Shown here: positions 1-56,198 of the stretch, piece by piece | Layout: the number at the start of each line of letters is the position of its first letter | Position numbering within the stretch: the first letter of the stretch is position 1 | NCBI GenBank assembly: GCA_027061995.1 | Contig: JAMOUT010000075.1 | Coordinates: 64,092 to 120,289, forward strand | Reading direction: 5' to 3' | DNA from: Candidatus Aminicenantota bacterium | GTDB lineage: Bacteria; Acidobacteriota; Aminicenantia; JAMOAD01 | Length of the DNA stretch: 56,198 nt | Made by a program: the position numbers and the translations under genes | Notes under the pieces: model-generated | Databases searched by the model: none | What the model was told of the DNA's origin: nothing | What the model saw: the letters and a program-made list of their open reading frames with translations, nothing else

Positions 1-1480
1 AAAGAGGAAATTCTTTTAGAGTTATTAAGATTAGGATTAGAGCCTGCTCCTCAAATATATCCTCAAACAGTATGAGTAATAAGTCAAGAATGGTGTTTTT
101 TTGTTTTTCGGAAAGAGATTTTTCCGAAAGAAGTTTCCGCATGATAGTTATTACCGTAATGATAACCCCTTTTAAAGACCCTTTTCCCCGTTTTTCCATA
201 AGCTTGTTAAGTAGGGTTATGATATTATCCGTGTTTTCCCCTTTATAATATATTTTTAAAGCCTCCCTTTTGAATTCTGAAGATAAATTTCCGAATAAAA
301 GTTTTTCTATGATTTTACCTGTATTAGGATAATCAACCTTTTTAAGATACTCTGTTAAAGATAAAATAATTTCATCATTTTCCTCTTCAAAAAAATAATC
401 GAGAAGTTCTTTTTGTATTAAAATCTTTTGCTTAATAGCTGTATCAATAATATCTTTTTTTAAACCGGTAGGTAAATTTTTCAATTCCCGAATAAAATCA
501 TCCTCTATATTATTATAATATATTTTGAAAAAAGCTTGCTTAACAAGTAAAGGGGTCATTGTTTTAAAAGCATCTTTTAATATCTGAACAACCCACTCCT
601 CCTTTGATTCCGGGAGATGTTTTAATGTAAGGAATTTATTATCATTGGATTCTGAAGAAAAAATACGGATGTAATAATTTTTATATCTCTCTTTCTGAAA
701 AGGAAGATACGCATACGGTTCCATTAAGCTGAAAATTTCATCATATCTTGTCTTCATCTGTTCATAAAAAGAGAGAAGCTCTCTCTCTTTATCCTTGCAA
801 CATAGAAACGAGAGGGAATAAACCAATCTGCTCTTGTATTCTATACCAATGTTTTTATCTATCAATTTTTCAATCGTCTTTTTTATAAATTCAAATATTT
901 TTTCATCACAAAGACCTGTTTTTATAATAATCTGTAAAGCGGCTTCCCTAATTTCCTCATTCTCTTCTAATATAAGGGGAAGAACGCAGGGGATAATCTT
1001 TTTGTCGGGATTTTCTTCAAAATATTCGCAAGCTTTATAAAACAGAACTTTATCTTCCCTTTCAGATAAAAGAACTCTTAACATTCTTATATTTTTGTTT
1101 TTATAAATATTGTTTAATGATTGTTGAATTAGAGACCGGTTCTTACCTGTGTTTTGCTTTTTCAAATTTAATAAAAAAGATTCTGTTTCATATGATATCA
1201 TATTGGAAATAGTATTGATTGATATCAGATATAATTGTTTGTTATCGGTTTCAATTATAAACTTTTTCAAATATTTAAAAAAAAATTGATCTTTAAGCTC
1301 TTTTATTGTTAACAACAATAATTCTTTTAAATAAAGGGGAGTGCCCGAATGAAGCAGTAAATGAGCAACCTCTCTTTTTAATGAATTCGAGTGTTTGATC
1401 ACTTCCGACAAATCTTTTATAAAATTATCCTTTGAATATTCAAAATAATTGGTTATAAGATGGGTAAATTGTTTTTTCAA
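1..1480 (-). CDS. Alpha-helical (HEAT-like) repeat protein, 3' end outside window
   Basis: An open minus-strand frame runs without a stop from just after cheA to the left edge, about 493 codons, so the C-terminus is missing. The proposed start is a TTG at 1480-1478 that overlaps the cheA stop codon (TTGA arrangement). It has no close Shine-Dalgarno, so it would rely on translational coupling; the first ATG in frame is far inside, at 1201. The protein is almost wholly alpha-helical, rich in Leu, Ile, Lys and Glu, with helix pairs such as LILEENEEIREAALQIIIKT that resemble HEAT/armadillo repeats. No signal peptide or enzymatic motif is seen. Its place directly after cheA suggests a scaffold or adaptor of the same signalling system; that is inference from position only. 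Confidence 0.72.
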   Translation of the reverse strand, partial: MKKQFTHLITNYFEYSKDNFIKDLSEVIKHSNSLKREVAHLLLHSGTPLYLKELLLLTIKELKDQFFFKYLKKFIIETDNKQLYLISINTISNMISYETESFLLNLKKQNTGKNRSLIQQSLNNIYKNKNIRMLRVLLSEREDKVLFYKACEYFEENPDKKIIPCVLPLILEENEEIREAALQIIIKTGLCDEKIFEFIKKTIEKLIDKNIGIEYKSRLVYSLSFLCCKDKERELLSFYEQMKTRYDEIFSLMEPYAYLPFQKERYKNYYIRIFSSESNDNKFLTLKHLPESKEEWVVQILKDAFKTMTPLLVKQAFFKIYYNNIEDDFIRELKNLPTGLKKDIIDTAIKQKILIQKELLDYFFEEENDEIILSLTEYLKKVDYPNTGKIIEKLLFGNLSSEFKREALKIYYKGENTDNIITLLNKLMEKRGKGSLKGVIITVITIMRKLLSEKSLSEKQKNTILDLLLILFEDIFEEQALILILITLKEFPL

Positions 1481-3378
1481 GATGGTAGTTTTTTTTCTCC
1501 CGCAAGAGTAGCCACATCCATTATTAAGGTTACTTTACCATCTCCCATAATTGTGGCTCCGGATATACCTTTTGTTTTTTTAAGAAAATCACCGAGAGGC
1601 TTTATCACTATCTCTTCTTGTCCCAACAGATTATCTACAATCAACCCAATCTTTTTTTCCGCTGATTTTACAACAACAACATAGGGGTTATCCAACTCTT
1701 TATCAAAACTTATGTTAAAATATTGATTCACCCTTAATAGCGGAAGAACTTCATCCCTAAGTTTTAAAACCTCTGTTCCCTCAATAGTTCTTATTCTATC
1801 TTTTTTTATCCTTATTGTTTCCACGACAACCGCAAGGGGGATTGCAAATCTTTCGGTTGAAACTTTCACCAATAGGGATTGGATTATCGCAAGAGTTAAA
1901 GGAAGTTTTAATATCATTTCCGTTCCTTCTCCGGGAGTGGAATCCACATCAATCGCACCATTAATTTTTTTTACATTTGTTTTAACAACATCCATTCCCA
2001 CCCCTCTTCCCGATACATTGGTTACTTTTTGAGCGGTTGAAAATCCCGGGCTAAATATGAAATTTATTATCTCTTTATTGCTCATTCCCTCTATCTTATC
2101 GGGAGTAGTTAAATTTCTTTCAATTGCTTTTTCTTTGATTCTTTCGATGTTCATCCCTTTTCCATCATCTTTAACCGAAATTAATATAAAACTGCCCTCC
2201 TGTTTTGCCGTTAACCATATTTTCCCTTTTCGTGATTTCCCGAGCTTTTCCCTTTCTTCGGGAGACTCAAGCCCATGATCTATGGAATTTCTAATAATGT
2301 GAACAAGTGGATCATTTAATTCCTCAATCACCGATTTATCAAGCTCTGTTTCTTCGCCCGATATGATTAATTCAACCTCTTTATTCATTTTTCTTGATAA
2401 ATCACGAACAATTCGTGGGAATTTATTAAAAACCCTCCCTACGGGAATCATTCTCATCTTTAACACGGCAAGCTGTAATTGGGTTGTTATGAAATTCAGA
2501 TCATCGGCAATTGATACGAGCTGCTCTTCAAGAAGAGCTTCAGTGCCACCGTCCACTCCTGATACTATCCTTTTTACTATATCCACCAATCTGTTTCTTT
2601 GAAAAACAAGTTCACCGATTTGATTCATCAGGTTATCAAGTCTGTTGACATCAACCCTGATGGTTTTTGTTTCTATTTTTTCTTTATGCTTTTTTTCCCC
2701 TTTCTTCTGCTCTTTTAAAACTTTCTTAAGATCCTCTTCCTTTATTACTTTTTTTTCAACAAGAATCTCTCCGAGTTTTTTTTGTTCTTTATGAGCTTCA
2801 AGAATATCCTTAGGGGTCGCTAAGTTTTTTTCAATCAGGATTTCACCGAGCATCTTAGGGGTATCTTCCTCCTCTTTTTTCTCCGCCTCTTTTTTCTCCT
2901 CCCCTTTTTTTTCCTCTTTTAAATCGGGCACCTCGGGTATCGCGGGAGTTTCCTCAACCTCTTTATTCTGTTTTTCCTGCTCCTCCTTTAGAACGGTTTC
3001 AAGTCTTTTAACTATTTCCTCTATTTCAACATTTTCTTCCCTTGTTTCCGATATACTATCAAAAAGGGCTTTAATCATATCCACCCCTTCCAATATCACA
3101 TCCATAAGTTTCGGGGTTAATATTATCTCCTCTTTTCTTAATTTATTAAGTATGTCCTCGGTTCTGTGAGCAACCTTGGTTATTTTTTCAAAACCGAGAA
3201 AACCTGAAGTTCCTTTGATAGTATGAATTCCTCTGAAAATTCTATTTAAAAGGTCATTATCATCCGGTGTTTCTTCGAGGGTAACCAAGTCCTGGTCAAG
3301 ACTGTTTAGAATATCTTCTGTTTCCTGTAAAAAATCAACAATAATTTCTTCCATTTCATTGCCCATATCTTCTCCCAT
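1477..3378 (-). CDS. cheA: Chemotaxis-type histidine kinase CheA with tandem MshEN-like motifs
   Basis: A 633-residue CheA, the kinase that autophosphorylates and passes phosphate to CheY/CheB-type receivers. Domains in order: P1/HPt with phospho-acceptor His52 in HTIKG; a Glu/Lys-rich charged linker (about 130-175); two 23-24 residue repeats (about 176-199 and 201-224) reading LGEILIEKNL and LGEILVEKKV; P3 dimerisation (about 238-305); P4 ATPase with N-box HIIRNSIDHG (360-369), DDGKGM and GRGVGMDVV; P5 CheW-like domain (about 500-625). A classical CheY-binding P2 domain is not evident; the repeats sit where P2 would be. They resemble the MshEN c-di-GMP-binding motif (family knowledge), but the gap between them is shorter than usual. 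AAGGAGGTT lies 3 bases before the ATG. Confidence 0.95.
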   Translation of the reverse strand: MGEDMGNEMEEIIVDFLQETEDILNSLDQDLVTLEETPDDNDLLNRIFRGIHTIKGTSGFLGFEKITKVAHRTEDILNKLRKEEIILTPKLMDVILEGVDMIKALFDSISETREENVEIEEIVKRLETVLKEEQEKQNKEVEETPAIPEVPDLKEEKKGEEKKEAEKKEEEDTPKMLGEILIEKNLATPKDILEAHKEQKKLGEILVEKKVIKEEDLKKVLKEQKKGEKKHKEKIETKTIRVDVNRLDNLMNQIGELVFQRNRLVDIVKRIVSGVDGGTEALLEEQLVSIADDLNFITTQLQLAVLKMRMIPVGRVFNKFPRIVRDLSRKMNKEVELIISGEETELDKSVIEELNDPLVHIIRNSIDHGLESPEEREKLGKSRKGKIWLTAKQEGSFILISVKDDGKGMNIERIKEKAIERNLTTPDKIEGMSNKEIINFIFSPGFSTAQKVTNVSGRGVGMDVVKTNVKKINGAIDVDSTPGEGTEMILKLPLTLAIIQSLLVKVSTERFAIPLAVVVETIRIKKDRIRTIEGTEVLKLRDEVLPLLRVNQYFNISFDKELDNPYVVVVKSAEKKIGLIVDNLLGQEEIVIKPLGDFLKKTKGISGATIMGDGKVTLIMDVATLAGEKKLPS

Positions 3379-3403
3379 GATAACCTCCTTTGTTTAATTT
3401 AAA

Positions 3404-3432
3404 ATTATGCAACTTTCTTTTTTCTTTGTCAA
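3404..3432 (-). promoter_or_regulatory. Promoter of cheA (sigma-70 type)
   Basis: On the minus strand TTGACA (3432-3427) and CATAAT (3409-3404) are separated by exactly 17 bases, about 25 bases upstream of the cheA start. The region 3379-3586 also holds the divergent promoter of the kinase-like gene. Confidence 0.65.
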
Positions 3433-3552
3433 GCAACTTTTATTTACCCTAAAAAATCTGATAAGGGGTTTAAAAGTTTCCCGCTTGTTAAATGTTTGGT
3501 TTTTACCCCAAAACCTCGAATAAGAGAATAAATTACAGGAAAAGCCGGTTAT

Positions 3553-3581
3553 TGACTTTTATAAATAATACTCATATAATT
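3553..3581 (+). promoter_or_regulatory. Promoter of the kinase-like gene; predicts a leaderless mRNA
   Basis: TTGACT (3553-3558) and TATAAT (3576-3581) have a 17-base spacer. The ATG of the next gene starts at 3587, only 5 bases after the -10 box, so transcription would begin at or right beside the start codon. There is no Shine-Dalgarno in the gap (TTTTC). Confidence 0.7.
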
Positions 3582-3586
3582 TTTTC

Positions 3587-5017
3587 ATGAGCCTAAAGAG
3601 CAAGCTTATGATAGTTTTGATTTTACCATACATTATTATAGGGGGTATTATCATACTGTACTTTCTTAACTATAATATAAAAATTGACAGGGAAAATAAA
3701 AAACTAATTCTTGATTCGCAGGGAGAGATATTACTGGAATTATTAAAACCCCACATAATAAACAATCAAATGGAAGCTATTGACGAGATATTAACAAATA
3801 GTTCTTATGTTAAAGATATCAATGTTTTATTGAAGTATGATAAAATATATTATAAGGGGGATGCAAAAGAGTATAAAAGAGCTTTGGGAATTTTAAAAGG
3901 TAAAATTGATAAAAAAGAGTTGAAGAATTACCTATATATGGTAAAACCGATTAAAATAACTTATTCCGATCATGTTTGGGGAAAGATTATTTTATTAAAA
4001 AAAACCCCCCCTTCTTTACTTTATCATTCGCTAAAACATAATCTCAAATTCCCAGCTTTTTTAAGCTTTCTAATTATCTCTTTTTATATCTTATACATCT
4101 CTTATCTTTTTTCCCCTCTGACACAAATTAAAAAAGATGTCCTCAAGATAATGAAACAGGAGAAAGATAGTTTATCTCCAATCAAAAAAAATCATAGTGA
4201 GTTTTGCACTTTATCCGAAGCAATAAATAACCTAATTAAGGAAAATATGAAGAAACAAAAACTTTTATTGAAAAAAACAAATTCCCTGAAAGAAGAAGTG
4301 GATAAAAAAACCGAGAAAATGGTGCTATTGGTTAAAGAACAGATGAAAAAAACAGGGGAATTAAACAAACTTCAAAGAGATTACTATATTGCCCAAAAAA
4401 ACAGTTCCCTGTATAATTTAATGTCGGGTTTGGCGCATGAGATTAATAATCCGTTAACAATGGTGGTTGGTAATTTTGAATATTTATTATACAAAAAGAA
4501 TATTCCTGAAGATTTAAAAGAATGGATTAAAAGAAAAAGTGAAGATTTGTTTGCCATTAAAGAAATTTTACAAAAAGCTATTCAAGTTAATACGGAAAAA
4601 GAATCCGAGCCTCTTTTTCAACTAACGGGTTTTATCAACAAGTTATCAAGAACCCAGAAAAATTTTGAGATATATAATTGCAAACGACCGATATATATTG
4701 AATTTCCCGATAGCTCAATTAATTTGGAAATTGAATTTGAGAATTTTTTTAATATTATACAATCAACAAAACCAAAAAAAGTCAAGATTATTTTCAAACA
4801 AAAAGACAATAGGGTATCTATGTATATCATTATAAACTATAATAAATATATTGACGAGATAGATTTCAGAATGATTTTATCAAAACATATAATCATTCTC
4901 AGTTCATTGGGGGATATAAATTTTGAATTCAAAGATAACCGTGTGAAAATAATTCTTGACATTGAATCTTTGAAAGGAGGTAAGAATGGAGGATATATTA
5001 ATAACGGGAAAAAATGA
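3587..5017 (+). CDS. Membrane histidine kinase-like protein with degenerate ATPase domain
   Basis: A 476-residue sensor-kinase-like protein. It has an N-terminal membrane helix (about 8-27), an extracytoplasmic region of about 120 residues, a second membrane helix (about 154-175), a coiled-coil linker (about 215-265) and a clear HisKA H-box, GLAHEINNPL, with His284. The C-terminal region (about 345-462) keeps the length and beta-strand pattern of a HATPase domain but shows no N-box NA pair, no DxGxG and no glycine-rich lid. It therefore looks unable to bind ATP: a pseudokinase or a phosphotransfer/dimerisation partner (inference). The 3' end overlaps cheV by 32 bases in another frame, so the two are coupled. 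The start has no Shine-Dalgarno and sits directly after a -10 box. Confidence 0.82.
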   Translation: MSLKSKLMIVLILPYIIIGGIIILYFLNYNIKIDRENKKLILDSQGEILLELLKPHIINNQMEAIDEILTNSSYVKDINVLLKYDKIYYKGDAKEYKRALGILKGKIDKKELKNYLYMVKPIKITYSDHVWGKIILLKKTPPSLLYHSLKHNLKFPAFLSFLIISFYILYISYLFSPLTQIKKDVLKIMKQEKDSLSPIKKNHSEFCTLSEAINNLIKENMKKQKLLLKKTNSLKEEVDKKTEKMVLLVKEQMKKTGELNKLQRDYYIAQKNSSLYNLMSGLAHEINNPLTMVVGNFEYLLYKKNIPEDLKEWIKRKSEDLFAIKEILQKAIQVNTEKESEPLFQLTGFINKLSRTQKNFEIYNCKRPIYIEFPDSSINLEIEFENFFNIIQSTKPKKVKIIFKQKDNRVSMYIIINYNKYIDEIDFRMILSKHIIILSSLGDINFEFKDNRVKIILDIESLKGGKNGGYINNGKK

Positions 5018-5891
5018 GATAGAGATCATACTATTTCATGTTAACGATAAAAATTATGCAATAAATGTATCTAAGGTCAGAGAGATTCTGAATTTTATCC
5101 CATATACACGAATTCCGCTCACACCTCCGGCAGTCCTCGGAATGATAAAATCAAGAGATGATGTTCTCCCACTTATTAGCTTAAGAAAATATTTTAATGA
5201 GCCTGAGGAAAAAGAGGAAAACTCCAAGATTATAATAACGGATTTTTTTAATATGAAAATAGGTTTTCTTGTGGATGGAGTTCAGAAACTCTTTAGAGTT
5301 GGTTGGCAACAGATTCAACCCCCTCCCGAAATAGGGGATAACTCGGTAGCAATAGGTATCATCAAGGTCGAAGATAAAATCATTCATATGATTGATTTTG
5401 AAAAAATCGTCATTGACATTAATCCATTACTTGCTTTCAAAGGTGATGATTCAATGGTAAAGGAATACAAAAATAAAAAAGTTTGTATTGCGGAAGATTC
5501 AAAAACAACAAGAAAACTACTTGAAGACCACCTTAAAAACAAAGGATTTAATAAAGTTTCAAGCTTTGCAGACGGTAAAAAAACGCTGGATTATTTCAGA
5601 GAAATCGCAAAAAATATCGGAGAAAATTCGCAAGAAAACATTGAAATTCCCGATATTTTAATAACAGATATTGAAATGCCGTTAATGGACGGATACACTC
5701 TTATAAAAAACATTAGAGAGATATCAGTTTACCAGAATCTTCCGATAATTATCTTTTCATCAATTTCAACCCCCGAGATTCACTATAAAAAAGATATAGT
5801 CGGAGCTGATGCACATATAACAAAATATGAACTTGATAATCTGGATAGCCTTATTAAATTATTACTTCTTAAAAAAGCCAAGGAAAGTTAA
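4986..5891 (+). CDS. cheV: CheV: CheW domain fused to a receiver domain
   Basis: A 301-residue chemotaxis coupling protein. Residues about 10-145 form a CheW domain, which links receptors to CheA. Residues about 164-296 form a receiver with the acidic pair Glu170-Asp171, phospho-acceptor Asp228 in ILITDIEMP, Ser258/259 in the position of the conserved Ser/Thr, and Lys280. AAAGGAGG lies just upstream of the ATG, inside the end of the kinase-like gene. CheV is usually phosphorylated by CheA to adjust coupling (family knowledge); here its partner gene is the degenerate kinase, while CheA is transcribed divergently. No receptor, CheR or CheB gene is in the window. Confidence 0.93.
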   Translation: MEDILITGKNEIEIILFHVNDKNYAINVSKVREILNFIPYTRIPLTPPAVLGMIKSRDDVLPLISLRKYFNEPEEKEENSKIIITDFFNMKIGFLVDGVQKLFRVGWQQIQPPPEIGDNSVAIGIIKVEDKIIHMIDFEKIVIDINPLLAFKGDDSMVKEYKNKKVCIAEDSKTTRKLLEDHLKNKGFNKVSSFADGKKTLDYFREIAKNIGENSQENIEIPDILITDIEMPLMDGYTLIKNIREISVYQNLPIIIFSSISTPEIHYKKDIVGADAHITKYELDNLDSLIKLLLLKKAKES

Positions 5892-6362
5892 TCAGAAACC
5901 TATCCCTATCGTGGCACCTAAGATCATCCCTTTGTTAAACAATGCATTAAAAGGGGTAATGAGATAAACTCTTAACATTGAATTTTTACTTTTAAATCCT
6001 GCATTTAATTTTAATGCAAAATCCGTGTGCCCTCCGGAAGATTTATCTGTTATTAAAAACCATTTTGTTAATCCTCCTCCGACAAATATACCATCAAAAT
6101 TCAAATTAGCAAGAATGGCTCCTTCAAACCAAAAAGTATCGAATTTCATCTTATATGTTATGGCATTTAGTTCGGGCGAGATGGAAAACGAATCACTAAC
6201 AGGCAAATCAAAGCTTGAGCCTATTGTCCAAAAATATGGATCAAAGGAAAAAGAATCATCAGTTAGAATTCCTCCGTTGAAATATATATGCCCTCTGCCG
6301 GCATTAAGAAAAGTGGGAAAAATAAGAAGTAATACAATAACCAAAAGAATATATCTCTTCAT
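5892..6362 (-). CDS. Small exported protein, probable outer-membrane beta-barrel
   Basis: A 156-residue protein with a clear signal peptide: Lys-Arg start, a hydrophobic run at about 5-18 and a likely cleavage after LNA-G (about 21-22). The mature part alternates hydrophobic and polar residues, is rich in Gly, Phe and Asn, and ends in a hydrophobic strand finishing GIGF, all typical of a small eight-stranded outer-membrane barrel. I cannot name the family. AGGAGG (6367-6372) is well spaced before the ATG. It is convergent with cheV with no gap between the stop codons, and lies downstream of the diguanylate cyclase on the same strand. Confidence 0.75.
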   Translation of the reverse strand: MKRYILLVIVLLLIFPTFLNAGRGHIYFNGGILTDDSFSFDPYFWTIGSSFDLPVSDSFSISPELNAITYKMKFDTFWFEGAILANLNFDGIFVGGGLTKWFLITDKSSGGHTDFALKLNAGFKSKNSMLRVYLITPFNALFNKGMILGATIGIGF

Positions 6363-6426
6363 ATTGCCTCCTGATTAATTAATATAAGAATATATAGAAA
6401 AGATTGCAAAAAGTCAAATGTTCACA

Positions 6427-7644
6427 TCATAGTATTATAGCTTCCACTCTGTTTTTACCTTTTCTTTTAGCCGTATATAAAGCATCGTCGGCAGCTGAAA
6501 TTAGTGCTTCACAGGAAACATCTTTTTGTGGAACCGTGGTTGCGACACCCAAACTTATAGTCATTGTTTCCCCGCTTGATGCTTTGGGAAAAGGGATTTT
6601 AAGATCAAGAATTTTTTTTCTTATTGTTTCCGCTATTTTTATAGCTTGTTCCGAGGGAGTACCATAAAAGACCAATAAAAATTCTTCCCCTCCGTATCTT
6701 GAAGCAAGATCACCAACTCTTCTTGTGCAATTGTCGAATATTTTTGAAATTCTTGCGAGAATTTCATCCCCCTTTTTATGACCTAAAGTATCGTTAAAAG
6801 TTTTAAAAAAATCAACATCTATCATTATTAGAGAGATAGGCACTTTATATCTTATCGCCCTTAACCATTCTTTCTTAAGAAACCCGTTAAAATACCTTCT
6901 GTTGGCAAGTTTTGTTAATGGATCTACCTGAGAAAGCTCTTTTAACTTCGCATTAGTTATCTCTAACTGTTTACTTTCAATTTCAACCAGGGAACTTAAA
7001 AGAAACAGTTTCCTTTGGTGTTTCTCAAATAAAAAACTTGAAATCATCCCTATAATATTAAAAAATATCAAGGAAAAAGTATTGCTTACAATAAAATTAT
7101 CTATTGGATGATAAAAAAGGATTGCCGCCCAATAATATAAAACAATTAAAGACCAACCCACAAACAAAGCATATTTAAACCGCAAACCAACGGCAACATA
7201 GGCGAAAAGAAGGACAACGGTTAACCCCGAATAATAACGATGAGTCGGATCACGAACAATTATAATCATGGCAATTATGGATATCCCCGCTATCAATAAA
7301 AGCCAACTAAATAAGAGTTGTATTTGATTCTCTTTTTTCGCTCTCAATAATAAATAAACTCCTGTTAATAAAATGGGGGTAACCATTATATATCTCAAAA
7401 AGAAGAGTTGCATCAAATAATCGGAATAGATAAGAAAATCTAATATTCCGAATAACAGATAGATGAACACCCCAAGAATAATGGACTGCTTCATCACCTC
7501 TTTCATATGTTTAAAATAATAGTTTAAAAATTTCTTTTCGATTTTCTCGGAAAATGATAAAGAAAAGAACCCTTTACTTAACTCTTCTTTTATATTTTGT
7601 TTTTCCTGAATGAATTCTTTTTGCTCAATTTTTTGTTTATACAT
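6427..7644 (-). CDS. Membrane-bound diguanylate cyclase (GGDEF)
   Basis: A 405-residue protein that makes cyclic di-GMP from two GTP. The first 50 residues are cytoplasmic and charged; about six membrane helices follow (about 53-205) with no sizeable external domain; then a short coiled coil (about 215-238) and a GGDEF domain (about 240-402). The active-site motif is GGEEF (318-322), with the metal-binding region IDVDFFKTFND before it. The inhibitory I-site RxxD is present as RVGD (309-312), so product feedback is expected. No EAL or HD-GYP domain is attached. The gene lies 58 bases after the YjbQ gene, probably in one transcript with exbD. It is the only c-di-GMP synthesis gene in the window. 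Confidence 0.95.
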   Translation of the reverse strand: MYKQKIEQKEFIQEKQNIKEELSKGFFSLSFSEKIEKKFLNYYFKHMKEVMKQSIILGVFIYLLFGILDFLIYSDYLMQLFFLRYIMVTPILLTGVYLLLRAKKENQIQLLFSWLLLIAGISIIAMIIIVRDPTHRYYSGLTVVLLFAYVAVGLRFKYALFVGWSLIVLYYWAAILFYHPIDNFIVSNTFSLIFFNIIGMISSFLFEKHQRKLFLLSSLVEIESKQLEITNAKLKELSQVDPLTKLANRRYFNGFLKKEWLRAIRYKVPISLIMIDVDFFKTFNDTLGHKKGDEILARISKIFDNCTRRVGDLASRYGGEEFLLVFYGTPSEQAIKIAETIRKKILDLKIPFPKASSGETMTISLGVATTVPQKDVSCEALISAADDALYTAKRKGKNRVEAIIL

Positions 7645-7702
7645 TTTTCCCTTTTTTCTCGAAAACCTACAAAAATATAATTATCAAACTTAATATCAAT
7701 GA

Positions 7703-8095
7703 TTAAAGTTGTATTTGATAATACAATTTTCTTCTCCGAGGTCCATCGAATTCCGCAAAAAAAATCCCCCCCCATGTTCCGAGTTTAAGTTTCCCCTTTT
7801 CAAAAAAAACGAATAATTGATTTCCCACAATAATTGATTTTATATGAGAATCAGAATTCCCCTCCATATGCCTGTATCCCGCCCCATACGGAATAAGGTC
7901 GGCTAATTTTTTATTTATATCCAAACTAACAGCAGGATCGGCTGATTCATTAACAAAAATTCCGGCGGTTGTATGAGGAACAAAAAGAAAGATTATTCCT
8001 TTTCCAACAGAATTAATTAAGTTCCCAACTTGAGAACTTATGTTTATATTTTCAATCCTTTCCGAAGAAATTATATCTATTTCACCGTCTATCAC
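7703..8095 (-). CDS. yjbQ: YjbQ/UPF0047 family protein
   Basis: A 130-residue protein covering the whole YjbQ family. Signature parts are PHTTAGIFVNE, YRHMEGNSDSHIK and LGTWGGIFFAEFDGPR, with the conserved histidines that line the metal-binding active site. Some family members show weak thiamine-phosphate synthase activity in vitro, but the physiological role is unsettled (family knowledge). The start lies 2 bases after the exbD stop, so it is translationally linked to exbD. That pairing is not one I know to be functional. Confidence 0.93.
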   Translation of the reverse strand: MIDGEIDIISSERIENINISSQVGNLINSVGKGIIFLFVPHTTAGIFVNESADPAVSLDINKKLADLIPYGAGYRHMEGNSDSHIKSIIVGNQLFVFFEKGKLKLGTWGGIFFAEFDGPRRRKLYYQIQL

Positions 8096-8097
8096 GG

Positions 8098-8511
8098 TTA
8101 TTCATCATATCTTTCAGGAACAATACCTATAACTTCCACGCCTGCACTTTTGGCAATGTCTATAATCTTTACTACCTCTCTATAAGGTAAATTTGAATTA
8201 GCTCGAATAAAAATTGTTTTATCTTGTCTTGATTGATACACTTCTCTCAGTTTGCTTTGTAAAACTTCATAAGGAACCTTTTCTTGGTTAAGCATCACAC
8301 TCATATCACCTTTCAATGAAAGGATAACAACGCTTTTGTTTGTTGGTCCGCCTCTATCCTGTGATGTTTCAGGGAGTTTTAAATCTATCCCTTTTTGAGT
8401 TGATGGTGTAATAACCATAAATATAACCAATAAAACTAATAAAATATCGATCAAAGGGACAACATTAGGATCCGATTTTGTAGATGTTGTTCCGCCAACT
8501 GCCATACCCAT
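8098..8511 (-). CDS. exbD: ExbD/TolR-type biopolymer transport protein
   Basis: A 137-residue inner-membrane protein with one N-terminal membrane helix (about 19-38) holding the family motif PLIDILLVLLVIFM; the Asp in this helix is the proton-pathway residue of ExbD/TolR (family knowledge). The periplasmic domain follows. It powers TonB- or TolA-type transport together with an ExbB/TolQ protein, but no ExbB gene is next to it or anywhere in the window; the nearest partner is the TonB-like protein at 19761-20492. GGAGG (8519-8523) precedes the ATG. It is the first gene of a likely exbD-yjbQ-cyclase transcript. Confidence 0.92.
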   Translation of the reverse strand: MGMAVGGTTSTKSDPNVVPLIDILLVLLVIFMVITPSTQKGIDLKLPETSQDRGGPTNKSVVILSLKGDMSVMLNQEKVPYEVLQSKLREVYQSRQDKTIFIRANSNLPYREVVKIIDIAKSAGVEVIGIVPERYDE

Positions 8512-8538
8512 ATCAAAACCTCCAATTATTAATATACA

Positions 8539-8567
8539 TTTTTATCACACAAATCCGATTTTGTCAA
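8539..8567 (-). promoter_or_regulatory. Possible promoter of exbD
   Basis: On the minus strand a perfect TTGACA (8567-8562) is followed after 17 bases by TAAAAA (8544-8539), a weak -10. It lies about 30 bases upstream of exbD. Confidence 0.4.
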
Positions 8568-9057
8568 TAATTATGAATTATCCATAGAAATTGAATATGA
8601 GATACAGAAGCAGCGAAAAAAACCCGAAGAATATTGCCTGAGACAGCTTTCCGCACCAAATTATAAAGCCGCATATATTCCAAGGTAGTAATGGCACCTA
8701 TCTTTTTTTCTATTTGTGGTTTTTACAATCCGGTATTGAGATTTAATCTCAAGTTATATATCATAAGTTGCGGAAATAGGGTTGAAAATCCGTTAAATCG
8801 AAAAAAGGTCAATATCAAAATGCGGTTTAGTTCAACAAAAAGGGGGAGGGAATAAAACATTGTTTCTGTTTTCCTTTATTGTAAATAATTTCTTCGCCGT
8901 TTTCCGGGATTTCCCGTTTCTCTTTTGAAGTATCCGTCATTACTTCATTTTATTGCTTTTACAAATCAGTTGTTCCTTGTTTAAGTAAGGTTTCAGAAGC
9001 AAAAACAATATTTTATTTTGAAGATTAGATATGATATAATCTCGCAAGGAGAAAAAC
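8568..9057. other. Long intergenic region without a recognisable gene
   Basis: About 490 bases between the divergent exbD and phosphodiesterase genes. Only short frames are found, the longest near 8692-8853 (about 54 codons) without a ribosome site or family likeness. A -10-like TATAAT at 9035-9040 could serve the downstream gene; the best -35 17 bases upstream is only TTTATT. Base composition here is a little more GC-rich than in other spacers, so a decayed gene is possible but cannot be identified. Confidence 0.5.
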
Positions 9058-10419
9058 ATGAAGAGAATAAATGTAATCATTGCGATTTTTCTTGTAGTTA
9101 TTATATTTATGGGAACAAGTTGTAAAAACAAAATTAAAATTCCTAAGAACCCCAAAGTATATGTAATAGGAATCGACGGGGCTGATTGGGATATCATAGA
9201 TCCACTTATTAAACAAGGCAAATTATCCTTTTTTAAAAAGCTTAAAGAAGAGTCCTCGTGGTCAAGATTAAAATCTTTCAGACCGACACTATCAGCTGTT
9301 ATTTGGACAAGTATTGCGACAGGTGATACTATGATAAAACACGGGATAGTTGATTGGCTTTTCGTAAAAGAAAACAACATAAAAGTTCCCTATTCAAATG
9401 CGGAAAAACGGGTTCCTTCCATATGGGAGATTTTTTCAAACTTCGGGAAAAAGAGTATAGTTTTACATTGGTATGTTACATATCCCCCCGATCATATTAA
9501 AGGAGTTATGGTTTCGGATATTTTTAGTGTGGCTATGAGTGAAGTGTTTTTTAATAATAAAGATTATAAGGATTTTAAAGATACGGTGTATCCCGAACTT
9601 TACTATAATAAGATGTATAGATTATTAAAAAAAGAGCTTACGGATAATAATATCGGTTATAAAGAGATGTTAAAATATTTGGAGATTCCCGATTATATAG
9701 AGATATATAAGAAAACATATAATGAAGAAAATGCCAAAAGGATTCCTATCTTGTCCAATTGGAGAATGTATATTCTTAAAGATTATATAGCCGAGAAAAC
9801 CCTATACTATTTTTTGCGAAAAAGTAAATTCGATATGCTCCTTTGGTATTCGAGGATGCCGGATGTATTCAAGCATTTTGCATCTATTTTCATGGACAAA
9901 ACTTACCTTGAAAAAATAAATAAATTGCTCGCATCAAAGAAACCGATTCCGGAAAAAACGGAAAAAGAGTTTGAGGCCAAACTATCTCCCGTAGTGGAAC
10001 CAATATTAAAACATAAGGAAAAATTGTTAAAAGCGATATATGAAAAAGCTAAAAAAGAAAATGCTTATTTAATAATTTTATCCGATCATGGATTTACATT
10101 AACAACCAAAGGTTATGATCATCATGGATTAGAAAAGAGGATAAAAGCCCCCGACGGTATTTTAATGATCCTCGGTCCCGATGTAAAGAAAAATCATGAA
10201 GTAAAAGCTTCTGTTCTTGATATAACCCCGACAATTCTTTATTTATCAAATAAACCTCTCGGAAAAGATATGGACGGCAAACCTATTATAGATGCTTTTC
10301 AGGTAAGAAGAAAAATAACCTTTAAGAAGTATAAGAAAAAACAAAAAATTAAAAAGAAAGAGAATAAAGAGATAAATAAAAAGATAATGAAGGATTTAAA
10401 AACAATAGGATACATCTAA
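9058..10419 (+). CDS. Lipoprotein type I phosphodiesterase / nucleotide pyrophosphatase family
   Basis: A 453-residue alkaline-phosphatase-superfamily hydrolase. It begins with a lipoprotein signal whose lipobox ends at Cys22 (MGTSC), so it should be anchored at the outer face of a membrane. The metal site is visible: Asp40 in GIDGADWD, the nucleophile region PTLSAVIWTSIATG (Ser79 aligns with the NPP catalytic Thr), LSDHGF near residue 345 and YDHHGLEKR further on. The C-terminus (about 415-440) is a very Lys-rich tail before a short end. The substrate (nucleotide, phospholipid or sugar phosphodiester) cannot be told. AAGGAG precedes the ATG. It is a single gene, separated from the next by its own promoter. 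Confidence 0.88.
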   Translation: MKRINVIIAIFLVVIIFMGTSCKNKIKIPKNPKVYVIGIDGADWDIIDPLIKQGKLSFFKKLKEESSWSRLKSFRPTLSAVIWTSIATGDTMIKHGIVDWLFVKENNIKVPYSNAEKRVPSIWEIFSNFGKKSIVLHWYVTYPPDHIKGVMVSDIFSVAMSEVFFNNKDYKDFKDTVYPELYYNKMYRLLKKELTDNNIGYKEMLKYLEIPDYIEIYKKTYNEENAKRIPILSNWRMYILKDYIAEKTLYYFLRKSKFDMLLWYSRMPDVFKHFASIFMDKTYLEKINKLLASKKPIPEKTEKEFEAKLSPVVEPILKHKEKLLKAIYEKAKKENAYLIILSDHGFTLTTKGYDHHGLEKRIKAPDGILMILGPDVKKNHEVKASVLDITPTILYLSNKPLGKDMDGKPIIDAFQVRRKITFKKYKKKQKIKKKENKEINKKIMKDLKTIGYI

Positions 10420-10429
10420 ATAAAATAAT

Positions 10430-10458
10430 TTGACAATTATAATTAATTTGATTATAAT
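10430..10458 (+). promoter_or_regulatory. Consensus promoter of the PP-loop gene
   Basis: TTGACA (10430-10435) and TATAAT (10453-10458) with a 17-base spacer, a perfect sigma-70-type match, 27 bases before the ATG at 10486. AAGGAGA lies at 10474-10480. Confidence 0.8.
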
Positions 10459-10485
10459 TCATTATTCCACCATAAGGAGAGAAAC

Positions 10486-11262
10486 ATGTCAAAAAACGAA
10501 GTAGTGATTCAATTTTCAGGAGGGATTGATTCTCTTTATTTAGCTTATTCTCTGTCAAAAAAATATGATAAGGTTCATCTTCTTACTTTTAATAAAGGGT
10601 ATCTCCACTTCGGCTTTAATTTTAGCAAACCTAATATTGATAATCTGAAAAAAATATTGGGAGAGGATAAAATTGTTTATAATCTGATAGATATGAAACC
10701 CCTTTTTAAAGAGATGGCAGTAAAAGGTTTTATGAAAAATTCTAAAAAATTCGGGAATGAAACCGCTTGGTGCATCCCTTGCAGGGCATCAATGGCTATC
10801 ATGAGCATCCTTTATTCCATTAAAAACGATATTTCAGATTATACTGACGGAGCAAATTGGGAACAAGCCCCTGACGGAGAAAAAATAATAGTTACGGCTG
10901 ATAATTTTCCCGAATATCTACAACTAATAAAAGATTACTCAAAAAAACACGGCATAAATTATTTCTCCCCTCTTTATGAGGAAAATACAAGGGAAGAGAG
11001 AAGAAATCTTCTTATCAAGCTCGGATTTAAAATAGACTGGAATAGTCTTGATGTTGAAAATCCGAAAGCTCTGAAAAATTTTTTTAAAAAAGATTTTTAT
11101 AAAAGATATCAACCGATGTGTATATCAGGCTGGCTAATGCATTGGAAAAGAAACCTGTTCAACAAAAAAGAGGAATTCAATATTCAGGAACTTGTGAGTT
11201 TTATAAAACAAAAGATGGAAACCGTAGGGGATGAATTTATTAAAAACCAGCTTTCGAAATAA
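10486..11262 (+). CDS. PP-loop (N-type ATP pyrophosphatase) family protein, substrate unknown
   Basis: A 258-residue protein with the PP-loop SGGIDS at residues 10-15, the AMP-forming ATP-binding motif of QueC, TtcA, ThiI and related enzymes. A CxxC pair in WCIPC (about residues 104-107) could bind zinc or an FeS cluster, and another Cys lies at about residue 218. The length is near that of QueC, but I do not see the QueC zinc-site pattern at the C-terminus, so the substrate is left open. It is a single gene with its own consensus promoter and strong ribosome site. The next gene starts 160 bases later. Confidence 0.8.
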   Translation: MSKNEVVIQFSGGIDSLYLAYSLSKKYDKVHLLTFNKGYLHFGFNFSKPNIDNLKKILGEDKIVYNLIDMKPLFKEMAVKGFMKNSKKFGNETAWCIPCRASMAIMSILYSIKNDISDYTDGANWEQAPDGEKIIVTADNFPEYLQLIKDYSKKHGINYFSPLYEENTREERRNLLIKLGFKIDWNSLDVENPKALKNFFKKDFYKRYQPMCISGWLMHWKRNLFNKKEEFNIQELVSFIKQKMETVGDEFIKNQLSK

Positions 11263-11422
11263 TACAATAATCCATCTTTAAAAATCATTCTTTATAAATA
11301 AATTGTTACAGCAAAAGAAATAAATCGGTCATATCTTTGGTTTTTCATATTCCCCTTTATTATGATAAAATTAATACTTATTGTTTATTAAAATATTCGA
11401 CTGACGGAAAACGGAGTGATTT

Positions 11423-12631
11423 ATGAATTTTGAATTTTTTATAGCTTGGAGATATCTTTTTTCAAAGAAGAAACAAAGATTCGTTTCTTTTATCACCTTT
11501 GTATCAGCTCTCGGCATAGCAATAGGAGTTACGGCTCTAATAGTAGCTCTTTCATTAATTAACGGGTTCCAAAAAGATATAAGAGACAGATTATTTCAGA
11601 CAAGCTATCATATTATGGTTCTTAAAAGTTTCTCAAAAACATTTACCGATTATAAAGATATAGAAAAAAAGATAAAAAACACAAAAGGGGTTATCCTCGA
11701 AACCCCCGTTCTTTATAAAAATGTTTTAATAAGTTATGGTTCCAATACATCGGGGGGGATAATTAAAGGGATGCCCATGGATAAAATTAAAAAGGAGTGG
11801 AAGGATTTTCTTATTGACGGGAAATTTGTTAAATCGGATAAAAGATTAGTGTATTTAGGGATAGGTGTAAGTGAAAATATAGGGGTTGAAACAGGAGACA
11901 GCGTGAAAGTGTTTTTCCCCTCTTTTAAACTTTCCCCTTTCGGACCTTTACCTTCGAGTAAAAAATTTAAAATCGGCGGAATTATAAAGTCGGGTTTATA
12001 TGAATTTGATTCGGTAAGTATTTTAACCGATATAAAAACTTTGCAACATATTCTTAATCTTAAAGATGACATAAGTTATATAGGGATAAAGGTTAAGAAA
12101 ATATTTGAGGTTGAGAAAATTAAAAAAGAGCTTGAAAAAAAACTTGGCGGAAGTTTTATGATTGTTACATGGAAAGAGCTTAACAAACCTCTTTTTTCAG
12201 CGCTTAAACTTGAGAAAACAGTTATGTTTTTTACGATTGCCCTCATAGTGTTTGTTGCAGCCCTTAATATTATTGCAACTCTGATTCTCCTTGTAATAGA
12301 AAAAGTGAAAGATATCGGAATATTAACCTCCCTCGGAGCAACACCGGAAAATATCAGAAGGATATTTTTTTATCAAGGAGCTACAATAGGAGTTATAGGC
12401 TCTATTGCAGGTGTGATTTTGGGTTTTATCATAATTTTAATCGGCAATGGTTTTCAGCTTATTAAAGTTCCTCAGGAAGTTTATCATATAGGTTATGTCA
12501 GATTTTATCCCGAGATTAAAGATATCCTGATAATATTTTTCAGCTCTCTCACTATAACTTTTCTTACAACTCTGTATCCTTCGAAAAAAGCCGCTGAAAT
12601 AGAACCTGCCGAAGCATTGAGGGAAGAATGA
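11423..12631 (+). CDS. lolC: LolC/LolE-type lipoprotein-releasing ABC permease
   Basis: A 402-residue inner-membrane protein with the Lol layout: a cytoplasmic N-terminal stretch (FFIAWRYLFSKKKQRF), one membrane helix (about 22-45), a large periplasmic domain (about 46-265), then three helices of the FtsX domain (about 268-292, 318-345, 363-383). The end, KKAAEIEPAEALREE, is characteristic of this family. With LolD it releases outer-membrane lipoproteins from the inner membrane. Only one permease is present, so a LolF-like homodimer is likely (inference). The stop overlaps the next ATG by 4 bases (ATGA). CGGAG precedes the start. Confidence 0.92.
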   Translation: MNFEFFIAWRYLFSKKKQRFVSFITFVSALGIAIGVTALIVALSLINGFQKDIRDRLFQTSYHIMVLKSFSKTFTDYKDIEKKIKNTKGVILETPVLYKNVLISYGSNTSGGIIKGMPMDKIKKEWKDFLIDGKFVKSDKRLVYLGIGVSENIGVETGDSVKVFFPSFKLSPFGPLPSSKKFKIGGIIKSGLYEFDSVSILTDIKTLQHILNLKDDISYIGIKVKKIFEVEKIKKELEKKLGGSFMIVTWKELNKPLFSALKLEKTVMFFTIALIVFVAALNIIATLILLVIEKVKDIGILTSLGATPENIRRIFFYQGATIGVIGSIAGVILGFIIILIGNGFQLIKVPQEVYHIGYVRFYPEIKDILIIFFSSLTITFLTTLYPSKKAAEIEPAEALREE

Positions 12632-13305
12632 TTAAGATAATTGATTTAAAAAAAGGATACCCCTCTCCAAAGGGGGAGATAATAGTCCTTGACGGTGTGA
12701 ATCTTAGTATCAAAAAAGGAAAATCGGTTGTAATAATGGGAAGTTCGGGTTCGGGAAAAACAACCCTTTTAAATCTTATCGCGGGACTCGATCTGCCTGA
12801 TTCAGGCAAAATTTTTTTTAAAGAGACCGACATTTTTTCTCTAAGCGGGAAAAAAAGAGCTGAATTAAGAAACAGAAAGGTGGGGATGATATTTCAGTTT
12901 TTTAATCTTCTTAAGGAATTTACGGCTGTTGAGAATGTAGCAATCCCTTTGATTATATCGGGAATGAATAAAAAAGAGGCATTAAAAAAAGGGGAACACC
13001 TTTTAAAGAATTTCGGCCTCGGCAACAGAATGGAGCACAGACCTTACGAGCTTTCCGGGGGTGAACAACAAAGAGTTGCAATTGCACGAGCCATAGTTCG
13101 TAACCCTGAGATCCTGCTTCTTGATGAACCCACCGGAAATCTTGATTGGAAAAGCGCTAATGAAACAATCGGATTTATAAAAGAAAAAATATCCGAACTA
13201 AATATAACTTCTGTCCTTGTAACTCACAGTTATGAGCTTGCAAAAAATTTCGGCGAAATTTTTACGCTGAAACACGGTAAATTAGAGAAAAATATATCAG
13301 GTTGA
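12628..13305 (+). CDS. lolD: LolD-type ABC transporter ATP-binding protein
   Basis: A 225-residue ATPase with Walker A GSSGSGKTTLL, Q-loop in FQFFNLL, signature LSGGEQQRVAIARA, Walker B LLLDEPTGNLD and the switch His in VTHS. The sequence type is that of the LolD/MacB/FtsE group; pairing with the LolC-type permease in a 4-base overlap makes LolD the best name. The 3' end is convergent with, and overlaps by 9 bases, the glycosyltransferase gene on the other strand, so no terminator separates them. Confidence 0.93.
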   Translation: MIKIIDLKKGYPSPKGEIIVLDGVNLSIKKGKSVVIMGSSGSGKTTLLNLIAGLDLPDSGKIFFKETDIFSLSGKKRAELRNRKVGMIFQFFNLLKEFTAVENVAIPLIISGMNKKEALKKGEHLLKNFGLGNRMEHRPYELSGGEQQRVAIARAIVRNPEILLLDEPTGNLDWKSANETIGFIKEKISELNITSVLVTHSYELAKNFGEIFTLKHGKLEKNISG

Positions 13306-14487
13306 TATTTTCCATCTTTTTTCCCCGACTTTTTCAATCAATTTAAGATATTTTTCAACTATCCTGTTCCATGTATAATTTTCTTCATAAAAAATTCTCC
13401 CTTTTTCCCCCATTTTATCATATATCTTTTTATTATTTAATATATATTCGAGAGCCTCTTTAAATTCAAAATAATCATTATAGTAGAGCCCCCCACCCGA
13501 ACGGACAACCTGATCTTTCAGCACCGGGCAACCGCCGTTTACTATAACAGGTTTTCTGAGCGCCCAACTTTCTATGGTTACCATTGACAAAGATTCATAA
13601 AATGAGGGCATCATCAAAATTTCTGATGCCGCAAGAGCATCAAATTTATCCTCATCTGATACAGCTCCCACATATACTATATCTTCATCCTCGGGAATAG
13701 GATATACCTCTTTTCCGATTAAAACCAATTTCAGATTATCATTATTCTCTTTTTTATATTTTTGAAAAAAATCAAAAAGATGATCCACCCCTTTGTTTTT
13801 ATCGATTCTCCCTATATACAGTAAAAATTTATCCTCTATTCCGTATTTTTTTCTGAATCTGTTTTCATTGTATTCGTAAGGGATTTCAGAGCCGACCCCT
13901 ACAACATCTCCCGGAACACCATAATTATCGGAATAAAGATTAATAATCCTTTTTTCCTCCCATGAATTATAAACAATTGCTCGCGGAAGATTAAAAACAG
14001 GTCTGAATACTTTAAGATAAAGAGTTGGGTCGGGTTCCGCCGTCGGAACAAGAATTGATTTTTGAGGTAAACTCTTGATTCCGTGAAAAGAGTGATAATA
14101 TCTGAAAGAGAAAAAGATAAAAAAATCAAATTCCTCTTCTCTTCTCTTAATCTCTTTAATTAATTTCGGAAGATTAGGCCCCTCCTCCTCAATCCATTTT
14201 AACTCATCCTTTTCAGTATGTTCTTTTTCAAAAACTTTATGTTGGATTTTTCCGAATTTAACGGGGTTTCTTTTCTTTGACACCGGAAACCTGTTTACTT
14301 TAACACCGTCTATATAGGTTATTTTATCCCTGTAATAATCTTTCCAAGTTATATAATCTTTTGCTTTTGATGTAAAAACCTCAATATCAAAATGGGGTTT
14401 CAGATATTTAACGATTAATCTGCAATGATACTCGGCTCCCCCTATTATATCCTCTCCGTATCTTTGAACTACAAAACCTATCTTCAT
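13297..14487 (-). CDS. Family 4-like glycosyltransferase
   Basis: A 396-residue GT-B enzyme. The N-terminal half begins with KIGFVVQRYGEDIIGGAEYH, containing the glycine-rich loop typical of GT4 enzymes that act on sugar acceptors. The C-terminal half has YIGRIDKNKGVDHL (about residues 226-239) and the EX7E motif in MPSFYESLSMVTIESW, both for nucleotide-sugar binding. No membrane helix is seen. It is the last gene of a five-gene operon; its start overlaps the stop of the preceding glycosyltransferase by 4 bases. Donor and acceptor cannot be told. Confidence 0.9.
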   Translation of the reverse strand: MKIGFVVQRYGEDIIGGAEYHCRLIVKYLKPHFDIEVFTSKAKDYITWKDYYRDKITYIDGVKVNRFPVSKKRNPVKFGKIQHKVFEKEHTEKDELKWIEEEGPNLPKLIKEIKRREEEFDFFIFFSFRYYHSFHGIKSLPQKSILVPTAEPDPTLYLKVFRPVFNLPRAIVYNSWEEKRIINLYSDNYGVPGDVVGVGSEIPYEYNENRFRKKYGIEDKFLLYIGRIDKNKGVDHLFDFFQKYKKENNDNLKLVLIGKEVYPIPEDEDIVYVGAVSDEDKFDALAASEILMMPSFYESLSMVTIESWALRKPVIVNGGCPVLKDQVVRSGGGLYYNDYFEFKEALEYILNNKKIYDKMGEKGRIFYEENYTWNRIVEKYLKLIEKVGEKRWKIST

Positions 14488-15662
14488 TTAACGATTTTCT
14501 CCAGATATTCTTTTAATACATTGATGATAATATCCTTTTTATATGTTTTTCTATAAACATATTGAGCTCTGTTCGATAGTTTTCTTCTGAATTCTCCGTC
14601 TTGCGAAAGAAGGTTTAAAACCTCCTGAAACTCAAAATAACTTGAATAAGATAATCCCGCTTTTGTCTTTAATATATATTCAAGATAATTTTCATTTCTT
14701 ATATCAGCTATAAAAGGTTTCCCCCCTTTCAGACTATTTATAATCTCATATCCCGAGACATCTTCCGCTGACGGATGAACGGTAAAAAGGGAACCTTTAA
14801 TCGCAGTGTATTTATCCGTAAGATCAAATCTTTCTATTATTTTAACTGATTCATCTTTTAAAAAAGGGATCCCCCTTTTTGACATTATTACCAAATCAAG
14901 ATTCGCAAAATTCATCTTTTTATAATAGAGAAAATATTTTAAGAGTCTTGCAGCTCCCCCCTCTTCCGAAAAACTTCCCGTGAAAAGTATATAGGGATTA
15001 TTTATCTTATGTTTTATCTTAAAGTTTTGGACACTTCCCCCTCTTGTTTTATCATCCCCTACGGGAGGAACAATCATTGAGGGTTTTTCTTTAATAAATT
15101 CAAATAATCTGAAAAACAGATTCTGTTGATGGTTTGTGAAGAACAGGGTTCCGTCGGTTAATTCAAGTGTTTCCTTAAACATATCAAGTCCCATAACAAG
15201 GGGATCTTTCTCCATAATAAAAAGGAGTTTTCTCTTTTTTATCTGTTTTACTATCTTATAATTCAGATATGAATGTTTCCCGTAAATCAGGAAAATATCG
15301 AATTTATCCTCAAGTTCTTTCGCTTTTTTAATAAGTTCGGGAACGATAGGTCCCTTTTGTTTATGCCAGTTTTTCTCATCTCTTCGGGAATAAAGCCCCG
15401 AAAAAAGCCATCTCGTGAATAATCTGAAATTCCCGTATTGTTTTACAATATTTGAATGAAATCTTAAAACATCTATCCCTTTATATATGAATTCCCCTTT
15501 TTTAAATTCAGGCTCAAAAGTTCTCTCGCTTTTTGCGGTAGTTGTGAATATTGTAATCTTTACCCCTTGGTGAAACAACTCTTCGCTCAGTTTTATGATA
15601 TTTTTAATCTCTCTGTTATCTGTTTCATAATCAAGAATAGGTGTGATTATCGCTAAATTCAT
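14484..15662 (-). CDS. GT-B glycosyltransferase-like protein with altered EX7E motif
   Basis: A 392-residue protein built like its neighbour: an N-terminal Rossmann half (MNLAIITPILDYETDNREIK) and a C-terminal half with PYILFTGSFSEEGGAARLL. In the donor-binding region the sequence reads HPSAEDVSGYEIINSLKGGK; aligned with the GT4 EX7E motif, the second Glu is kept but the first position is Ser. The glycine-rich N-terminal acceptor loop is also missing. It may be inactive, regulatory, or use a different donor geometry (inference). Both ends overlap the adjacent glycosyltransferase genes by 4 bases, so all three are probably made in fixed proportion and act on one glycan. Confidence 0.8.
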   Translation of the reverse strand: MNLAIITPILDYETDNREIKNIIKLSEELFHQGVKITIFTTTAKSERTFEPEFKKGEFIYKGIDVLRFHSNIVKQYGNFRLFTRWLFSGLYSRRDEKNWHKQKGPIVPELIKKAKELEDKFDIFLIYGKHSYLNYKIVKQIKKRKLLFIMEKDPLVMGLDMFKETLELTDGTLFFTNHQQNLFFRLFEFIKEKPSMIVPPVGDDKTRGGSVQNFKIKHKINNPYILFTGSFSEEGGAARLLKYFLYYKKMNFANLDLVIMSKRGIPFLKDESVKIIERFDLTDKYTAIKGSLFTVHPSAEDVSGYEIINSLKGGKPFIADIRNENYLEYILKTKAGLSYSSYFEFQEVLNLLSQDGEFRRKLSNRAQYVYRKTYKKDIIINVLKEYLEKIVK

Positions 15663-16723
15663 ATCTCCTCTAATAATTTTAAAAATTTTTTAGGATTACT
15701 TTCCTCTTTTATTCTCTCCACTCTTTTTTGCTGAGAATCAAGTATTTTACCATTAAGCTCTTTGTTTTTCCATACTTCATAAATTAGCTCTCCTACCAAA
15801 GCGGGGTTTTTCGTGTTTGTCAAAAGAGATGCTCCACCCGTTGTCCAAGGGATTGCGGTTGAATTATATGCAATAACAGGGATATCATAAATCATGCTTT
15901 CCACAATCGGCAGACAATAACCTTCATGTTCACTCATGCTAATGAATATATCCGATATTTGATAATATGTAAGAAGTTCATTATAGGGGATATGTCCGGT
16001 AAAAATAATATCCTTTGAAGATAAAAGAAAAAAATTGACATAATCAAGCAAAGCATAATAGTATCTTTTATCCGCATTTGTGTTTCCAACTATAAATAAT
16101 CTTGAATCCTGATGAACAAATTTTTTCAAATAAAAGAATATCTTGATTATATCCTCATATTTTTTATTTGCCACAATTCTTCCGACTGTTATAAGATTCA
16201 GTTTACCGTCCCCGAACATCTTGGATAAAATATATGAGGGGTTTTTCGTGTATTTTGAAAAATCAATCATAAGGGGGAAAACAGCCGTGTTTTTAAAACC
16301 TATGGATTCAAGCTCTTGTCTGTTGTATTCCGAATCACCTATTGCAAGTGATATCACCGATTTAAGATAATTAAGCTCTTTTTTCCCGTGGTAACCTATT
16401 CTGAACAGATCTTTTCTATAGTTTTTAAAAAAATGTTCGGGGGTTATATTATGATGAATCAAAACTTTTTTCCCTTTTGCATTGAGAAAAAAATCTGTAA
16501 TTCCCGAAGGGATTGCAAAATGATAAATCTTTATATCATCCCTGTCTTCATACTCTTCAAAATGTTTTGCCTCCGATGAAACCGCTCCGTCAATATGGTA
16601 GCTGTATATCTCCGATTTAATCCCTTCCGATAAAAAAAATTTTTTTAAACTCAGTGCTTCAAAACCTATCGCATCACCATAATGAAAAGCTGGCAAAAAC
16701 TGATTGATCTCTCTTATCCCCAT
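15659..16723 (-). CDS. Family 4-like glycosyltransferase
   Basis: A 354-residue GT-B glycosyltransferase. The start shows a gapped acceptor-side fold (INQFLPAFHYGDAIGFEALS), the middle LITVGRIVANKKYEDIIKIF, and the donor motif MSEHEGYCLPIVESM carries an intact EX7E. It is soluble or peripheral; no membrane helix is seen. It overlaps nadK by 10 bases and the next glycosyltransferase by 4. The three tandem transferases suggest synthesis of a short cell-surface or lipid-linked glycan. Confidence 0.9.
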   Translation of the reverse strand: MGIREINQFLPAFHYGDAIGFEALSLKKFFLSEGIKSEIYSYHIDGAVSSEAKHFEEYEDRDDIKIYHFAIPSGITDFFLNAKGKKVLIHHNITPEHFFKNYRKDLFRIGYHGKKELNYLKSVISLAIGDSEYNRQELESIGFKNTAVFPLMIDFSKYTKNPSYILSKMFGDGKLNLITVGRIVANKKYEDIIKIFFYLKKFVHQDSRLFIVGNTNADKRYYYALLDYVNFFLLSSKDIIFTGHIPYNELLTYYQISDIFISMSEHEGYCLPIVESMIYDIPVIAYNSTAIPWTTGGASLLTNTKNPALVGELIYEVWKNKELNGKILDSQQKRVERIKEESNPKKFLKLLEEI

Positions 16724-17556
16724 TTTAATTTTTCCCTTAAAATACTAAAATAATCTCTTTCGGGATTATTTATTACGGACAGCACTGTCTTACTCTCTCT
16801 GACTTTAACCATATCTCCCGAATTGATTGCCTCTCCTCTCTGTCCGTCTATGGTAACAATCATTTCATCCCCTTTTATAACCTCGACAATTATTTCACAT
16901 TCCGAAGATATAACAACAGGTTTCAGAGTTAAGGAATGGGGGCAGATAGGGGTGATAAGAAGATTTTTACTTCGCGGGGTAACAATCGGTCCCCCCGCCG
17001 AAAGATTATAAGCTGTTGACCCCGTGGGTGTTGATATTATAAGTCCGTCAGCTCTTACAACAGAGAAAAACCTGTCTCCAACTTTTACATTAAGTTGACT
17101 CATTCTTGCAAGATTTTCCTTACTGAAAACAACATCATTAAGGGCTGTAAATCTTTTATCTTTGATAATAACTTCAAGAAGCGCCCTGTTTGATTTTTTA
17201 TAATCTCCCTCAATAAGAGAAGGGATAAATTTTAAAAATTCCTCTTTTGTAAATTCCGTTAAAAATCCGAGAAAACCCATATTAATTCCGATAACAGGGA
17301 TATTATTCATGGCAGATTTTGTTGCGGCGCTTAAAAAAGTCCCGTCCCCTCCCATAACTACGATTGTTTCAGCTTTTTTATATATTTCACTCTCCTTTTC
17401 GCTTTTCATTCCGGAAATCTCACCTTTGAATTTTTCTGACAGATAAATTTCCGAATTATAATTTTTAAAGATATCCGCACATTTTTTCAGATAATCGGAA
17501 AGTCCTTTTGCATGAGGTTTAACAATTATCCCTATCACTCTATTCTTTTTCTTCAA
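16714..17556 (-). CDS. nadK: NAD kinase
   Basis: A 280-residue cytosolic enzyme making NADP+ from NAD+ and ATP (or polyphosphate). Family motifs are intact: MGGDGTFLSAA, MGFLGFLTEF, NDVVF and DGLIISTPTGSTAYNLSAGG. The length is normal. It overlaps tlyA by 17 bases and the following glycosyltransferase by 10. A tlyA-nadK pairing is common in bacteria (family knowledge). Confidence 0.97.
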   Translation of the reverse strand: MKKKNRVIGIIVKPHAKGLSDYLKKCADIFKNYNSEIYLSEKFKGEISGMKSEKESEIYKKAETIVVMGGDGTFLSAATKSAMNNIPVIGINMGFLGFLTEFTKEEFLKFIPSLIEGDYKKSNRALLEVIIKDKRFTALNDVVFSKENLARMSQLNVKVGDRFFSVVRADGLIISTPTGSTAYNLSAGGPIVTPRSKNLLITPICPHSLTLKPVVISSECEIIVEVIKGDEMIVTIDGQRGEAINSGDMVKVRESKTVLSVINNPERDYFSILREKLKWG

Positions 17557-18325
17557 AGATAACCTCCCCTATTATTTCTTCGGGATTAGACAAACCGAAT
17601 CCCTCGGATTTAAGATAAAAAAGATATTCAGTATTCCCTTTTTGCCCGCGGACAGGGGATTTAACAACTCCGTAAAGGTAAAGACCGAGATTATTGATTC
17701 CCGCGTGAACACCATTCAGAATCTTTTGTATGTTTTTTTTATCTTTAACAATCCCTTTTTTAAGATACTCCCTTTTACCCTCGAATTGAGGTTTAATCAG
17801 AAGTATATAATCAGCTTCTTTATTAATTTTAATCAGAGCGGGCAATATTTTTAAAACGGATATAAAAGAAACATCCATTACAAAAAGCTCGGGAATTCCT
17901 TCTTTAAAATCTTTTTTCTCAAGAAATCTCCCGTTCTTTTTGATTTTTATGATATCTGGGTTATTTTGCAATTTATAATCAAGCTGATTTATATTAACAT
18001 CAACCGCATATATCTTTTTCACCCCTCTTTGAAGGAGAAGATCGGTAAACCCTCCTGTTGAGGAGCCTATATCAGCGGCGATTTTTCCCGTGGGATTTAC
18101 CGAGAATGCTTCAAGAGCCTTTTCAAGTTTGAGTCCACCTCTGCTAACAAAGGGAAAAACCTCTTTTATTTTTATTTCAGAGTCGATTCTGACAGGAGTT
18201 CCCGGTTTATCCACCATTTGACCGTTTACGCTAACTCTTCCCTCTCTGATGTATGCCTGCGCAAGATTTCTGCTTTTTATATTTTCTCTTTCAATAAGAA
18301 GTAAGTCCAATCTCTCTTTTTTCAT
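17540..18325 (-). CDS. tlyA: TlyA family rRNA 2'-O-methyltransferase
   Basis: A protein of about 261 residues with an N-terminal S4 RNA-binding domain (about 1-60, RLDLLLIERENIKSR and REGRVSVNG), then a FtsJ-like SAM methyltransferase domain with DIGSSTGGFTDLLLQRG and VMDVSFIS. Family members methylate 16S/23S rRNA and are often called hemolysin A. Two ATGs stand in tandem; the second (18325) gives the usual family start MKKERLDLLL. There is no Shine-Dalgarno; a TATTAT box ends only a few bases upstream (18336-18331), so the mRNA may be leaderless. First gene of the tlyA-nadK-glycosyltransferase operon. Confidence 0.93.
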   Translation of the reverse strand: MKKERLDLLLIERENIKSRNLAQAYIREGRVSVNGQMVDKPGTPVRIDSEIKIKEVFPFVSRGGLKLEKALEAFSVNPTGKIAADIGSSTGGFTDLLLQRGVKKIYAVDVNINQLDYKLQNNPDIIKIKKNGRFLEKKDFKEGIPELFVMDVSFISVLKILPALIKINKEADYILLIKPQFEGKREYLKKGIVKDKKNIQKILNGVHAGINNLGLYLYGVVKSPVRGQKGNTEYLFYLKSEGFGLSNPEEIIGEVIFEEKE

Positions 18326-18405
18326 CATTTATAATACCATAAATACCTTTTGTAATAAAATTTAAAGATGGCAAGCTGCGATTATATAAAACAGAGATAC
18401 GGATA

Positions 18406-19314
18406 TTATTTCATTATTGTAAGTAATCTCATTTTATTTGCAATATAACCCGGGGTTGAAACGATTTTCATGAAAGTTCCCATACTTAGATCGGGAAAAG
18501 ATAGAGCGATTCTGTATCTTCCGTGAAGTATTACAACCCTGTCCTTTAAAACAAGAAGTTCATAAGGGAGAAAAGTTATATGTTTCGGGTTTGATTTATC
18601 TATCTTGGGAACAAAGAATTTTTCCCCTTTCTCTCCGAGAAGGCCTATACCTATAAGAGAAGCTTTCATTTCAGGGTAATCTATCTCATAAACCTTTTTT
18701 GTAGCTCCAAGCTCCCTTTTAAGATTTTTATTTATCCTTGCAATCATAGTGGCATAATCACCTTTCTTTTTCACCTTAACAACATCATCAAAATAGGGCA
18801 TCCCGAACATATAGTGGTAATTTCTCAGTTTTTTAACGGTTAAACCTTTTTTTGAACCATAGGGTGAAAATTTTTTGTTTTTCAACCAATTCAAAGATTT
18901 TTTTATTAATGAATCTGTTTTTACATATTCTTTTTCAACCTGAGGATATTTTTTTCTGAAATAAGCATTTCCCCAATAAAAAGGGTTTGTATATGATATC
19001 TCGATTTCCCCGTTTTTATTTTTATAAATTCCGAATCTTAAAACAGAAGCAAAAACAGTTAATCCCCCTATCTTTTTCACCGCTTTTTTAATAGGATCAT
19101 TGGTAACACATATAACCACCCTGCTGTTATCATTCATCGGGGAATATTTTCCCGAAATTAAAAATCCCTGTTCTTTCAAGTTGGTGATCAATGTTTTTTC
19201 CAAGGTATTCATATCCCCTTTTTCAACTCCTGCGAGTATATAAGGCTTTAATGTTTGAGCACTTAATATAAAGGTAAAAAACAAAATAAAAATAAAGATA
19301 ATCGTCTTTTTCAT
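18406..19314 (-). CDS. Exported protein of unknown function
   Basis: A 302-residue protein with a clear signal peptide (KK start, hydrophobic run at about 4-17, cleavage near LSA-Q). AGGAGG stands before the ATG. The mature protein starts with a short segment (AGVEKGDMNTLEKTLITNLK ... GF) that recalls the beta-alpha-alpha-beta of DUF302-like folds, but this is a weak likeness. The rest has no motif I know; it is basic and rich in Tyr, Lys and Gly, with one conserved-looking stretch near HYMFGMPYFDDVV. No lipobox. It stands alone, 77 bases from tlyA. Confidence 0.8.
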   Translation of the reverse strand: MKKTIIFIFILFFTFILSAQTLKPYILAGVEKGDMNTLEKTLITNLKEQGFLISGKYSPMNDNSRVVICVTNDPIKKAVKKIGGLTVFASVLRFGIYKNKNGEIEISYTNPFYWGNAYFRKKYPQVEKEYVKTDSLIKKSLNWLKNKKFSPYGSKKGLTVKKLRNYHYMFGMPYFDDVVKVKKKGDYATMIARINKNLKRELGATKKVYEIDYPEMKASLIGIGLLGEKGEKFFVPKIDKSNPKHITFLPYELLVLKDRVVILHGRYRIALSFPDLSMGTFMKIVSTPGYIANKMRLLTIMK

Positions 19315-19441
19315 AGCAACCTCCTAATAAATTATAATAACCGAAATCCATTAAACTTTCAAATAAAAAAAGTGAAAATTAAAGATTATGAATTTAAAAA
19401 ACCAAGCAGCTTTTTTAAAACCGTGCTGCATTTAGAGATGT

Positions 19442-19642
19442 TACTTTGAACGGGCGGAAGCGGGGAGGGGAAAAGTATGGTGTAAAATCGTAGGAACTGG
19501 GGGAGATAAAACACCTGTTCTGATTTTACACGGAGGTCCGTGAGCAACTTCATATTATTTAATGACTCTTAAAGCTCTGAGTAAAGACAGACCCTTTATC
19601 TTGTTTGATCAACTCGGTTTCAGGTATTCTGATTTTTTATAA
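19442..19642 (+). pseudogene. Remnant of a prolyl aminopeptidase (alpha/beta hydrolase)
   Basis: Read in one frame, 19472-19642 gives KVWCKIVGTGGDKTPVLILH, then GGP, an in-frame TGA (19541-19543), then ATSYYLMTLKALSKDRPFIL, FDQLGFRYSDFL and a TAA. This matches the N-terminal third of the proline iminopeptidase family, whose HGGPG oxyanion motif and DQLGxGxSD segment are recognisable. The stop replaces the last Gly of HGGPG (one base change from GGA), and everything after the DQLG region, including the catalytic Ser, Asp and His, is absent. No start or ribosome site was found. It lies in the 446-base spacer between the exported protein and tonB. Confidence 0.85.
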
Positions 19643-19760
19643 GAAGAGTTTTTTCCATTTTATATAAAAATATTTTTTCAAGTAATAATTTATAAATTGA
19701 GCCGACGATAAACCTCTTTTTTCACATATTATTATTGAAATTAAATTAGGAGGTGAAAAA

Positions 19761-20492
19761 ATGTTTAGAGAATCAATGATTGATTCAAAGGAAAACCGGC
19801 GAAGAGGGAGATTCACCATAATCTTTACCGGTGCTTTATTGATTCATTTTATCGCTTTTACTCTTATGGCTGTAATTCCCGCTATGAAAACAGGGGAATT
19901 TCCTAAAATTATTATACTGGGAGATTTTGCCCTTAAATCTCCCCCTGCTCCTCCGCCACCTCCTCCCGGACAACCTACTGATAGACATAGAAGAATTAAG
20001 AAAGAAGATAAACCGAAAAATATTAAAAGACCGAGGCCAAATAATAATGTAATCCCCATTGATGTTCCGGAAGTAATTGATAAGGAGGATATCTCTGATT
20101 TTGAAGGACATGAAAGTAATGGTCCCGGTGTTCCGGGTGGAGTTAATGTTCCTCTTGATGATTTCGGAAACGGTTTCATGAATAATCTTCTGAATAATAA
20201 AGAAAGCAAAATGAAACCTGTCAGAATTATAAAAGCTCCCCGAGTGATAAGAAGAGTAAAACCTGTATATCCAGAGGTTGCAAGAAGAGCAAGGATTCAG
20301 GGTATTGTGATTTTAAACTGTGAAACTGATGAGAGGGGAAGAGTTGTAAGAGTTAAGATTCTTAAAGGAAATCCTCTTCTCGTAAGTTCGGCAACACAAG
20401 CTGTCCGAAAATGGCTTTTTGAGCCCAGAATAATTGATGGAATTCCGAAACCTGTTCAATTCACTTTAACTGTTCATTTCTCTCTTCAATGA
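19761..20492 (+). CDS. tonB: TonB-like energy-transducing protein
   Basis: A 243-residue protein: short cytoplasmic N-terminus, one membrane anchor (about 18-40), a Pro-rich periplasmic linker (a run of seven prolines within about 53-66) with basic and Gly/Asn-rich parts, and a TonB C-terminal domain (about 155-243) with VYPEVARRARIQGIVIL, the VKILKGNPLL strand and AVRKWLFEPRIIDGIP. It carries proton-motive energy from ExbB/ExbD to outer-membrane receptors. The only ExbD in the window is 11 kb away and no TonB-dependent receptor is seen. AGGAGGTGAAAAA precedes the ATG. The 3' end overlaps the convergent regulator gene by 27 bases. Confidence 0.93.
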   Translation: MFRESMIDSKENRRRGRFTIIFTGALLIHFIAFTLMAVIPAMKTGEFPKIIILGDFALKSPPAPPPPPPGQPTDRHRRIKKEDKPKNIKRPRPNNNVIPIDVPEVIDKEDISDFEGHESNGPGVPGGVNVPLDDFGNGFMNNLLNNKESKMKPVRIIKAPRVIRRVKPVYPEVARRARIQGIVILNCETDERGRVVRVKILKGNPLLVSSATQAVRKWLFEPRIIDGIPKPVQFTLTVHFSLQ

Positions 20493-23159
20493 TAGAGAGT
20501 TTTTTCTGAATTCGGACGGGGTCATGTTTGTATATTTTTTAAAAGCTCTGTTAAAAGCGGCTTTTGTTTTAAAGCCGGAGGAAAAGGCTATCTCCAAAAT
20601 GGTTATATCTGAGTATTCAGGTTTGGAAAGTTTTTGCTTAGCTTCTTCAACTCTCAGCTCATTAACAAGGGATGGGAAATTTTTATTTAATCTTTCATTT
20701 ATCAGATACGATAGGAGGTAAGAGGGTATTTTGATATGCTCGGCGAGTGTTCCGAGCGTCAGCTCTTCGTCAAGAAAAAGTTTTTCTTGGCGGAGAGCTT
20801 TTTCTAATCTCTTAAGATAAATTTTAACATGTTCTTCATTTACGGAAAACTCTTTATAACTCTTTTTTTCCACTCTCTTTTTTCTTATTTTTAAGATAAT
20901 CCTCCCGAAGAAAAGAATCATTATAATAAAAAGCATTAAATACTTAAACCACCCTCTTTTGTAAAAAACAGGTTCTACGAAAAAGCAAAATTCAGCGGGT
21001 TTTTGACTCAATTTCCCTATTTTATTAATGGCTAATACTTTAAAACAATATTTTCCCTCGGGTAAAGTATAATAAATACCGAATCTTTCCCTTTTTTTAT
21101 TTACAATCGTCCAATCTCTATCAATACCTTCAAGTTTATATATAAAGGTTATTTCGTTCGGAGAGATAAAACACGGAGCTGTAAAAGATATTTTTAGTTG
21201 TTTTATCTCTTTGAATTTATGCTTATCTTTCCAATGATTTAACTTTTCCCCGTTTACAAAAATGTCATTAATAACAGGAGATATATTATATTTATAATTT
21301 TTTTTCAAATTCTTTAAGGATAAAACGGAGATACCTTGTTTTGTCGCAAACCAAATTTTATCTTTAAATTTCAGGGCGGAATTTTGCGACCATAGACTAC
21401 ATTCTTCACTTTTCATCCCATCATCTATCCCGTAAGCGATTGTCTTAATAAATGATGTATCTTTAGAACAAAATTTTGTAATCTCCTTTTTATTAATGGA
21501 TTCTATTCCACTAAGAGTTCCAAGCCATAATCCTTTATCATTATCTTCTATGATACTTGAAATAAAGTTACTTTTGAGACCGTTTTTGGTGGTAATGGAG
21601 CAAGCTTTCCCCGAATCATACATTATAAGCCCCTTGCCATATGTTCCTATCAATAATTCTCCCGAAGAATCTTTATTAATTGAGAGAACGGGAATCCCTT
21701 TTATTAGTATTCTTTTTTTGTTTAAATCACTCTTTCCCGAATTTAATAATATAAGACCATCCGATGTTCCTATATACATATTACCAGCGGAATCTTCGTA
21801 AAAAGTATAAATTGTAATATTTTTTAATTTCTCGTTTCCTTTTACGGAAGATATTTTATTATCCGATAAAATGTTTATCCCCCCCTTATATGTTCCTATC
21901 CATAATCTTCTTTTACTGTCTTTAAACAATGCTTGAATAAAATCATCGGTTAATCCATCGGACATTTTATAAAATGTCCGTTTATTCCCGTTAAACTTAA
22001 TAAGGCCGTCTTCCGTTCCTATCCATAATGTATCACCGATTGATTCAAGTGCGGTGAATTTTTCCCCTCTTAAATTTTCAATCTCTTGAAATCCATTATT
22101 CTCTTTTTTGTATATTCTTCGCATAAAGTTTGAAGCAACTATTATCTCTCCCGAATCATTTTTTTTCATTAAAGATATAAAATCACATAATCCATCACTT
22201 TTTGACAATGTTTTAATGGCTCCTTCATAAAAATAGTAAAGCCCCCAACCATTCGTCCCTATCCATAAACCACCGGTTGAATCTTCAAAAAAATTTGATA
22301 TAGCCACCCCTTTTAAAAATATTTCGGAATAATTTCCGTAAATTCTTATTCCCCCCTCCGAAGTTCCCATAAATATATTATTATTTTTATCTTCAAAAAT
22401 ATTTATTACTTTAGAAAAATATGGTTTATCTTTTCCCCCTTTATAAAACAAGAGTTTTCCCTGTTTAAATATATATAATCCCTCGACCGTGCCTATTAAT
22501 AACCTGCCGTTGCTATCTTCAAACAGGGTGCTTATTTCCGGAAAAACATCAAAACTTTTCATTATAAGCTTTAATTTTTTATTGAAAAAATATATATTGT
22601 TTAATCTGTCAACGATAAAAAAGCCTCCGCGACGGCTACTGTATATGGACTTAGGTCTTATTCCGCTTAAATCGATTTTATTAATCTTTTTTTTGTTTAA
22701 GTTTAGAAAAAGTGAAAAAACAGTTCCTTTACAATCAAGAATATAATAATTTTTTTTTGATTCAATCATCCTCTTAATACAAACCCTGTTTTTAAGGAAA
22801 GGGACAAATTTTTCTCCGTTCCCCGTATATATATTATTTTCCTCCGATACAATCAGGTTATTCATGCTGTCCGTAAAAATGTTATTTATATTATTAAAAT
22901 TGTAATCTTTATAAAGTTTAAATTCAACTCCGTCAAACCTTGAAAGCCCGTCCATAGTCCCAACCCATAGAAAACCCTCTTTTGTCTGAGAGATTGCGGA
23001 TATGCTGTTCATATGAAGCCCGTCTTTAACTTCCCATCTCTTCATTATGAGTTTATCCATCTTAACATTGGGATTAAGGGGGAAAAGAGCTCTTCCGAAA
23101 GATAAAATATAAAAAAACATAATAATAAATATTTGTTTTTCAATTCCCCTGCGGCTCAT
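20466..23159 (-). CDS. Membrane-anchored AraC regulator with beta-propeller sensor, no kinase
   Basis: An 897-residue protein. After a signal-anchor (about 8-25) come about a dozen Reg_prop-type repeats (sequences like GLWIGTNGWGL, LWIGTEDGLIKF, LWIGTYKGGIN) forming periplasmic beta-propellers to about residue 600, then a Y_Y_Y domain (about 630-715), one membrane helix (about 727-745) and a cytoplasmic AraC-type helix-turn-helix (about 790-890, ending FNRAFKKYTNMTPSEFRK). This is the layout of hybrid two-component systems but with the histidine kinase and receiver domains absent, so the signal must pass directly from propeller to DNA-binding domain. Divergent from the histidine-rich membrane protein gene, which may be its target (inference). 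AAGGA lies before the ATG. Confidence 0.9.
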   Translation of the reverse strand: MSRRGIEKQIFIIMFFYILSFGRALFPLNPNVKMDKLIMKRWEVKDGLHMNSISAISQTKEGFLWVGTMDGLSRFDGVEFKLYKDYNFNNINNIFTDSMNNLIVSEENNIYTGNGEKFVPFLKNRVCIKRMIESKKNYYILDCKGTVFSLFLNLNKKKINKIDLSGIRPKSIYSSRRGGFFIVDRLNNIYFFNKKLKLIMKSFDVFPEISTLFEDSNGRLLIGTVEGLYIFKQGKLLFYKGGKDKPYFSKVINIFEDKNNNIFMGTSEGGIRIYGNYSEIFLKGVAISNFFEDSTGGLWIGTNGWGLYYFYEGAIKTLSKSDGLCDFISLMKKNDSGEIIVASNFMRRIYKKENNGFQEIENLRGEKFTALESIGDTLWIGTEDGLIKFNGNKRTFYKMSDGLTDDFIQALFKDSKRRLWIGTYKGGINILSDNKISSVKGNEKLKNITIYTFYEDSAGNMYIGTSDGLILLNSGKSDLNKKRILIKGIPVLSINKDSSGELLIGTYGKGLIMYDSGKACSITTKNGLKSNFISSIIEDNDKGLWLGTLSGIESINKKEITKFCSKDTSFIKTIAYGIDDGMKSEECSLWSQNSALKFKDKIWFATKQGISVLSLKNLKKNYKYNISPVINDIFVNGEKLNHWKDKHKFKEIKQLKISFTAPCFISPNEITFIYKLEGIDRDWTIVNKKRERFGIYYTLPEGKYCFKVLAINKIGKLSQKPAEFCFFVEPVFYKRGWFKYLMLFIIMILFFGRIILKIRKKRVEKKSYKEFSVNEEHVKIYLKRLEKALRQEKLFLDEELTLGTLAEHIKIPSYLLSYLINERLNKNFPSLVNELRVEEAKQKLSKPEYSDITILEIAFSSGFKTKAAFNRAFKKYTNMTPSEFRKNSLSLKREMNS

Positions 23160-23332
23160 TAAATTTCCTTTATCATTTGCAAACCTTTTAATATAAAATA
23201 ATAGATTAAAAATCTCTTTTATTCAATAGAAAGTGTTTTTTTATAATAATTGAATAAAAAATATTATAAAAAAACATTGGAAAAATTCTGTTAATCCGTT
23301 CTTGTAAAAGGATTGATAAAAGAGGTTTTGAC

Positions 23333-23372
23333 TTGACTATCCCATTCCCTTTTTATACATTATCATATGATA
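23333..23372 (+). promoter_or_regulatory. Promoter with a 12-base palindrome, upstream of the membrane protein gene
   Basis: TTGACT (23333-23338) and TACATT (23356-23361) with a 17-base spacer. Directly on the downstream side of the -10 lies the perfect palindrome TATCATATGATA (23361-23372), a likely operator. The gene starts at 23414 with GGGAG before it. Confidence 0.55.
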
Positions 23373-23413
23373 TCAACGGGTATTAAAATTCTTTATATAA
23401 AAGGGAGTATCGA

Positions 23414-24736
23414 ATGAGAGATAAAAAAGAAAAGATGATGAGAATAATTATATCAAGTTTATACGGTTGGGTAGGTTTTATGTTTCTCATATATATGATA
23501 GTGAATGTTAATTGGTTTCACACGGGAGATTTTAATTTTCGGACCGCCATGGCATATCATGGAATACTAATTCCCACATGGTTAATATTGGCATTATCCT
23601 ATTTACAACATATTGAAGATTTGGCTTCTATTCTTAAATTAGCGGGAATAGGAGCTGTTTCGGCAAGCGTATTCACGGGGGTAGGTTCCGCTTTTATTCA
23701 CAAGCCCGGCATATCTTTCGGAACAATCTTACAAGTTACGGGAATGATTATGGCAGAGATAATTGTTTTAATGATTATCATAAAATCATTTCAATATTTT
23801 TTTAAAACTTCCGAAAACAATTTAAATAAATCAGCATGGTGGACTATATCAATAGGGATGTTGAGTTTGTCGCTCGCGACACCTCTCGGTCATTTTGCAG
23901 GGGCTATAAAAGATTTTGGCAATAAATTTCCCCTATTATTAAAACATTCCAATTTTTTGGGAGTTTCACCAAAAGATGCTGTTGACGGATATATAGGCTC
24001 GCATAGTCATCAAATTCTCGCAGCTTTCCTTGCCATAGGTTTTGCATTACCCCTCATTAAAACAACAATCAAAAAATCTGGTGCCGTGAAAATTTTAGAG
24101 AAAACAGGATTATCTCTTATAATTCTTGCAACTGTTTCGCAAACCGTCCTATATCAATACTCGGCATGGTTTGGATGGGAGCCGCCTGATCTGTTTGCAA
24201 ACGGACCAAATGGATTGCCTCTTGATGATTTTATTCTCGTTATTCTCGGAATAGGGATGTTATTATTGATTCCATCTCTTTTTACAAAAGGAAAAGAGAA
24301 GATTGCTTTGAAAGATTATTCCCATAGTATTAATCGGGTTTTGGTCATTATTTTAACGGCATACATGATTGCGATTGTTATTCTCGGTTTATATATTGAA
24401 TTTCATGAACAATTTTATGGTCACGGGGAGGGAACTGCTCTCGGAGTTCCTTATGATATGGCTTATATCCGGGCTCATATGATTTTTGGTTTTATGATTA
24501 TTCCCATACTTATTGCCGTATTAGTTAATGGTAAGTTAATCAAAAACAGAGAACGATTGTATGTATTATTATGGTTTACGGTAATAACGGTTTTAATAGG
24601 GGCAATAGGAACCTTCGTATGGACAATATCACTTAATCCTTTTTTCTTAATAGTATCTCTCCGATTTACCGTTGCCCTTCTATTATTTATTTCATATGCA
24701 ATTCTTAAATCGAAAAAATCTTTTGAAAACAGTTGA
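23414..24736 (+). CDS. Polytopic membrane protein with conserved-looking histidines, possible haem-copper oxidase relative
   Basis: A 440-residue protein with about twelve predicted membrane helices. Histidines fall at helix ends or inside helices in the contexts AYHGILIPTW, YLQHIED, TPLGHFAG, SHSHQILAAF, EFHEQFYGHGEG and RAHMIFGF. This pattern resembles subunit I of haem-copper oxidases or nitric oxide reductases, in which such histidines bind haem and copper. The canonical oxidase signatures (HPEVY, paired HH, HFHYV) are not present and no subunit II or cytochrome c gene is nearby. I cannot name it; a haem-binding membrane enzyme or sensor is an inference. It has its own promoter and is followed after 95 bases by the ECF sigma gene. 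Confidence 0.6.
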   Translation: MRDKKEKMMRIIISSLYGWVGFMFLIYMIVNVNWFHTGDFNFRTAMAYHGILIPTWLILALSYLQHIEDLASILKLAGIGAVSASVFTGVGSAFIHKPGISFGTILQVTGMIMAEIIVLMIIIKSFQYFFKTSENNLNKSAWWTISIGMLSLSLATPLGHFAGAIKDFGNKFPLLLKHSNFLGVSPKDAVDGYIGSHSHQILAAFLAIGFALPLIKTTIKKSGAVKILEKTGLSLIILATVSQTVLYQYSAWFGWEPPDLFANGPNGLPLDDFILVILGIGMLLLIPSLFTKGKEKIALKDYSHSINRVLVIILTAYMIAIVILGLYIEFHEQFYGHGEGTALGVPYDMAYIRAHMIFGFMIIPILIAVLVNGKLIKNRERLYVLLWFTVITVLIGAIGTFVWTISLNPFFLIVSLRFTVALLLFISYAILKSKKSFENS

Positions 24737-24819
24737 AGTTTTAGGGCTTTTTTGCATGAAATAATTATCTTTTTAGAAAATCGGAAATTTTGTCATCTTT
24801 ATTCTGTTTTTATTCGTTA

Positions 24820-24825
24820 TATAAT
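24820..24825 (+). promoter_or_regulatory. -10 box directly before the ECF sigma gene
   Basis: A perfect TATAAT ends 6 bases before the ATG at 24832. The best -35 at 16 bases is only TTTATT (24798-24803). No Shine-Dalgarno is present, so a leaderless transcript is predicted. Confidence 0.45.
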
Positions 24826-24831
24826 ATTAAA

Positions 24832-25386
24832 ATGATAGAAGAAAAGAGAATAATAAAATTGCTGAAAGAAAAAAACAGAGAGGGATTGAGAATATTGTAT
24901 AACATGAAGTATAAAAAAATTTTTAAAATTGCATACGGTTATACTAATATTAAAGAGGAAGCCGAGGATATTCTCCAGGAAACCTTTGTCAGGGTTTATC
25001 AAAAAATCGATAGGTTCAATTATAACGGAAAAAACTCTCTTGATAAATGGGTTGTCAGGATTTGTATAAATCTTTCCCTTGATTATCTGAGAAAGAAGAA
25101 AGCTGAGAAAATATTTTTATTTAATAGATTCACGGAAAAAAACAGATATCTTTTACCCCACGATGAAAAGAAATCATTGTATAATTCAACAAAAGATATT
25201 GAAAAAGCTCTCTCAAGCTTATCCGCAAAACAGAGAGTTGTATTTTCTCTAAAATATATAGAGGGTTTTTCCGTTATGGATATCGCTAAAATATTGAACT
25301 GTAGTCCTAACACTGTCAAAAAACACATATATAGAAGTTTGGTAAAACTAAGAAGATATTACGGAGGTAAAGATGAAAAATCTTAA
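24832..25386 (+). CDS. ECF-type RNA polymerase sigma factor
   Basis: A 184-residue sigma-70 family factor with only regions 2 and 4. Region 2 (about 10-85) holds YTNIKEEAEDILQETFVRVY; region 4 (about 120-180) holds LSAKQRVVFSLKYIEGFSVM and the helix-turn-helix IAKILNCSPNTVKKHIYRSL. An upstream ATG at 24790 would add 14 residues unlike the family; the start MIEEKRIIKLL is preferred. The 3' end overlaps the next gene by 14 bases, whose product is a single-span membrane protein of anti-sigma type. The sigma factor probably controls this envelope cluster. Confidence 0.93.
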   Translation: MIEEKRIIKLLKEKNREGLRILYNMKYKKIFKIAYGYTNIKEEAEDILQETFVRVYQKIDRFNYNGKNSLDKWVVRICINLSLDYLRKKKAEKIFLFNRFTEKNRYLLPHDEKKSLYNSTKDIEKALSSLSAKQRVVFSLKYIEGFSVMDIAKILNCSPNTVKKHIYRSLVKLRRYYGGKDEKS

Positions 25387-25735
25387 AAACAAATTAGGCG
25401 GAAATTACTCTTATAAAAATATAATAAAAGATATTTATAAATACAGAGAGAATATAGATATTATACCTGAAATTAATCATGAAGCGATATTTAATGGAAT
25501 TGAGAAAGAAATAGAAAAACGGGGTTCCGGTTTTTTATTCGGGCGACATCATAAAGTGGCAATTTTTAGTATGGTGGTGGTTATTATTTGTATTGTTTTT
25601 TTTATATTTAAACCCAAGATAATGGGCGAGAAATTACAAATTGATGAATTAAAAACCGAAATCATAATTTCTGACAGCAATATTAAAATACTTTGGATTC
25701 AGAAAAAAGACTTTGATTTAAAGAAATTAAAATAG
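25373..25735 (+). CDS. Single-span membrane protein, probable anti-sigma factor
   Basis: A 120-residue protein with a charged cytoplasmic N-terminus (about 1-60), one membrane helix (about 63-80) and a short periplasmic tail of about 40 residues. No zinc-finger HxxxCxxC motif is seen. Membership of the anti-sigma class is inferred from topology and from the 14-base overlap with the ECF sigma gene; ACGGAGG precedes the ATG within the sigma gene. Confidence 0.7.
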   Translation: MKNLKNKLGGNYSYKNIIKDIYKYRENIDIIPEINHEAIFNGIEKEIEKRGSGFLFGRHHKVAIFSMVVVIICIVFFIFKPKIMGEKLQIDELKTEIIISDSNIKILWIQKKDFDLKKLK

Positions 25736-25747
25736 GAGGAGGAAGAA

Positions 25748-26506
25748 ATGAGTAATTCAACCAAACAATTTAGAGTGAAAAGGGGTAAAATACTCGGAAT
25801 TATTTTAATTCTGATTTTTTTATTTACTTTAAGCTTTTCTTTTTCATCGGAAGGTTTAAAGAGTAAAGGTGAAAATTCGGGAGAAAGGATTATAACCAAA
25901 ACCTATAAATTAAAGTATATAACTCCGCATGAAGCAAAAAAAATTCTTTCTTCATATCTGTTACACTCCACGGCACCAAGGTATTCTCAGTTTTTTACGG
26001 TTAGAATAAGAAAGAGAGACTTAAACCAATTTGAAGAACTTTTAAGAAAAATTGACCATGAAAAAAAGAATGTTCGTTTTAAAATATATACGATTATTGC
26101 ATCAAAAAGCAGAAACAATTGGAAAATCGGAAACAGGGAAATTAACGAAGTTATAAGAAAGGTTAACTCCATCTTTGCTTTTAAATCGTATAAGCTCGAC
26201 GGAATCTCTTCTGTTACGGTTAAAGATGGTGCTCAGATAGCAAAAGTCAAATTATCTTCAAGTTATAATTTATTGTTTAAAATTTATAATATGGTTATCA
26301 ATAATGGTGATAAAAAGCGGAAAATAAATTTGTTTTTTTCTCTTTATAAAGAGGGAGGCTTTTATGATGGCAAAAAGTTGAAAGGTTCCACAATAATATC
26401 GTCTTCGACATCCATGAATGATAATGGTTATTTTATTGCGGGGGTATCAAAACTCGGAAATAACGGAGATTCACTTATTCTGGTTATAAAGGCAACTGTA
26501 TTATAA
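25748..26506 (+). CDS. Exported protein with a secretin N-domain (NolW-like) but no secretin pore
   Basis: A 252-residue protein with a long basic N-terminus and a hydrophobic signal segment (about 15-34). Residues about 48-115 read TKTYKLKYITPHEAKKILSS ... FTVRIRKRDLNQFEELLRKI-D, the pattern of the short secretin N1/NolW domain found before type II/III secretion pores. The following about 130 residues (strands VRFKIYTIIAS ... SLILVIKATVL) resemble the start of a secretin core but the protein ends there. AGGAGGAGG lies before the ATG. It is 12 bases after the anti-sigma gene, so it is probably part of the sigma operon. Function unknown; an oligomerising periplasmic partner of the downstream barrel is possible. 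Confidence 0.75.
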   Translation: MSNSTKQFRVKRGKILGIILILIFLFTLSFSFSSEGLKSKGENSGERIITKTYKLKYITPHEAKKILSSYLLHSTAPRYSQFFTVRIRKRDLNQFEELLRKIDHEKKNVRFKIYTIIASKSRNNWKIGNREINEVIRKVNSIFAFKSYKLDGISSVTVKDGAQIAKVKLSSSYNLLFKIYNMVINNGDKKRKINLFFSLYKEGGFYDGKKLKGSTIISSSTSMNDNGYFIAGVSKLGNNGDSLILVIKATVL

Positions 26507-26532
26507 CAAATTTCTTAGTATTTGATTTTTGC

Positions 26533-26561
26533 TTGTTATGTTTTTAACTTTTTATTATAAT
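26533..26561 (+). promoter_or_regulatory. Promoter of the outer-membrane barrel gene
   Basis: TTGTTA (26533-26538) and TATAAT (26556-26561) with a 17-base spacer, about 28 bases before the ATG at 26590. The barrel gene can therefore be transcribed on its own. Confidence 0.6.
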
Positions 26562-26589
26562 ATGATTACTTAGTTACAGGGGGTTGCTT

Positions 26590-27930
26590 ATGACAAAGAT
26601 ATTGATTAATGATAAAGAAAAAACATTAAGTTTTAATAGTTTGACATCCTCGAAAAACAAAAAAACAGTTAATATATCGGTTCTTTTTTTATTAGTGTTT
26701 CTGTATTTAGTCTCTTTCGTTTATGGAAAGGGTGTTATCAAAAAAGTTGATGATGATTTTCAAAAACTAAAAAAAACAGCTCCCAAGGTTTTTATTGATT
26801 GCCAATATTGTGATATTGATTATATTAAGACAAAAATCATCTTTGTAAATTATGTTGTTGATACTCGTGCAGCCGATGTTTATATTATGATTACAAGATT
26901 GAGAACCGGAAGCGGAGGGAGAAAATATACTATAAAATTCATAGGACAGGGTAAGTTTAAGGGTGTTAATGATGAACTTTATTATATATCTAACAGAGAT
27001 GATACAAAAGATACCGTTAGGAAAGGGATTGTTAAACAATTGAAATTAGGACTATTACAATATATCAAAACTTCAAAGATAGCGAAGTATATAAATATAA
27101 TCTTCATAAAGAATGCTAAACCTCGACAAGTAAAGGATAAATGGAATAATTGGATATTTAATATTAACGGAGGTTTATCTCAAGGCGGGGAAAAATCTTA
27201 TAAGTATAAGTCTGTTTATTATTCAATTCAAGCTTCAAGGGTAACCGAACAAAGTAGAATAAGTTTAAGGTTTTTTAAACAAAAGAGCACAGCCACTTTT
27301 ACAATGAATGATAAAGAGTTTAAGAGTGAGAGAAGGAGTTCTTTTTTATCGGGTATTTTTGTAGGAAGTATAAGCGAGCATTTTTCATTCGGTGGGAGAG
27401 CGACAATGGATTCATCCACCTACTTTAATAAAAAAAGACGGATTAAAGTTGCTCCCGCCGTTGAGTATGATATTTTCCCGTATTCAAAAGCAACCTCCAA
27501 AATGTTCAGGATAAATTATTCAATTGGGATTGAAAATACGGAGTATTATGAGACAACTATTTATAATAAGGATAAAGAAACCCTTTTACTTCATTCCCTT
27601 TTACTGGAGTTCGGGTTAAAACAAAAATGGGGAGACGCAAGTTTACGAATCGATTTTTCTCAATATTTTCATGATATGAAAAAATATAGCCTTGAGTTTT
27701 CGGGCGATTTCTCATGGAGAATAATGAAAGGAGTCTCTTGTTTCTCGTATGCATCCTATTCAATGATTCATAATCAACTCTATCTTCCGAAGGGAACTCT
27801 TTCACCTGAAGAGATCTTTCTGAGAACCAGTGCCCTTGAAACTAATTATGATTATCGTATCGGGATAGGAATAAAAATTTCGTTCGGCTCAATTTACAAT
27901 AATGCGGTAAACCCGAGGTTCGGATATTAA
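26590..27930 (+). CDS. Uncharacterised outer-membrane beta-barrel protein
   Basis: About 446 residues from the ATG at 26590, which AGGGGG precedes by 6 bases; a TTG two codons upstream is less well placed. A hydrophobic signal segment lies at about 29-46. The periplasmic N-terminal domain (about 50-165) has FIDCQYCDIDYIKTKIIFVN and TRLRTGSGGRKYTIKFIGQG; the rest (about 170-446) alternates in the manner of an outer-membrane barrel and ends NNAVNPRFGY with a terminal aromatic residue. I recall similar uncharacterised barrel proteins with the RTGSGG and VNPRFG segments in Bacteroidota-like genomes; the role is unknown. The Cys pair in CQYC could form a disulphide. It closes the sigma-factor cluster. 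Confidence 0.8.
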   Translation: MTKILINDKEKTLSFNSLTSSKNKKTVNISVLFLLVFLYLVSFVYGKGVIKKVDDDFQKLKKTAPKVFIDCQYCDIDYIKTKIIFVNYVVDTRAADVYIMITRLRTGSGGRKYTIKFIGQGKFKGVNDELYYISNRDDTKDTVRKGIVKQLKLGLLQYIKTSKIAKYINIIFIKNAKPRQVKDKWNNWIFNINGGLSQGGEKSYKYKSVYYSIQASRVTEQSRISLRFFKQKSTATFTMNDKEFKSERRSSFLSGIFVGSISEHFSFGGRATMDSSTYFNKKRRIKVAPAVEYDIFPYSKATSKMFRINYSIGIENTEYYETTIYNKDKETLLLHSLLLEFGLKQKWGDASLRIDFSQYFHDMKKYSLEFSGDFSWRIMKGVSCFSYASYSMIHNQLYLPKGTLSPEEIFLRTSALETNYDYRIGIGIKISFGSIYNNAVNPRFGY

Positions 27931-27962
27931 AACGATAAATATCGGTTTCTCATTGGGTTTTA

Positions 27963-28013
27963 ATAGTGTAAACATATCACTATACTTGACAATTAATATA
28001 TATAGTGTATAAT
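27963..28013 (+). promoter_or_regulatory. Promoter of the yceD-fab operon with three ATAGTG half-sites
   Basis: TTGACA (27986-27991) and TATAAT (28008-28013) with a 16-base spacer. ATAGTG occurs at 27963-27968, inverted as CACTAT at 27978-27983 just before the -35, and again at 28002-28007 directly before the -10. The arrangement suggests binding of a repressor to the fatty-acid operon promoter (inference). Confidence 0.7.
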
Positions 28014-28039
28014 CTATCCTTAAAAAAGGAGTGTTTTTT

Positions 28040-28558
28040 ATGATAGTTTTTGTTGAAGAAATACCAGGGACCGGTTTAAATTTAAATGAGGTGTTTGATG
28101 TTGATACCGATGATATTGTGGAGAAAAGCAGATTTATAACACCGGTTTCCGCCGAAATCAGGATAATAAAGAAAGAGGATAAGGTTGTAGTGCAAGGTAA
28201 AGTAAACACTGTTATAGAAGTTGAATGCTCAAGGTGTTTAACTTTTTATCCCGAGAAAATAGAATCTTCTTTTGATTTGATTCTTTATCCTGAAGAAGAT
28301 TATGAATTTAACGAAGATACTGAATTGACAGATGATGATATTAACACAATCTTTTTTAAAGAGGGGATTATTGATATTGACAGTATAATCATAGACCAAA
28401 TAAACCTGTCTATTCCGTATAAACCTTTATGTTCCGAAGAGTGTAAAGGGTTATGCCCTGTTTGCGGAAAAAACCTTAACGAAGGTCTCTGTGGATGCGA
28501 AATCAAGAAAACGGATCCGAGAGTGGATATAATAATAGAAACTTTGAGAGGTAAATAA
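28040..28558 (+). CDS. yceD: YceD family (DUF177) zinc-site protein
   Basis: A protein of 172 residues. The family signature is present: an acidic N-terminal half with EVECSRCL and a C-terminal CSEECKGLCPVCGKNL with further Cys at GLCGC, a zinc-finger-like site. YceD is linked to 23S rRNA accumulation and is nearly always found directly before rpmF, as here (stop and next start separated by one base). GGAG lies 8 bases before the ATG at 28040; a GTG at 28031 is in frame but overlaps that site. Confidence 0.92.
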   Translation: MIVFVEEIPGTGLNLNEVFDVDTDDIVEKSRFITPVSAEIRIIKKEDKVVVQGKVNTVIEVECSRCLTFYPEKIESSFDLILYPEEDYEFNEDTELTDDDINTIFFKEGIIDIDSIIIDQINLSIPYKPLCSEECKGLCPVCGKNLNEGLCGCEIKKTDPRVDIIIETLRGK

Positions 28559-28559
28559 A

Positions 28560-28742
28560 ATGGCTGTACCAAAACGAAGAACATCAAAAACAAGAAAAGG
28601 AAAAAGAAGATCGCATAAAGCATTAAAGGTCAAAAGCCTTGCTTTATGCCCTAAATGCGGAAGTCCGATGTTACCGCACAGAGCCTGTCCCGAATGTGGT
28701 TATTATAAAGGGAGACAGGTAATTGAGGGAGCACAAGATTAA
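28560..28742 (+). CDS. rpmF: Ribosomal protein L32
   Basis: A 60-residue ribosomal protein starting MAVPKRRTSKTRKGKRRS, with four cysteines in CPKCGSPMLPHRACPECGYY, so it is the zinc-binding form. Length and sequence are normal. It sits one base after yceD and 3 bases before plsX, the usual linkage of ribosome and lipid synthesis. Confidence 0.98.
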   Translation: MAVPKRRTSKTRKGKRRSHKALKVKSLALCPKCGSPMLPHRACPECGYYKGRQVIEGAQD

Positions 28743-28745
28743 AGG

Positions 28746-29750
28746 ATGAAAGCTATTGCACTTGATGTAATGGGAGGAGATTTTGCCCCTTGCGAGGTTT
28801 TAAAAGGGGCTAAAGAGGTTATCAGTTCCACCGATATAAAGCTTCTCCTTGTAGGTCAAGAGCGATTAATAAAAAAAACCCTGGAAAAAATTAAATTCGG
28901 AAATTATTCTAATTTAGAGATAGTAAATGCTCCCGAATTTGTTACCATGAAAGATTCTCTTGTGAATTATCTCAGGGGTAAGCCTAATTCAAGCATAAGA
29001 ATAGCTTTAAACCTTGTAAAGGATGGTTTGGCTCAAGGGATGTTTTCAGCGGGAAATACAGGCGCTGTTATGGTTAATGCAAAATTTATCCTTGAACCAT
29101 TGAAGGGGATAAAAAGACCGGCTCTCGCTGTTGTTTTCCCCACTCAAAAGGGTGAAACAATAGTTCTTGATGTAGGAGCTAATGCGGATTGCAGACCTGA
29201 GCACTTATATCAATTTGCAGTGATGGGTTCCGTCTTTTTTAAAGAGATTATCGGTGGGGATAACCCTAAGATAGCTTTAATGTCAATAGGGGAGGAATCC
29301 TCCAAAGGGAATAGGTTGACCAAAGAAACATTTAAAATATTATCACAGACGGACCTTAATTTTATTGGAAATGTGGAAGGACACACTCTTCATAAAGGAG
29401 TTGCGGATATAGTTGTAACAGATGGTTTTACGGGCAATGTGGCATTAAAAGTGGCCGAGGGTATGGCTGAAAACCTATATAGTCATTTTAAAAATGATTT
29501 TACTAAAAACATCCTGCATAAAATAGGCTTGCTTCTTCTAAAAAGCGGATTTAAACGATTAAAGAAAAAGTTGGATTATTCAGAATACGGGGGAGCGATT
29601 TTATTGGGAGTTCGAGGGATTGTTGTTATAGGCCACGGAAGATCAAAAACAAAAGCAATTAAAAACGGACTTTTAACAACAAAAAGAATGATTGAAAGTA
29701 AAATACCTGAAAAAATAGAAAATAGAATAGCGGAGGTTATGAATGCCTGA
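28746..29750 (+). CDS. plsX: Phosphate acyltransferase PlsX
   Basis: A 334-residue enzyme that makes acyl-phosphate from acyl-ACP for phospholipid synthesis. Family segments are clear: IALDVMGGDFAPCEVLKGA, SAGNTGAVMV, GANADCRPEHL, NVEGHTLHKGVADIVVTDGF-type region and YGGAILLGVRGIVVIGHGRS. It acts at the inner face of the membrane with PlsY. It overlaps fabG by 8 bases. GAGGGAG lies upstream inside rpmF. Confidence 0.97.
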   Translation: MKAIALDVMGGDFAPCEVLKGAKEVISSTDIKLLLVGQERLIKKTLEKIKFGNYSNLEIVNAPEFVTMKDSLVNYLRGKPNSSIRIALNLVKDGLAQGMFSAGNTGAVMVNAKFILEPLKGIKRPALAVVFPTQKGETIVLDVGANADCRPEHLYQFAVMGSVFFKEIIGGDNPKIALMSIGEESSKGNRLTKETFKILSQTDLNFIGNVEGHTLHKGVADIVVTDGFTGNVALKVAEGMAENLYSHFKNDFTKNILHKIGLLLLKSGFKRLKKKLDYSEYGGAILLGVRGIVVIGHGRSKTKAIKNGLLTTKRMIESKIPEKIENRIAEVMNA

Positions 29751-30474
29751 TAAAGTCGGTGTAATTACAGGGGCATCAAGAGGGATTGGTCTTGCCATAG
29801 CTAAAAAATTGGCTGACAATAATATATCTCTTGTTTTGATTTCAAGAAACGAAGATAAGCTTAAAGAGATTGTTAAAGAGCTTAAAAACAGTGAGAATCA
29901 TCTTGTATATGGTGTTGATGTATCTGATTTTAAATCTGTCGGAGCGATTTTAAAAGATGTAATAGAGAAAAAAGGTCAAATAGATTTTCTGATAAATAAT
30001 GCCGGTATCACAAAAGATACTCTCCTTTTGAGGATGCGGGAAGAGGACTGGGATTCCGTTATTAACATCAATCTTAAAGGGGTGTTTAATTTTGTTAAAC
30101 ACACGATTCCTTACATGGCAAAAAAAAGATACGGTAAAATTATAAATATAAGTTCCATAGTCGGACTTATGGGTAATCCGGGTCAAAGTAATTATGCCGC
30201 TTCAAAAAGCGGAATAATCGGGTTTACAAAATCAATAGCAAAAGAATACGGAGCAAAAAACATTACCGCTAATGTTATTGCCCCCGGGTTTGTTGAAACG
30301 GATATGACAAAAAAGTTGCCTGAGAGCGTAATAGAGGATTATAAAAAAGCGATTCCTTTAAGAAGGTTTGCAACGCCTGAAGATATAGCAAATGTTGTTA
30401 GCTTTTTAATCTCTTCTTCGTCCGATTATATTACGGGTGAAGTTATAAATGTATCCGGCGGACTCTATATTTAA
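29743..30474 (+). CDS. fabG: 3-oxoacyl-ACP reductase FabG
   Basis: A 243-residue short-chain dehydrogenase reducing 3-oxoacyl-ACP with NADPH in fatty-acid elongation. It has the nucleotide motif TGASRGIG, NNAG at about residues 88-91, catalytic Ser in NISSIVGL and YAASKSG with Tyr and Lys. GCGGAGG stands before the ATG inside the plsX end. The usual plsX-fabH-fabD-fabG order is shortened: fabH and fabD are absent here and must lie elsewhere or be replaced. Confidence 0.97.
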   Translation: MPDKVGVITGASRGIGLAIAKKLADNNISLVLISRNEDKLKEIVKELKNSENHLVYGVDVSDFKSVGAILKDVIEKKGQIDFLINNAGITKDTLLLRMREEDWDSVININLKGVFNFVKHTIPYMAKKRYGKIINISSIVGLMGNPGQSNYAASKSGIIGFTKSIAKEYGAKNITANVIAPGFVETDMTKKLPESVIEDYKKAIPLRRFATPEDIANVVSFLISSSSDYITGEVINVSGGLYI

Positions 30475-30500
30475 GTCAAAGAAAATAAAAGGAGGAAATT

Positions 30501-30743
30501 ATGACAAAAGAAGAAATTTTAGGAAAAATTAAAAAGTTTATCGTTGATGAGTTTAAACTTGAAGAAAGTGAAATTACCGAAAACGCAACTTTTCTTGAGG
30601 ATCTTGGTTTTGATTCTCTTGATGTATCCACTCTTTTACAGGATGTTGAGGATATGTTTGATATCAGGATTCCCGATGAAGATCTTGACAAAATAGCAAC
30701 AGTAGGAGAATTGGTCAATTATATAGCAAGTAAAAAAGCATAA
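30501..30743 (+). CDS. acpP: Acyl carrier protein
   Basis: An 80-residue acidic carrier protein. The phosphopantetheine site is Ser39 in LGFDSLDVSTL. Length and the acidic helix II are typical. AAAGGAGG precedes the ATG. It carries growing acyl chains for FabG and FabF, its two neighbours. Confidence 0.98.
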   Translation: MTKEEILGKIKKFIVDEFKLEESEITENATFLEDLGFDSLDVSTLLQDVEDMFDIRIPDEDLDKIATVGELVNYIASKKA

Positions 30744-30759
30744 TAATCATCCTATATAA

Positions 30760-32031
30760 ATGCCTGAATTTGTAAGAAAGACTATAAGTTTAAGAAGAGT
30801 TGTTGTTACGGGAATAGGGATAGTTTCCCCCGTAGGAATTGGCGTTGAAGAACCTTGGGAAAACATTAAAAAAGGTAAGAGCGGAACGGGGAAGATAACA
30901 CGATTCGATACTTCCGAGCTTGGTTCTCAAGTTGCGGGGGAGATTAAAAACTTTGACCCCTTGCATTATATGGGAAACAGAGAGTTAAGAAGGAATGATC
31001 CTTTTATCCACTATGCGATTGCCGCAGCAAAAATCGCATGGGAAGATAGCGGAATAGATGAACTTAAGGAAGAGGAAAAACCGAGAACAGGTGTTGCGAT
31101 AGGTTCCGGAATAGGTGGCCTTGAGTATATTGCAAATAATCAGGACAGATTAAGAGAAAGGGGCCCGAGAAGATTGCCGGCTCATTTTATTCCTGGTGCA
31201 ATAATCAATATGGCATCGGGAATAGTTTCAATTGTTTATCAGGCAAAAGGACCTAATCTGTCCACTGTTACCGCCTGTGCAACATCCACGCATTCAATCG
31301 GAGAATCTTTCAGACTCATAGAGACAGGATATGCTGATGTAATGATAACAGGGGGAACAGAATCTCCAATAACTCCTCTTGGTGTCGGTGGTTTTGATAT
31401 TATGAGAGCTCTTTCAAGGAGAAATGATAAACCTGAAAAAGCATCAAGACCTTTTGATGCTCAAAGAGATGGTTTTGTTATTGCAGAAGGCTCCACGGTT
31501 CTGATTCTTGAAGAACTTGAGCATGCTATTAAAAGGGGTGCAAAAATATACGGAGAAATCGTAGGATTCGGAATGAGTGGCGATGCTTATCATCAAACAT
31601 CCCCTCCGCCTGATGGCTCCGGAGCTATTCTATCCATGAAGGAAGCCCTTAAAGACGCTGATCTTAAACCCGAAAACATAGATTATATTAATGCTCACGG
31701 GACATCCACACCCTTAAATGATAAGATAGAGACTCTTGCTATCAAAAATGTTTTCGGAGATTATGCAAGAGAGGTGAATATCTCCTCTACAAAATCAATG
31801 ACAGGACATCTTCTCGGAGCAACGGGAGCGATAGAAGCGGCTTTCAGTCTTATGGCGTTAAGAGACGGGATTATCCCCGCTACAATCAATTATGAAAATC
31901 CTGACCCCGAGTGTGATCTCAATTATACCCCTAACGAGTCTGTTAAAAAAGATATTAAATATGCGATAAGTAATTCTTTCGGATTCGGAGGAACAAACGC
32001 AACTCTTGTTTTTAAAAAATTTAAGAAATAA
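30760..32031 (+). CDS. fabF: 3-oxoacyl-ACP synthase II FabF
   Basis: A 423-residue condensing enzyme of fatty-acid elongation. The catalytic triad is visible: Cys in [12 protein letters not shown], His in NAHGTSTP and His in [14 protein letters not shown]. The C-terminal [15 protein letters not shown] is typical. The N-terminus is about 10 residues longer than usual before [15 protein letters not shown], and the ATG has no ribosome site; no better in-frame start was seen, so the start is uncertain. It ends the yceD-fab operon. Confidence 0.95.
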
Positions 32032-32075
32032 TTATCTGTTGAAAACAAAAATAGTTAGACATACAGGAGGAAAAG

Positions 32076-34268
32076 ATGGGAATCTTTTGGGTAGCACCCG
32101 TTAGTGCTGCACTTGCACTTATTTTCGCTTTCTTTTTTTATAAAAATGTAATGAAAGCGGATGAAGGAACTGATAAGATGAAAGAGATTGCCGAGGCTGT
32201 CAGAGTAGGAGCCAAAGCATATCTTTCTCAGCAATACAAAATTGTTGCTCTGTTTTTTATTATTACTTCCGGCTTTCTTGCCTTTCTTGCTTACGGATTG
32301 CATGTTCAATCAGGTTGGACACCTTTCGCCTTTCTTACGGGAGGTTTTTTCTCGGCTCTCGCAGGTTATATAGGGATGACAACCGCGACCAATTCTTCGG
32401 CGAGAACAGCAAACGGAGCAAGGAAATCATTAAATGATGCACTCAGAATAGCTTTTAGAGCCGGGGCGGTTATGGGATTAACCGTAGTAGGGCTCGGACT
32501 TGTGGATATATCCATTTGGTTTTCTGCCCTTTATTATGGCGCTCATTATAGTTTGAGAGAAACAACTGTTATCCTTCTTTCTTTTGGTATGGGAGCTTCG
32601 CTTCAAGCTCTTTTTGCCAGAGTCGGAGGGGGAATTTTTACAAAGGCGGCTGATGTTGGCGCTGACCTTGTAGGAAAAGTTGAAGCGGGAATCCCCGAAG
32701 ATGACCCGAGAAATCCGGCTACAATTGCAGATAATGTCGGTGATAATGTCGGTGATGTTGCAGGTATGGGAGCTGATCTTTATGAATCATACACCGGTTC
32801 AATACTATCATCGGCGGCACTCGGGGCGGCAGCTTTTATCGCCAATAAAACACTTGCATTTAATGCGGTTATTCTCCCGATGGTAATTGCGGGACTTGGG
32901 ATTCTTGCCTCAATTTTCGGAGTCTTTATGGTTAAGGCAAAGGAAAAGGCAACCCAGAAGAATCTTCTTTCAGCCTTAAACAGGGGGATATACATAAGTT
33001 CTGCTATAATAATAGTCGGTGTTTTTTTCATAGTAAAAGCAATGCTTCCCGGTAATATAGGGATAGCGGGCTCTGTTGTTTTCGGACTCATTGTAGGGCT
33101 TGTAATAGGCAAATCCACGGAATATTATACATCTTCGGGATATGCTCCTACAAGATTTGTTGCCGAGCAGACAAAAACAGGAGAAGCAACAACGATTCTT
33201 GCGGGGATGTCTCAAGCTATGATTTCAACCGCAATTCCCATTATTGCCGTTGTTATCGGTATTGTCGGAGCTTTTGTTGCAGCCGGAGGTTTTATTTCTC
33301 CCATTAAAGGACTATATGGTATAGGTGTTGCCGCCGTTGGCATGCTTTCAACCTTGGGAATAACCTTGGCAACTGATGCGTATGGTCCTGTTGCGGATAA
33401 TGCCGGTGGTAATGCCGAGATGGCTGAACTACCCGCGGATGTGAGAAAAATTACAGATGCGCTTGATGCTCTTGGAAATACCACTGCAGCTACCGGAAAA
33501 GGTTTTGCGATTGGTTCCGCCGCATTAACTGCTCTCGCCCTTCTTGCTGCTTATGTGGAAGAGGTTAGGGCAGGGCTTATAAGAGCGGTTGAACACGGAA
33601 GAGTTTTTAAAGATTTTGCAGTCCTTGCGGAAAAAAAAGGTGTTGCCGTTGTCCAATATCTTCACGGTTTAACCATAGCTGATTTTATGAAGATTTTTAA
33701 AGTTAATCTTATGAATCCTATGGTTATTTCAGGGGTATTTATCGGTGCCATGATGGCATTCTTTTTCTCGGGACTTACAATAAAAGCTGTCAGCAAAGCG
33801 GCAGGTGAGATGGTTGATGAAGTCAGGAGACAGTTTAAAGAACTTCCGGGGATAATGGATGGAACAGCTAAACCCGATTATCAATCTTGCGTTGCTATTT
33901 CAACAAAAGGGGCTCAAAAATCCATGTTAGCACCTTCACTTGCAGCGGTTTTAGTTCCGATTTTTGTCGGGATAATATTCGGTGTTGCAGGAGTTATGGG
34001 ACTTTTAATCGGTGCTTTAAGCTCCGGTTTCATCCTTGCAATCTTTATGGCAAATGCCGGTGGCAGTTGGGACAATGCTAAAAAATATATTGAAGAGGGG
34101 AATCTCGGAGGAAAAGGCTCTCCTTCGCACAAAGCCGGTGTTGTAGGAGATACTGTAGGTGATCCTCTGAAAGATACTTCAGGCCCTTCTCTTAATATTC
34201 TGATAAAACTTATGAGCATGGTTTCCGTTGTTGTAGCGGGATTAACCGTAGCTTTTCATATTTTATAA
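32076..34268 (+). CDS. hppA: Membrane-bound ion-translocating pyrophosphatase, K+-dependent type
   Basis: A 730-residue integral membrane pump with about 16 helices that couples pyrophosphate hydrolysis to H+ or Na+ transport. The substrate site is intact: GIPEDDPRNPATIADNVGDN, DNAGGNAEMAEL and the C-terminal HKAGVVGDTVGDPLKDTSG. In the loop that sets potassium need it reads GNTTAATGKGF; Ala at the position where K+-independent enzymes carry Lys marks the K+-dependent class (family knowledge). Which ion it pumps cannot be read safely. ACAGGAGG lies 6 bases before the ATG. Pyrophosphate made by the biosynthetic genes around it could feed it. Confidence 0.97.
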   Translation: MGIFWVAPVSAALALIFAFFFYKNVMKADEGTDKMKEIAEAVRVGAKAYLSQQYKIVALFFIITSGFLAFLAYGLHVQSGWTPFAFLTGGFFSALAGYIGMTTATNSSARTANGARKSLNDALRIAFRAGAVMGLTVVGLGLVDISIWFSALYYGAHYSLRETTVILLSFGMGASLQALFARVGGGIFTKAADVGADLVGKVEAGIPEDDPRNPATIADNVGDNVGDVAGMGADLYESYTGSILSSAALGAAAFIANKTLAFNAVILPMVIAGLGILASIFGVFMVKAKEKATQKNLLSALNRGIYISSAIIIVGVFFIVKAMLPGNIGIAGSVVFGLIVGLVIGKSTEYYTSSGYAPTRFVAEQTKTGEATTILAGMSQAMISTAIPIIAVVIGIVGAFVAAGGFISPIKGLYGIGVAAVGMLSTLGITLATDAYGPVADNAGGNAEMAELPADVRKITDALDALGNTTAATGKGFAIGSAALTALALLAAYVEEVRAGLIRAVEHGRVFKDFAVLAEKKGVAVVQYLHGLTIADFMKIFKVNLMNPMVISGVFIGAMMAFFFSGLTIKAVSKAAGEMVDEVRRQFKELPGIMDGTAKPDYQSCVAISTKGAQKSMLAPSLAAVLVPIFVGIIFGVAGVMGLLIGALSSGFILAIFMANAGGSWDNAKKYIEEGNLGGKGSPSHKAGVVGDTVGDPLKDTSGPSLNILIKLMSMVSVVVAGLTVAFHIL

Positions 34269-34306
34269 AAACTTGATTTTTTATAAAAAAGATATATATT
34301 AATATA

Positions 34307-34312
34307 TATAAT
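34307..34312 (+). promoter_or_regulatory. Possible -10 box for a small RNA
   Basis: TATAAT lies 6 bases before the run of G that opens the hairpin at 34318. A second set, TTGATT (34273-34278) and TATATT (34295-34300) with 16 bases between, is also possible. No perfect -35 accompanies the TATAAT. Confidence 0.35.
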
Positions 34313-34313
34313 T

Positions 34314-34374
34314 AAAAGGGAGCCTTGAGCCTCGTAAAGAGGCATGCGAAAGCTATAATTAGGCTCCCTTTTTT
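34314..34374 (+). terminator. Branched intrinsic terminator after hppA, possibly a small RNA
   Basis: A perfect 12-base-pair stem joins AAAAGGGAGCCT (34314-34325) to AGGCTCCCTTTT (34361-34372), followed by more T. The 35-base loop holds a second stem, GCCTC/GAGGC (34329-34333 with 34339-34343, loop GTAAA), and a GC-GAAA-GC tetraloop element (34346-34353). Simple terminators do not have such inner structure. It ends the hppA transcript at least; it may also be a short separate RNA. Confidence 0.8.
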
Positions 34375-34511
34375 ATTCTATAATGAAAAATAAAAAAATT
34401 GTTCTTTTTTTTACCTCCTTTAAAAATTCTTGCTTTTATCAATAACAAGTTTATTGTTAATAATCATTATATATATTATAATTTTTATTATAAATAGCCG
34501 GAAAAGATAAT

Positions 34512-36623
34512 ATGATAAATAGTAAAAATAATCATTTTGTTCTTATATTATCAATACTTGGTATAATCTTTGTAAATCTGTTATTTTTAATGGTATCAGT
34601 TAATCCGGGGCTAATTGTTTTTTCCGATATTATTTTTGCTATTTTGGAAGTCATTTTTAAATTTTTAGAACATAAAATTACCCCGTATCTGTTTTTTTTG
34701 CTCTCACCTATTTTATTGATTATTTTTTTCACCACGGATGATTTTTTAATAAGATTATCTCTTCTGTTGATTATCTCATATTTGACATATTTTATAATCG
34801 AGGGATTTTCACTTAAAATCAATTTTAAATCTGACTGTAGAGCTGTTTATCTGCTATTTCTTTTATTTTTGTTTTTTTTAAGCTTTTTGTTTTATTTTAA
34901 AAGAATATATCTTTCGGGTGATGAACCTCACTATCTTATAGTCTCCCAAAGTTTAACGGAAGACGGGGATTTTAATCTGAAAAATAATTATGAAAATAAG
35001 AGATATCTTAAATTTCATCCGACAAAACTTGAACCTCACGCTTATAAACGAAATGGAAAATTATTATCTTTTCACCTTCCCGGTGTCTCTCTTTTAATGA
35101 CTCCTTTCTATTTTCTTTATAAATTCACAGGTTATTCCATTCCTCCGCAACTGTTTTTCAGATTATCAATATCAATTATCAATTCATTTTTCGCATTACT
35201 TTTATATCTGATTTTCAGCTTCTTTGTCAAAGAAGAAAAAAATATTTTATCTTTTTTATTTATGCTTATGATTATTCCAGTGTCAATTCATTCCATTCAT
35301 ATATATCCCGAGATACCCTCGGCGATTCTGGTCTTATCCGCAATATATTTCGGTATTTTAAAGGATAATGATCTTTTGTTCGGATTATTTATATCCCTTA
35401 TTCCATGGTTTCATATTAAATATATCCCTGTTGTAATCATCATATTGATTTTTTATCTGTATAATAAAATTAAAAATAGAGATATAAAATTTCTGACTAA
35501 GTTTTTGATTTTTCCTTTCATAAGTTCAATTTTGTTTTCAATTTTCATGATTTCTCAATACGGATTTTTAAATCCGATGAAAATATTTCCGGCCGGAGAT
35601 TATATGAAAATCCCTTTAATTCAAATGCTTGAAACTTTTTTTGCTTTTATGTTTGATCAAAGAGACGGATTTTTATTTTATTCTCCCGTATATTTTCTGT
35701 TTTTTTATGCTGTTTTTAAGGTAAAAACAATCGAAAAAAGATATAAAGTGTTTTTTCTTTCAATTTTACTTATATATATGTTTTTTCACTCTATAACAAC
35801 CATTAGGGGAGCTTATGCTCCCGCAGCAAGACCAATGGTGTTTGTTATTTGGGTAGTGATTTTATTTATTGCGATTTATTTTTCGGAGAATAATCAAAGA
35901 GGGTTTATTGTTAAATCTGTTATAGGATTTACGGTTTTTTTGAATCTTATCATTCTAAATTATCCCTCTTTTATCTATCAACCGGTAATATCATCCACAA
36001 CCGAAAGAAGCTCTGCTTTATTCAGGTTTCTCGGAAGTGAAAATTTTAATTTTTACAAATTGTTCCCCTCTTTTTTAAAAACCGATAATTCATCCTATTA
36101 TGCTAATTATTTTTGGTTAGGATTGATTTTATTAATACTCCTGAACTCAAAATATGAATTTATTAAATTTAAGATGGATAAAAAAGGAAATCTTTTTGCT
36201 TCATTAATAGTGTTTTTTCTGTTTTTTTACGGAATTCTTTTGTATCCGCATGTTTACAAAGGATATTATTGGAACACGGGAAATATCGGATTCTTTGTTA
36301 ATTCAAAGAATTTTATTAAGATAAATGATAAAAAATTCAGATTGAAAACGAATGAAAAATATCTGATACTTTTCGATTCTAAAAAGATGAATAAAAGGAA
36401 GGTAAAATTCAAATTATTTTCTTATAATGATAAAAAATTTAATTTAGAAGTAAAAACAGGATTAAAAGAGATAATTACAAAAGAGATAAATGGGAATATA
36501 AAGCTTAAAATTGATGTTTTCAGATTAAAGAGAATCAAAATTTCCAATATCTATTATCCTTATATTAGTATAAAAATTGATACGAGTAAAAGGATTAATG
36601 CAATTTATTCGATAATAGAGTAA
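34512..36623 (+). CDS. GT-C family membrane glycosyltransferase-like protein
   Basis: A 703-residue protein with about twelve or more membrane helices and very Phe/Leu/Ile-rich composition. After the fourth helix the loop holds YLSGDEPHYLIVSQSL (Asp137-Glu138), the acidic pair typical of GT-C enzymes that use polyprenyl-phosphate sugars, and GKLLSFHLPGVSLLMTPFY follows as in related ArnT/PMT-like proteins. The last about 110 residues form a soluble, Lys-rich beta domain. It may add a sugar to a lipid or protein outside the inner membrane. GGAAAAG is a weak ribosome site. The three-gene operon downstream has its own promoter. Confidence 0.78.
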   Translation: MINSKNNHFVLILSILGIIFVNLLFLMVSVNPGLIVFSDIIFAILEVIFKFLEHKITPYLFFLLSPILLIIFFTTDDFLIRLSLLLIISYLTYFIIEGFSLKINFKSDCRAVYLLFLLFLFFLSFLFYFKRIYLSGDEPHYLIVSQSLTEDGDFNLKNNYENKRYLKFHPTKLEPHAYKRNGKLLSFHLPGVSLLMTPFYFLYKFTGYSIPPQLFFRLSISIINSFFALLLYLIFSFFVKEEKNILSFLFMLMIIPVSIHSIHIYPEIPSAILVLSAIYFGILKDNDLLFGLFISLIPWFHIKYIPVVIIILIFYLYNKIKNRDIKFLTKFLIFPFISSILFSIFMISQYGFLNPMKIFPAGDYMKIPLIQMLETFFAFMFDQRDGFLFYSPVYFLFFYAVFKVKTIEKRYKVFFLSILLIYMFFHSITTIRGAYAPAARPMVFVIWVVILFIAIYFSENNQRGFIVKSVIGFTVFLNLIILNYPSFIYQPVISSTTERSSALFRFLGSENFNFYKLFPSFLKTDNSSYYANYFWLGLILLILLNSKYEFIKFKMDKKGNLFASLIVFFLFFYGILLYPHVYKGYYWNTGNIGFFVNSKNFIKINDKKFRLKTNEKYLILFDSKKMNKRKVKFKLFSYNDKKFNLEVKTGLKEIITKEINGNIKLKIDVFRLKRIKISNIYYPYISIKIDTSKRINAIYSIIE

Positions 36624-36660
36624 TGTTTTCATCGGATTAAAAAATAATAATATAGTCTTC

Positions 36661-36689
36661 TTGATTAATCCTTATCTTTGCTATAAAAT
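36661..36689 (+). promoter_or_regulatory. Possible promoter of the aminotransferase operon
   Basis: TTGATT (36661-36666) and TAAAAT (36684-36689) with a 17-base spacer, 20 bases before the TTG start at 36710; AGGAG lies between at 36696-36700. Confidence 0.5.
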
Positions 36690-36709
36690 TATATTAGGAG
36701 TTCATAGTA

Positions 36710-37978
36710 TTGAGAACCATTAAAAAAGATATTATTAACAAATTCAAATTATATGTTTCTTCAGGTAAAGTTAAGTTTTATAAAAGATACGGGATGCGGT
36801 TTGTAATGGGTAAAAGGGAAGGTTCCTTTATCTCGGATATTGACGGTAAAAAGCAACTTTTGAATCTTCATTGCAATGGGGGAGTCTTTAATCTCGGGCA
36901 TAGGAACAGAGAATTGATAGAGATTTTAAATAATGCAATGAAGATGTATGATATAGGGAATCATCATCTTATCAGTAAACCGAGAGCCGAGCTTGCGGAA
37001 TATATCTCTTATTTAATGCCGGAGGATCTTAATTATACGATTTTCGGTGTCAGCGGAGGAGAGGCCATAGATACCGCCATAAAAATTGCCCGGGGTTATA
37101 CGGGAAAAAGAAAAATAATATCCGCAAAAGGGGGATATCACGGGCATACGGGTTTAGCTCTTGCAGCCGGAGATAAAAAATACAGAGAACCATTTAATTC
37201 CTCCTCTTCCGATTTTCTCCAAGTTGAATTTAATAATATAAATTCTTTGGAAGAAAAAATTGATAGGGAAACGGCAGCTGTTATTTTTGAAACAATACCC
37301 GCAACTCTCGGTATGCCTATTGCCGATAATGATTATTTTAAAAAAGTTAAAAGGATATGTGAGAAAAACGGAGCATTATTAATACTTGATGAAGTTCAAT
37401 CCGGTTTGGGAAGAACGGGAAAACTTTGGGCATTTGAACACTTTGATGTTGTTCCCGATATTGTTGTTCTGGGAAAAGGTTTATCGGGAGGGATATATCC
37501 TATTACCGCAACTATTATAAGAAAAAATTTGGAAAAAATATTTAAGAAAGACCCTTTTATCCATATCTCAACTTTCGGAGGGGCTGAACCCGGAGCGGTT
37601 GTTGCCAAAAGAGTTCTTGAGATAGTATCAAATGAATCTTTTTTAAAAAGTGTTAATCTGAAATCAGAGTTATTCTCCCTTTATTTTGATAAATTAAAGG
37701 AAAAAGACCAGGGTTTTATAAAAGGTTTAAGAAGAATAGGTTTAATGATGGGGATAGAATTAAAAGATGATTTTTCAGGACCTGCCATGACAAAAGCGGC
37801 TTTTGATAAAGGGGTTTTATTAGTATATGCTAATAATGATAAATCCATTGTTCAGCTTTTACCCCCTTTGACAATCGGGGAAGAGGAGATAGAACTTTCT
37901 TTTGAACTATTGGAAAAATCCGTAAAAAGAGCAAAGATTATAAGATATCTGTTAAAAATAATAGGGGGATCATCATGA
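36710..37978 (+). CDS. Class III PLP-dependent aminotransferase, substrate unknown
   Basis: A 422-residue fold-type I enzyme. The cofactor lysine is Lys256 in VVLGKGLSGGIYP; Asp227 in LILDEVQSGLGRTGK binds the pyridine nitrogen; GVSGGEAIDTAIK and AKGGYHGHTG are typical of the class. The start is a TTG with AGGAG 9 bases upstream; the first ATG lies 28 codons in and would cut the fold. It is closer to the omega-aminotransferase/4-aminobutyrate group than to ArgD by feel only. The stop overlaps the next ATG by 4 bases. With a kinase-like protein and a C69 hydrolase it forms a tight operon not matching a pathway I know. Confidence 0.9.
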   Translation: MRTIKKDIINKFKLYVSSGKVKFYKRYGMRFVMGKREGSFISDIDGKKQLLNLHCNGGVFNLGHRNRELIEILNNAMKMYDIGNHHLISKPRAELAEYISYLMPEDLNYTIFGVSGGEAIDTAIKIARGYTGKRKIISAKGGYHGHTGLALAAGDKKYREPFNSSSSDFLQVEFNNINSLEEKIDRETAAVIFETIPATLGMPIADNDYFKKVKRICEKNGALLILDEVQSGLGRTGKLWAFEHFDVVPDIVVLGKGLSGGIYPITATIIRKNLEKIFKKDPFIHISTFGGAEPGAVVAKRVLEIVSNESFLKSVNLKSELFSLYFDKLKEKDQGFIKGLRRIGLMMGIELKDDFSGPAMTKAAFDKGVLLVYANNDKSIVQLLPPLTIGEEEIELSFELLEKSVKRAKIIRYLLKIIGGSS

Positions 37979-38883
37979 ATGAGCTTAGAATACTTGAAGA
38001 TTTCGAAAAAAAATTAATTCCGCATGCACCCGAAAAATCATCTGTCCGACCTGAAATAATAGGCTATGGGGAGATATCCACGATATTTAAGATAGATAGT
38101 ATAAAAGGATATGCTTTTAAAAGACTCCCCCTTTTTAAAAAAAGGGAGAATGCTTTAAGATATGAAGAAAATTATAAAAAATACTGTGAATTTTTAAGAA
38201 AAGCGGGGTTAACTCTTCCTGAAGATAAAACGATTATTATTGATATTAAAAGGACCCCTATCTCTTTTTATATTGCACAGAAAGAGCTTCCCTCTAATTC
38301 AATAGGGAATAAACTGATATTTAATATTGATGTTGAAAAGATTAAAATACTCTTTAGTAGGATTATAAAAGAGATAAAGAAAGTTTGGGAATTTAACAAA
38401 GATAATGCAGGGAGTGTAGAATTATCAATTGACGGACAACTTTCCAATTGGGCTCTTGTAGGGGAAAAACTCTTTTTCATAGATACAAGCACTCCCCTTT
38501 TTAGGTTAGAAGGGAAAGAGCAACTTGACCCCGAACCTTTGCTGAAAAGTGCACCCGGATTTTTAAAATGGATATTAAAACTGTTCTTTCTTGAAGATGT
38601 AATGAATCGTTATTATGATGAAAGATTGGTTTACATTGATTTTGCAGCTAACCTTTATAAAGAGCAGAAAGCCGAACTTATACCTATGACACTCAAGATT
38701 ATTAACAAGAATTTATCCGAAGGTTTAAAACGGATAGAGATTGAAGAGGTTGATAAATATTATAAAGAGGATAAGATGATTTGGACGCTTTTTCTTTCAT
38801 TCAGAAAGTTTGATAGATTTATAAAAACAAAAATATTAAGAAAAAGGTATGAATTTATACTGCCGGGAAAAATAAAGAGGTAA
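37975..38883 (+). CDS. Kinase-like fold protein (DUF6206-like), function unknown
   Basis: A 302-residue soluble protein. It shows a sketch of a protein-kinase/aminoglycoside-phosphotransferase fold: a Gly loop IGYGEISTIFKI (29-40), Lys49 in YAFKRLP, a catalytic-loop-like DGQLSNW (Asp153, Asn158) and a metal-binding-like FIDTST (Asp170). The usual catalytic-loop His is missing. I believe it belongs to a family of uncharacterised domains (DUF6206), from memory only. ATP binding and small-molecule phosphorylation are plausible but unproven. It overlaps the aminotransferase gene by 4 bases and lies 3 bases before the C69 gene. Confidence 0.75.
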   Translation: MNELRILEDFEKKLIPHAPEKSSVRPEIIGYGEISTIFKIDSIKGYAFKRLPLFKKRENALRYEENYKKYCEFLRKAGLTLPEDKTIIIDIKRTPISFYIAQKELPSNSIGNKLIFNIDVEKIKILFSRIIKEIKKVWEFNKDNAGSVELSIDGQLSNWALVGEKLFFIDTSTPLFRLEGKEQLDPEPLLKSAPGFLKWILKLFFLEDVMNRYYDERLVYIDFAANLYKEQKAELIPMTLKIINKNLSEGLKRIEIEEVDKYYKEDKMIWTLFLSFRKFDRFIKTKILRKRYEFILPGKIKR

Positions 38884-38886
38884 ACC

Positions 38887-40197
38887 ATGTGTGATACATT
38901 TATAATAAAAGAAAAAGGTATGATTTTTTTCGGGAAAAATAGTGATAGGGAACCAAATGAAGCACAGCTTCTTGAACATTATCCTCCTCGTGAATTTAAA
39001 AAGGGGGAAAAGATTAAAACAACTTATCTTGAGATTGAGCAAAAGAATAGGACAAACGGGATAATAATCAGCAGGCCCTTTTGGATGTGGGGAGCTGAGA
39101 TGGGAGTTAATGATAAGGGGGTTGTCATAGGGAATGAAGCTGTTTTTACAAAAATGCCGTATAGGAAAAAAGGGGTTTTAACAGGGATGGATATTTTGAG
39201 ATTAGCTCTTGAAAGAGGTTCTTCCGCCGAAGATAGTGTTGATATAATAATCTCTCTTATTAATGATTACGGACAGGGGGGGATTTGCGGATTAGAAGAT
39301 AAAAGAATGGCTTATCACAATAGCTTTCTTATTGCGGATAAAAGGAAAGGGTTCGTTTTGGAAACAGCGGGTAAATTCTGGGTTTATAAAGAGGTTAAGG
39401 ATTTTCATGCAATCTCAAACAGACTAACGATTGGTGAATCATTCGATAATATACATCCCGAGACAATTGATTTTGTCAGAAAAAAGGGGTGGTTAAAAAA
39501 GGGGAAGAATTTTAATTTCGGCAAAATATTTTCAGATTATCTGTTTACAAAATTTTCAGGCTCAAAACCTCGATTATCAAGAGCAATCAAACTATTAAAA
39601 GATAAAAAGGATGATTTTTCCCTTAAAGATGCTTTTTCAATTTTGCGGGATCACGGGGAAGGGGATTATAATCCTGATTCCCATTTCACGGGAGATTATA
39701 TATGTGCCCATGCCGGTAATTTTATAACAAGAAAAGCCACTCAAACCGTAAATTCTTTTGTTGTGAAAAACCAAAAAGATAAAATCGATATATGGTCAAC
39801 GGCGACTTCATCGCCATGCACAGCCATATTTAATCCGATTTCTTTTAAATATTTTCCGAATTTCGGGGATAAAGCGGATTCCCGTTTTAATAATAATATA
39901 TTTTGGTGGCAACATGAATTATTGTATAGGGAAGCTCTAAGGGATTTTTCAAACCGAATTTTGGTTTTTAAGGATGAGATTACGGAGATAGAAAATAGAT
40001 TAGTTAAAAAAATGGGGAAAAGTGATTTTACGGAAAACTCCGAATTTTACTCTGATAATATAAGGTTTTCCGCTGAAAAATACAAAGAGTGGTATAATTT
40101 GATAAAAGAAAGAAAACCCCATAGGAGAGCCAAATTTATCTTTCGAAGTTTTTGGAACAGGCAAAATAAAAAAGCGAGATTAAATATTAAATTATAA
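38887..40197 (+). CDS. C69/secernin-like Ntn hydrolase
   Basis: A 436-residue protein of the dipeptidase/secernin group. The protein starts MCDTFI, so Cys2 becomes the N-terminal nucleophile after removal of Met, with no propeptide. Family segments follow: FFGKNSDREPNEAQ, GVVIGNEAVFTK, GQGGICG, HAISNRL and ICAHAG. No signal peptide, so it is cytosolic. Family members cut peptide or other amide bonds at the amino end, but substrates are mostly unknown. It is 3 bases after the kinase-like gene, last of the operon. Confidence 0.88.
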   Translation: MCDTFIIKEKGMIFFGKNSDREPNEAQLLEHYPPREFKKGEKIKTTYLEIEQKNRTNGIIISRPFWMWGAEMGVNDKGVVIGNEAVFTKMPYRKKGVLTGMDILRLALERGSSAEDSVDIIISLINDYGQGGICGLEDKRMAYHNSFLIADKRKGFVLETAGKFWVYKEVKDFHAISNRLTIGESFDNIHPETIDFVRKKGWLKKGKNFNFGKIFSDYLFTKFSGSKPRLSRAIKLLKDKKDDFSLKDAFSILRDHGEGDYNPDSHFTGDYICAHAGNFITRKATQTVNSFVVKNQKDKIDIWSTATSSPCTAIFNPISFKYFPNFGDKADSRFNNNIFWWQHELLYREALRDFSNRILVFKDEITEIENRLVKKMGKSDFTENSEFYSDNIRFSAEKYKEWYNLIKERKPHRRAKFIFRSFWNRQNKKARLNIKL

Positions 40198-40266
40198 TTT
40201 AAACTTAATAAGCTTTCTTAAAAAACCTCCCATTTAAAGATATTTTAGACTCTCCTTAGGCTTTTT

Positions 40267-41331
40267 TCAGATTCTATCAGCTATCAAATCTCCGATTTTT
40301 GATGTTGACAATGGTTTTTCATCTATAATATCTCTTGTCCCTAACCCTTCATTAATAACTGATTCAACCGCTTTTCTTATGTCGTCCGCTGCTTCTCTCA
40401 TGTCAAAGGAATATTCAAGCATCATTGCAACAGACAATATCTGAGCTATCGGATTAGCAACCCCTTTCCCTGCTATATCGGGAGCGGAACCGCCTGCGGG
40501 CTCATAAAGATTAATATCTCCTCCGAATGAAGCTGAAGGAATCATTCCCAAAGAACCTGCTATGGCTGCTGATTCATCCGATAAAATATCTCCGAAAAGA
40601 TTTGTCGTCAGGATAACATCAAACTGAGAAGGGTTGAGAATCAGTTGCATAGCCGCATTATCAACATAAAGATGATTAAGTTCAACGACGGGATAATCTT
40701 TAGAGACTTCTTCCACTACTCTTCTCCAAAGCATTGAGCTGTATAAAACATTGGCTTTGTCAACGGATGTAAGTTTGCCTTTTCTCGCTTTTGCAATATC
40801 AAAACCAACTCTTGCAATTCTTTCCACGATATCTTTTTCATAAACCATGGTATCAAGAGCTTTTTTATCAGTTATTTGTTTCGGTTGCCCGAAGTATATT
40901 CCGGATGAAAGTTCCCTGACTGTTATTAAATCTATTTTTCCTTTTAAAACCCTTTTAGAGAGTGGACTGGTATTTTTCAGCTTGTCATAAACCACAACCG
41001 GTCTTAGATTTACAAAAAGATTCAAAAGTTTTCTTAAACCGAGCAGTCCCCCTACTTCAGGATTTTTTTCCGGAGGATAATGATCCCATTTCGGTCCCCC
41101 TATGCTCGCAAGAAGAACCGCATCCGAGTTTAAGCAGATCTCTTTTGTTTCATCCGGCAAAGGGGAGTCGTATTTATCAAGAGCAGCCCCCCCTATATAT
41201 CCGAAATTTAACTTAAACACAATATCATATTTTTTTCGAACCTTTTCAAGAACTTTTAATCCCTCTTCCATAATTTCGGGACCTATCCCGTCTCCGGGTA
41301 AAACACATATATTTCTTTGAAATTCACCCAT
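40267..41331 (-). CDS. leuB: 3-isopropylmalate dehydrogenase
   Basis: A 354-residue NAD-dependent decarboxylating dehydrogenase of leucine synthesis; LeuB-type enzymes often also serve citramalate-derived 3-methylmalate in the isoleucine branch (family knowledge). Visible motifs: GDGIGPEIMEEGLKVL, SIGGPKWD, the substrate segment LLGLRKLLNLFVNLRPV, and NLFGDILSDESAAIAGSLG; the cofactor region has EPAGGSAPDIAGKG. Last gene of the ilv-leu operon; it overlaps leuD by 8 bases with GGAGAAAAAG before the ATG. Confidence 0.97.
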   Translation of the reverse strand: MGEFQRNICVLPGDGIGPEIMEEGLKVLEKVRKKYDIVFKLNFGYIGGAALDKYDSPLPDETKEICLNSDAVLLASIGGPKWDHYPPEKNPEVGGLLGLRKLLNLFVNLRPVVVYDKLKNTSPLSKRVLKGKIDLITVRELSSGIYFGQPKQITDKKALDTMVYEKDIVERIARVGFDIAKARKGKLTSVDKANVLYSSMLWRRVVEEVSKDYPVVELNHLYVDNAAMQLILNPSQFDVILTTNLFGDILSDESAAIAGSLGMIPSASFGGDINLYEPAGGSAPDIAGKGVANPIAQILSVAMMLEYSFDMREAADDIRKAVESVINEGLGTRDIIDEKPLSTSKIGDLIADRI

Positions 41332-41830
41332 CTTTTTCTCCTTTTACAAGATTTTTCGCATAATTTATCCATCCACCGCTTAATATGATCTCTTTCATGA
41401 AATCCGGATATGATTTAAATTCATATTTTTTCCCAGTTTTTTCATTCTCCATAATCCCTTCGTTAAAATCAACCCTAACGATATCTTCTTCCTTAAATCC
41501 CGATATATCTTTAATCTCAATAATCGGAAGCCCTATGTTAATACAGTTTCTTAAAAAGATTCTGGCAAAGGATTTTGCAATAACACAGGAGATTCCCGCA
41601 GCCTTTATTGAAATGGGGGCATGCTCCCTTGAAGAACCGCAACCAAAATTTTCTCCCGCAACAATAATTCCCCCCCTTATATCCTCTCTCTTACCGAACC
41701 CCGGCCTTGCATCCTCCATGCAGTATTTTGCAAGTTCTTCGGGGTCATGAGTATATAGATATCTTGCAGGGATAATCTCATCAGTATTAACATCATCACC
41801 AAAAACGAAAACTTTTCCTTTTATCTCCAT
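41324..41830 (-). CDS. leuD: 3-isopropylmalate dehydratase small subunit
   Basis: A 168-residue swivel-domain subunit that joins LeuC to isomerise 2- to 3-isopropylmalate. Motifs: FGDDVNTDEIIPARYL and FGCGSSREHAPISIKAAGI. A longer frame opens at 41893 inside leuC, but the ATG at 41830 has GGAGGAC close upstream and gives the family start MEIKGKVFVFG, so it was chosen. The size is that of the small, archaeal-type LeuD, matching the short LeuC. Confidence 0.96.
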   Translation of the reverse strand: MEIKGKVFVFGDDVNTDEIIPARYLYTHDPEELAKYCMEDARPGFGKREDIRGGIIVAGENFGCGSSREHAPISIKAAGISCVIAKSFARIFLRNCINIGLPIIEIKDISGFKEEDIVRVDFNEGIMENEKTGKKYEFKSYPDFMKEIILSGGWINYAKNLVKGEKDG

Positions 41831-41840
41831 TTTGTCCTCC

Positions 41841-43100
41841 TTATAAATTCTCAGGGTTTGAAATATACCCTTTAATACCACTTGCAGCCGCAACTACGGG
41901 AGAGGCAAGATAAACCTTACTCCCCGTATGCCCCATTCTTCCCACAAAATTTCTATTTGTAGTGGAAATCGCAACCTCTCCATCTGCCAAAACCCCCATA
42001 TGTCCGCCGAGACACGGTCCGCAGGTAGGTGTGGAAACAGCGCATTGCGCATCCACAAATATATCAAAAAGCCCCTCTTTGATTGCCTGCTTGTAAACTT
42101 CCTGTGATCCGGGGATTATTATACACCTGACATTTTTATCTATCTTATTCCCTTTGAATATTGAGGCTGCGGCCCTCAGGTCCTCCATTCTTCCGTTTGT
42201 GCAACTCCCGATTACAACCTGATCTATTTTAACTCTATCCTTTTCAACTTCTGAAACATCTTTTGAATTCGAGGGAAGAAAAGGAATTGCAACTTGAGGC
42301 TCTATCTCATCAAGATTAATATTAATTTGTCGAATGAAATTTGCATCTTCGTCCGGTGATAATTTTTCAACAACCACAGAACGAGATTTTTCATATTCCA
42401 AAGTAATCTCATCAATTGGGAATATTCCGGTTTTTCCACCAGCTTCTATTGCCATGTTGGAAATTGTAAACCTTGAATCCATTGATATATTCTTTACTCC
42501 CGGACCTCTGAATTCCAGAGATTTATAATTTGCTCCGCTTACTCCGAGAATAGAGATGAGCTTCAAAATAAAATCTTTTCCCGAAACATATTCTTTAAAA
42601 CTTCCTTCAATGTAAACATCAATACTATCAGGAACTTTAAACCATGCTTTTCCCATCATATATACACCTGCTATATCTGTCGAACCTACTCCCGTGGCAA
42701 AGGCTCCGAGTGCCCCGTATGTGCATGTATGGGAATCTGCCCCCACCACAATATCTCCGGATTTGACAATCCCTTGTTCAGGTAATAGAACATGCTCGAT
42801 TCCCATTCTTCCCAATTCAAAAAATTTTTCGACCCCCTGTTCTCTTGCAAATTCTCTTATCATCTTTACTTGCATGGCGGAACGGATATCTTTGTTGGGA
42901 ACAAAATGATCAGGGACAATTACTATCTGATCGGAAGAATAGACCCTCTTTAATCCTGTTTTATAGAATTCTTCTATTGCAATCGGAGCGGTTATATCAT
43001 TTGCAAGAGCTACATCAACTTCAAGAAGTATATAATCCCCCTGCTTTACTTTTTTTCCGTATTTGTTCGATAATAGTTTTTCCGTAAGAGTCATTCCCAT
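41841..43100 (-). CDS. leuC: 3-isopropylmalate dehydratase large subunit
   Basis: A 419-residue aconitase-family subunit. The 4Fe-4S ligands are in VIGSCTNGRMEDL and PTCGPCLGGHMG; GADSHTCTYGALGAFATGVG binds substrate. The length is that of the homoaconitase/isopropylmalate isomerase short form rather than the 466-residue enteric LeuC. The ATG follows the leuA stop directly, with AAAGGAGG inside the end of leuA. It may act on both isopropylmalate and citramalate, given cimA in the operon. Confidence 0.96.
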   Translation of the reverse strand: MGMTLTEKLLSNKYGKKVKQGDYILLEVDVALANDITAPIAIEEFYKTGLKRVYSSDQIVIVPDHFVPNKDIRSAMQVKMIREFAREQGVEKFFELGRMGIEHVLLPEQGIVKSGDIVVGADSHTCTYGALGAFATGVGSTDIAGVYMMGKAWFKVPDSIDVYIEGSFKEYVSGKDFILKLISILGVSGANYKSLEFRGPGVKNISMDSRFTISNMAIEAGGKTGIFPIDEITLEYEKSRSVVVEKLSPDEDANFIRQININLDEIEPQVAIPFLPSNSKDVSEVEKDRVKIDQVVIGSCTNGRMEDLRAAASIFKGNKIDKNVRCIIIPGSQEVYKQAIKEGLFDIFVDAQCAVSTPTCGPCLGGHMGVLADGEVAISTTNRNFVGRMGHTGSKVYLASPVVAAASGIKGYISNPENL

Positions 43101-44669
43101 TTAACTAACCTCCTTTATTTTTTTCATTCGATTATTTTTCCTTATCACTTTTGCGGCTTCAAGGGAAAAATTATATCTGTTAATAGCGTTTATATAGGCA
43201 TTCGCCGATGCTTCTATAATATCAGTGGAATCACCTCTTCCCGCATATCTGTTTTCACCGATTTTAAGGACAACTTTTACCTGCCCTTGAGCATCCCTGC
43301 CTGCTCCGACTCCATGTATAATATAATTTTCCAATTTTGTTTTTATCCCTATTGCAGAATCTATAGCATTAAAGACGGCGTCTATAGGCCCGTTTCCCGT
43401 ATTGGTTGACATCCTTTTATCTTTTCCTTTTTTTATTCGAACTTTAGCGGAAGGAGGCGCACTATTACCTGTTTTTACATCAAAATAGTCGAGTTTATAC
43501 CCGTCCGGATACTGACCGAGTATTGAAGATATAATTAGGAAGATATCTTCATCACAAACCTCTTTCTTTTTATCCGCAATTTTCTGAAATTTTGAAAAAG
43601 CTTTATTAAACTGCTCTTGAGATAATTTTATATTATAATGCTTGAGTTTCTCTTTGAAGGAGTGTTTTCCGGAATGCCTTCCCAATACCAAATTTTCCGT
43701 TCCCCTTCCCACCTGTTCAGGTTTTATTATTTCATAAGTGTTTCGGTTATTAATTACTCCGTGCTGATGAATACCGGCCTCGTGCAAAAAGGCGTTTTCT
43801 CCAACCACAGGTTTATTCCTCGGAATAATGAGACCCGTTAGACTTTCAAGAAGCTTTGAAGAATTATATAATTTTTCAGTTTTTATGTTCGTGATAAAGG
43901 GAAGATAATCCTTTCTGACATTTATTGCCATAACAAACTCCTCGAGAGAGCAATTTCCCGCCCTTTCACCTATTCCGTTGACAGTAACTTCCACCTGCGT
44001 CGCTCCGCTTGAAACAGCGGCAAGGGAATTTGCAACCGCAAGACCCAAATCATTATGACAATGAACAGACAGATCAATCTCGGAAATTTTGGGAATATTT
44101 CGGACAATTGATTTTATCAATTCGGAAAATTCTTCAGGTATGGTATAGCCTACTGTATCAGGGATATTAATTATTGTTGCACCACTTCTTATCGCAACAT
44201 CTATCACTTCAAACAGAAAATCTCTCTCTGTTCTTGTTGCGTCTTCGGGAGAAAATTCAATTTTGTCAAAATAATACTTTGCATACCTGATGTTCTCCCC
44301 TATGGCTTTTAAAATCTCTTTTTTACTCATTCCGAGTTTATACTTTCTGTGAATGGGAGAAGTGGCTATAAACAGATGAAGCATCTTATCTTCCGCCTCT
44401 TTCATAGCTTCATAAGCAGCATCAATATCACCTTTAACACATCTTGCAAGAGATACTATTGTGGCGTTTTTAACCTTCCTGCTTATCTCTTCCACAGCTC
44501 TAAACTGAACCTCGGACGATACGGGAAATCCCGCTTCAATCCTATCAACCCCCATGGATTCTAACATCATAGCCATCTCAACTTTTTGAGTGATCGACAT
44601 TGATGCTCCGGGAGATTGTTCACCATCCCTGAGAGTTGTGTCAAAAATTTTAATTTTTCTTTTTTTCAT
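43101..44669 (-). CDS. leuA: 2-isopropylmalate synthase
   Basis: A 522-residue enzyme condensing acetyl-CoA with 2-oxoisovalerate, the first step of leucine synthesis. The barrel starts [39 protein letters not shown] carries the metal-binding HxH-type pair; the C-terminal LeuA dimer domain (about 390-510), the site of leucine feedback, is complete with [15 protein letters not shown]. The ATG at 44669 is preferred because GGAGGTAAAA stands directly before it; a frame from 44690 adds only 7 residues. It overlaps the cimA end by 20 bases. Confidence 0.96.
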
Positions 44670-46284
44670 TTTTACCTCCGTTTTCATCATCTTTCATAAG
44701 CTTATATTTGAATGCATCTGTTAATGCTATCCATGATGCTTCTATAATATTATCGGAAACACCCACCGTTCCCCATTTGTTGTTCCCGTCGGTAGAACGA
44801 ATCAAAACTCTTGTTGTTGATTTTGTCGCAGCCTGCTCATTTAATATTCTGACTTTATAATCCACTAATTTTACCTCTTTAAGAGTGGGATAAAATTTTT
44901 CAAGCACTTTTCTCAAAGCTTTATCAAGAGCTTCAACAGGTCCCGCTCCGTCGGCGGAAGTATGATTAAGAGTATCTTTAATACCCAGTTCCTCAGAAAC
45001 CTCATCGGGAACAACCCCTTTTATGGTTGCTTCCGATTTCGGGATAGCTTTTTCAGAATCTTTCCATACAAAAACTCTGAAACCTTCAAGATCAAAATAT
45101 TTCTTAACTTTACCAATCAATGATTTGAAAAGAAGTTCAAAAGAGGCTTCAGCCCCTTCAAAATAATATCCTCTCGATTCCATCTCTTTAACCCTTCTAA
45201 GAATATTTTTAACGGCGGGAGAATTCTTGTCCACTTTTATCCCCAATTCTTCGGCTTTCTCAAGCATATTACTCCTGCCTGAAAGCTCTGAAACCAAAAT
45301 TGTCCTTTTATTACCGACAGCTTCGGGAGATATATGCTCATATGTTTTTGTCTCCCTTCTAACGGCTGATACATGGATACCCCCTTTGTGAGCAAAAGCA
45401 TTTTCCCCCACAAAAGGGAGATTTGTAACAGGTGCTCTGTTTGAAAGCTCTGATACAAGCCTTGATATAAAAGTTAATCTTTTCAAATTTTCCCGTGGAA
45501 TGGATTCTATTCCCATCTTAAAATAAAGGTTCGGAATAATACTACACAGGTTTGCGTTTCCGCATCTCTCCCCTATTCCGTTTATTGTTCCCTGAACTTG
45601 AGAAGCTCCCTCTTCAACCGCAATCAAGGAATTTACAACAGCCATATCAGAATCATTATGCGCATGTATCCCGAAAGGGGTTTTTAATTTTGCCTTAGTT
45701 TCGGAAATTATCTTTTTTAAAAGATTCCAAGGGGTTCCCCCGTTTGTATCCGCAAGGACAATAATATCAGCGCCCCCGTTTTCCGCTGCTTTCAGTGTTT
45801 TCAAGGCATATTCGGGATTCTCTCTGTATCCGTCAAAAAAATGCTCGGCATCATAAACAACCTCTTCCGAATATTTTTTGAGATACCTTATAGTTTCATA
45901 TATCATCTCAAGGTTCTCCTCAAGAGGAACTTTAAGAGCTTTTTCAACATGTAAATTCCATGATTTTCCGAATATTGTAAAAACCGGAGTTTCGGAGGAT
46001 ATAAGTGTTTGGATATTTTCATCTTCCTCAATCTTAATATAGGCTCGTTTAGTAGAACTAAACGAAGCTATTTTAGCCCTCTTCAGCTTTATTTTTTTTA
46101 TCTCATTAAAAAAAGAGATATCTTTGGGATTAGATCCCGGCCATCCGCCCTCAATATAATCCACCCCAAGCTCATCAAGTGTTTTTGCGATTTTAAGTTT
46201 ATCATCAAGGGAAAAAGAGATTCCCATCCCTTGAGAGCCATCCCTTAAAGTTGTATCAAAAATCTTAACTTTTCCATTATTCAT
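44650..46284 (-). CDS. cimA: (R)-citramalate synthase
   Basis: A 544-residue LeuA relative that condenses pyruvate with acetyl-CoA to citramalate, opening the threonine-independent route to isoleucine. It starts [20 protein letters not shown], where GSQG replaces the GEQSPG of LeuA, and has [16 protein letters not shown], both hallmarks of the CimA family. The C-terminal regulatory domain is present ([20 protein letters not shown]). The frame is open further up to 46344, but GGAGG at 46290-46294 fixes the ATG at 46284. It lies 16 bases after ilvD. Confidence 0.94.
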
Positions 46285-46300
46285 AATTACCTCCGATAAA

Positions 46301-47965
46301 TTATAGTTTGTCAAAAACAGCACCCGTATCAGCCGAACTGACAAAATGAGAGTATCTTTTTAGAAGTTGATTATCCTCTTTTGATTTAAAATTTTTTATT
46401 TTTTTTAATCTTTTATTTATCTCGTTTTCATCGACAATAAGATTCAGTTTTCTATTATTAAAATCAATCTCAACAATATCTCCGTCTTCCACTATTGCAA
46501 TCACACCATTTTCAGCAGCTTCAGGGGAGATGTGCCCTATAACAGCACCTTTTGAGCCACCCGAAAATCTCCCGTCCGTTATCAAAGCCACTTTATCAAT
46601 AAGTCCCATTCCCACAAGCGCGGCGGTAGGGGATAGCATCTCTCTCATTCCGGGGCCACCCTTCGGACCTTCATATCTTATGACTACAACGGCTCCCTCT
46701 TTAACCTCTCCAGCGAGAATTTTTTCCGATGCTAATTCTCCGTCCTCAAAAACAACAGCTTTCCCTTTATGATAAAGCATTTTCTCGGGAACACCGGAAA
46801 GTTTTGCAATCGCTCCGTTTTTGGCAAGATTGCCGTATAAAACGGCAAGTCCCCCGTTTTCATGATACGGGTTTTCAAGTGACCTTATCACATCATCACC
46901 AAAAATCATGGTATTTTTAATCAATTCCTTTATCGGTTTTTGATAAATTGTTCTCGCATCACCTTTAATAAGATTTTTCCCTTCAAGTCTTTTAAGCACA
47001 CCGTAAACTCCCCCCGCTTCATCAAGATCCTGTATATGATGGTTTCCGACAGGGGAAAGATTACAGATATGGGGGATTTTTCGACCCAATTCATCAAAAA
47101 GATCTATGCTAAAATCAATATTAAAAGCATCCGCAATAGCTTTAAGATGAAGGACGGTGTTTGTTGAACCGCCGAGAGCAAGATCAACCGCCACCGCATT
47201 TACGAATGAATCTCTGTTAACTATATCAGTGGGTTTAACCCCTTTTTCAACAAGGCTCATAACCAATCTTCCCGCTTCTTTCCCTATCCTTATCCTTTCC
47301 GAGTAAACCGCTGGAACAGTTCCGTTTCCACGGGGAGAAAGTCCCAGAGCTTCACTAAGTGCATTCATTGAATTTGCAGTAAAAAGTCCCGAGCAGGAAC
47401 CTGCTCCAGGGCAAGCAAAATTCTCTATATCATTTAATTCATTATCCGAAATCTTTCCCGCATTATAGCTTCCCACAGCTTCAAAAACAGTTACAAGATC
47501 TATCGGTTTTCCTTTATATGAACCCGCAAGCATCGGTCCCCCGCTGACAAATACCGAAGGGATGTTTAATTTTCCCATGGCCATAAGCATACCTGGGGTG
47601 ATTTTATCGCAGTTGGACACTAAAACCAATCCGTCGAAAGGGGTAGCATTTGCAACAAGCTCAACAGAATCCGATATAAGTTCTCTTGAGGGGAGTGAAA
47701 ATTTCATCCCTCTGTGATCCATGGCTATGCCATCACAAATACCTATTGTTGAAAATTCCATAGGGGTTCCTCCCGCCATCCTGATTCCGGCTTTAACAGC
47801 TTCCGTCAAGTTTTTAAGGTGAATATGTCCTGGTATTATCTCATTTGAAGAATTTGCAACTCCTATTATAGGTCTTGAAATCTCGTCATCACTAAATCCC
47901 AAAGCTTTAAAAAGGGAACGATGAGGTGCTCTTTTAACCCCTTTTTTCATTAAATCACTTCTCAT
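46301..47965 (-). CDS. ilvD: Dihydroxy-acid dehydratase
   Basis: A 554-residue FeS enzyme shared by valine and isoleucine synthesis. Cluster ligands appear in [11 protein letters not shown] and [17 protein letters not shown]; the C-terminal half has [19 protein letters not shown]. The ATG at 47965 begins one base after the ilvC stop and gives [19 protein letters not shown]; a TTG seven codons upstream lies inside ilvC. GGAAGGGG serves as ribosome site. Confidence 0.97.
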
Positions 47966-47966
47966 C

Positions 47967-48980
47967 TTATTCCCCTTCCGATTCAATATCTGATTTTACC
48001 CATGGCATCATCTTTCTCAGCTCTTTTCCCACTTTTTCAAGCTCATGTGATTTTTCAATTTTTCTCATACTATTTAAAAAAGGGGCTCCTGCTTTATTCT
48101 CCAATATCCACTCTTTTGCAAATTTACCTGTTTGAATCTCTTTTAAAATCTCTCTCATTTTTTTCTTTGTTTCTTCCGTAATAAGTTTATCCTGTGTTAC
48201 ATAATCACCGTATTCCGCAGTATTACTTATGGAATACCTCATTGTTGAAAAACCACCTTCATATATTAAATCAACAATCAGTTTCATCTCGTTTATACAT
48301 TCAAAATATGCCATCTCAGGTTGATAACCGGCTTCAACAAGAACTTCGAATCCCGCTTTCATCAAGGATGTTACCCCTCCGCAAAGGATGGCTTGCTCTC
48401 CGAACAGATCGGTTTCAGTCTCCTCTTTAAAACTTGTCTCTATTACCCCCGCTCTTGTCGCCCCTATCCCCTTCGCATAAGCAAGGGCAAGTTCTTTTGC
48501 TTTGCCAGTGGGGTTTTGATAAACGGCAAGAAGAGAAGGCACCCCTCTTCCCGATTCATACTCTCTTCTAACGAGATGTCCGGGACCTTTGGGGGCAATC
48601 ATTGAAACATCAACATCTTCAGGGGGAATAATTTGAAAATAACGGATGGAAAATCCGTGTGCGAACATCAACATCTTCCCTTTGGAAAGATACGGGGCTA
48701 TCTCTTTTGAATAAACTTCGGACTGAACCTCATCGGGAAGTAAAACCATAATAATATCGGACTCTTTAACAACATCGGGAATGGTTTTAACGGTTAATCC
48801 GAATTTTTCAGCCTTGTCTCGGCTGTTGCTTTCTTTCCTTAACCCTACCATAACTCTAACTCCGCTATCTCTTAAATTTAAAGAGTGAGCGTGTCCCTGA
48901 CTTCCGAAACCGAGAACCCCCACGGTTTTATTTTCAAGAAGAGAGAGTTCCGAATCTTTTTCATAGAAAATATTTGCCAT
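47967..48980 (-). CDS. ilvC: Ketol-acid reductoisomerase, class I
   Basis: A 337-residue short-form enzyme acting on acetolactate and acetohydroxybutyrate. It has the nucleotide motif [20 protein letters not shown], the NADP-type loop [12 protein letters not shown] with Arg and Ser residues, and the metal/acid site [14 protein letters not shown] plus [16 protein letters not shown]. Strong GGAGG before the ATG. The next gene ilvD follows with one base between. Confidence 0.97.
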
Positions 48981-49000
48981 TTTTTTATACCTCCGTTTTT

Positions 49001-49240
49001 TTATAAAAGATTTACATCAATAGTTTCAACAAATTTATAAAGTTGTTTTGAAGATTTACCTATATTATTATCTTCACCCGAAATTATCATGTTATATTTA
49101 CTTATACCGGGTTTATCCGTTTTAATAAGATTAATATTCTCAACTCTGAATCCCCTCTTTTCAAAAAAAGAGATAAGTTTTACAAGAACATTTGGCCTGT
49201 CATGGACAAGCACATTGACAATTCTTTTTGTTTTATTCAT
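49001..49240 (-). CDS. ilvN: Acetolactate synthase small subunit, minimal ACT-domain form
   Basis: A 79-residue protein consisting of one ACT domain ([20 protein letters not shown]). IlvH-type subunits have about 160 residues with a second C-terminal domain; that part is absent and no frame for it is found before ilvC. The size is like the E. coli IlvN or IlvM proteins. The ACT domain would carry valine feedback inhibition of IlvB (family knowledge). AAGGAGGG precedes the ATG; one base separates it from ilvB. Confidence 0.9.
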
Positions 49241-49241
49241 T

Positions 49242-50924
49242 TTAACCCTCCTTGTTTAATAAAATTTCATTTAACGAAGCACCCGCAGGCACCATGGGAA
49301 AAACATTTTCATCGGGATCAATCAATGCATGAATAAGCATAGGCTCTTTTGAAAGGGCAAGCTCTTTAATTATTTCTTCAGCCTTATCCCAATCTTTCAA
49401 TGTTTTACTTTTAATCCCTATAACCTCGGCAATCGCTCTGAAATCAGGATTGTCGGTAAAAGGGGTTGCGGAATATCTTTTATTATAAAAAAGCTCCTGC
49501 CATTGTTTTACCATTCCGAGATAAGCATTATCAACAATCAGAATTTTTACATTGAGAGCATATCTTTTTATTGTAATAAGCTCCTGAATATTCATCTGAA
49601 AACCACCGTCGCCTGATATTACCAACACTTGTTTATCGGGGTTGCCCACTTTTGCCCCCATAGAGGCGGGAAGACCGAAGCCCATTGTTCCGAGTCCTCC
49701 GGTCGTTAAAAAAGTTCGGGGTTTAGTGAACTTATAAAATTGGGCTGTCCACATCTGGTTTTGGCCGACATCAGAGACGACAATGGTATCTTCGGGAAAA
49801 TATTTGTTTGCAAGCTCTATAAGATATTGAGGCTTAAGTTTCTTGCCTTTCTCATACGAAAGGGGAAACTCTTTTTTTTGTTGGTTTAACTCTTTAATCC
49901 AATCCGAGAAATCGGTTTTTAATTCGGGAAAAGAGAGGAATTTTTCAAGGACTTCCTTAACATCTCCCTCTATCCCTATTATTGGTTGGACATTTTTTTC
50001 TATTTCGGATCTATCAATATCAACATGAACAATTTTTGCAAAAGGGGCGAATTTTTCAACATTGCCCAGTATTCTATCGCTGAATCTAACACCGAGAGCA
50101 AGAATCAAATCACTGTTTTGCACGGCATAATTTCCGTAGTATGTTCCATGCATCCCCAAACCGTCGAAATAAAGCTCCTCTCTCGAAGGATAGATTCCTT
50201 TTCCCATAAGAGTTGTAATAACGGGGATATTGTTTTTCTCCATAAACCTTTTTAAAATCTCTGTTGCTTCAGATATTATTATTCCTCCTCCCGAAATAAT
50301 CAGTGGTTTTTTTGACTCGGATAGCATATTATAAACCTTGTTGATTTTTTCATCGTCTATATCATGTCTTGGTGAATAATTTTTAATATCCCCCTTCACA
50401 ATTTTTCTCTCATCTATAAGAGCTTTCTGGATATCGGAGGGAATATCTATAAGAACAGGACCCGGCCTGCCCGATTTGGCAATATGAAAAGCAAGGTCAA
50501 GAGCGGGGGTAAGCTCTTTTATATCTTTTATAAGAAAATTCGCTTTTGTAATGGGAAGCGTAATCGCGGTTGTATCAACCTCCTGAAAAGCATCCGAACC
50601 CATCATTGAGACGGGAACTTGCCCCGTAATAATAACAAGGGGAACAGAATCCATATAAGCGGTAGCTATCCCCGTTACAGTATTTGTGGCTCCGGGACCG
50701 GATGTAACAACCACAACACCTGTTTTTCCGGTGGATCTTGCATAACCGTCGGCAGCATGAGTGCCTCCCTGCTCATGTCTCGGTTGAATAAGTTTTATTC
50801 TGTCCGTAAAATTGTAGAGTTCGTCAAAAAGCGGTATCACAGAACCTCCCGGATAACCGAAGATATACTCCACCCCTTCCTCAAGCAATTTTTTAATAAT
50901 AATTGACGCACCTGTAACTTTCAT
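49242..50924 (-). CDS. ilvB: Acetolactate synthase large subunit
   Basis: A 560-residue thiamine-diphosphate enzyme, first common step of valine, leucine and (with 2-oxobutyrate) isoleucine synthesis. Motifs: EYIFGYPGGSVIPLFDEL, RHEQGGTHAADGYARSTGK with the catalytic Glu, TSGPGATNTVTGIATAYMDS, and the ThDP motif GDGGFQMNIQELITI ending near NAYLGMV. GGAGGTATAAA lies before the ATG. It follows a leader of about 350 bases with a short Ile/Leu-rich frame. Confidence 0.97.
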   Translation of the reverse strand: MKVTGASIIIKKLLEEGVEYIFGYPGGSVIPLFDELYNFTDRIKLIQPRHEQGGTHAADGYARSTGKTGVVVVTSGPGATNTVTGIATAYMDSVPLVIITGQVPVSMMGSDAFQEVDTTAITLPITKANFLIKDIKELTPALDLAFHIAKSGRPGPVLIDIPSDIQKALIDERKIVKGDIKNYSPRHDIDDEKINKVYNMLSESKKPLIISGGGIIISEATEILKRFMEKNNIPVITTLMGKGIYPSREELYFDGLGMHGTYYGNYAVQNSDLILALGVRFSDRILGNVEKFAPFAKIVHVDIDRSEIEKNVQPIIGIEGDVKEVLEKFLSFPELKTDFSDWIKELNQQKKEFPLSYEKGKKLKPQYLIELANKYFPEDTIVVSDVGQNQMWTAQFYKFTKPRTFLTTGGLGTMGFGLPASMGAKVGNPDKQVLVISGDGGFQMNIQELITIKRYALNVKILIVDNAYLGMVKQWQELFYNKRYSATPFTDNPDFRAIAEVIGIKSKTLKDWDKAEEIIKELALSKEPMLIHALIDPDENVFPMVPAGASLNEILLNKEG

Positions 50925-50972
50925 TTTATACCTCCATAATAATAAATTAAATTGTTTTTATTTTTGTTAAAC

Positions 50973-51120
50973 GGAGAAAAGGTTATTGCTTTTTGGGAAA
51001 AAGATACAATAGACCTCTCCTTAAAGAGTTGAAACATTCGTCTGAAAAGATTCTTAATTAAAGATTAGCAAGATGCTTGCGAAGTCCGTTGAGGACTATG
51101 GCTATGAACAGAATCTCTTC
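50973..51120 (-). promoter_or_regulatory. Predicted structured leader (attenuator) of the ilv-leu operon
   Basis: Read on the minus strand, GAAGAGATTCT (51120-51110) near the end of the leader peptide gene can pair with AGAATCTTTTC (51054-51044), eleven pairs with one G-T. Between them lie two small hairpins, AGTCC/GGACT and GCAAG/CTTGC. Further down is a long imperfect hairpin with its core at 51015-50981 (GGT/ACC, ATTG/CAAT, CTTTTT/AAAAAG), followed by TTTT. The layout suits an attenuator, but the last hairpin is weak for a terminator. No T-box consensus is present. Confidence 0.5.
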
Positions 51121-51256
51121 CCGACTTCTCGGATAATATGATTTCGTTTTGTATGTATATCAAGGGTATAATATCTATGTTAATTATATTTAAAATAATA
51201 TCTAAATTAAGTTCTCCGTTAATTTTTGTTAAGTTAATAAGGTTTTTGTTAAGCAT
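51065..51256 (-). CDS. Ile/Leu-rich leader peptide of the ilv-leu operon
   Basis: A 63-codon frame with a strong AGGAGG (51268-51263) before the ATG, about 20 bases downstream of the predicted transcription start. It contains 13 Ile and 8 Leu, all in the first 41 residues, with dense runs such as LDIILNIINIDIIPLIYI; the remaining 22 residues are hydrophilic (SGRDSVHSHSPQR) and contain none. It is longer than the leader peptides of enteric ilv and leu operons. The likely role is to let the ribosome sense charged Ile- and Leu-tRNA. It has no protein family. Confidence 0.75.
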   Translation of the reverse strand: MLNKNLINLTKINGELNLDIILNIINIDIIPLIYIQNEIILSEKSGRDSVHSHSPQRTSQASC

Positions 51257-51283
51257 TTTATTCCTCCTAAAAAAGTTAGCAAC

Positions 51284-51312
51284 AATATATCAAAAAAAAT
51301 TTTGATTGTCAA
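51284..51312 (-). promoter_or_regulatory. Promoter of the ilv-leu operon
   Basis: On the minus strand TTGACA (51312-51307) and TATATT (51289-51284) with a 17-base spacer. Expected start of transcription near 51277, just ahead of the leader peptide ribosome site. Confidence 0.8.
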
Positions 51313-51348
51313 TGAATTTTATAAAAATGAAATTACAAAATAAAAATC

Positions 51349-51378
51349 TTGAATAATACGGTAAGAGAATGATATAAT
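51349..51378 (+). promoter_or_regulatory. Promoter of tRNA-Thr
   Basis: TTGAAT (51349-51354) and TATAAT (51373-51378) with an 18-base spacer; the tRNA begins 12 bases after the -10. Confidence 0.65.
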
Positions 51379-51390
51379 CAATACATTATT

Positions 51391-51463
51391 GCCAATGTAG
51401 CTCAGTCGGTAGAGCAGCTGATTCGTAATCAGCAGGTCGGGGGATCGAGTCCCCCCATTGGCT
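51391..51463 (+). tRNA. tRNA-Thr (anticodon CGT)
   Basis: A full cloverleaf: acceptor GCCAATG with CATTGGC, D-stem GCTC/GAGC, anticodon stem GCTGA/TCAGC with loop TTCGTAA (anticodon CGT, reads ACG), T-stem GGGGG/CCCCC with loop ATCGAGT. The discriminator is T and CCA is not encoded. A run of six T including the discriminator follows directly and may terminate transcription. The 3' half overlaps the end of the hybrid kinase gene on the other strand. Confidence 0.96.
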
Positions 51464-53657
51464 TTTTTATCACAACCTCGTTTACTTTTTCTAATAAACT
51501 CGGGATTTTAAAAGGTTTCTTAAAACAATCAATAGCCCCGTTATCCAATAATTCTTGCACCTGTTCATTAAGAGTATAACCGGTAATAATGAGAACTTTT
51601 ATGTTTTTATCAAGTTTTTTCATTTCGTAAAAAAGCTCTCTTCCGTTTTTTTTAGGCATATTCAGATCCATAATGGTTAAAAGAATATTATCTTTTTTCT
51701 CTTTATAAAGATTATATCCCTCTTCTCCGTCTTTTGCTTGGATAACGCTGTATCCGCTTTCAGTTAATGCCTCTTTAAGCATCTCTCTTATCAAAACCTC
51801 ATCATCAACTATTAAAATTTCCCCTCTTTCCTTTATGTCAACTTTTATATTTTGCCTCTTAATTATACCTTGTTTATCTTTGTTTTCAGACTTTTTAACA
51901 GCAGGAAAATAAAGATAAAAGATACTTCCCTTCCCCTCTTTACTATCAAAAACCACATCCCCTTTGTGGTTTTTCATGATACCGTAAACAGTTGAAAGCC
52001 CGAGACCCTGTCTATTATTTTTTTCCGCTGTTGTGAAAAAAGGGAGAAAAACCTGATATCTGTTCTCTTCTTTTATCCCAATACCGGTGTCTTCCACCGC
52101 AACAACAAAATACTCTCCTTTTGTTAATTTACTTAAAGTTTCCTTGTTATTATCTCTTAATTTCCGTTTGTAAAGATGATAAGTCAATCTTCCTCCGTCA
52201 GGCATAGCCTGAATAGCATTGATGCTAACATTCATAATAACTTGTTTTATTTGATCGGGATCTCCGATTGTATATGCTTTTTCTTCTTCAATAATTTTTT
52301 CCATCTCTATGTTCTCCGGTTTTGTTGAGGTTATTAAATCAAAGACCTCTTTTATCTGTTCCTCCAAATCTATCTCCACCTTCAACATTTTTCCCTTTCT
52401 TGCATAGCCGAGAAGTTGTGAAACAAGTTTTATAGCTCTTTCTCCCGCAAGGCTCATTTTATCAAGAATTTTAACAATCTCTTTATCTTCACTGTTTCTC
52501 TTTTTTAAAAGATTTGTGAATCCTAAAATTCCAGCCAATATATTATTAAAAGAGTGAGCTATTCCACCCGCGAGTAATCCGACAGCTTCAAGCTTTTGAG
52601 ATTGATATATCTGTTCTTCTAATTTTATCTTTTCGGTAATATCCTTTTCTATAGCCATATAATAATATATTTCACCAAACCTGTTTTGTATGGGGGTTAT
52701 CGTTAGCTCCTGAATAATAAAATCCCCTTTTTTTGTTTTATTTATAATCTCTCCGTCCCATACTTTTCCCGCACTGATTGTTGCCCACAATTTTTCATAG
52801 AAAAGTTTATCATGTTTTCCGCTTTTTAAAATTCTCGGATTTTCCCCTATCGCCTCTTCATAAGAAAATCCCGTGATTTTTGTAAATGCCTGATTTACAT
52901 AAAGTATATCCCCCTCTTTATCGGTGATAACAATGGAGTGCCTAATATATTTCAACGCATCAAATATAGTGTTTAAAAAGATTTTTCCATCGTCAAAAGC
53001 GACCTTTTTCATCGTAAAACCGTTGATCTTAATAACATCCCCTTTTTGATTAATTGAGGGTATTGTTTGTTCTATAAGTGTTATAATCTTTCCGTCTCTT
53101 GTTTTTATTCTGTATTCCGCTATTGAGGGTTTATGACTTAAGATATTTAAAAGATACTCCTCGTAAATAGGCCAATCTTCTTCAAAAACGAGTTCAGGCA
53201 AACTTGTTTCTCCTTTATATATATCCTCCGTTTTATAACCTGTTATTTTTTCAAACCCCTTGCTAATAAAAACATACGAAAATCTGGAATTTTTTATATC
53301 AGCTTGCCAATTAAAAAAAATTGAATCAGCTGTTGTTTCCATTTTCTTGTTCTCTGCTATAGATTGATTCCCCCTCTTTTCAAAGATAATAAAAATAAAT
53401 ATCTTTTTTTGAAACAAAACTTTCTTTGCTTTAAATTCTATTCCATCTTCGGAAAAAACCAGTTTAAAATCGGAAAAACTTAAATCAGAGATTAAAGGCT
53501 CGATATAATTTTCAAATAATTTTTCAATAAAGTTTTCTTTTTTCCGAAGAAGTAAATCTGTTTTATTGTTTTTATAAACAAGGGTTCCTTCCAAATCTAA
53601 TATTATTATCCCTCTCTCATCATTATCAAGAATATTAAGATAAAAATCTATAACCAT
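51429..53657 (-). CDS. PAS-PAS hybrid histidine kinase with C-terminal receiver
   Basis: A 742-residue soluble signalling protein without membrane helices. Order: a PAS-like N-terminal region (about 1-95), PAS (about 105-218), PAS (about 228-345) with HSIVITDKEGDILYVN, HisKA with His368 in GGIAHSFNNILAG, HATPase with NVSINAIQAMPDGG, DTGIGI and GLGLSTVYGI, and a receiver (about 612-730) with Asp664 in TIMDLNMP and Lys714 in FKKPF. All catalytic residues are intact. The last 11 residues (KPMGGLDPPTC) are read from the antisense strand of the tRNA-Thr gene, so the original stop seems to have been lost. No partner gene is next to it. Confidence 0.94.
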   Translation of the reverse strand: MVIDFYLNILDNDERGIIILDLEGTLVYKNNKTDLLLRKKENFIEKLFENYIEPLISDLSFSDFKLVFSEDGIEFKAKKVLFQKKIFIFIIFEKRGNQSIAENKKMETTADSIFFNWQADIKNSRFSYVFISKGFEKITGYKTEDIYKGETSLPELVFEEDWPIYEEYLLNILSHKPSIAEYRIKTRDGKIITLIEQTIPSINQKGDVIKINGFTMKKVAFDDGKIFLNTIFDALKYIRHSIVITDKEGDILYVNQAFTKITGFSYEEAIGENPRILKSGKHDKLFYEKLWATISAGKVWDGEIINKTKKGDFIIQELTITPIQNRFGEIYYYMAIEKDITEKIKLEEQIYQSQKLEAVGLLAGGIAHSFNNILAGILGFTNLLKKRNSEDKEIVKILDKMSLAGERAIKLVSQLLGYARKGKMLKVEIDLEEQIKEVFDLITSTKPENIEMEKIIEEEKAYTIGDPDQIKQVIMNVSINAIQAMPDGGRLTYHLYKRKLRDNNKETLSKLTKGEYFVVAVEDTGIGIKEENRYQVFLPFFTTAEKNNRQGLGLSTVYGIMKNHKGDVVFDSKEGKGSIFYLYFPAVKKSENKDKQGIIKRQNIKVDIKERGEILIVDDEVLIREMLKEALTESGYSVIQAKDGEEGYNLYKEKKDNILLTIMDLNMPKKNGRELFYEMKKLDKNIKVLIITGYTLNEQVQELLDNGAIDCFKKPFKIPSLLEKVNEVVIKKPMGGLDPPTC

Positions 53658-53732
53658 TTACCCACCTAAATTTATTCATATTTATATACTTATACATCTA
53701 TTATTTATAAAAGTCAATATCAATAAAAAATA

Positions 53733-54230
53733 TCAATTCCCTGTTTTTTTAAATAAAGATAATAATCCCATCCCGGCTATAAAACCTCCGATATGTGCCC
53801 ACCATGCGATTCCTCCGGAGGCTCCTATTGAAGGGGTTACGGAATTATAATTAAAAATCGCATGAGTCATACCCGCAATTAATCCTGTTCCCAAATAAAA
53901 CAAAAGATAATTTAAATGTCCGAGTTTATCCTCAACATTATCTCCGAATATAAATAATGCCCACATATTAAAGATAATATGAAGCCACCCTCCGTGCAAA
54001 AACATTGACGAAAGAAAAGGGATAAGGGGATCGCTCGTAAAATTAAAACCGGAGACAAGAGAGGGGGAAAAATATCTCGCGGGAACAACTCCGTAATTAT
54101 ACATAAAGAGTTTCAAGGATTGTATAGGAAGAGAGATTTCAAAAATAAAAATCAAAATATTCAGTCCGATTATGGAATAATTTACATAAGGAACCGTGCT
54201 ATGGGGATTTTCATCCATTAAAGGGAACAT
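53733..54230 (-). CDS. Rhomboid-family protein with internal deletion
   Basis: A 165-residue membrane protein of the rhomboid intramembrane serine protease family. It has the N-terminal DENPHSTVPYVNYSIIGLNI, the HGGWLHIIFNMWALFIFGDN segment, GASG with the nucleophile Ser138 and AHIGGF with His146. In related proteins about 50 residues, a whole membrane helix, lie between GASG and WWAHIGG; here only GIAWW separates them. An in-frame deletion near 53810-53820 explains this. It may be inactive, or a misfolded remnant still in frame. It overlaps nagA by 13 bases. Confidence 0.85.
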   Translation of the reverse strand: MFPLMDENPHSTVPYVNYSIIGLNILIFIFEISLPIQSLKLFMYNYGVVPARYFSPSLVSGFNFTSDPLIPFLSSMFLHGGWLHIIFNMWALFIFGDNVEDKLGHLNYLLFYLGTGLIAGMTHAIFNYNSVTPSIGASGGIAWWAHIGGFIAGMGLLSLFKKTGN

Positions 54231-55303
54231 ATCTCTTTACCTTTATAAAATGTATATCCGATTTTCATCTCCCTGTTTAAAATTATAAAAGAAGCCTCCT
54301 CCCCATTTTCTAATAACGGAGGTTTTATATTAAAAAAACTTCTATTATTAATACAACTCATGAACACCAAATTCTCAATTGAAACACCTGCTTCAAACAG
54401 TAATCGAATTTGCTCGGAGATTAAAGTATCTCCACCGAGAAGGACCCCTTTTTCATCCGTGATTTTTCTGTCAGAGCGAATTATTGTTTTACCGTCCAAA
54501 TCATTTTTCCTATTCTGATGAGGAGGTATTAAATCCGAGATAATGGAAAAATTCCCTTTTTTTAATTTATAAACAAAACTTAAAAAATCCTTTGAAGAGT
54601 GAATCATGTCCCCTATAATTTCAAGATTAAGATCATCATAATAAAGAGCGGCACCTACAAGCCCCATCTCTCTGTGATGCAAACCGCTTAATGCATTCGG
54701 AAAATGGGTAAAATGTCTTACTCCCAAATTATAAACTTTCTTAAAATCTTCAAAAGAACCGTTACTGTGTCCTATGGATGGAACTTTCCCCCTTTTAAAA
54801 GCCTCTTTTATCAAATACTCCACATTCTTCAACTCGGGAGCGAATGTAAAAATCTTAATATTTTTAATCTTTAAAAATTCATCAATATTTTCTTTAGTCG
54901 GTTCGATTAAATCAAGGATGTTTTGGGCACCCCCTTTTTCCCTGCTTATAAACGGTCCTTCAACCCTTAAAAAGGGAAATATTGAATCTGTTTTTTTTTC
55001 TTTATATTTCTGAAATTTATTTGAAATTTTATTAAGATTTTCAAGAGAATCATTCATAAGTGTGGGAATGGCAAAAAATATACCGTTTTTTATAAGTTTA
55101 TCTTCCAACTCTTCAAATTCCCCTTTTTGAAAACTGTATCCCCATCCTCCGTGTATATGAGCGTCTGCAAGGGGGGGGATAATATATTCTACATCCTCAA
55201 TCTCCCCTTGTCCGTCAAATATAATCTTATCCCTGTCTATAAATAAAACTTTTTCCCTGAATTTCCCGTCAATCCATGTTTTTCCTCGAAAACCTTTTTT
55301 CAT
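54218..55303 (-). CDS. nagA: N-acetylglucosamine-6-phosphate deacetylase
   Basis: A 361-residue amidohydrolase-fold enzyme removing acetate from GlcNAc-6-phosphate in amino-sugar and cell-wall recycling. Visible: metal-site DAHIHGG, RVEGPFIS with the metal-binding Glu, SIGHSNGSFEDF, HFTHFPNALSGLHHRE, and an Asp in IISDLIPPH, where most enzymes have a TDAM-like segment. It is a little shorter than the usual 380 residues. It follows nagB with no gap, and overlaps the rhomboid gene. Confidence 0.93.
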   Translation of the reverse strand: MKKGFRGKTWIDGKFREKVLFIDRDKIIFDGQGEIEDVEYIIPPLADAHIHGGWGYSFQKGEFEELEDKLIKNGIFFAIPTLMNDSLENLNKISNKFQKYKEKKTDSIFPFLRVEGPFISREKGGAQNILDLIEPTKENIDEFLKIKNIKIFTFAPELKNVEYLIKEAFKRGKVPSIGHSNGSFEDFKKVYNLGVRHFTHFPNALSGLHHREMGLVGAALYYDDLNLEIIGDMIHSSKDFLSFVYKLKKGNFSIISDLIPPHQNRKNDLDGKTIIRSDRKITDEKGVLLGGDTLISEQIRLLFEAGVSIENLVFMSCINNRSFFNIKPPLLENGEEASFIILNREMKIGYTFYKGKEICSL

Positions 55304-56098
55304 TTAATTCTTCTCTCTTATTAAAGCATCAACATAAACTTTTCTCGAATAGATTCTTTTATAATAATCTTTTAATTTTAGTTTTGAGGCGGCTTTTTCA
55401 TCAATAATTATTTTAACCTTCTCATGCATCTGCAGAACCGATGACGGCCACATTGCCCCTACGGGTTCTTCTATCGTTCGTTTTATAGCCTCGGATTTTC
55501 CCTCCCCTTCCGCTATAAGAATTATCTTTTTTGAACTCATTATCGTTTTAATCCCCATTGTTACCGCAAGATCAGGATATTTAACCCCCTCGAATTTTAT
55601 ATTGTTTATTCTTAATGTTTCCTCCGTAAGAGTCTTTACTCTTGTTTTTGAATCAAGGGAAGAGGTGGGTTCATTAAAACCAATATGTCCGTTTCTCCCT
55701 ATTCCCAAAATCATTAAATCGATTCCCCCGAGCTTTTCTATTTTTTCATCATATTTTTTACAATTGTCATATATATTTTCCAATTCCGAAGGGGGAAAAT
55801 TTATATTTTCTTTTTTTATATTTACATGATTGAAAAAATTATGGAACATATAGTATCTGAAAGAGGAGGGGTCTTCCGCTTTGATCTCCGCATATTCATC
55901 AAGATTAAAAGTTCTTATTTCGGAAAAATCAATCTCCCCTTTTTTATATTCTTCTATTAGTCTTGAATACATTTTAAGAGGGGTATTTCCCGTGGGAAGA
56001 CCGAGAACCGCATCAGGCTTTTCTTTAATAAGCTTTTTTATCTCTTTTGTTATCTCATCAACCACAAAGTCAAAACTATCTTTAATAATTATCTCCAT
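55304..56098 (-). CDS. nagB: Glucosamine-6-phosphate deaminase
   Basis: A 264-residue enzyme turning glucosamine-6-phosphate into fructose-6-phosphate and ammonia. Family motifs are complete: LGLPTGNTPLKMYSRLIE, FNLDEYAEI with the catalytic Asp, LGIGRNGHIGFNEP, and TMGIKTIMSSKKIILIAEG-type C-terminal region. GGAGACAAAAG before the ATG. With nagA directly downstream it completes the entry of GlcNAc-6-phosphate into glycolysis. Confidence 0.97.
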   Translation of the reverse strand: MEIIIKDSFDFVVDEITKEIKKLIKEKPDAVLGLPTGNTPLKMYSRLIEEYKKGEIDFSEIRTFNLDEYAEIKAEDPSSFRYYMFHNFFNHVNIKKENINFPPSELENIYDNCKKYDEKIEKLGGIDLMILGIGRNGHIGFNEPTSSLDSKTRVKTLTEETLRINNIKFEGVKYPDLAVTMGIKTIMSSKKIILIAEGEGKSEAIKRTIEEPVGAMWPSSVLQMHEKVKIIIDEKAASKLKLKDYYKRIYSRKVYVDALIREKN

Positions 56099-56108
56099 CT
56101 TTTGTCTC

Positions 56109-56198
56109 CTAAACTATATCAATTTTAAAAGCTTTGATATTTAACCCTTGTAATTTATCCATGATAAACTCCTCTTTTCCGGGAGCATAAAAAAACAC
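56109..56198 (-). CDS. C-terminal end of a gene, possibly a GHMP-type kinase
   Basis: Only the last 29 codons and the TAG are in the window. The end reads VFFYAPGKEEFIMDKLQGLN then IKAFKIDIV. This resembles the last strands of GHMP-superfamily sugar kinases, in which a beta-strand, a helix and a final strand follow the GGGG motif, but the piece is too short to be sure. It lies 10 bases before nagB, so it is likely in the same operon, perhaps as a kinase for an amino sugar (inference). Confidence 0.45.
   Translation of the reverse strand: MFFYAPGKEEFIMDKLQGLNIKAFKIDIV

Follow-up and report, generated by a model that had tools for sequence, protein, structure and literature searches.

Hydroxylysine kinase with PHYKPL, and ethanolamine kinase with ETNPPL, are known enzyme pairs, and the kinase partners are of the protein-kinase/APH fold. 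In both pairs the kinase is associated with a class III PLP enzyme lacking the Arg/Glu/Arg triad (structures 6tor and 5g4i). In OAT, Arg180 holds the carboxylate of the substrate and Glu235/Arg413 form a switch admitting 2-oxoglutarate (PMC5372011), and the putrescine aminotransferase YgjG has Glu243/Arg426 for 2-oxoglutarate (PMC4244111). Another class III "aminotransferase", PbfA, the (R)-1-hydroxy-2-aminoethylphosphonate ammonia-lyase, was shown to be a lyase with altered key residues, encoded in a gene cluster for phospho-compounds (PMC8154272). Secernins (SCRN1-3, peptidase C69) are widespread in animals and their substrates are unknown; N-acylsphingosine and N-acylethanolamine are cut by relatives from the same Ntn subfamily (PMC9140057). 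In SCRN3, the glyoxylyl group depends on Cys6-Asp7 (PMC9285064).

An operon with the same logic, a kinase-like protein next to a class III PLP enzyme without Arg/Glu/Arg, and with an added secernin, was found in a 56,198-nucleotide window from a Candidatus Aminicenantota bacterium (contig JAMOUT010000075.1). Its features are as follows.

36696..36700, + strand: AGGAG, Shine-Dalgarno-like, 9 bases 5' of the TTG start of AT; read from the sequence
36710..37978, + strand: class III PLP enzyme (AT; annotated type, aminotransferase), 422 aa, TTG start, catalytic Lys256
37975..38883, + strand: DUF6206 protein (PF19709), 302 aa, proposed small-molecule kinase
38887..40197, + strand: C69 Ntn hydrolase of secernin type, 436 aa, Cys2-Asp3, proposed amidohydrolase freeing an amine

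The DUF6206 frame shares 4 bases (ATGA) with the end of AT and has AGGGGGA upstream, and the C69 frame begins 3 bases past the DUF6206 stop. The positions given to the three genes by a sequence-only reading of the same DNA, which had noted that they overlap or lie at most 3 bases apart, match the open reading frames exactly. Using Pfam, AT was assigned to Aminotran_3 (PF00202, 5e-82), the middle protein to DUF6206 (1.2e-23, 84.1 bits for a gathering cut-off of 30.4) and the third protein to Peptidase_C69 (2.1e-6, 27.4 bits for a cut-off of 23). No paper on DUF6206 turned up in the literature library that was searched.

To follow the trio in other bacteria, genome contigs were scanned with the middle protein as query. 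The AT-DUF6206-C69 trio was recovered in other Aminicenantes (64-80% identity) and also in SAR324, Desulfobacula and other delta-proteobacteria (about 43-52% identity). It is rare in the phylum of the window (2/297 genomes). DUF6206 was present in 3/52 genomes of the SAR324 group and in 4/301 Chloroflexota genomes, where the AT and DUF6206 pair occurs. In the class of Desulfobacula, Pfam detected DUF6206 in 38 of 291 genomes, a count which rose to 44 once divergent copies were added with a custom profile. None was found in plasmids. At 43 of the 49 DUF6206 loci, AT is the neighbouring gene and has the same orientation; three of the remaining six are cut by contig ends and three (L006, L081, L082) are real exceptions, whose genomes encode a related AT at another site. 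Since DUF6206 precedes AT in two Chloroflexota loci (L124, L125) and one SAR324 locus (L127), adjacency of the two genes is kept and their order is not. The C69 gene comes next in 26/47 testable loci and lies elsewhere in the genome for five more genomes.

Among the 291 genomes, AT was found in 47, DUF6206 in 44 and C69 in 31. AT was present in 43 of the 44 DUF6206 genomes and DUF6206 in 28 of the 31 secernin genomes, C69 being missing from 16 of the 44. Fisher tests gave p values of about 1e-45 for AT with DUF6206 and 2e-24 for C69 with DUF6206, both exaggerated because related genomes are not independent. Protein distances among the three proteins were correlated (r 0.69-0.88, 0/2000 permutations), with a contribution of shared ancestry. 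Six AT genomes seemingly devoid of DUF6206 (G320, G384, G525, G465, G509, G549) contain divergent copies. Conservation and co-occurrence rule out a chance neighbourhood, and these results support the view that the trio forms one real functional unit, retained in several phyla (Aminicenantes, SAR324, Desulfobacterota), as a single pathway in the sequence-only reading would have it. What that reading had missed is the secernin-like nature of C69 and the inner structure of the unit: the adjacency and co-occurrence counts define AT and DUF6206 as the obligate core and C69, next to the pair in about half of the loci, as a frequent partner.

The immediate further neighbours vary from locus to locus, which rules out a fixed larger operon and indicates that no additional gene is obligate. 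In four Desulfobacterota loci (L012, L086, L092, L095), as in Chloroflexota L124, the pair is followed by an SBP_bac_6-type importer; the importer was dropped as an argument, the two binding proteins not being closely enough related. A glycerate 2-kinase near L078 and L099 was likewise set aside, as too few loci were concerned. No reductase recurs beside the genes in the loci compared, nor do aldehyde dehydrogenases (ALDH) beside the DUF6206 loci. A fatty-acyl-CoA ligase comes after C69 in L089 and L097 and after DUF6206 in L068; in these few loci, such ligases would suit the release of a fatty acid by C69.

AT has the fold and the PLP lysine of class III omega-aminotransferases, but not their Glu/Arg pair. 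The catalytic Lys256, already named in the sequence-only reading, was conserved in 41/41 rows. In an alignment with YgjG (4uox, about 30% identity), which shares this fold and lysine, Glu243/Arg426 of YgjG align with Thr199/Gln382 of AT, and the position of OAT Arg180 is occupied by His146. Thr199 was found in 41/41 rows and Gln382 in 42/43, whereas Arg/Glu/Arg is present in both other class III enzymes encoded by this genome and in ArgD-like proteins from other hosts. In genome G391 an AT with the three residues of the window (H/T/Q) has no trace of DUF6206 beside it, and genome G301 is an exception, with a solo DUF6206 and an AT that retains Glu/Arg. Transamination, as proposed in the sequence-only reading, appears doubtful and is not supported, because the residues that handle the carboxylates of the substrate and of the keto acid (2-oxoglutarate/glutamate) are replaced by His146, Thr199 and Gln382. 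Judging from these alignments, a number of genes with an aminotransferase annotation probably encode something else, and Thr/Gln in place of Glu/Arg would provide a simple residue test for such misannotated genes.

Loss of the Arg/Glu/Arg triad is common to AT and to both solved class III phospho-lyases. The three positions are H/C/K in human ETNPPL (6tor), N/T/K in the bacterial enzyme 5g4i and H/T/Q in AT, as taken from the aligned PDB rows that hand-entered query fragments retrieved. AT scored 284 bits to YgjG versus 165 to 6tor, and among solved structures it is closest to putrescine and acetylornithine aminotransferases; the class III match list also includes amino-acid racemases and dialkylglycine decarboxylase. 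By overall similarity AT falls within the YgjG/ArgD branch, outside that of ETNPPL, so that it would work like a phospho-lyase without being one of that family. It also differs from PHYKPL and ETNPPL by a Gln in place of their Lys, by DUF6206 as the kinase and by the added secernin. PbfA offers a similar case of a class III "aminotransferase" that is a lyase with changed key residues, as proposed for AT; however, AT reached 210 bits for an NCBIfam PbfA cut-off of 525, and no phosphonate genes were recognised near the window.

The AlphaFold model of DUF6206, built from 12 sequences, displays a kinase topology with a pLDDT of 84, and Foldseek matched it to protein kinases and APH(2'')-Ia with a probability of 1.00 and TM values not above 0.47. 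The top matches were protein kinases, the MLKL pseudokinase among them. A glycine loop (G30-Y-G32-E-I-S35), Lys49, Asp153-x4-Asn158 and Asp170 are found in the expected kinase order; Lys49, on strand beta3, is present in 48/48 rows, and Asp153, Asn158 and Asp170 in all 49 rows covering them. No His of an HxD motif lies two residues before Asp153, and no conserved Glu was found in helix 57-76 to serve as the alpha-C Glu. The initial description of a kinase-like protein deprived of this His and keeping the four other residues is thus borne out, with the residues invariant and the fold predicted. No sequence relation to APH (PF01636) was detected (hhalign probability 0.2%), nor any Pfam kinase match. 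As sequence homology to kinases was negative, the kinase claim rests on the predicted fold, the motif and the partner swap described below. On these grounds kinase activity is likely, and we propose that DUF6206 may have a divergent protein-kinase/APH fold and act as a small-molecule kinase.

The nearest AT relatives on plasmid records (38-42% identity) keep Gln382 and have Thr or Ser at position 199. In the tree, the Thr/Ser and Gln ATs, including those linked to DUF6206, form one clade (support 100/98), which takes in relatives from Pseudomonas, Burkholderia and Mesorhizobium. Within this clade, DUF6206 is replaced by APH kinases. In Pseudomonas MPC6, one AT has an APH-fold kinase (PF01636) directly downstream, and a second AT, at another place, is clustered with an SDR and an APH kinase; the first of these two ATs is sister to the DUF6206-partnered AT of SAR324. 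In Burkholderia cenocepacia, an ALDH lies directly downstream of AT, and a divergent APH/choline-kinase-like gene and an FAD oxidoreductase upstream. In Mesorhizobium and Phyllobacterium, AT is preceded by a type I phosphodiesterase and a peptide-type ABC importer. The sister ATs that retain Glu/Arg are arranged in tandem, clustered with genes for a small protein and an APC-type transporter, and DUF6206 is absent beside them. RidA was considered as a mark of lyase chemistry, but the small gene between these tandem ATs is by eye not RidA and gave no PDB match.

What the AT partners have in common is phosphate-ester handling, since a kinase makes such an ester and a phosphodiesterase frees one. 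This shared feature is the main reason for calling DUF6206 a putative small-molecule kinase and AT a putative phospho-lyase. The contexts of the relatives (APH kinase, phosphodiesterase, ALDH, SDR) look catabolic, and nothing points to the synthesis or peptide maturation that had been suggested for the operon.

The N-terminal Cys-Asp of the third protein (Cys2-Asp3) is present in 27/27 C69 copies, in agreement with its description as a Cys2 hydrolase, here specified as a Cys Ntn hydrolase. Its alignment to human secernin-1 spans 345 residues (32% identity, 181 bits, with a hand-entered SCRN1 sequence). The protein is like the secernins in sequence as in its N-terminal Cys-Asp, being here bacterial and operon-borne. 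The C69 model is weak (pLDDT 55), and Foldseek gave the C69 dipeptidase 5img as top match, bile salt hydrolases being also found. As the substrates of the human secernins are unknown, no function can be transferred from them to the bacterial C69; we propose that it may be an amidohydrolase freeing an amine.

From these elements we infer a reaction in which the operon would be a small salvage module, proceeding by amide hydrolysis, phosphorylation and elimination. The secernin-like C69 would cut an amide into a carboxylic acid and an amino-alcohol, the hydroxyl of which would be phosphorylated by DUF6206 with ATP. AT would then act by elimination and not by transamination, converting the O-phospho-amine, with loss of phosphate followed by ammonia, to an aldehyde or a ketone. 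The last two steps would repeat the scheme of ethanolamine kinase/ETNPPL and hydroxylysine kinase/PHYKPL on another class III branch. Ethanolamine-like compounds would be the simplest guess for the substrate. Such a salvage route is favoured over the synthesis or transamination reading, which is less likely, and we hold a kinase/phospho-lyase core with the secernin as supplier to have slightly less than even chances of being correct. Several observations count against it. AT is nearest to putrescine and acetylornithine aminotransferases and has Gln382, not Lys; DUF6206 shows no APH sequence relation, no HxD His and no conserved alpha-C Glu, and its TM values are low; ALDHs do not recur at DUF6206 loci; part of the DUF6206 genomes are devoid of C69; and the C69 model is poor.

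The proximity of AT to the putrescine and acetylornithine enzymes could also mean that it is an unusual aminotransferase, making an amine from an aldehyde or a sugar and using a donor for which a carboxylate clamp is unnecessary, in line with the synthesis idea of the sequence-only reading. The kinase would then phosphorylate the product or a precursor and C69 would remove a protecting acyl group, following the ArgB-ArgD-ArgE logic; kinase, aminotransferase and amidohydrolase are indeed the arginine-pathway set minus the reductase. We consider this unlikely, as the equivalents of Glu235/Arg413 have given way to other residues in nearly all of the clade, no reductase recurs beside the genes, and the APH kinases or, in Mesorhizobium, the phosphodiesterase that fill the kinase position fit breakdown better. 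Loss of the keto-acid clamp would fit any reaction that dispenses with a second substrate, and class III does hold amino-acid racemases and dialkylglycine decarboxylase. AT might thus be a racemase, mutase or decarboxylase working without keto acid, with DUF6206 phosphorylating its substrate or product. The steady association of AT with a kinase-like protein or with an enzyme acting on phosphate esters points instead to a phospho-leaving group and makes this explanation improbable.

A last explanation concerns DUF6206 itself, which could be a pseudokinase or a protein kinase regulating AT, with no small-molecule phosphorylation. The missing HxD His and alpha-C Glu, and top Foldseek matches to protein kinases including the MLKL pseudokinase, go in this direction. 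However, Lys49, Asp153, Asn158 and Asp170 are invariant, as for a catalyst, and it is small-molecule kinases of the APH type that take the place of DUF6206 within the AT clade, so that we regard a regulatory role as very improbable.

The kinase/phospho-lyase reading can be extended to a whole pathway not described before. A bacterial secernin, whose N-terminal nucleophile might be a glyoxylyl group or a Cys, would free an amino-alcohol from an amide; DUF6206, as a new kinase family, would phosphorylate it, and class III phospho-lyases of a new branch would eliminate phosphate and ammonia. In this complete form the reading is a doubtful, rather speculative proposal. The parts are of known kinds, whereas the way they are combined, as well as the kinase family and the PLP branch, seems to be undescribed. 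If true, it would give DUF6206 its first biochemical role and the secernins their first pathway context. The operon ties a secernin and DUF6206 to a PLP enzyme with a readable active site, which turns the question of secernin function into one of enzyme assays on three proteins.

Besides the AT-DUF6206-C69 trio (class III PLP enzyme, kinase-like protein and secernin-type Ntn hydrolase), the window contains these features:

34512-36623, same strand as the trio: LA_3751/3752 glycosyltransferase-type membrane protein, 703 aa (50.8 bits, below the family cut-off)
40267-50924, minus strand: long gene run, probably for branched-chain amino-acid synthesis (by eye and Pfam)
51391-51463, plus strand: tRNA-Thr (CGT)
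51429-53657, minus strand: hybrid histidine kinase ORF, 742 aa

The membrane protein gene is separated by 86 bases from the trio downstream, and no protein of this type was seen adjoining the trio at other loci. The minus-strand run, which is convergent with the trio, looks from its predicted products like a branched-chain amino-acid synthesis cluster; these include LeuB-like (354 aa) and LeuD-like (189 aa) proteins, both recognized by eye, and a TPP-dependent acetolactate-synthase-type enzyme detected by Pfam. Further along, the tRNA gene overlaps the 3' end of the oppositely oriented kinase ORF by 35 bases.

Elsewhere, a second recurring cluster was observed in Desulfobacterota (loci L157, L158, L159 and L161). 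It combines class III enzymes that have the canonical Glu/Arg pair, and that are arranged in tandem at L158 and L159, with a protein of about 120 aa judged by eye to be SCP-2 domain-like and an APC-type amino-acid transporter. One Desulfobacterota genome carries a second AT-DUF6206 copy (L137, G379:C184), in which Leu replaces the AT triad residue Gln382 and the AT match spans two stop codons. At L085, the opposite strand upstream of the AT-DUF6206 pair carries a gene (4355-5848) for a SelO adenylyltransferase, whose fold is likewise that of an atypical kinase. At L090, an Amidohydro_2 protein (7502-8431) sits between AT and DUF6206 in a genome without C69, which it possibly replaces.
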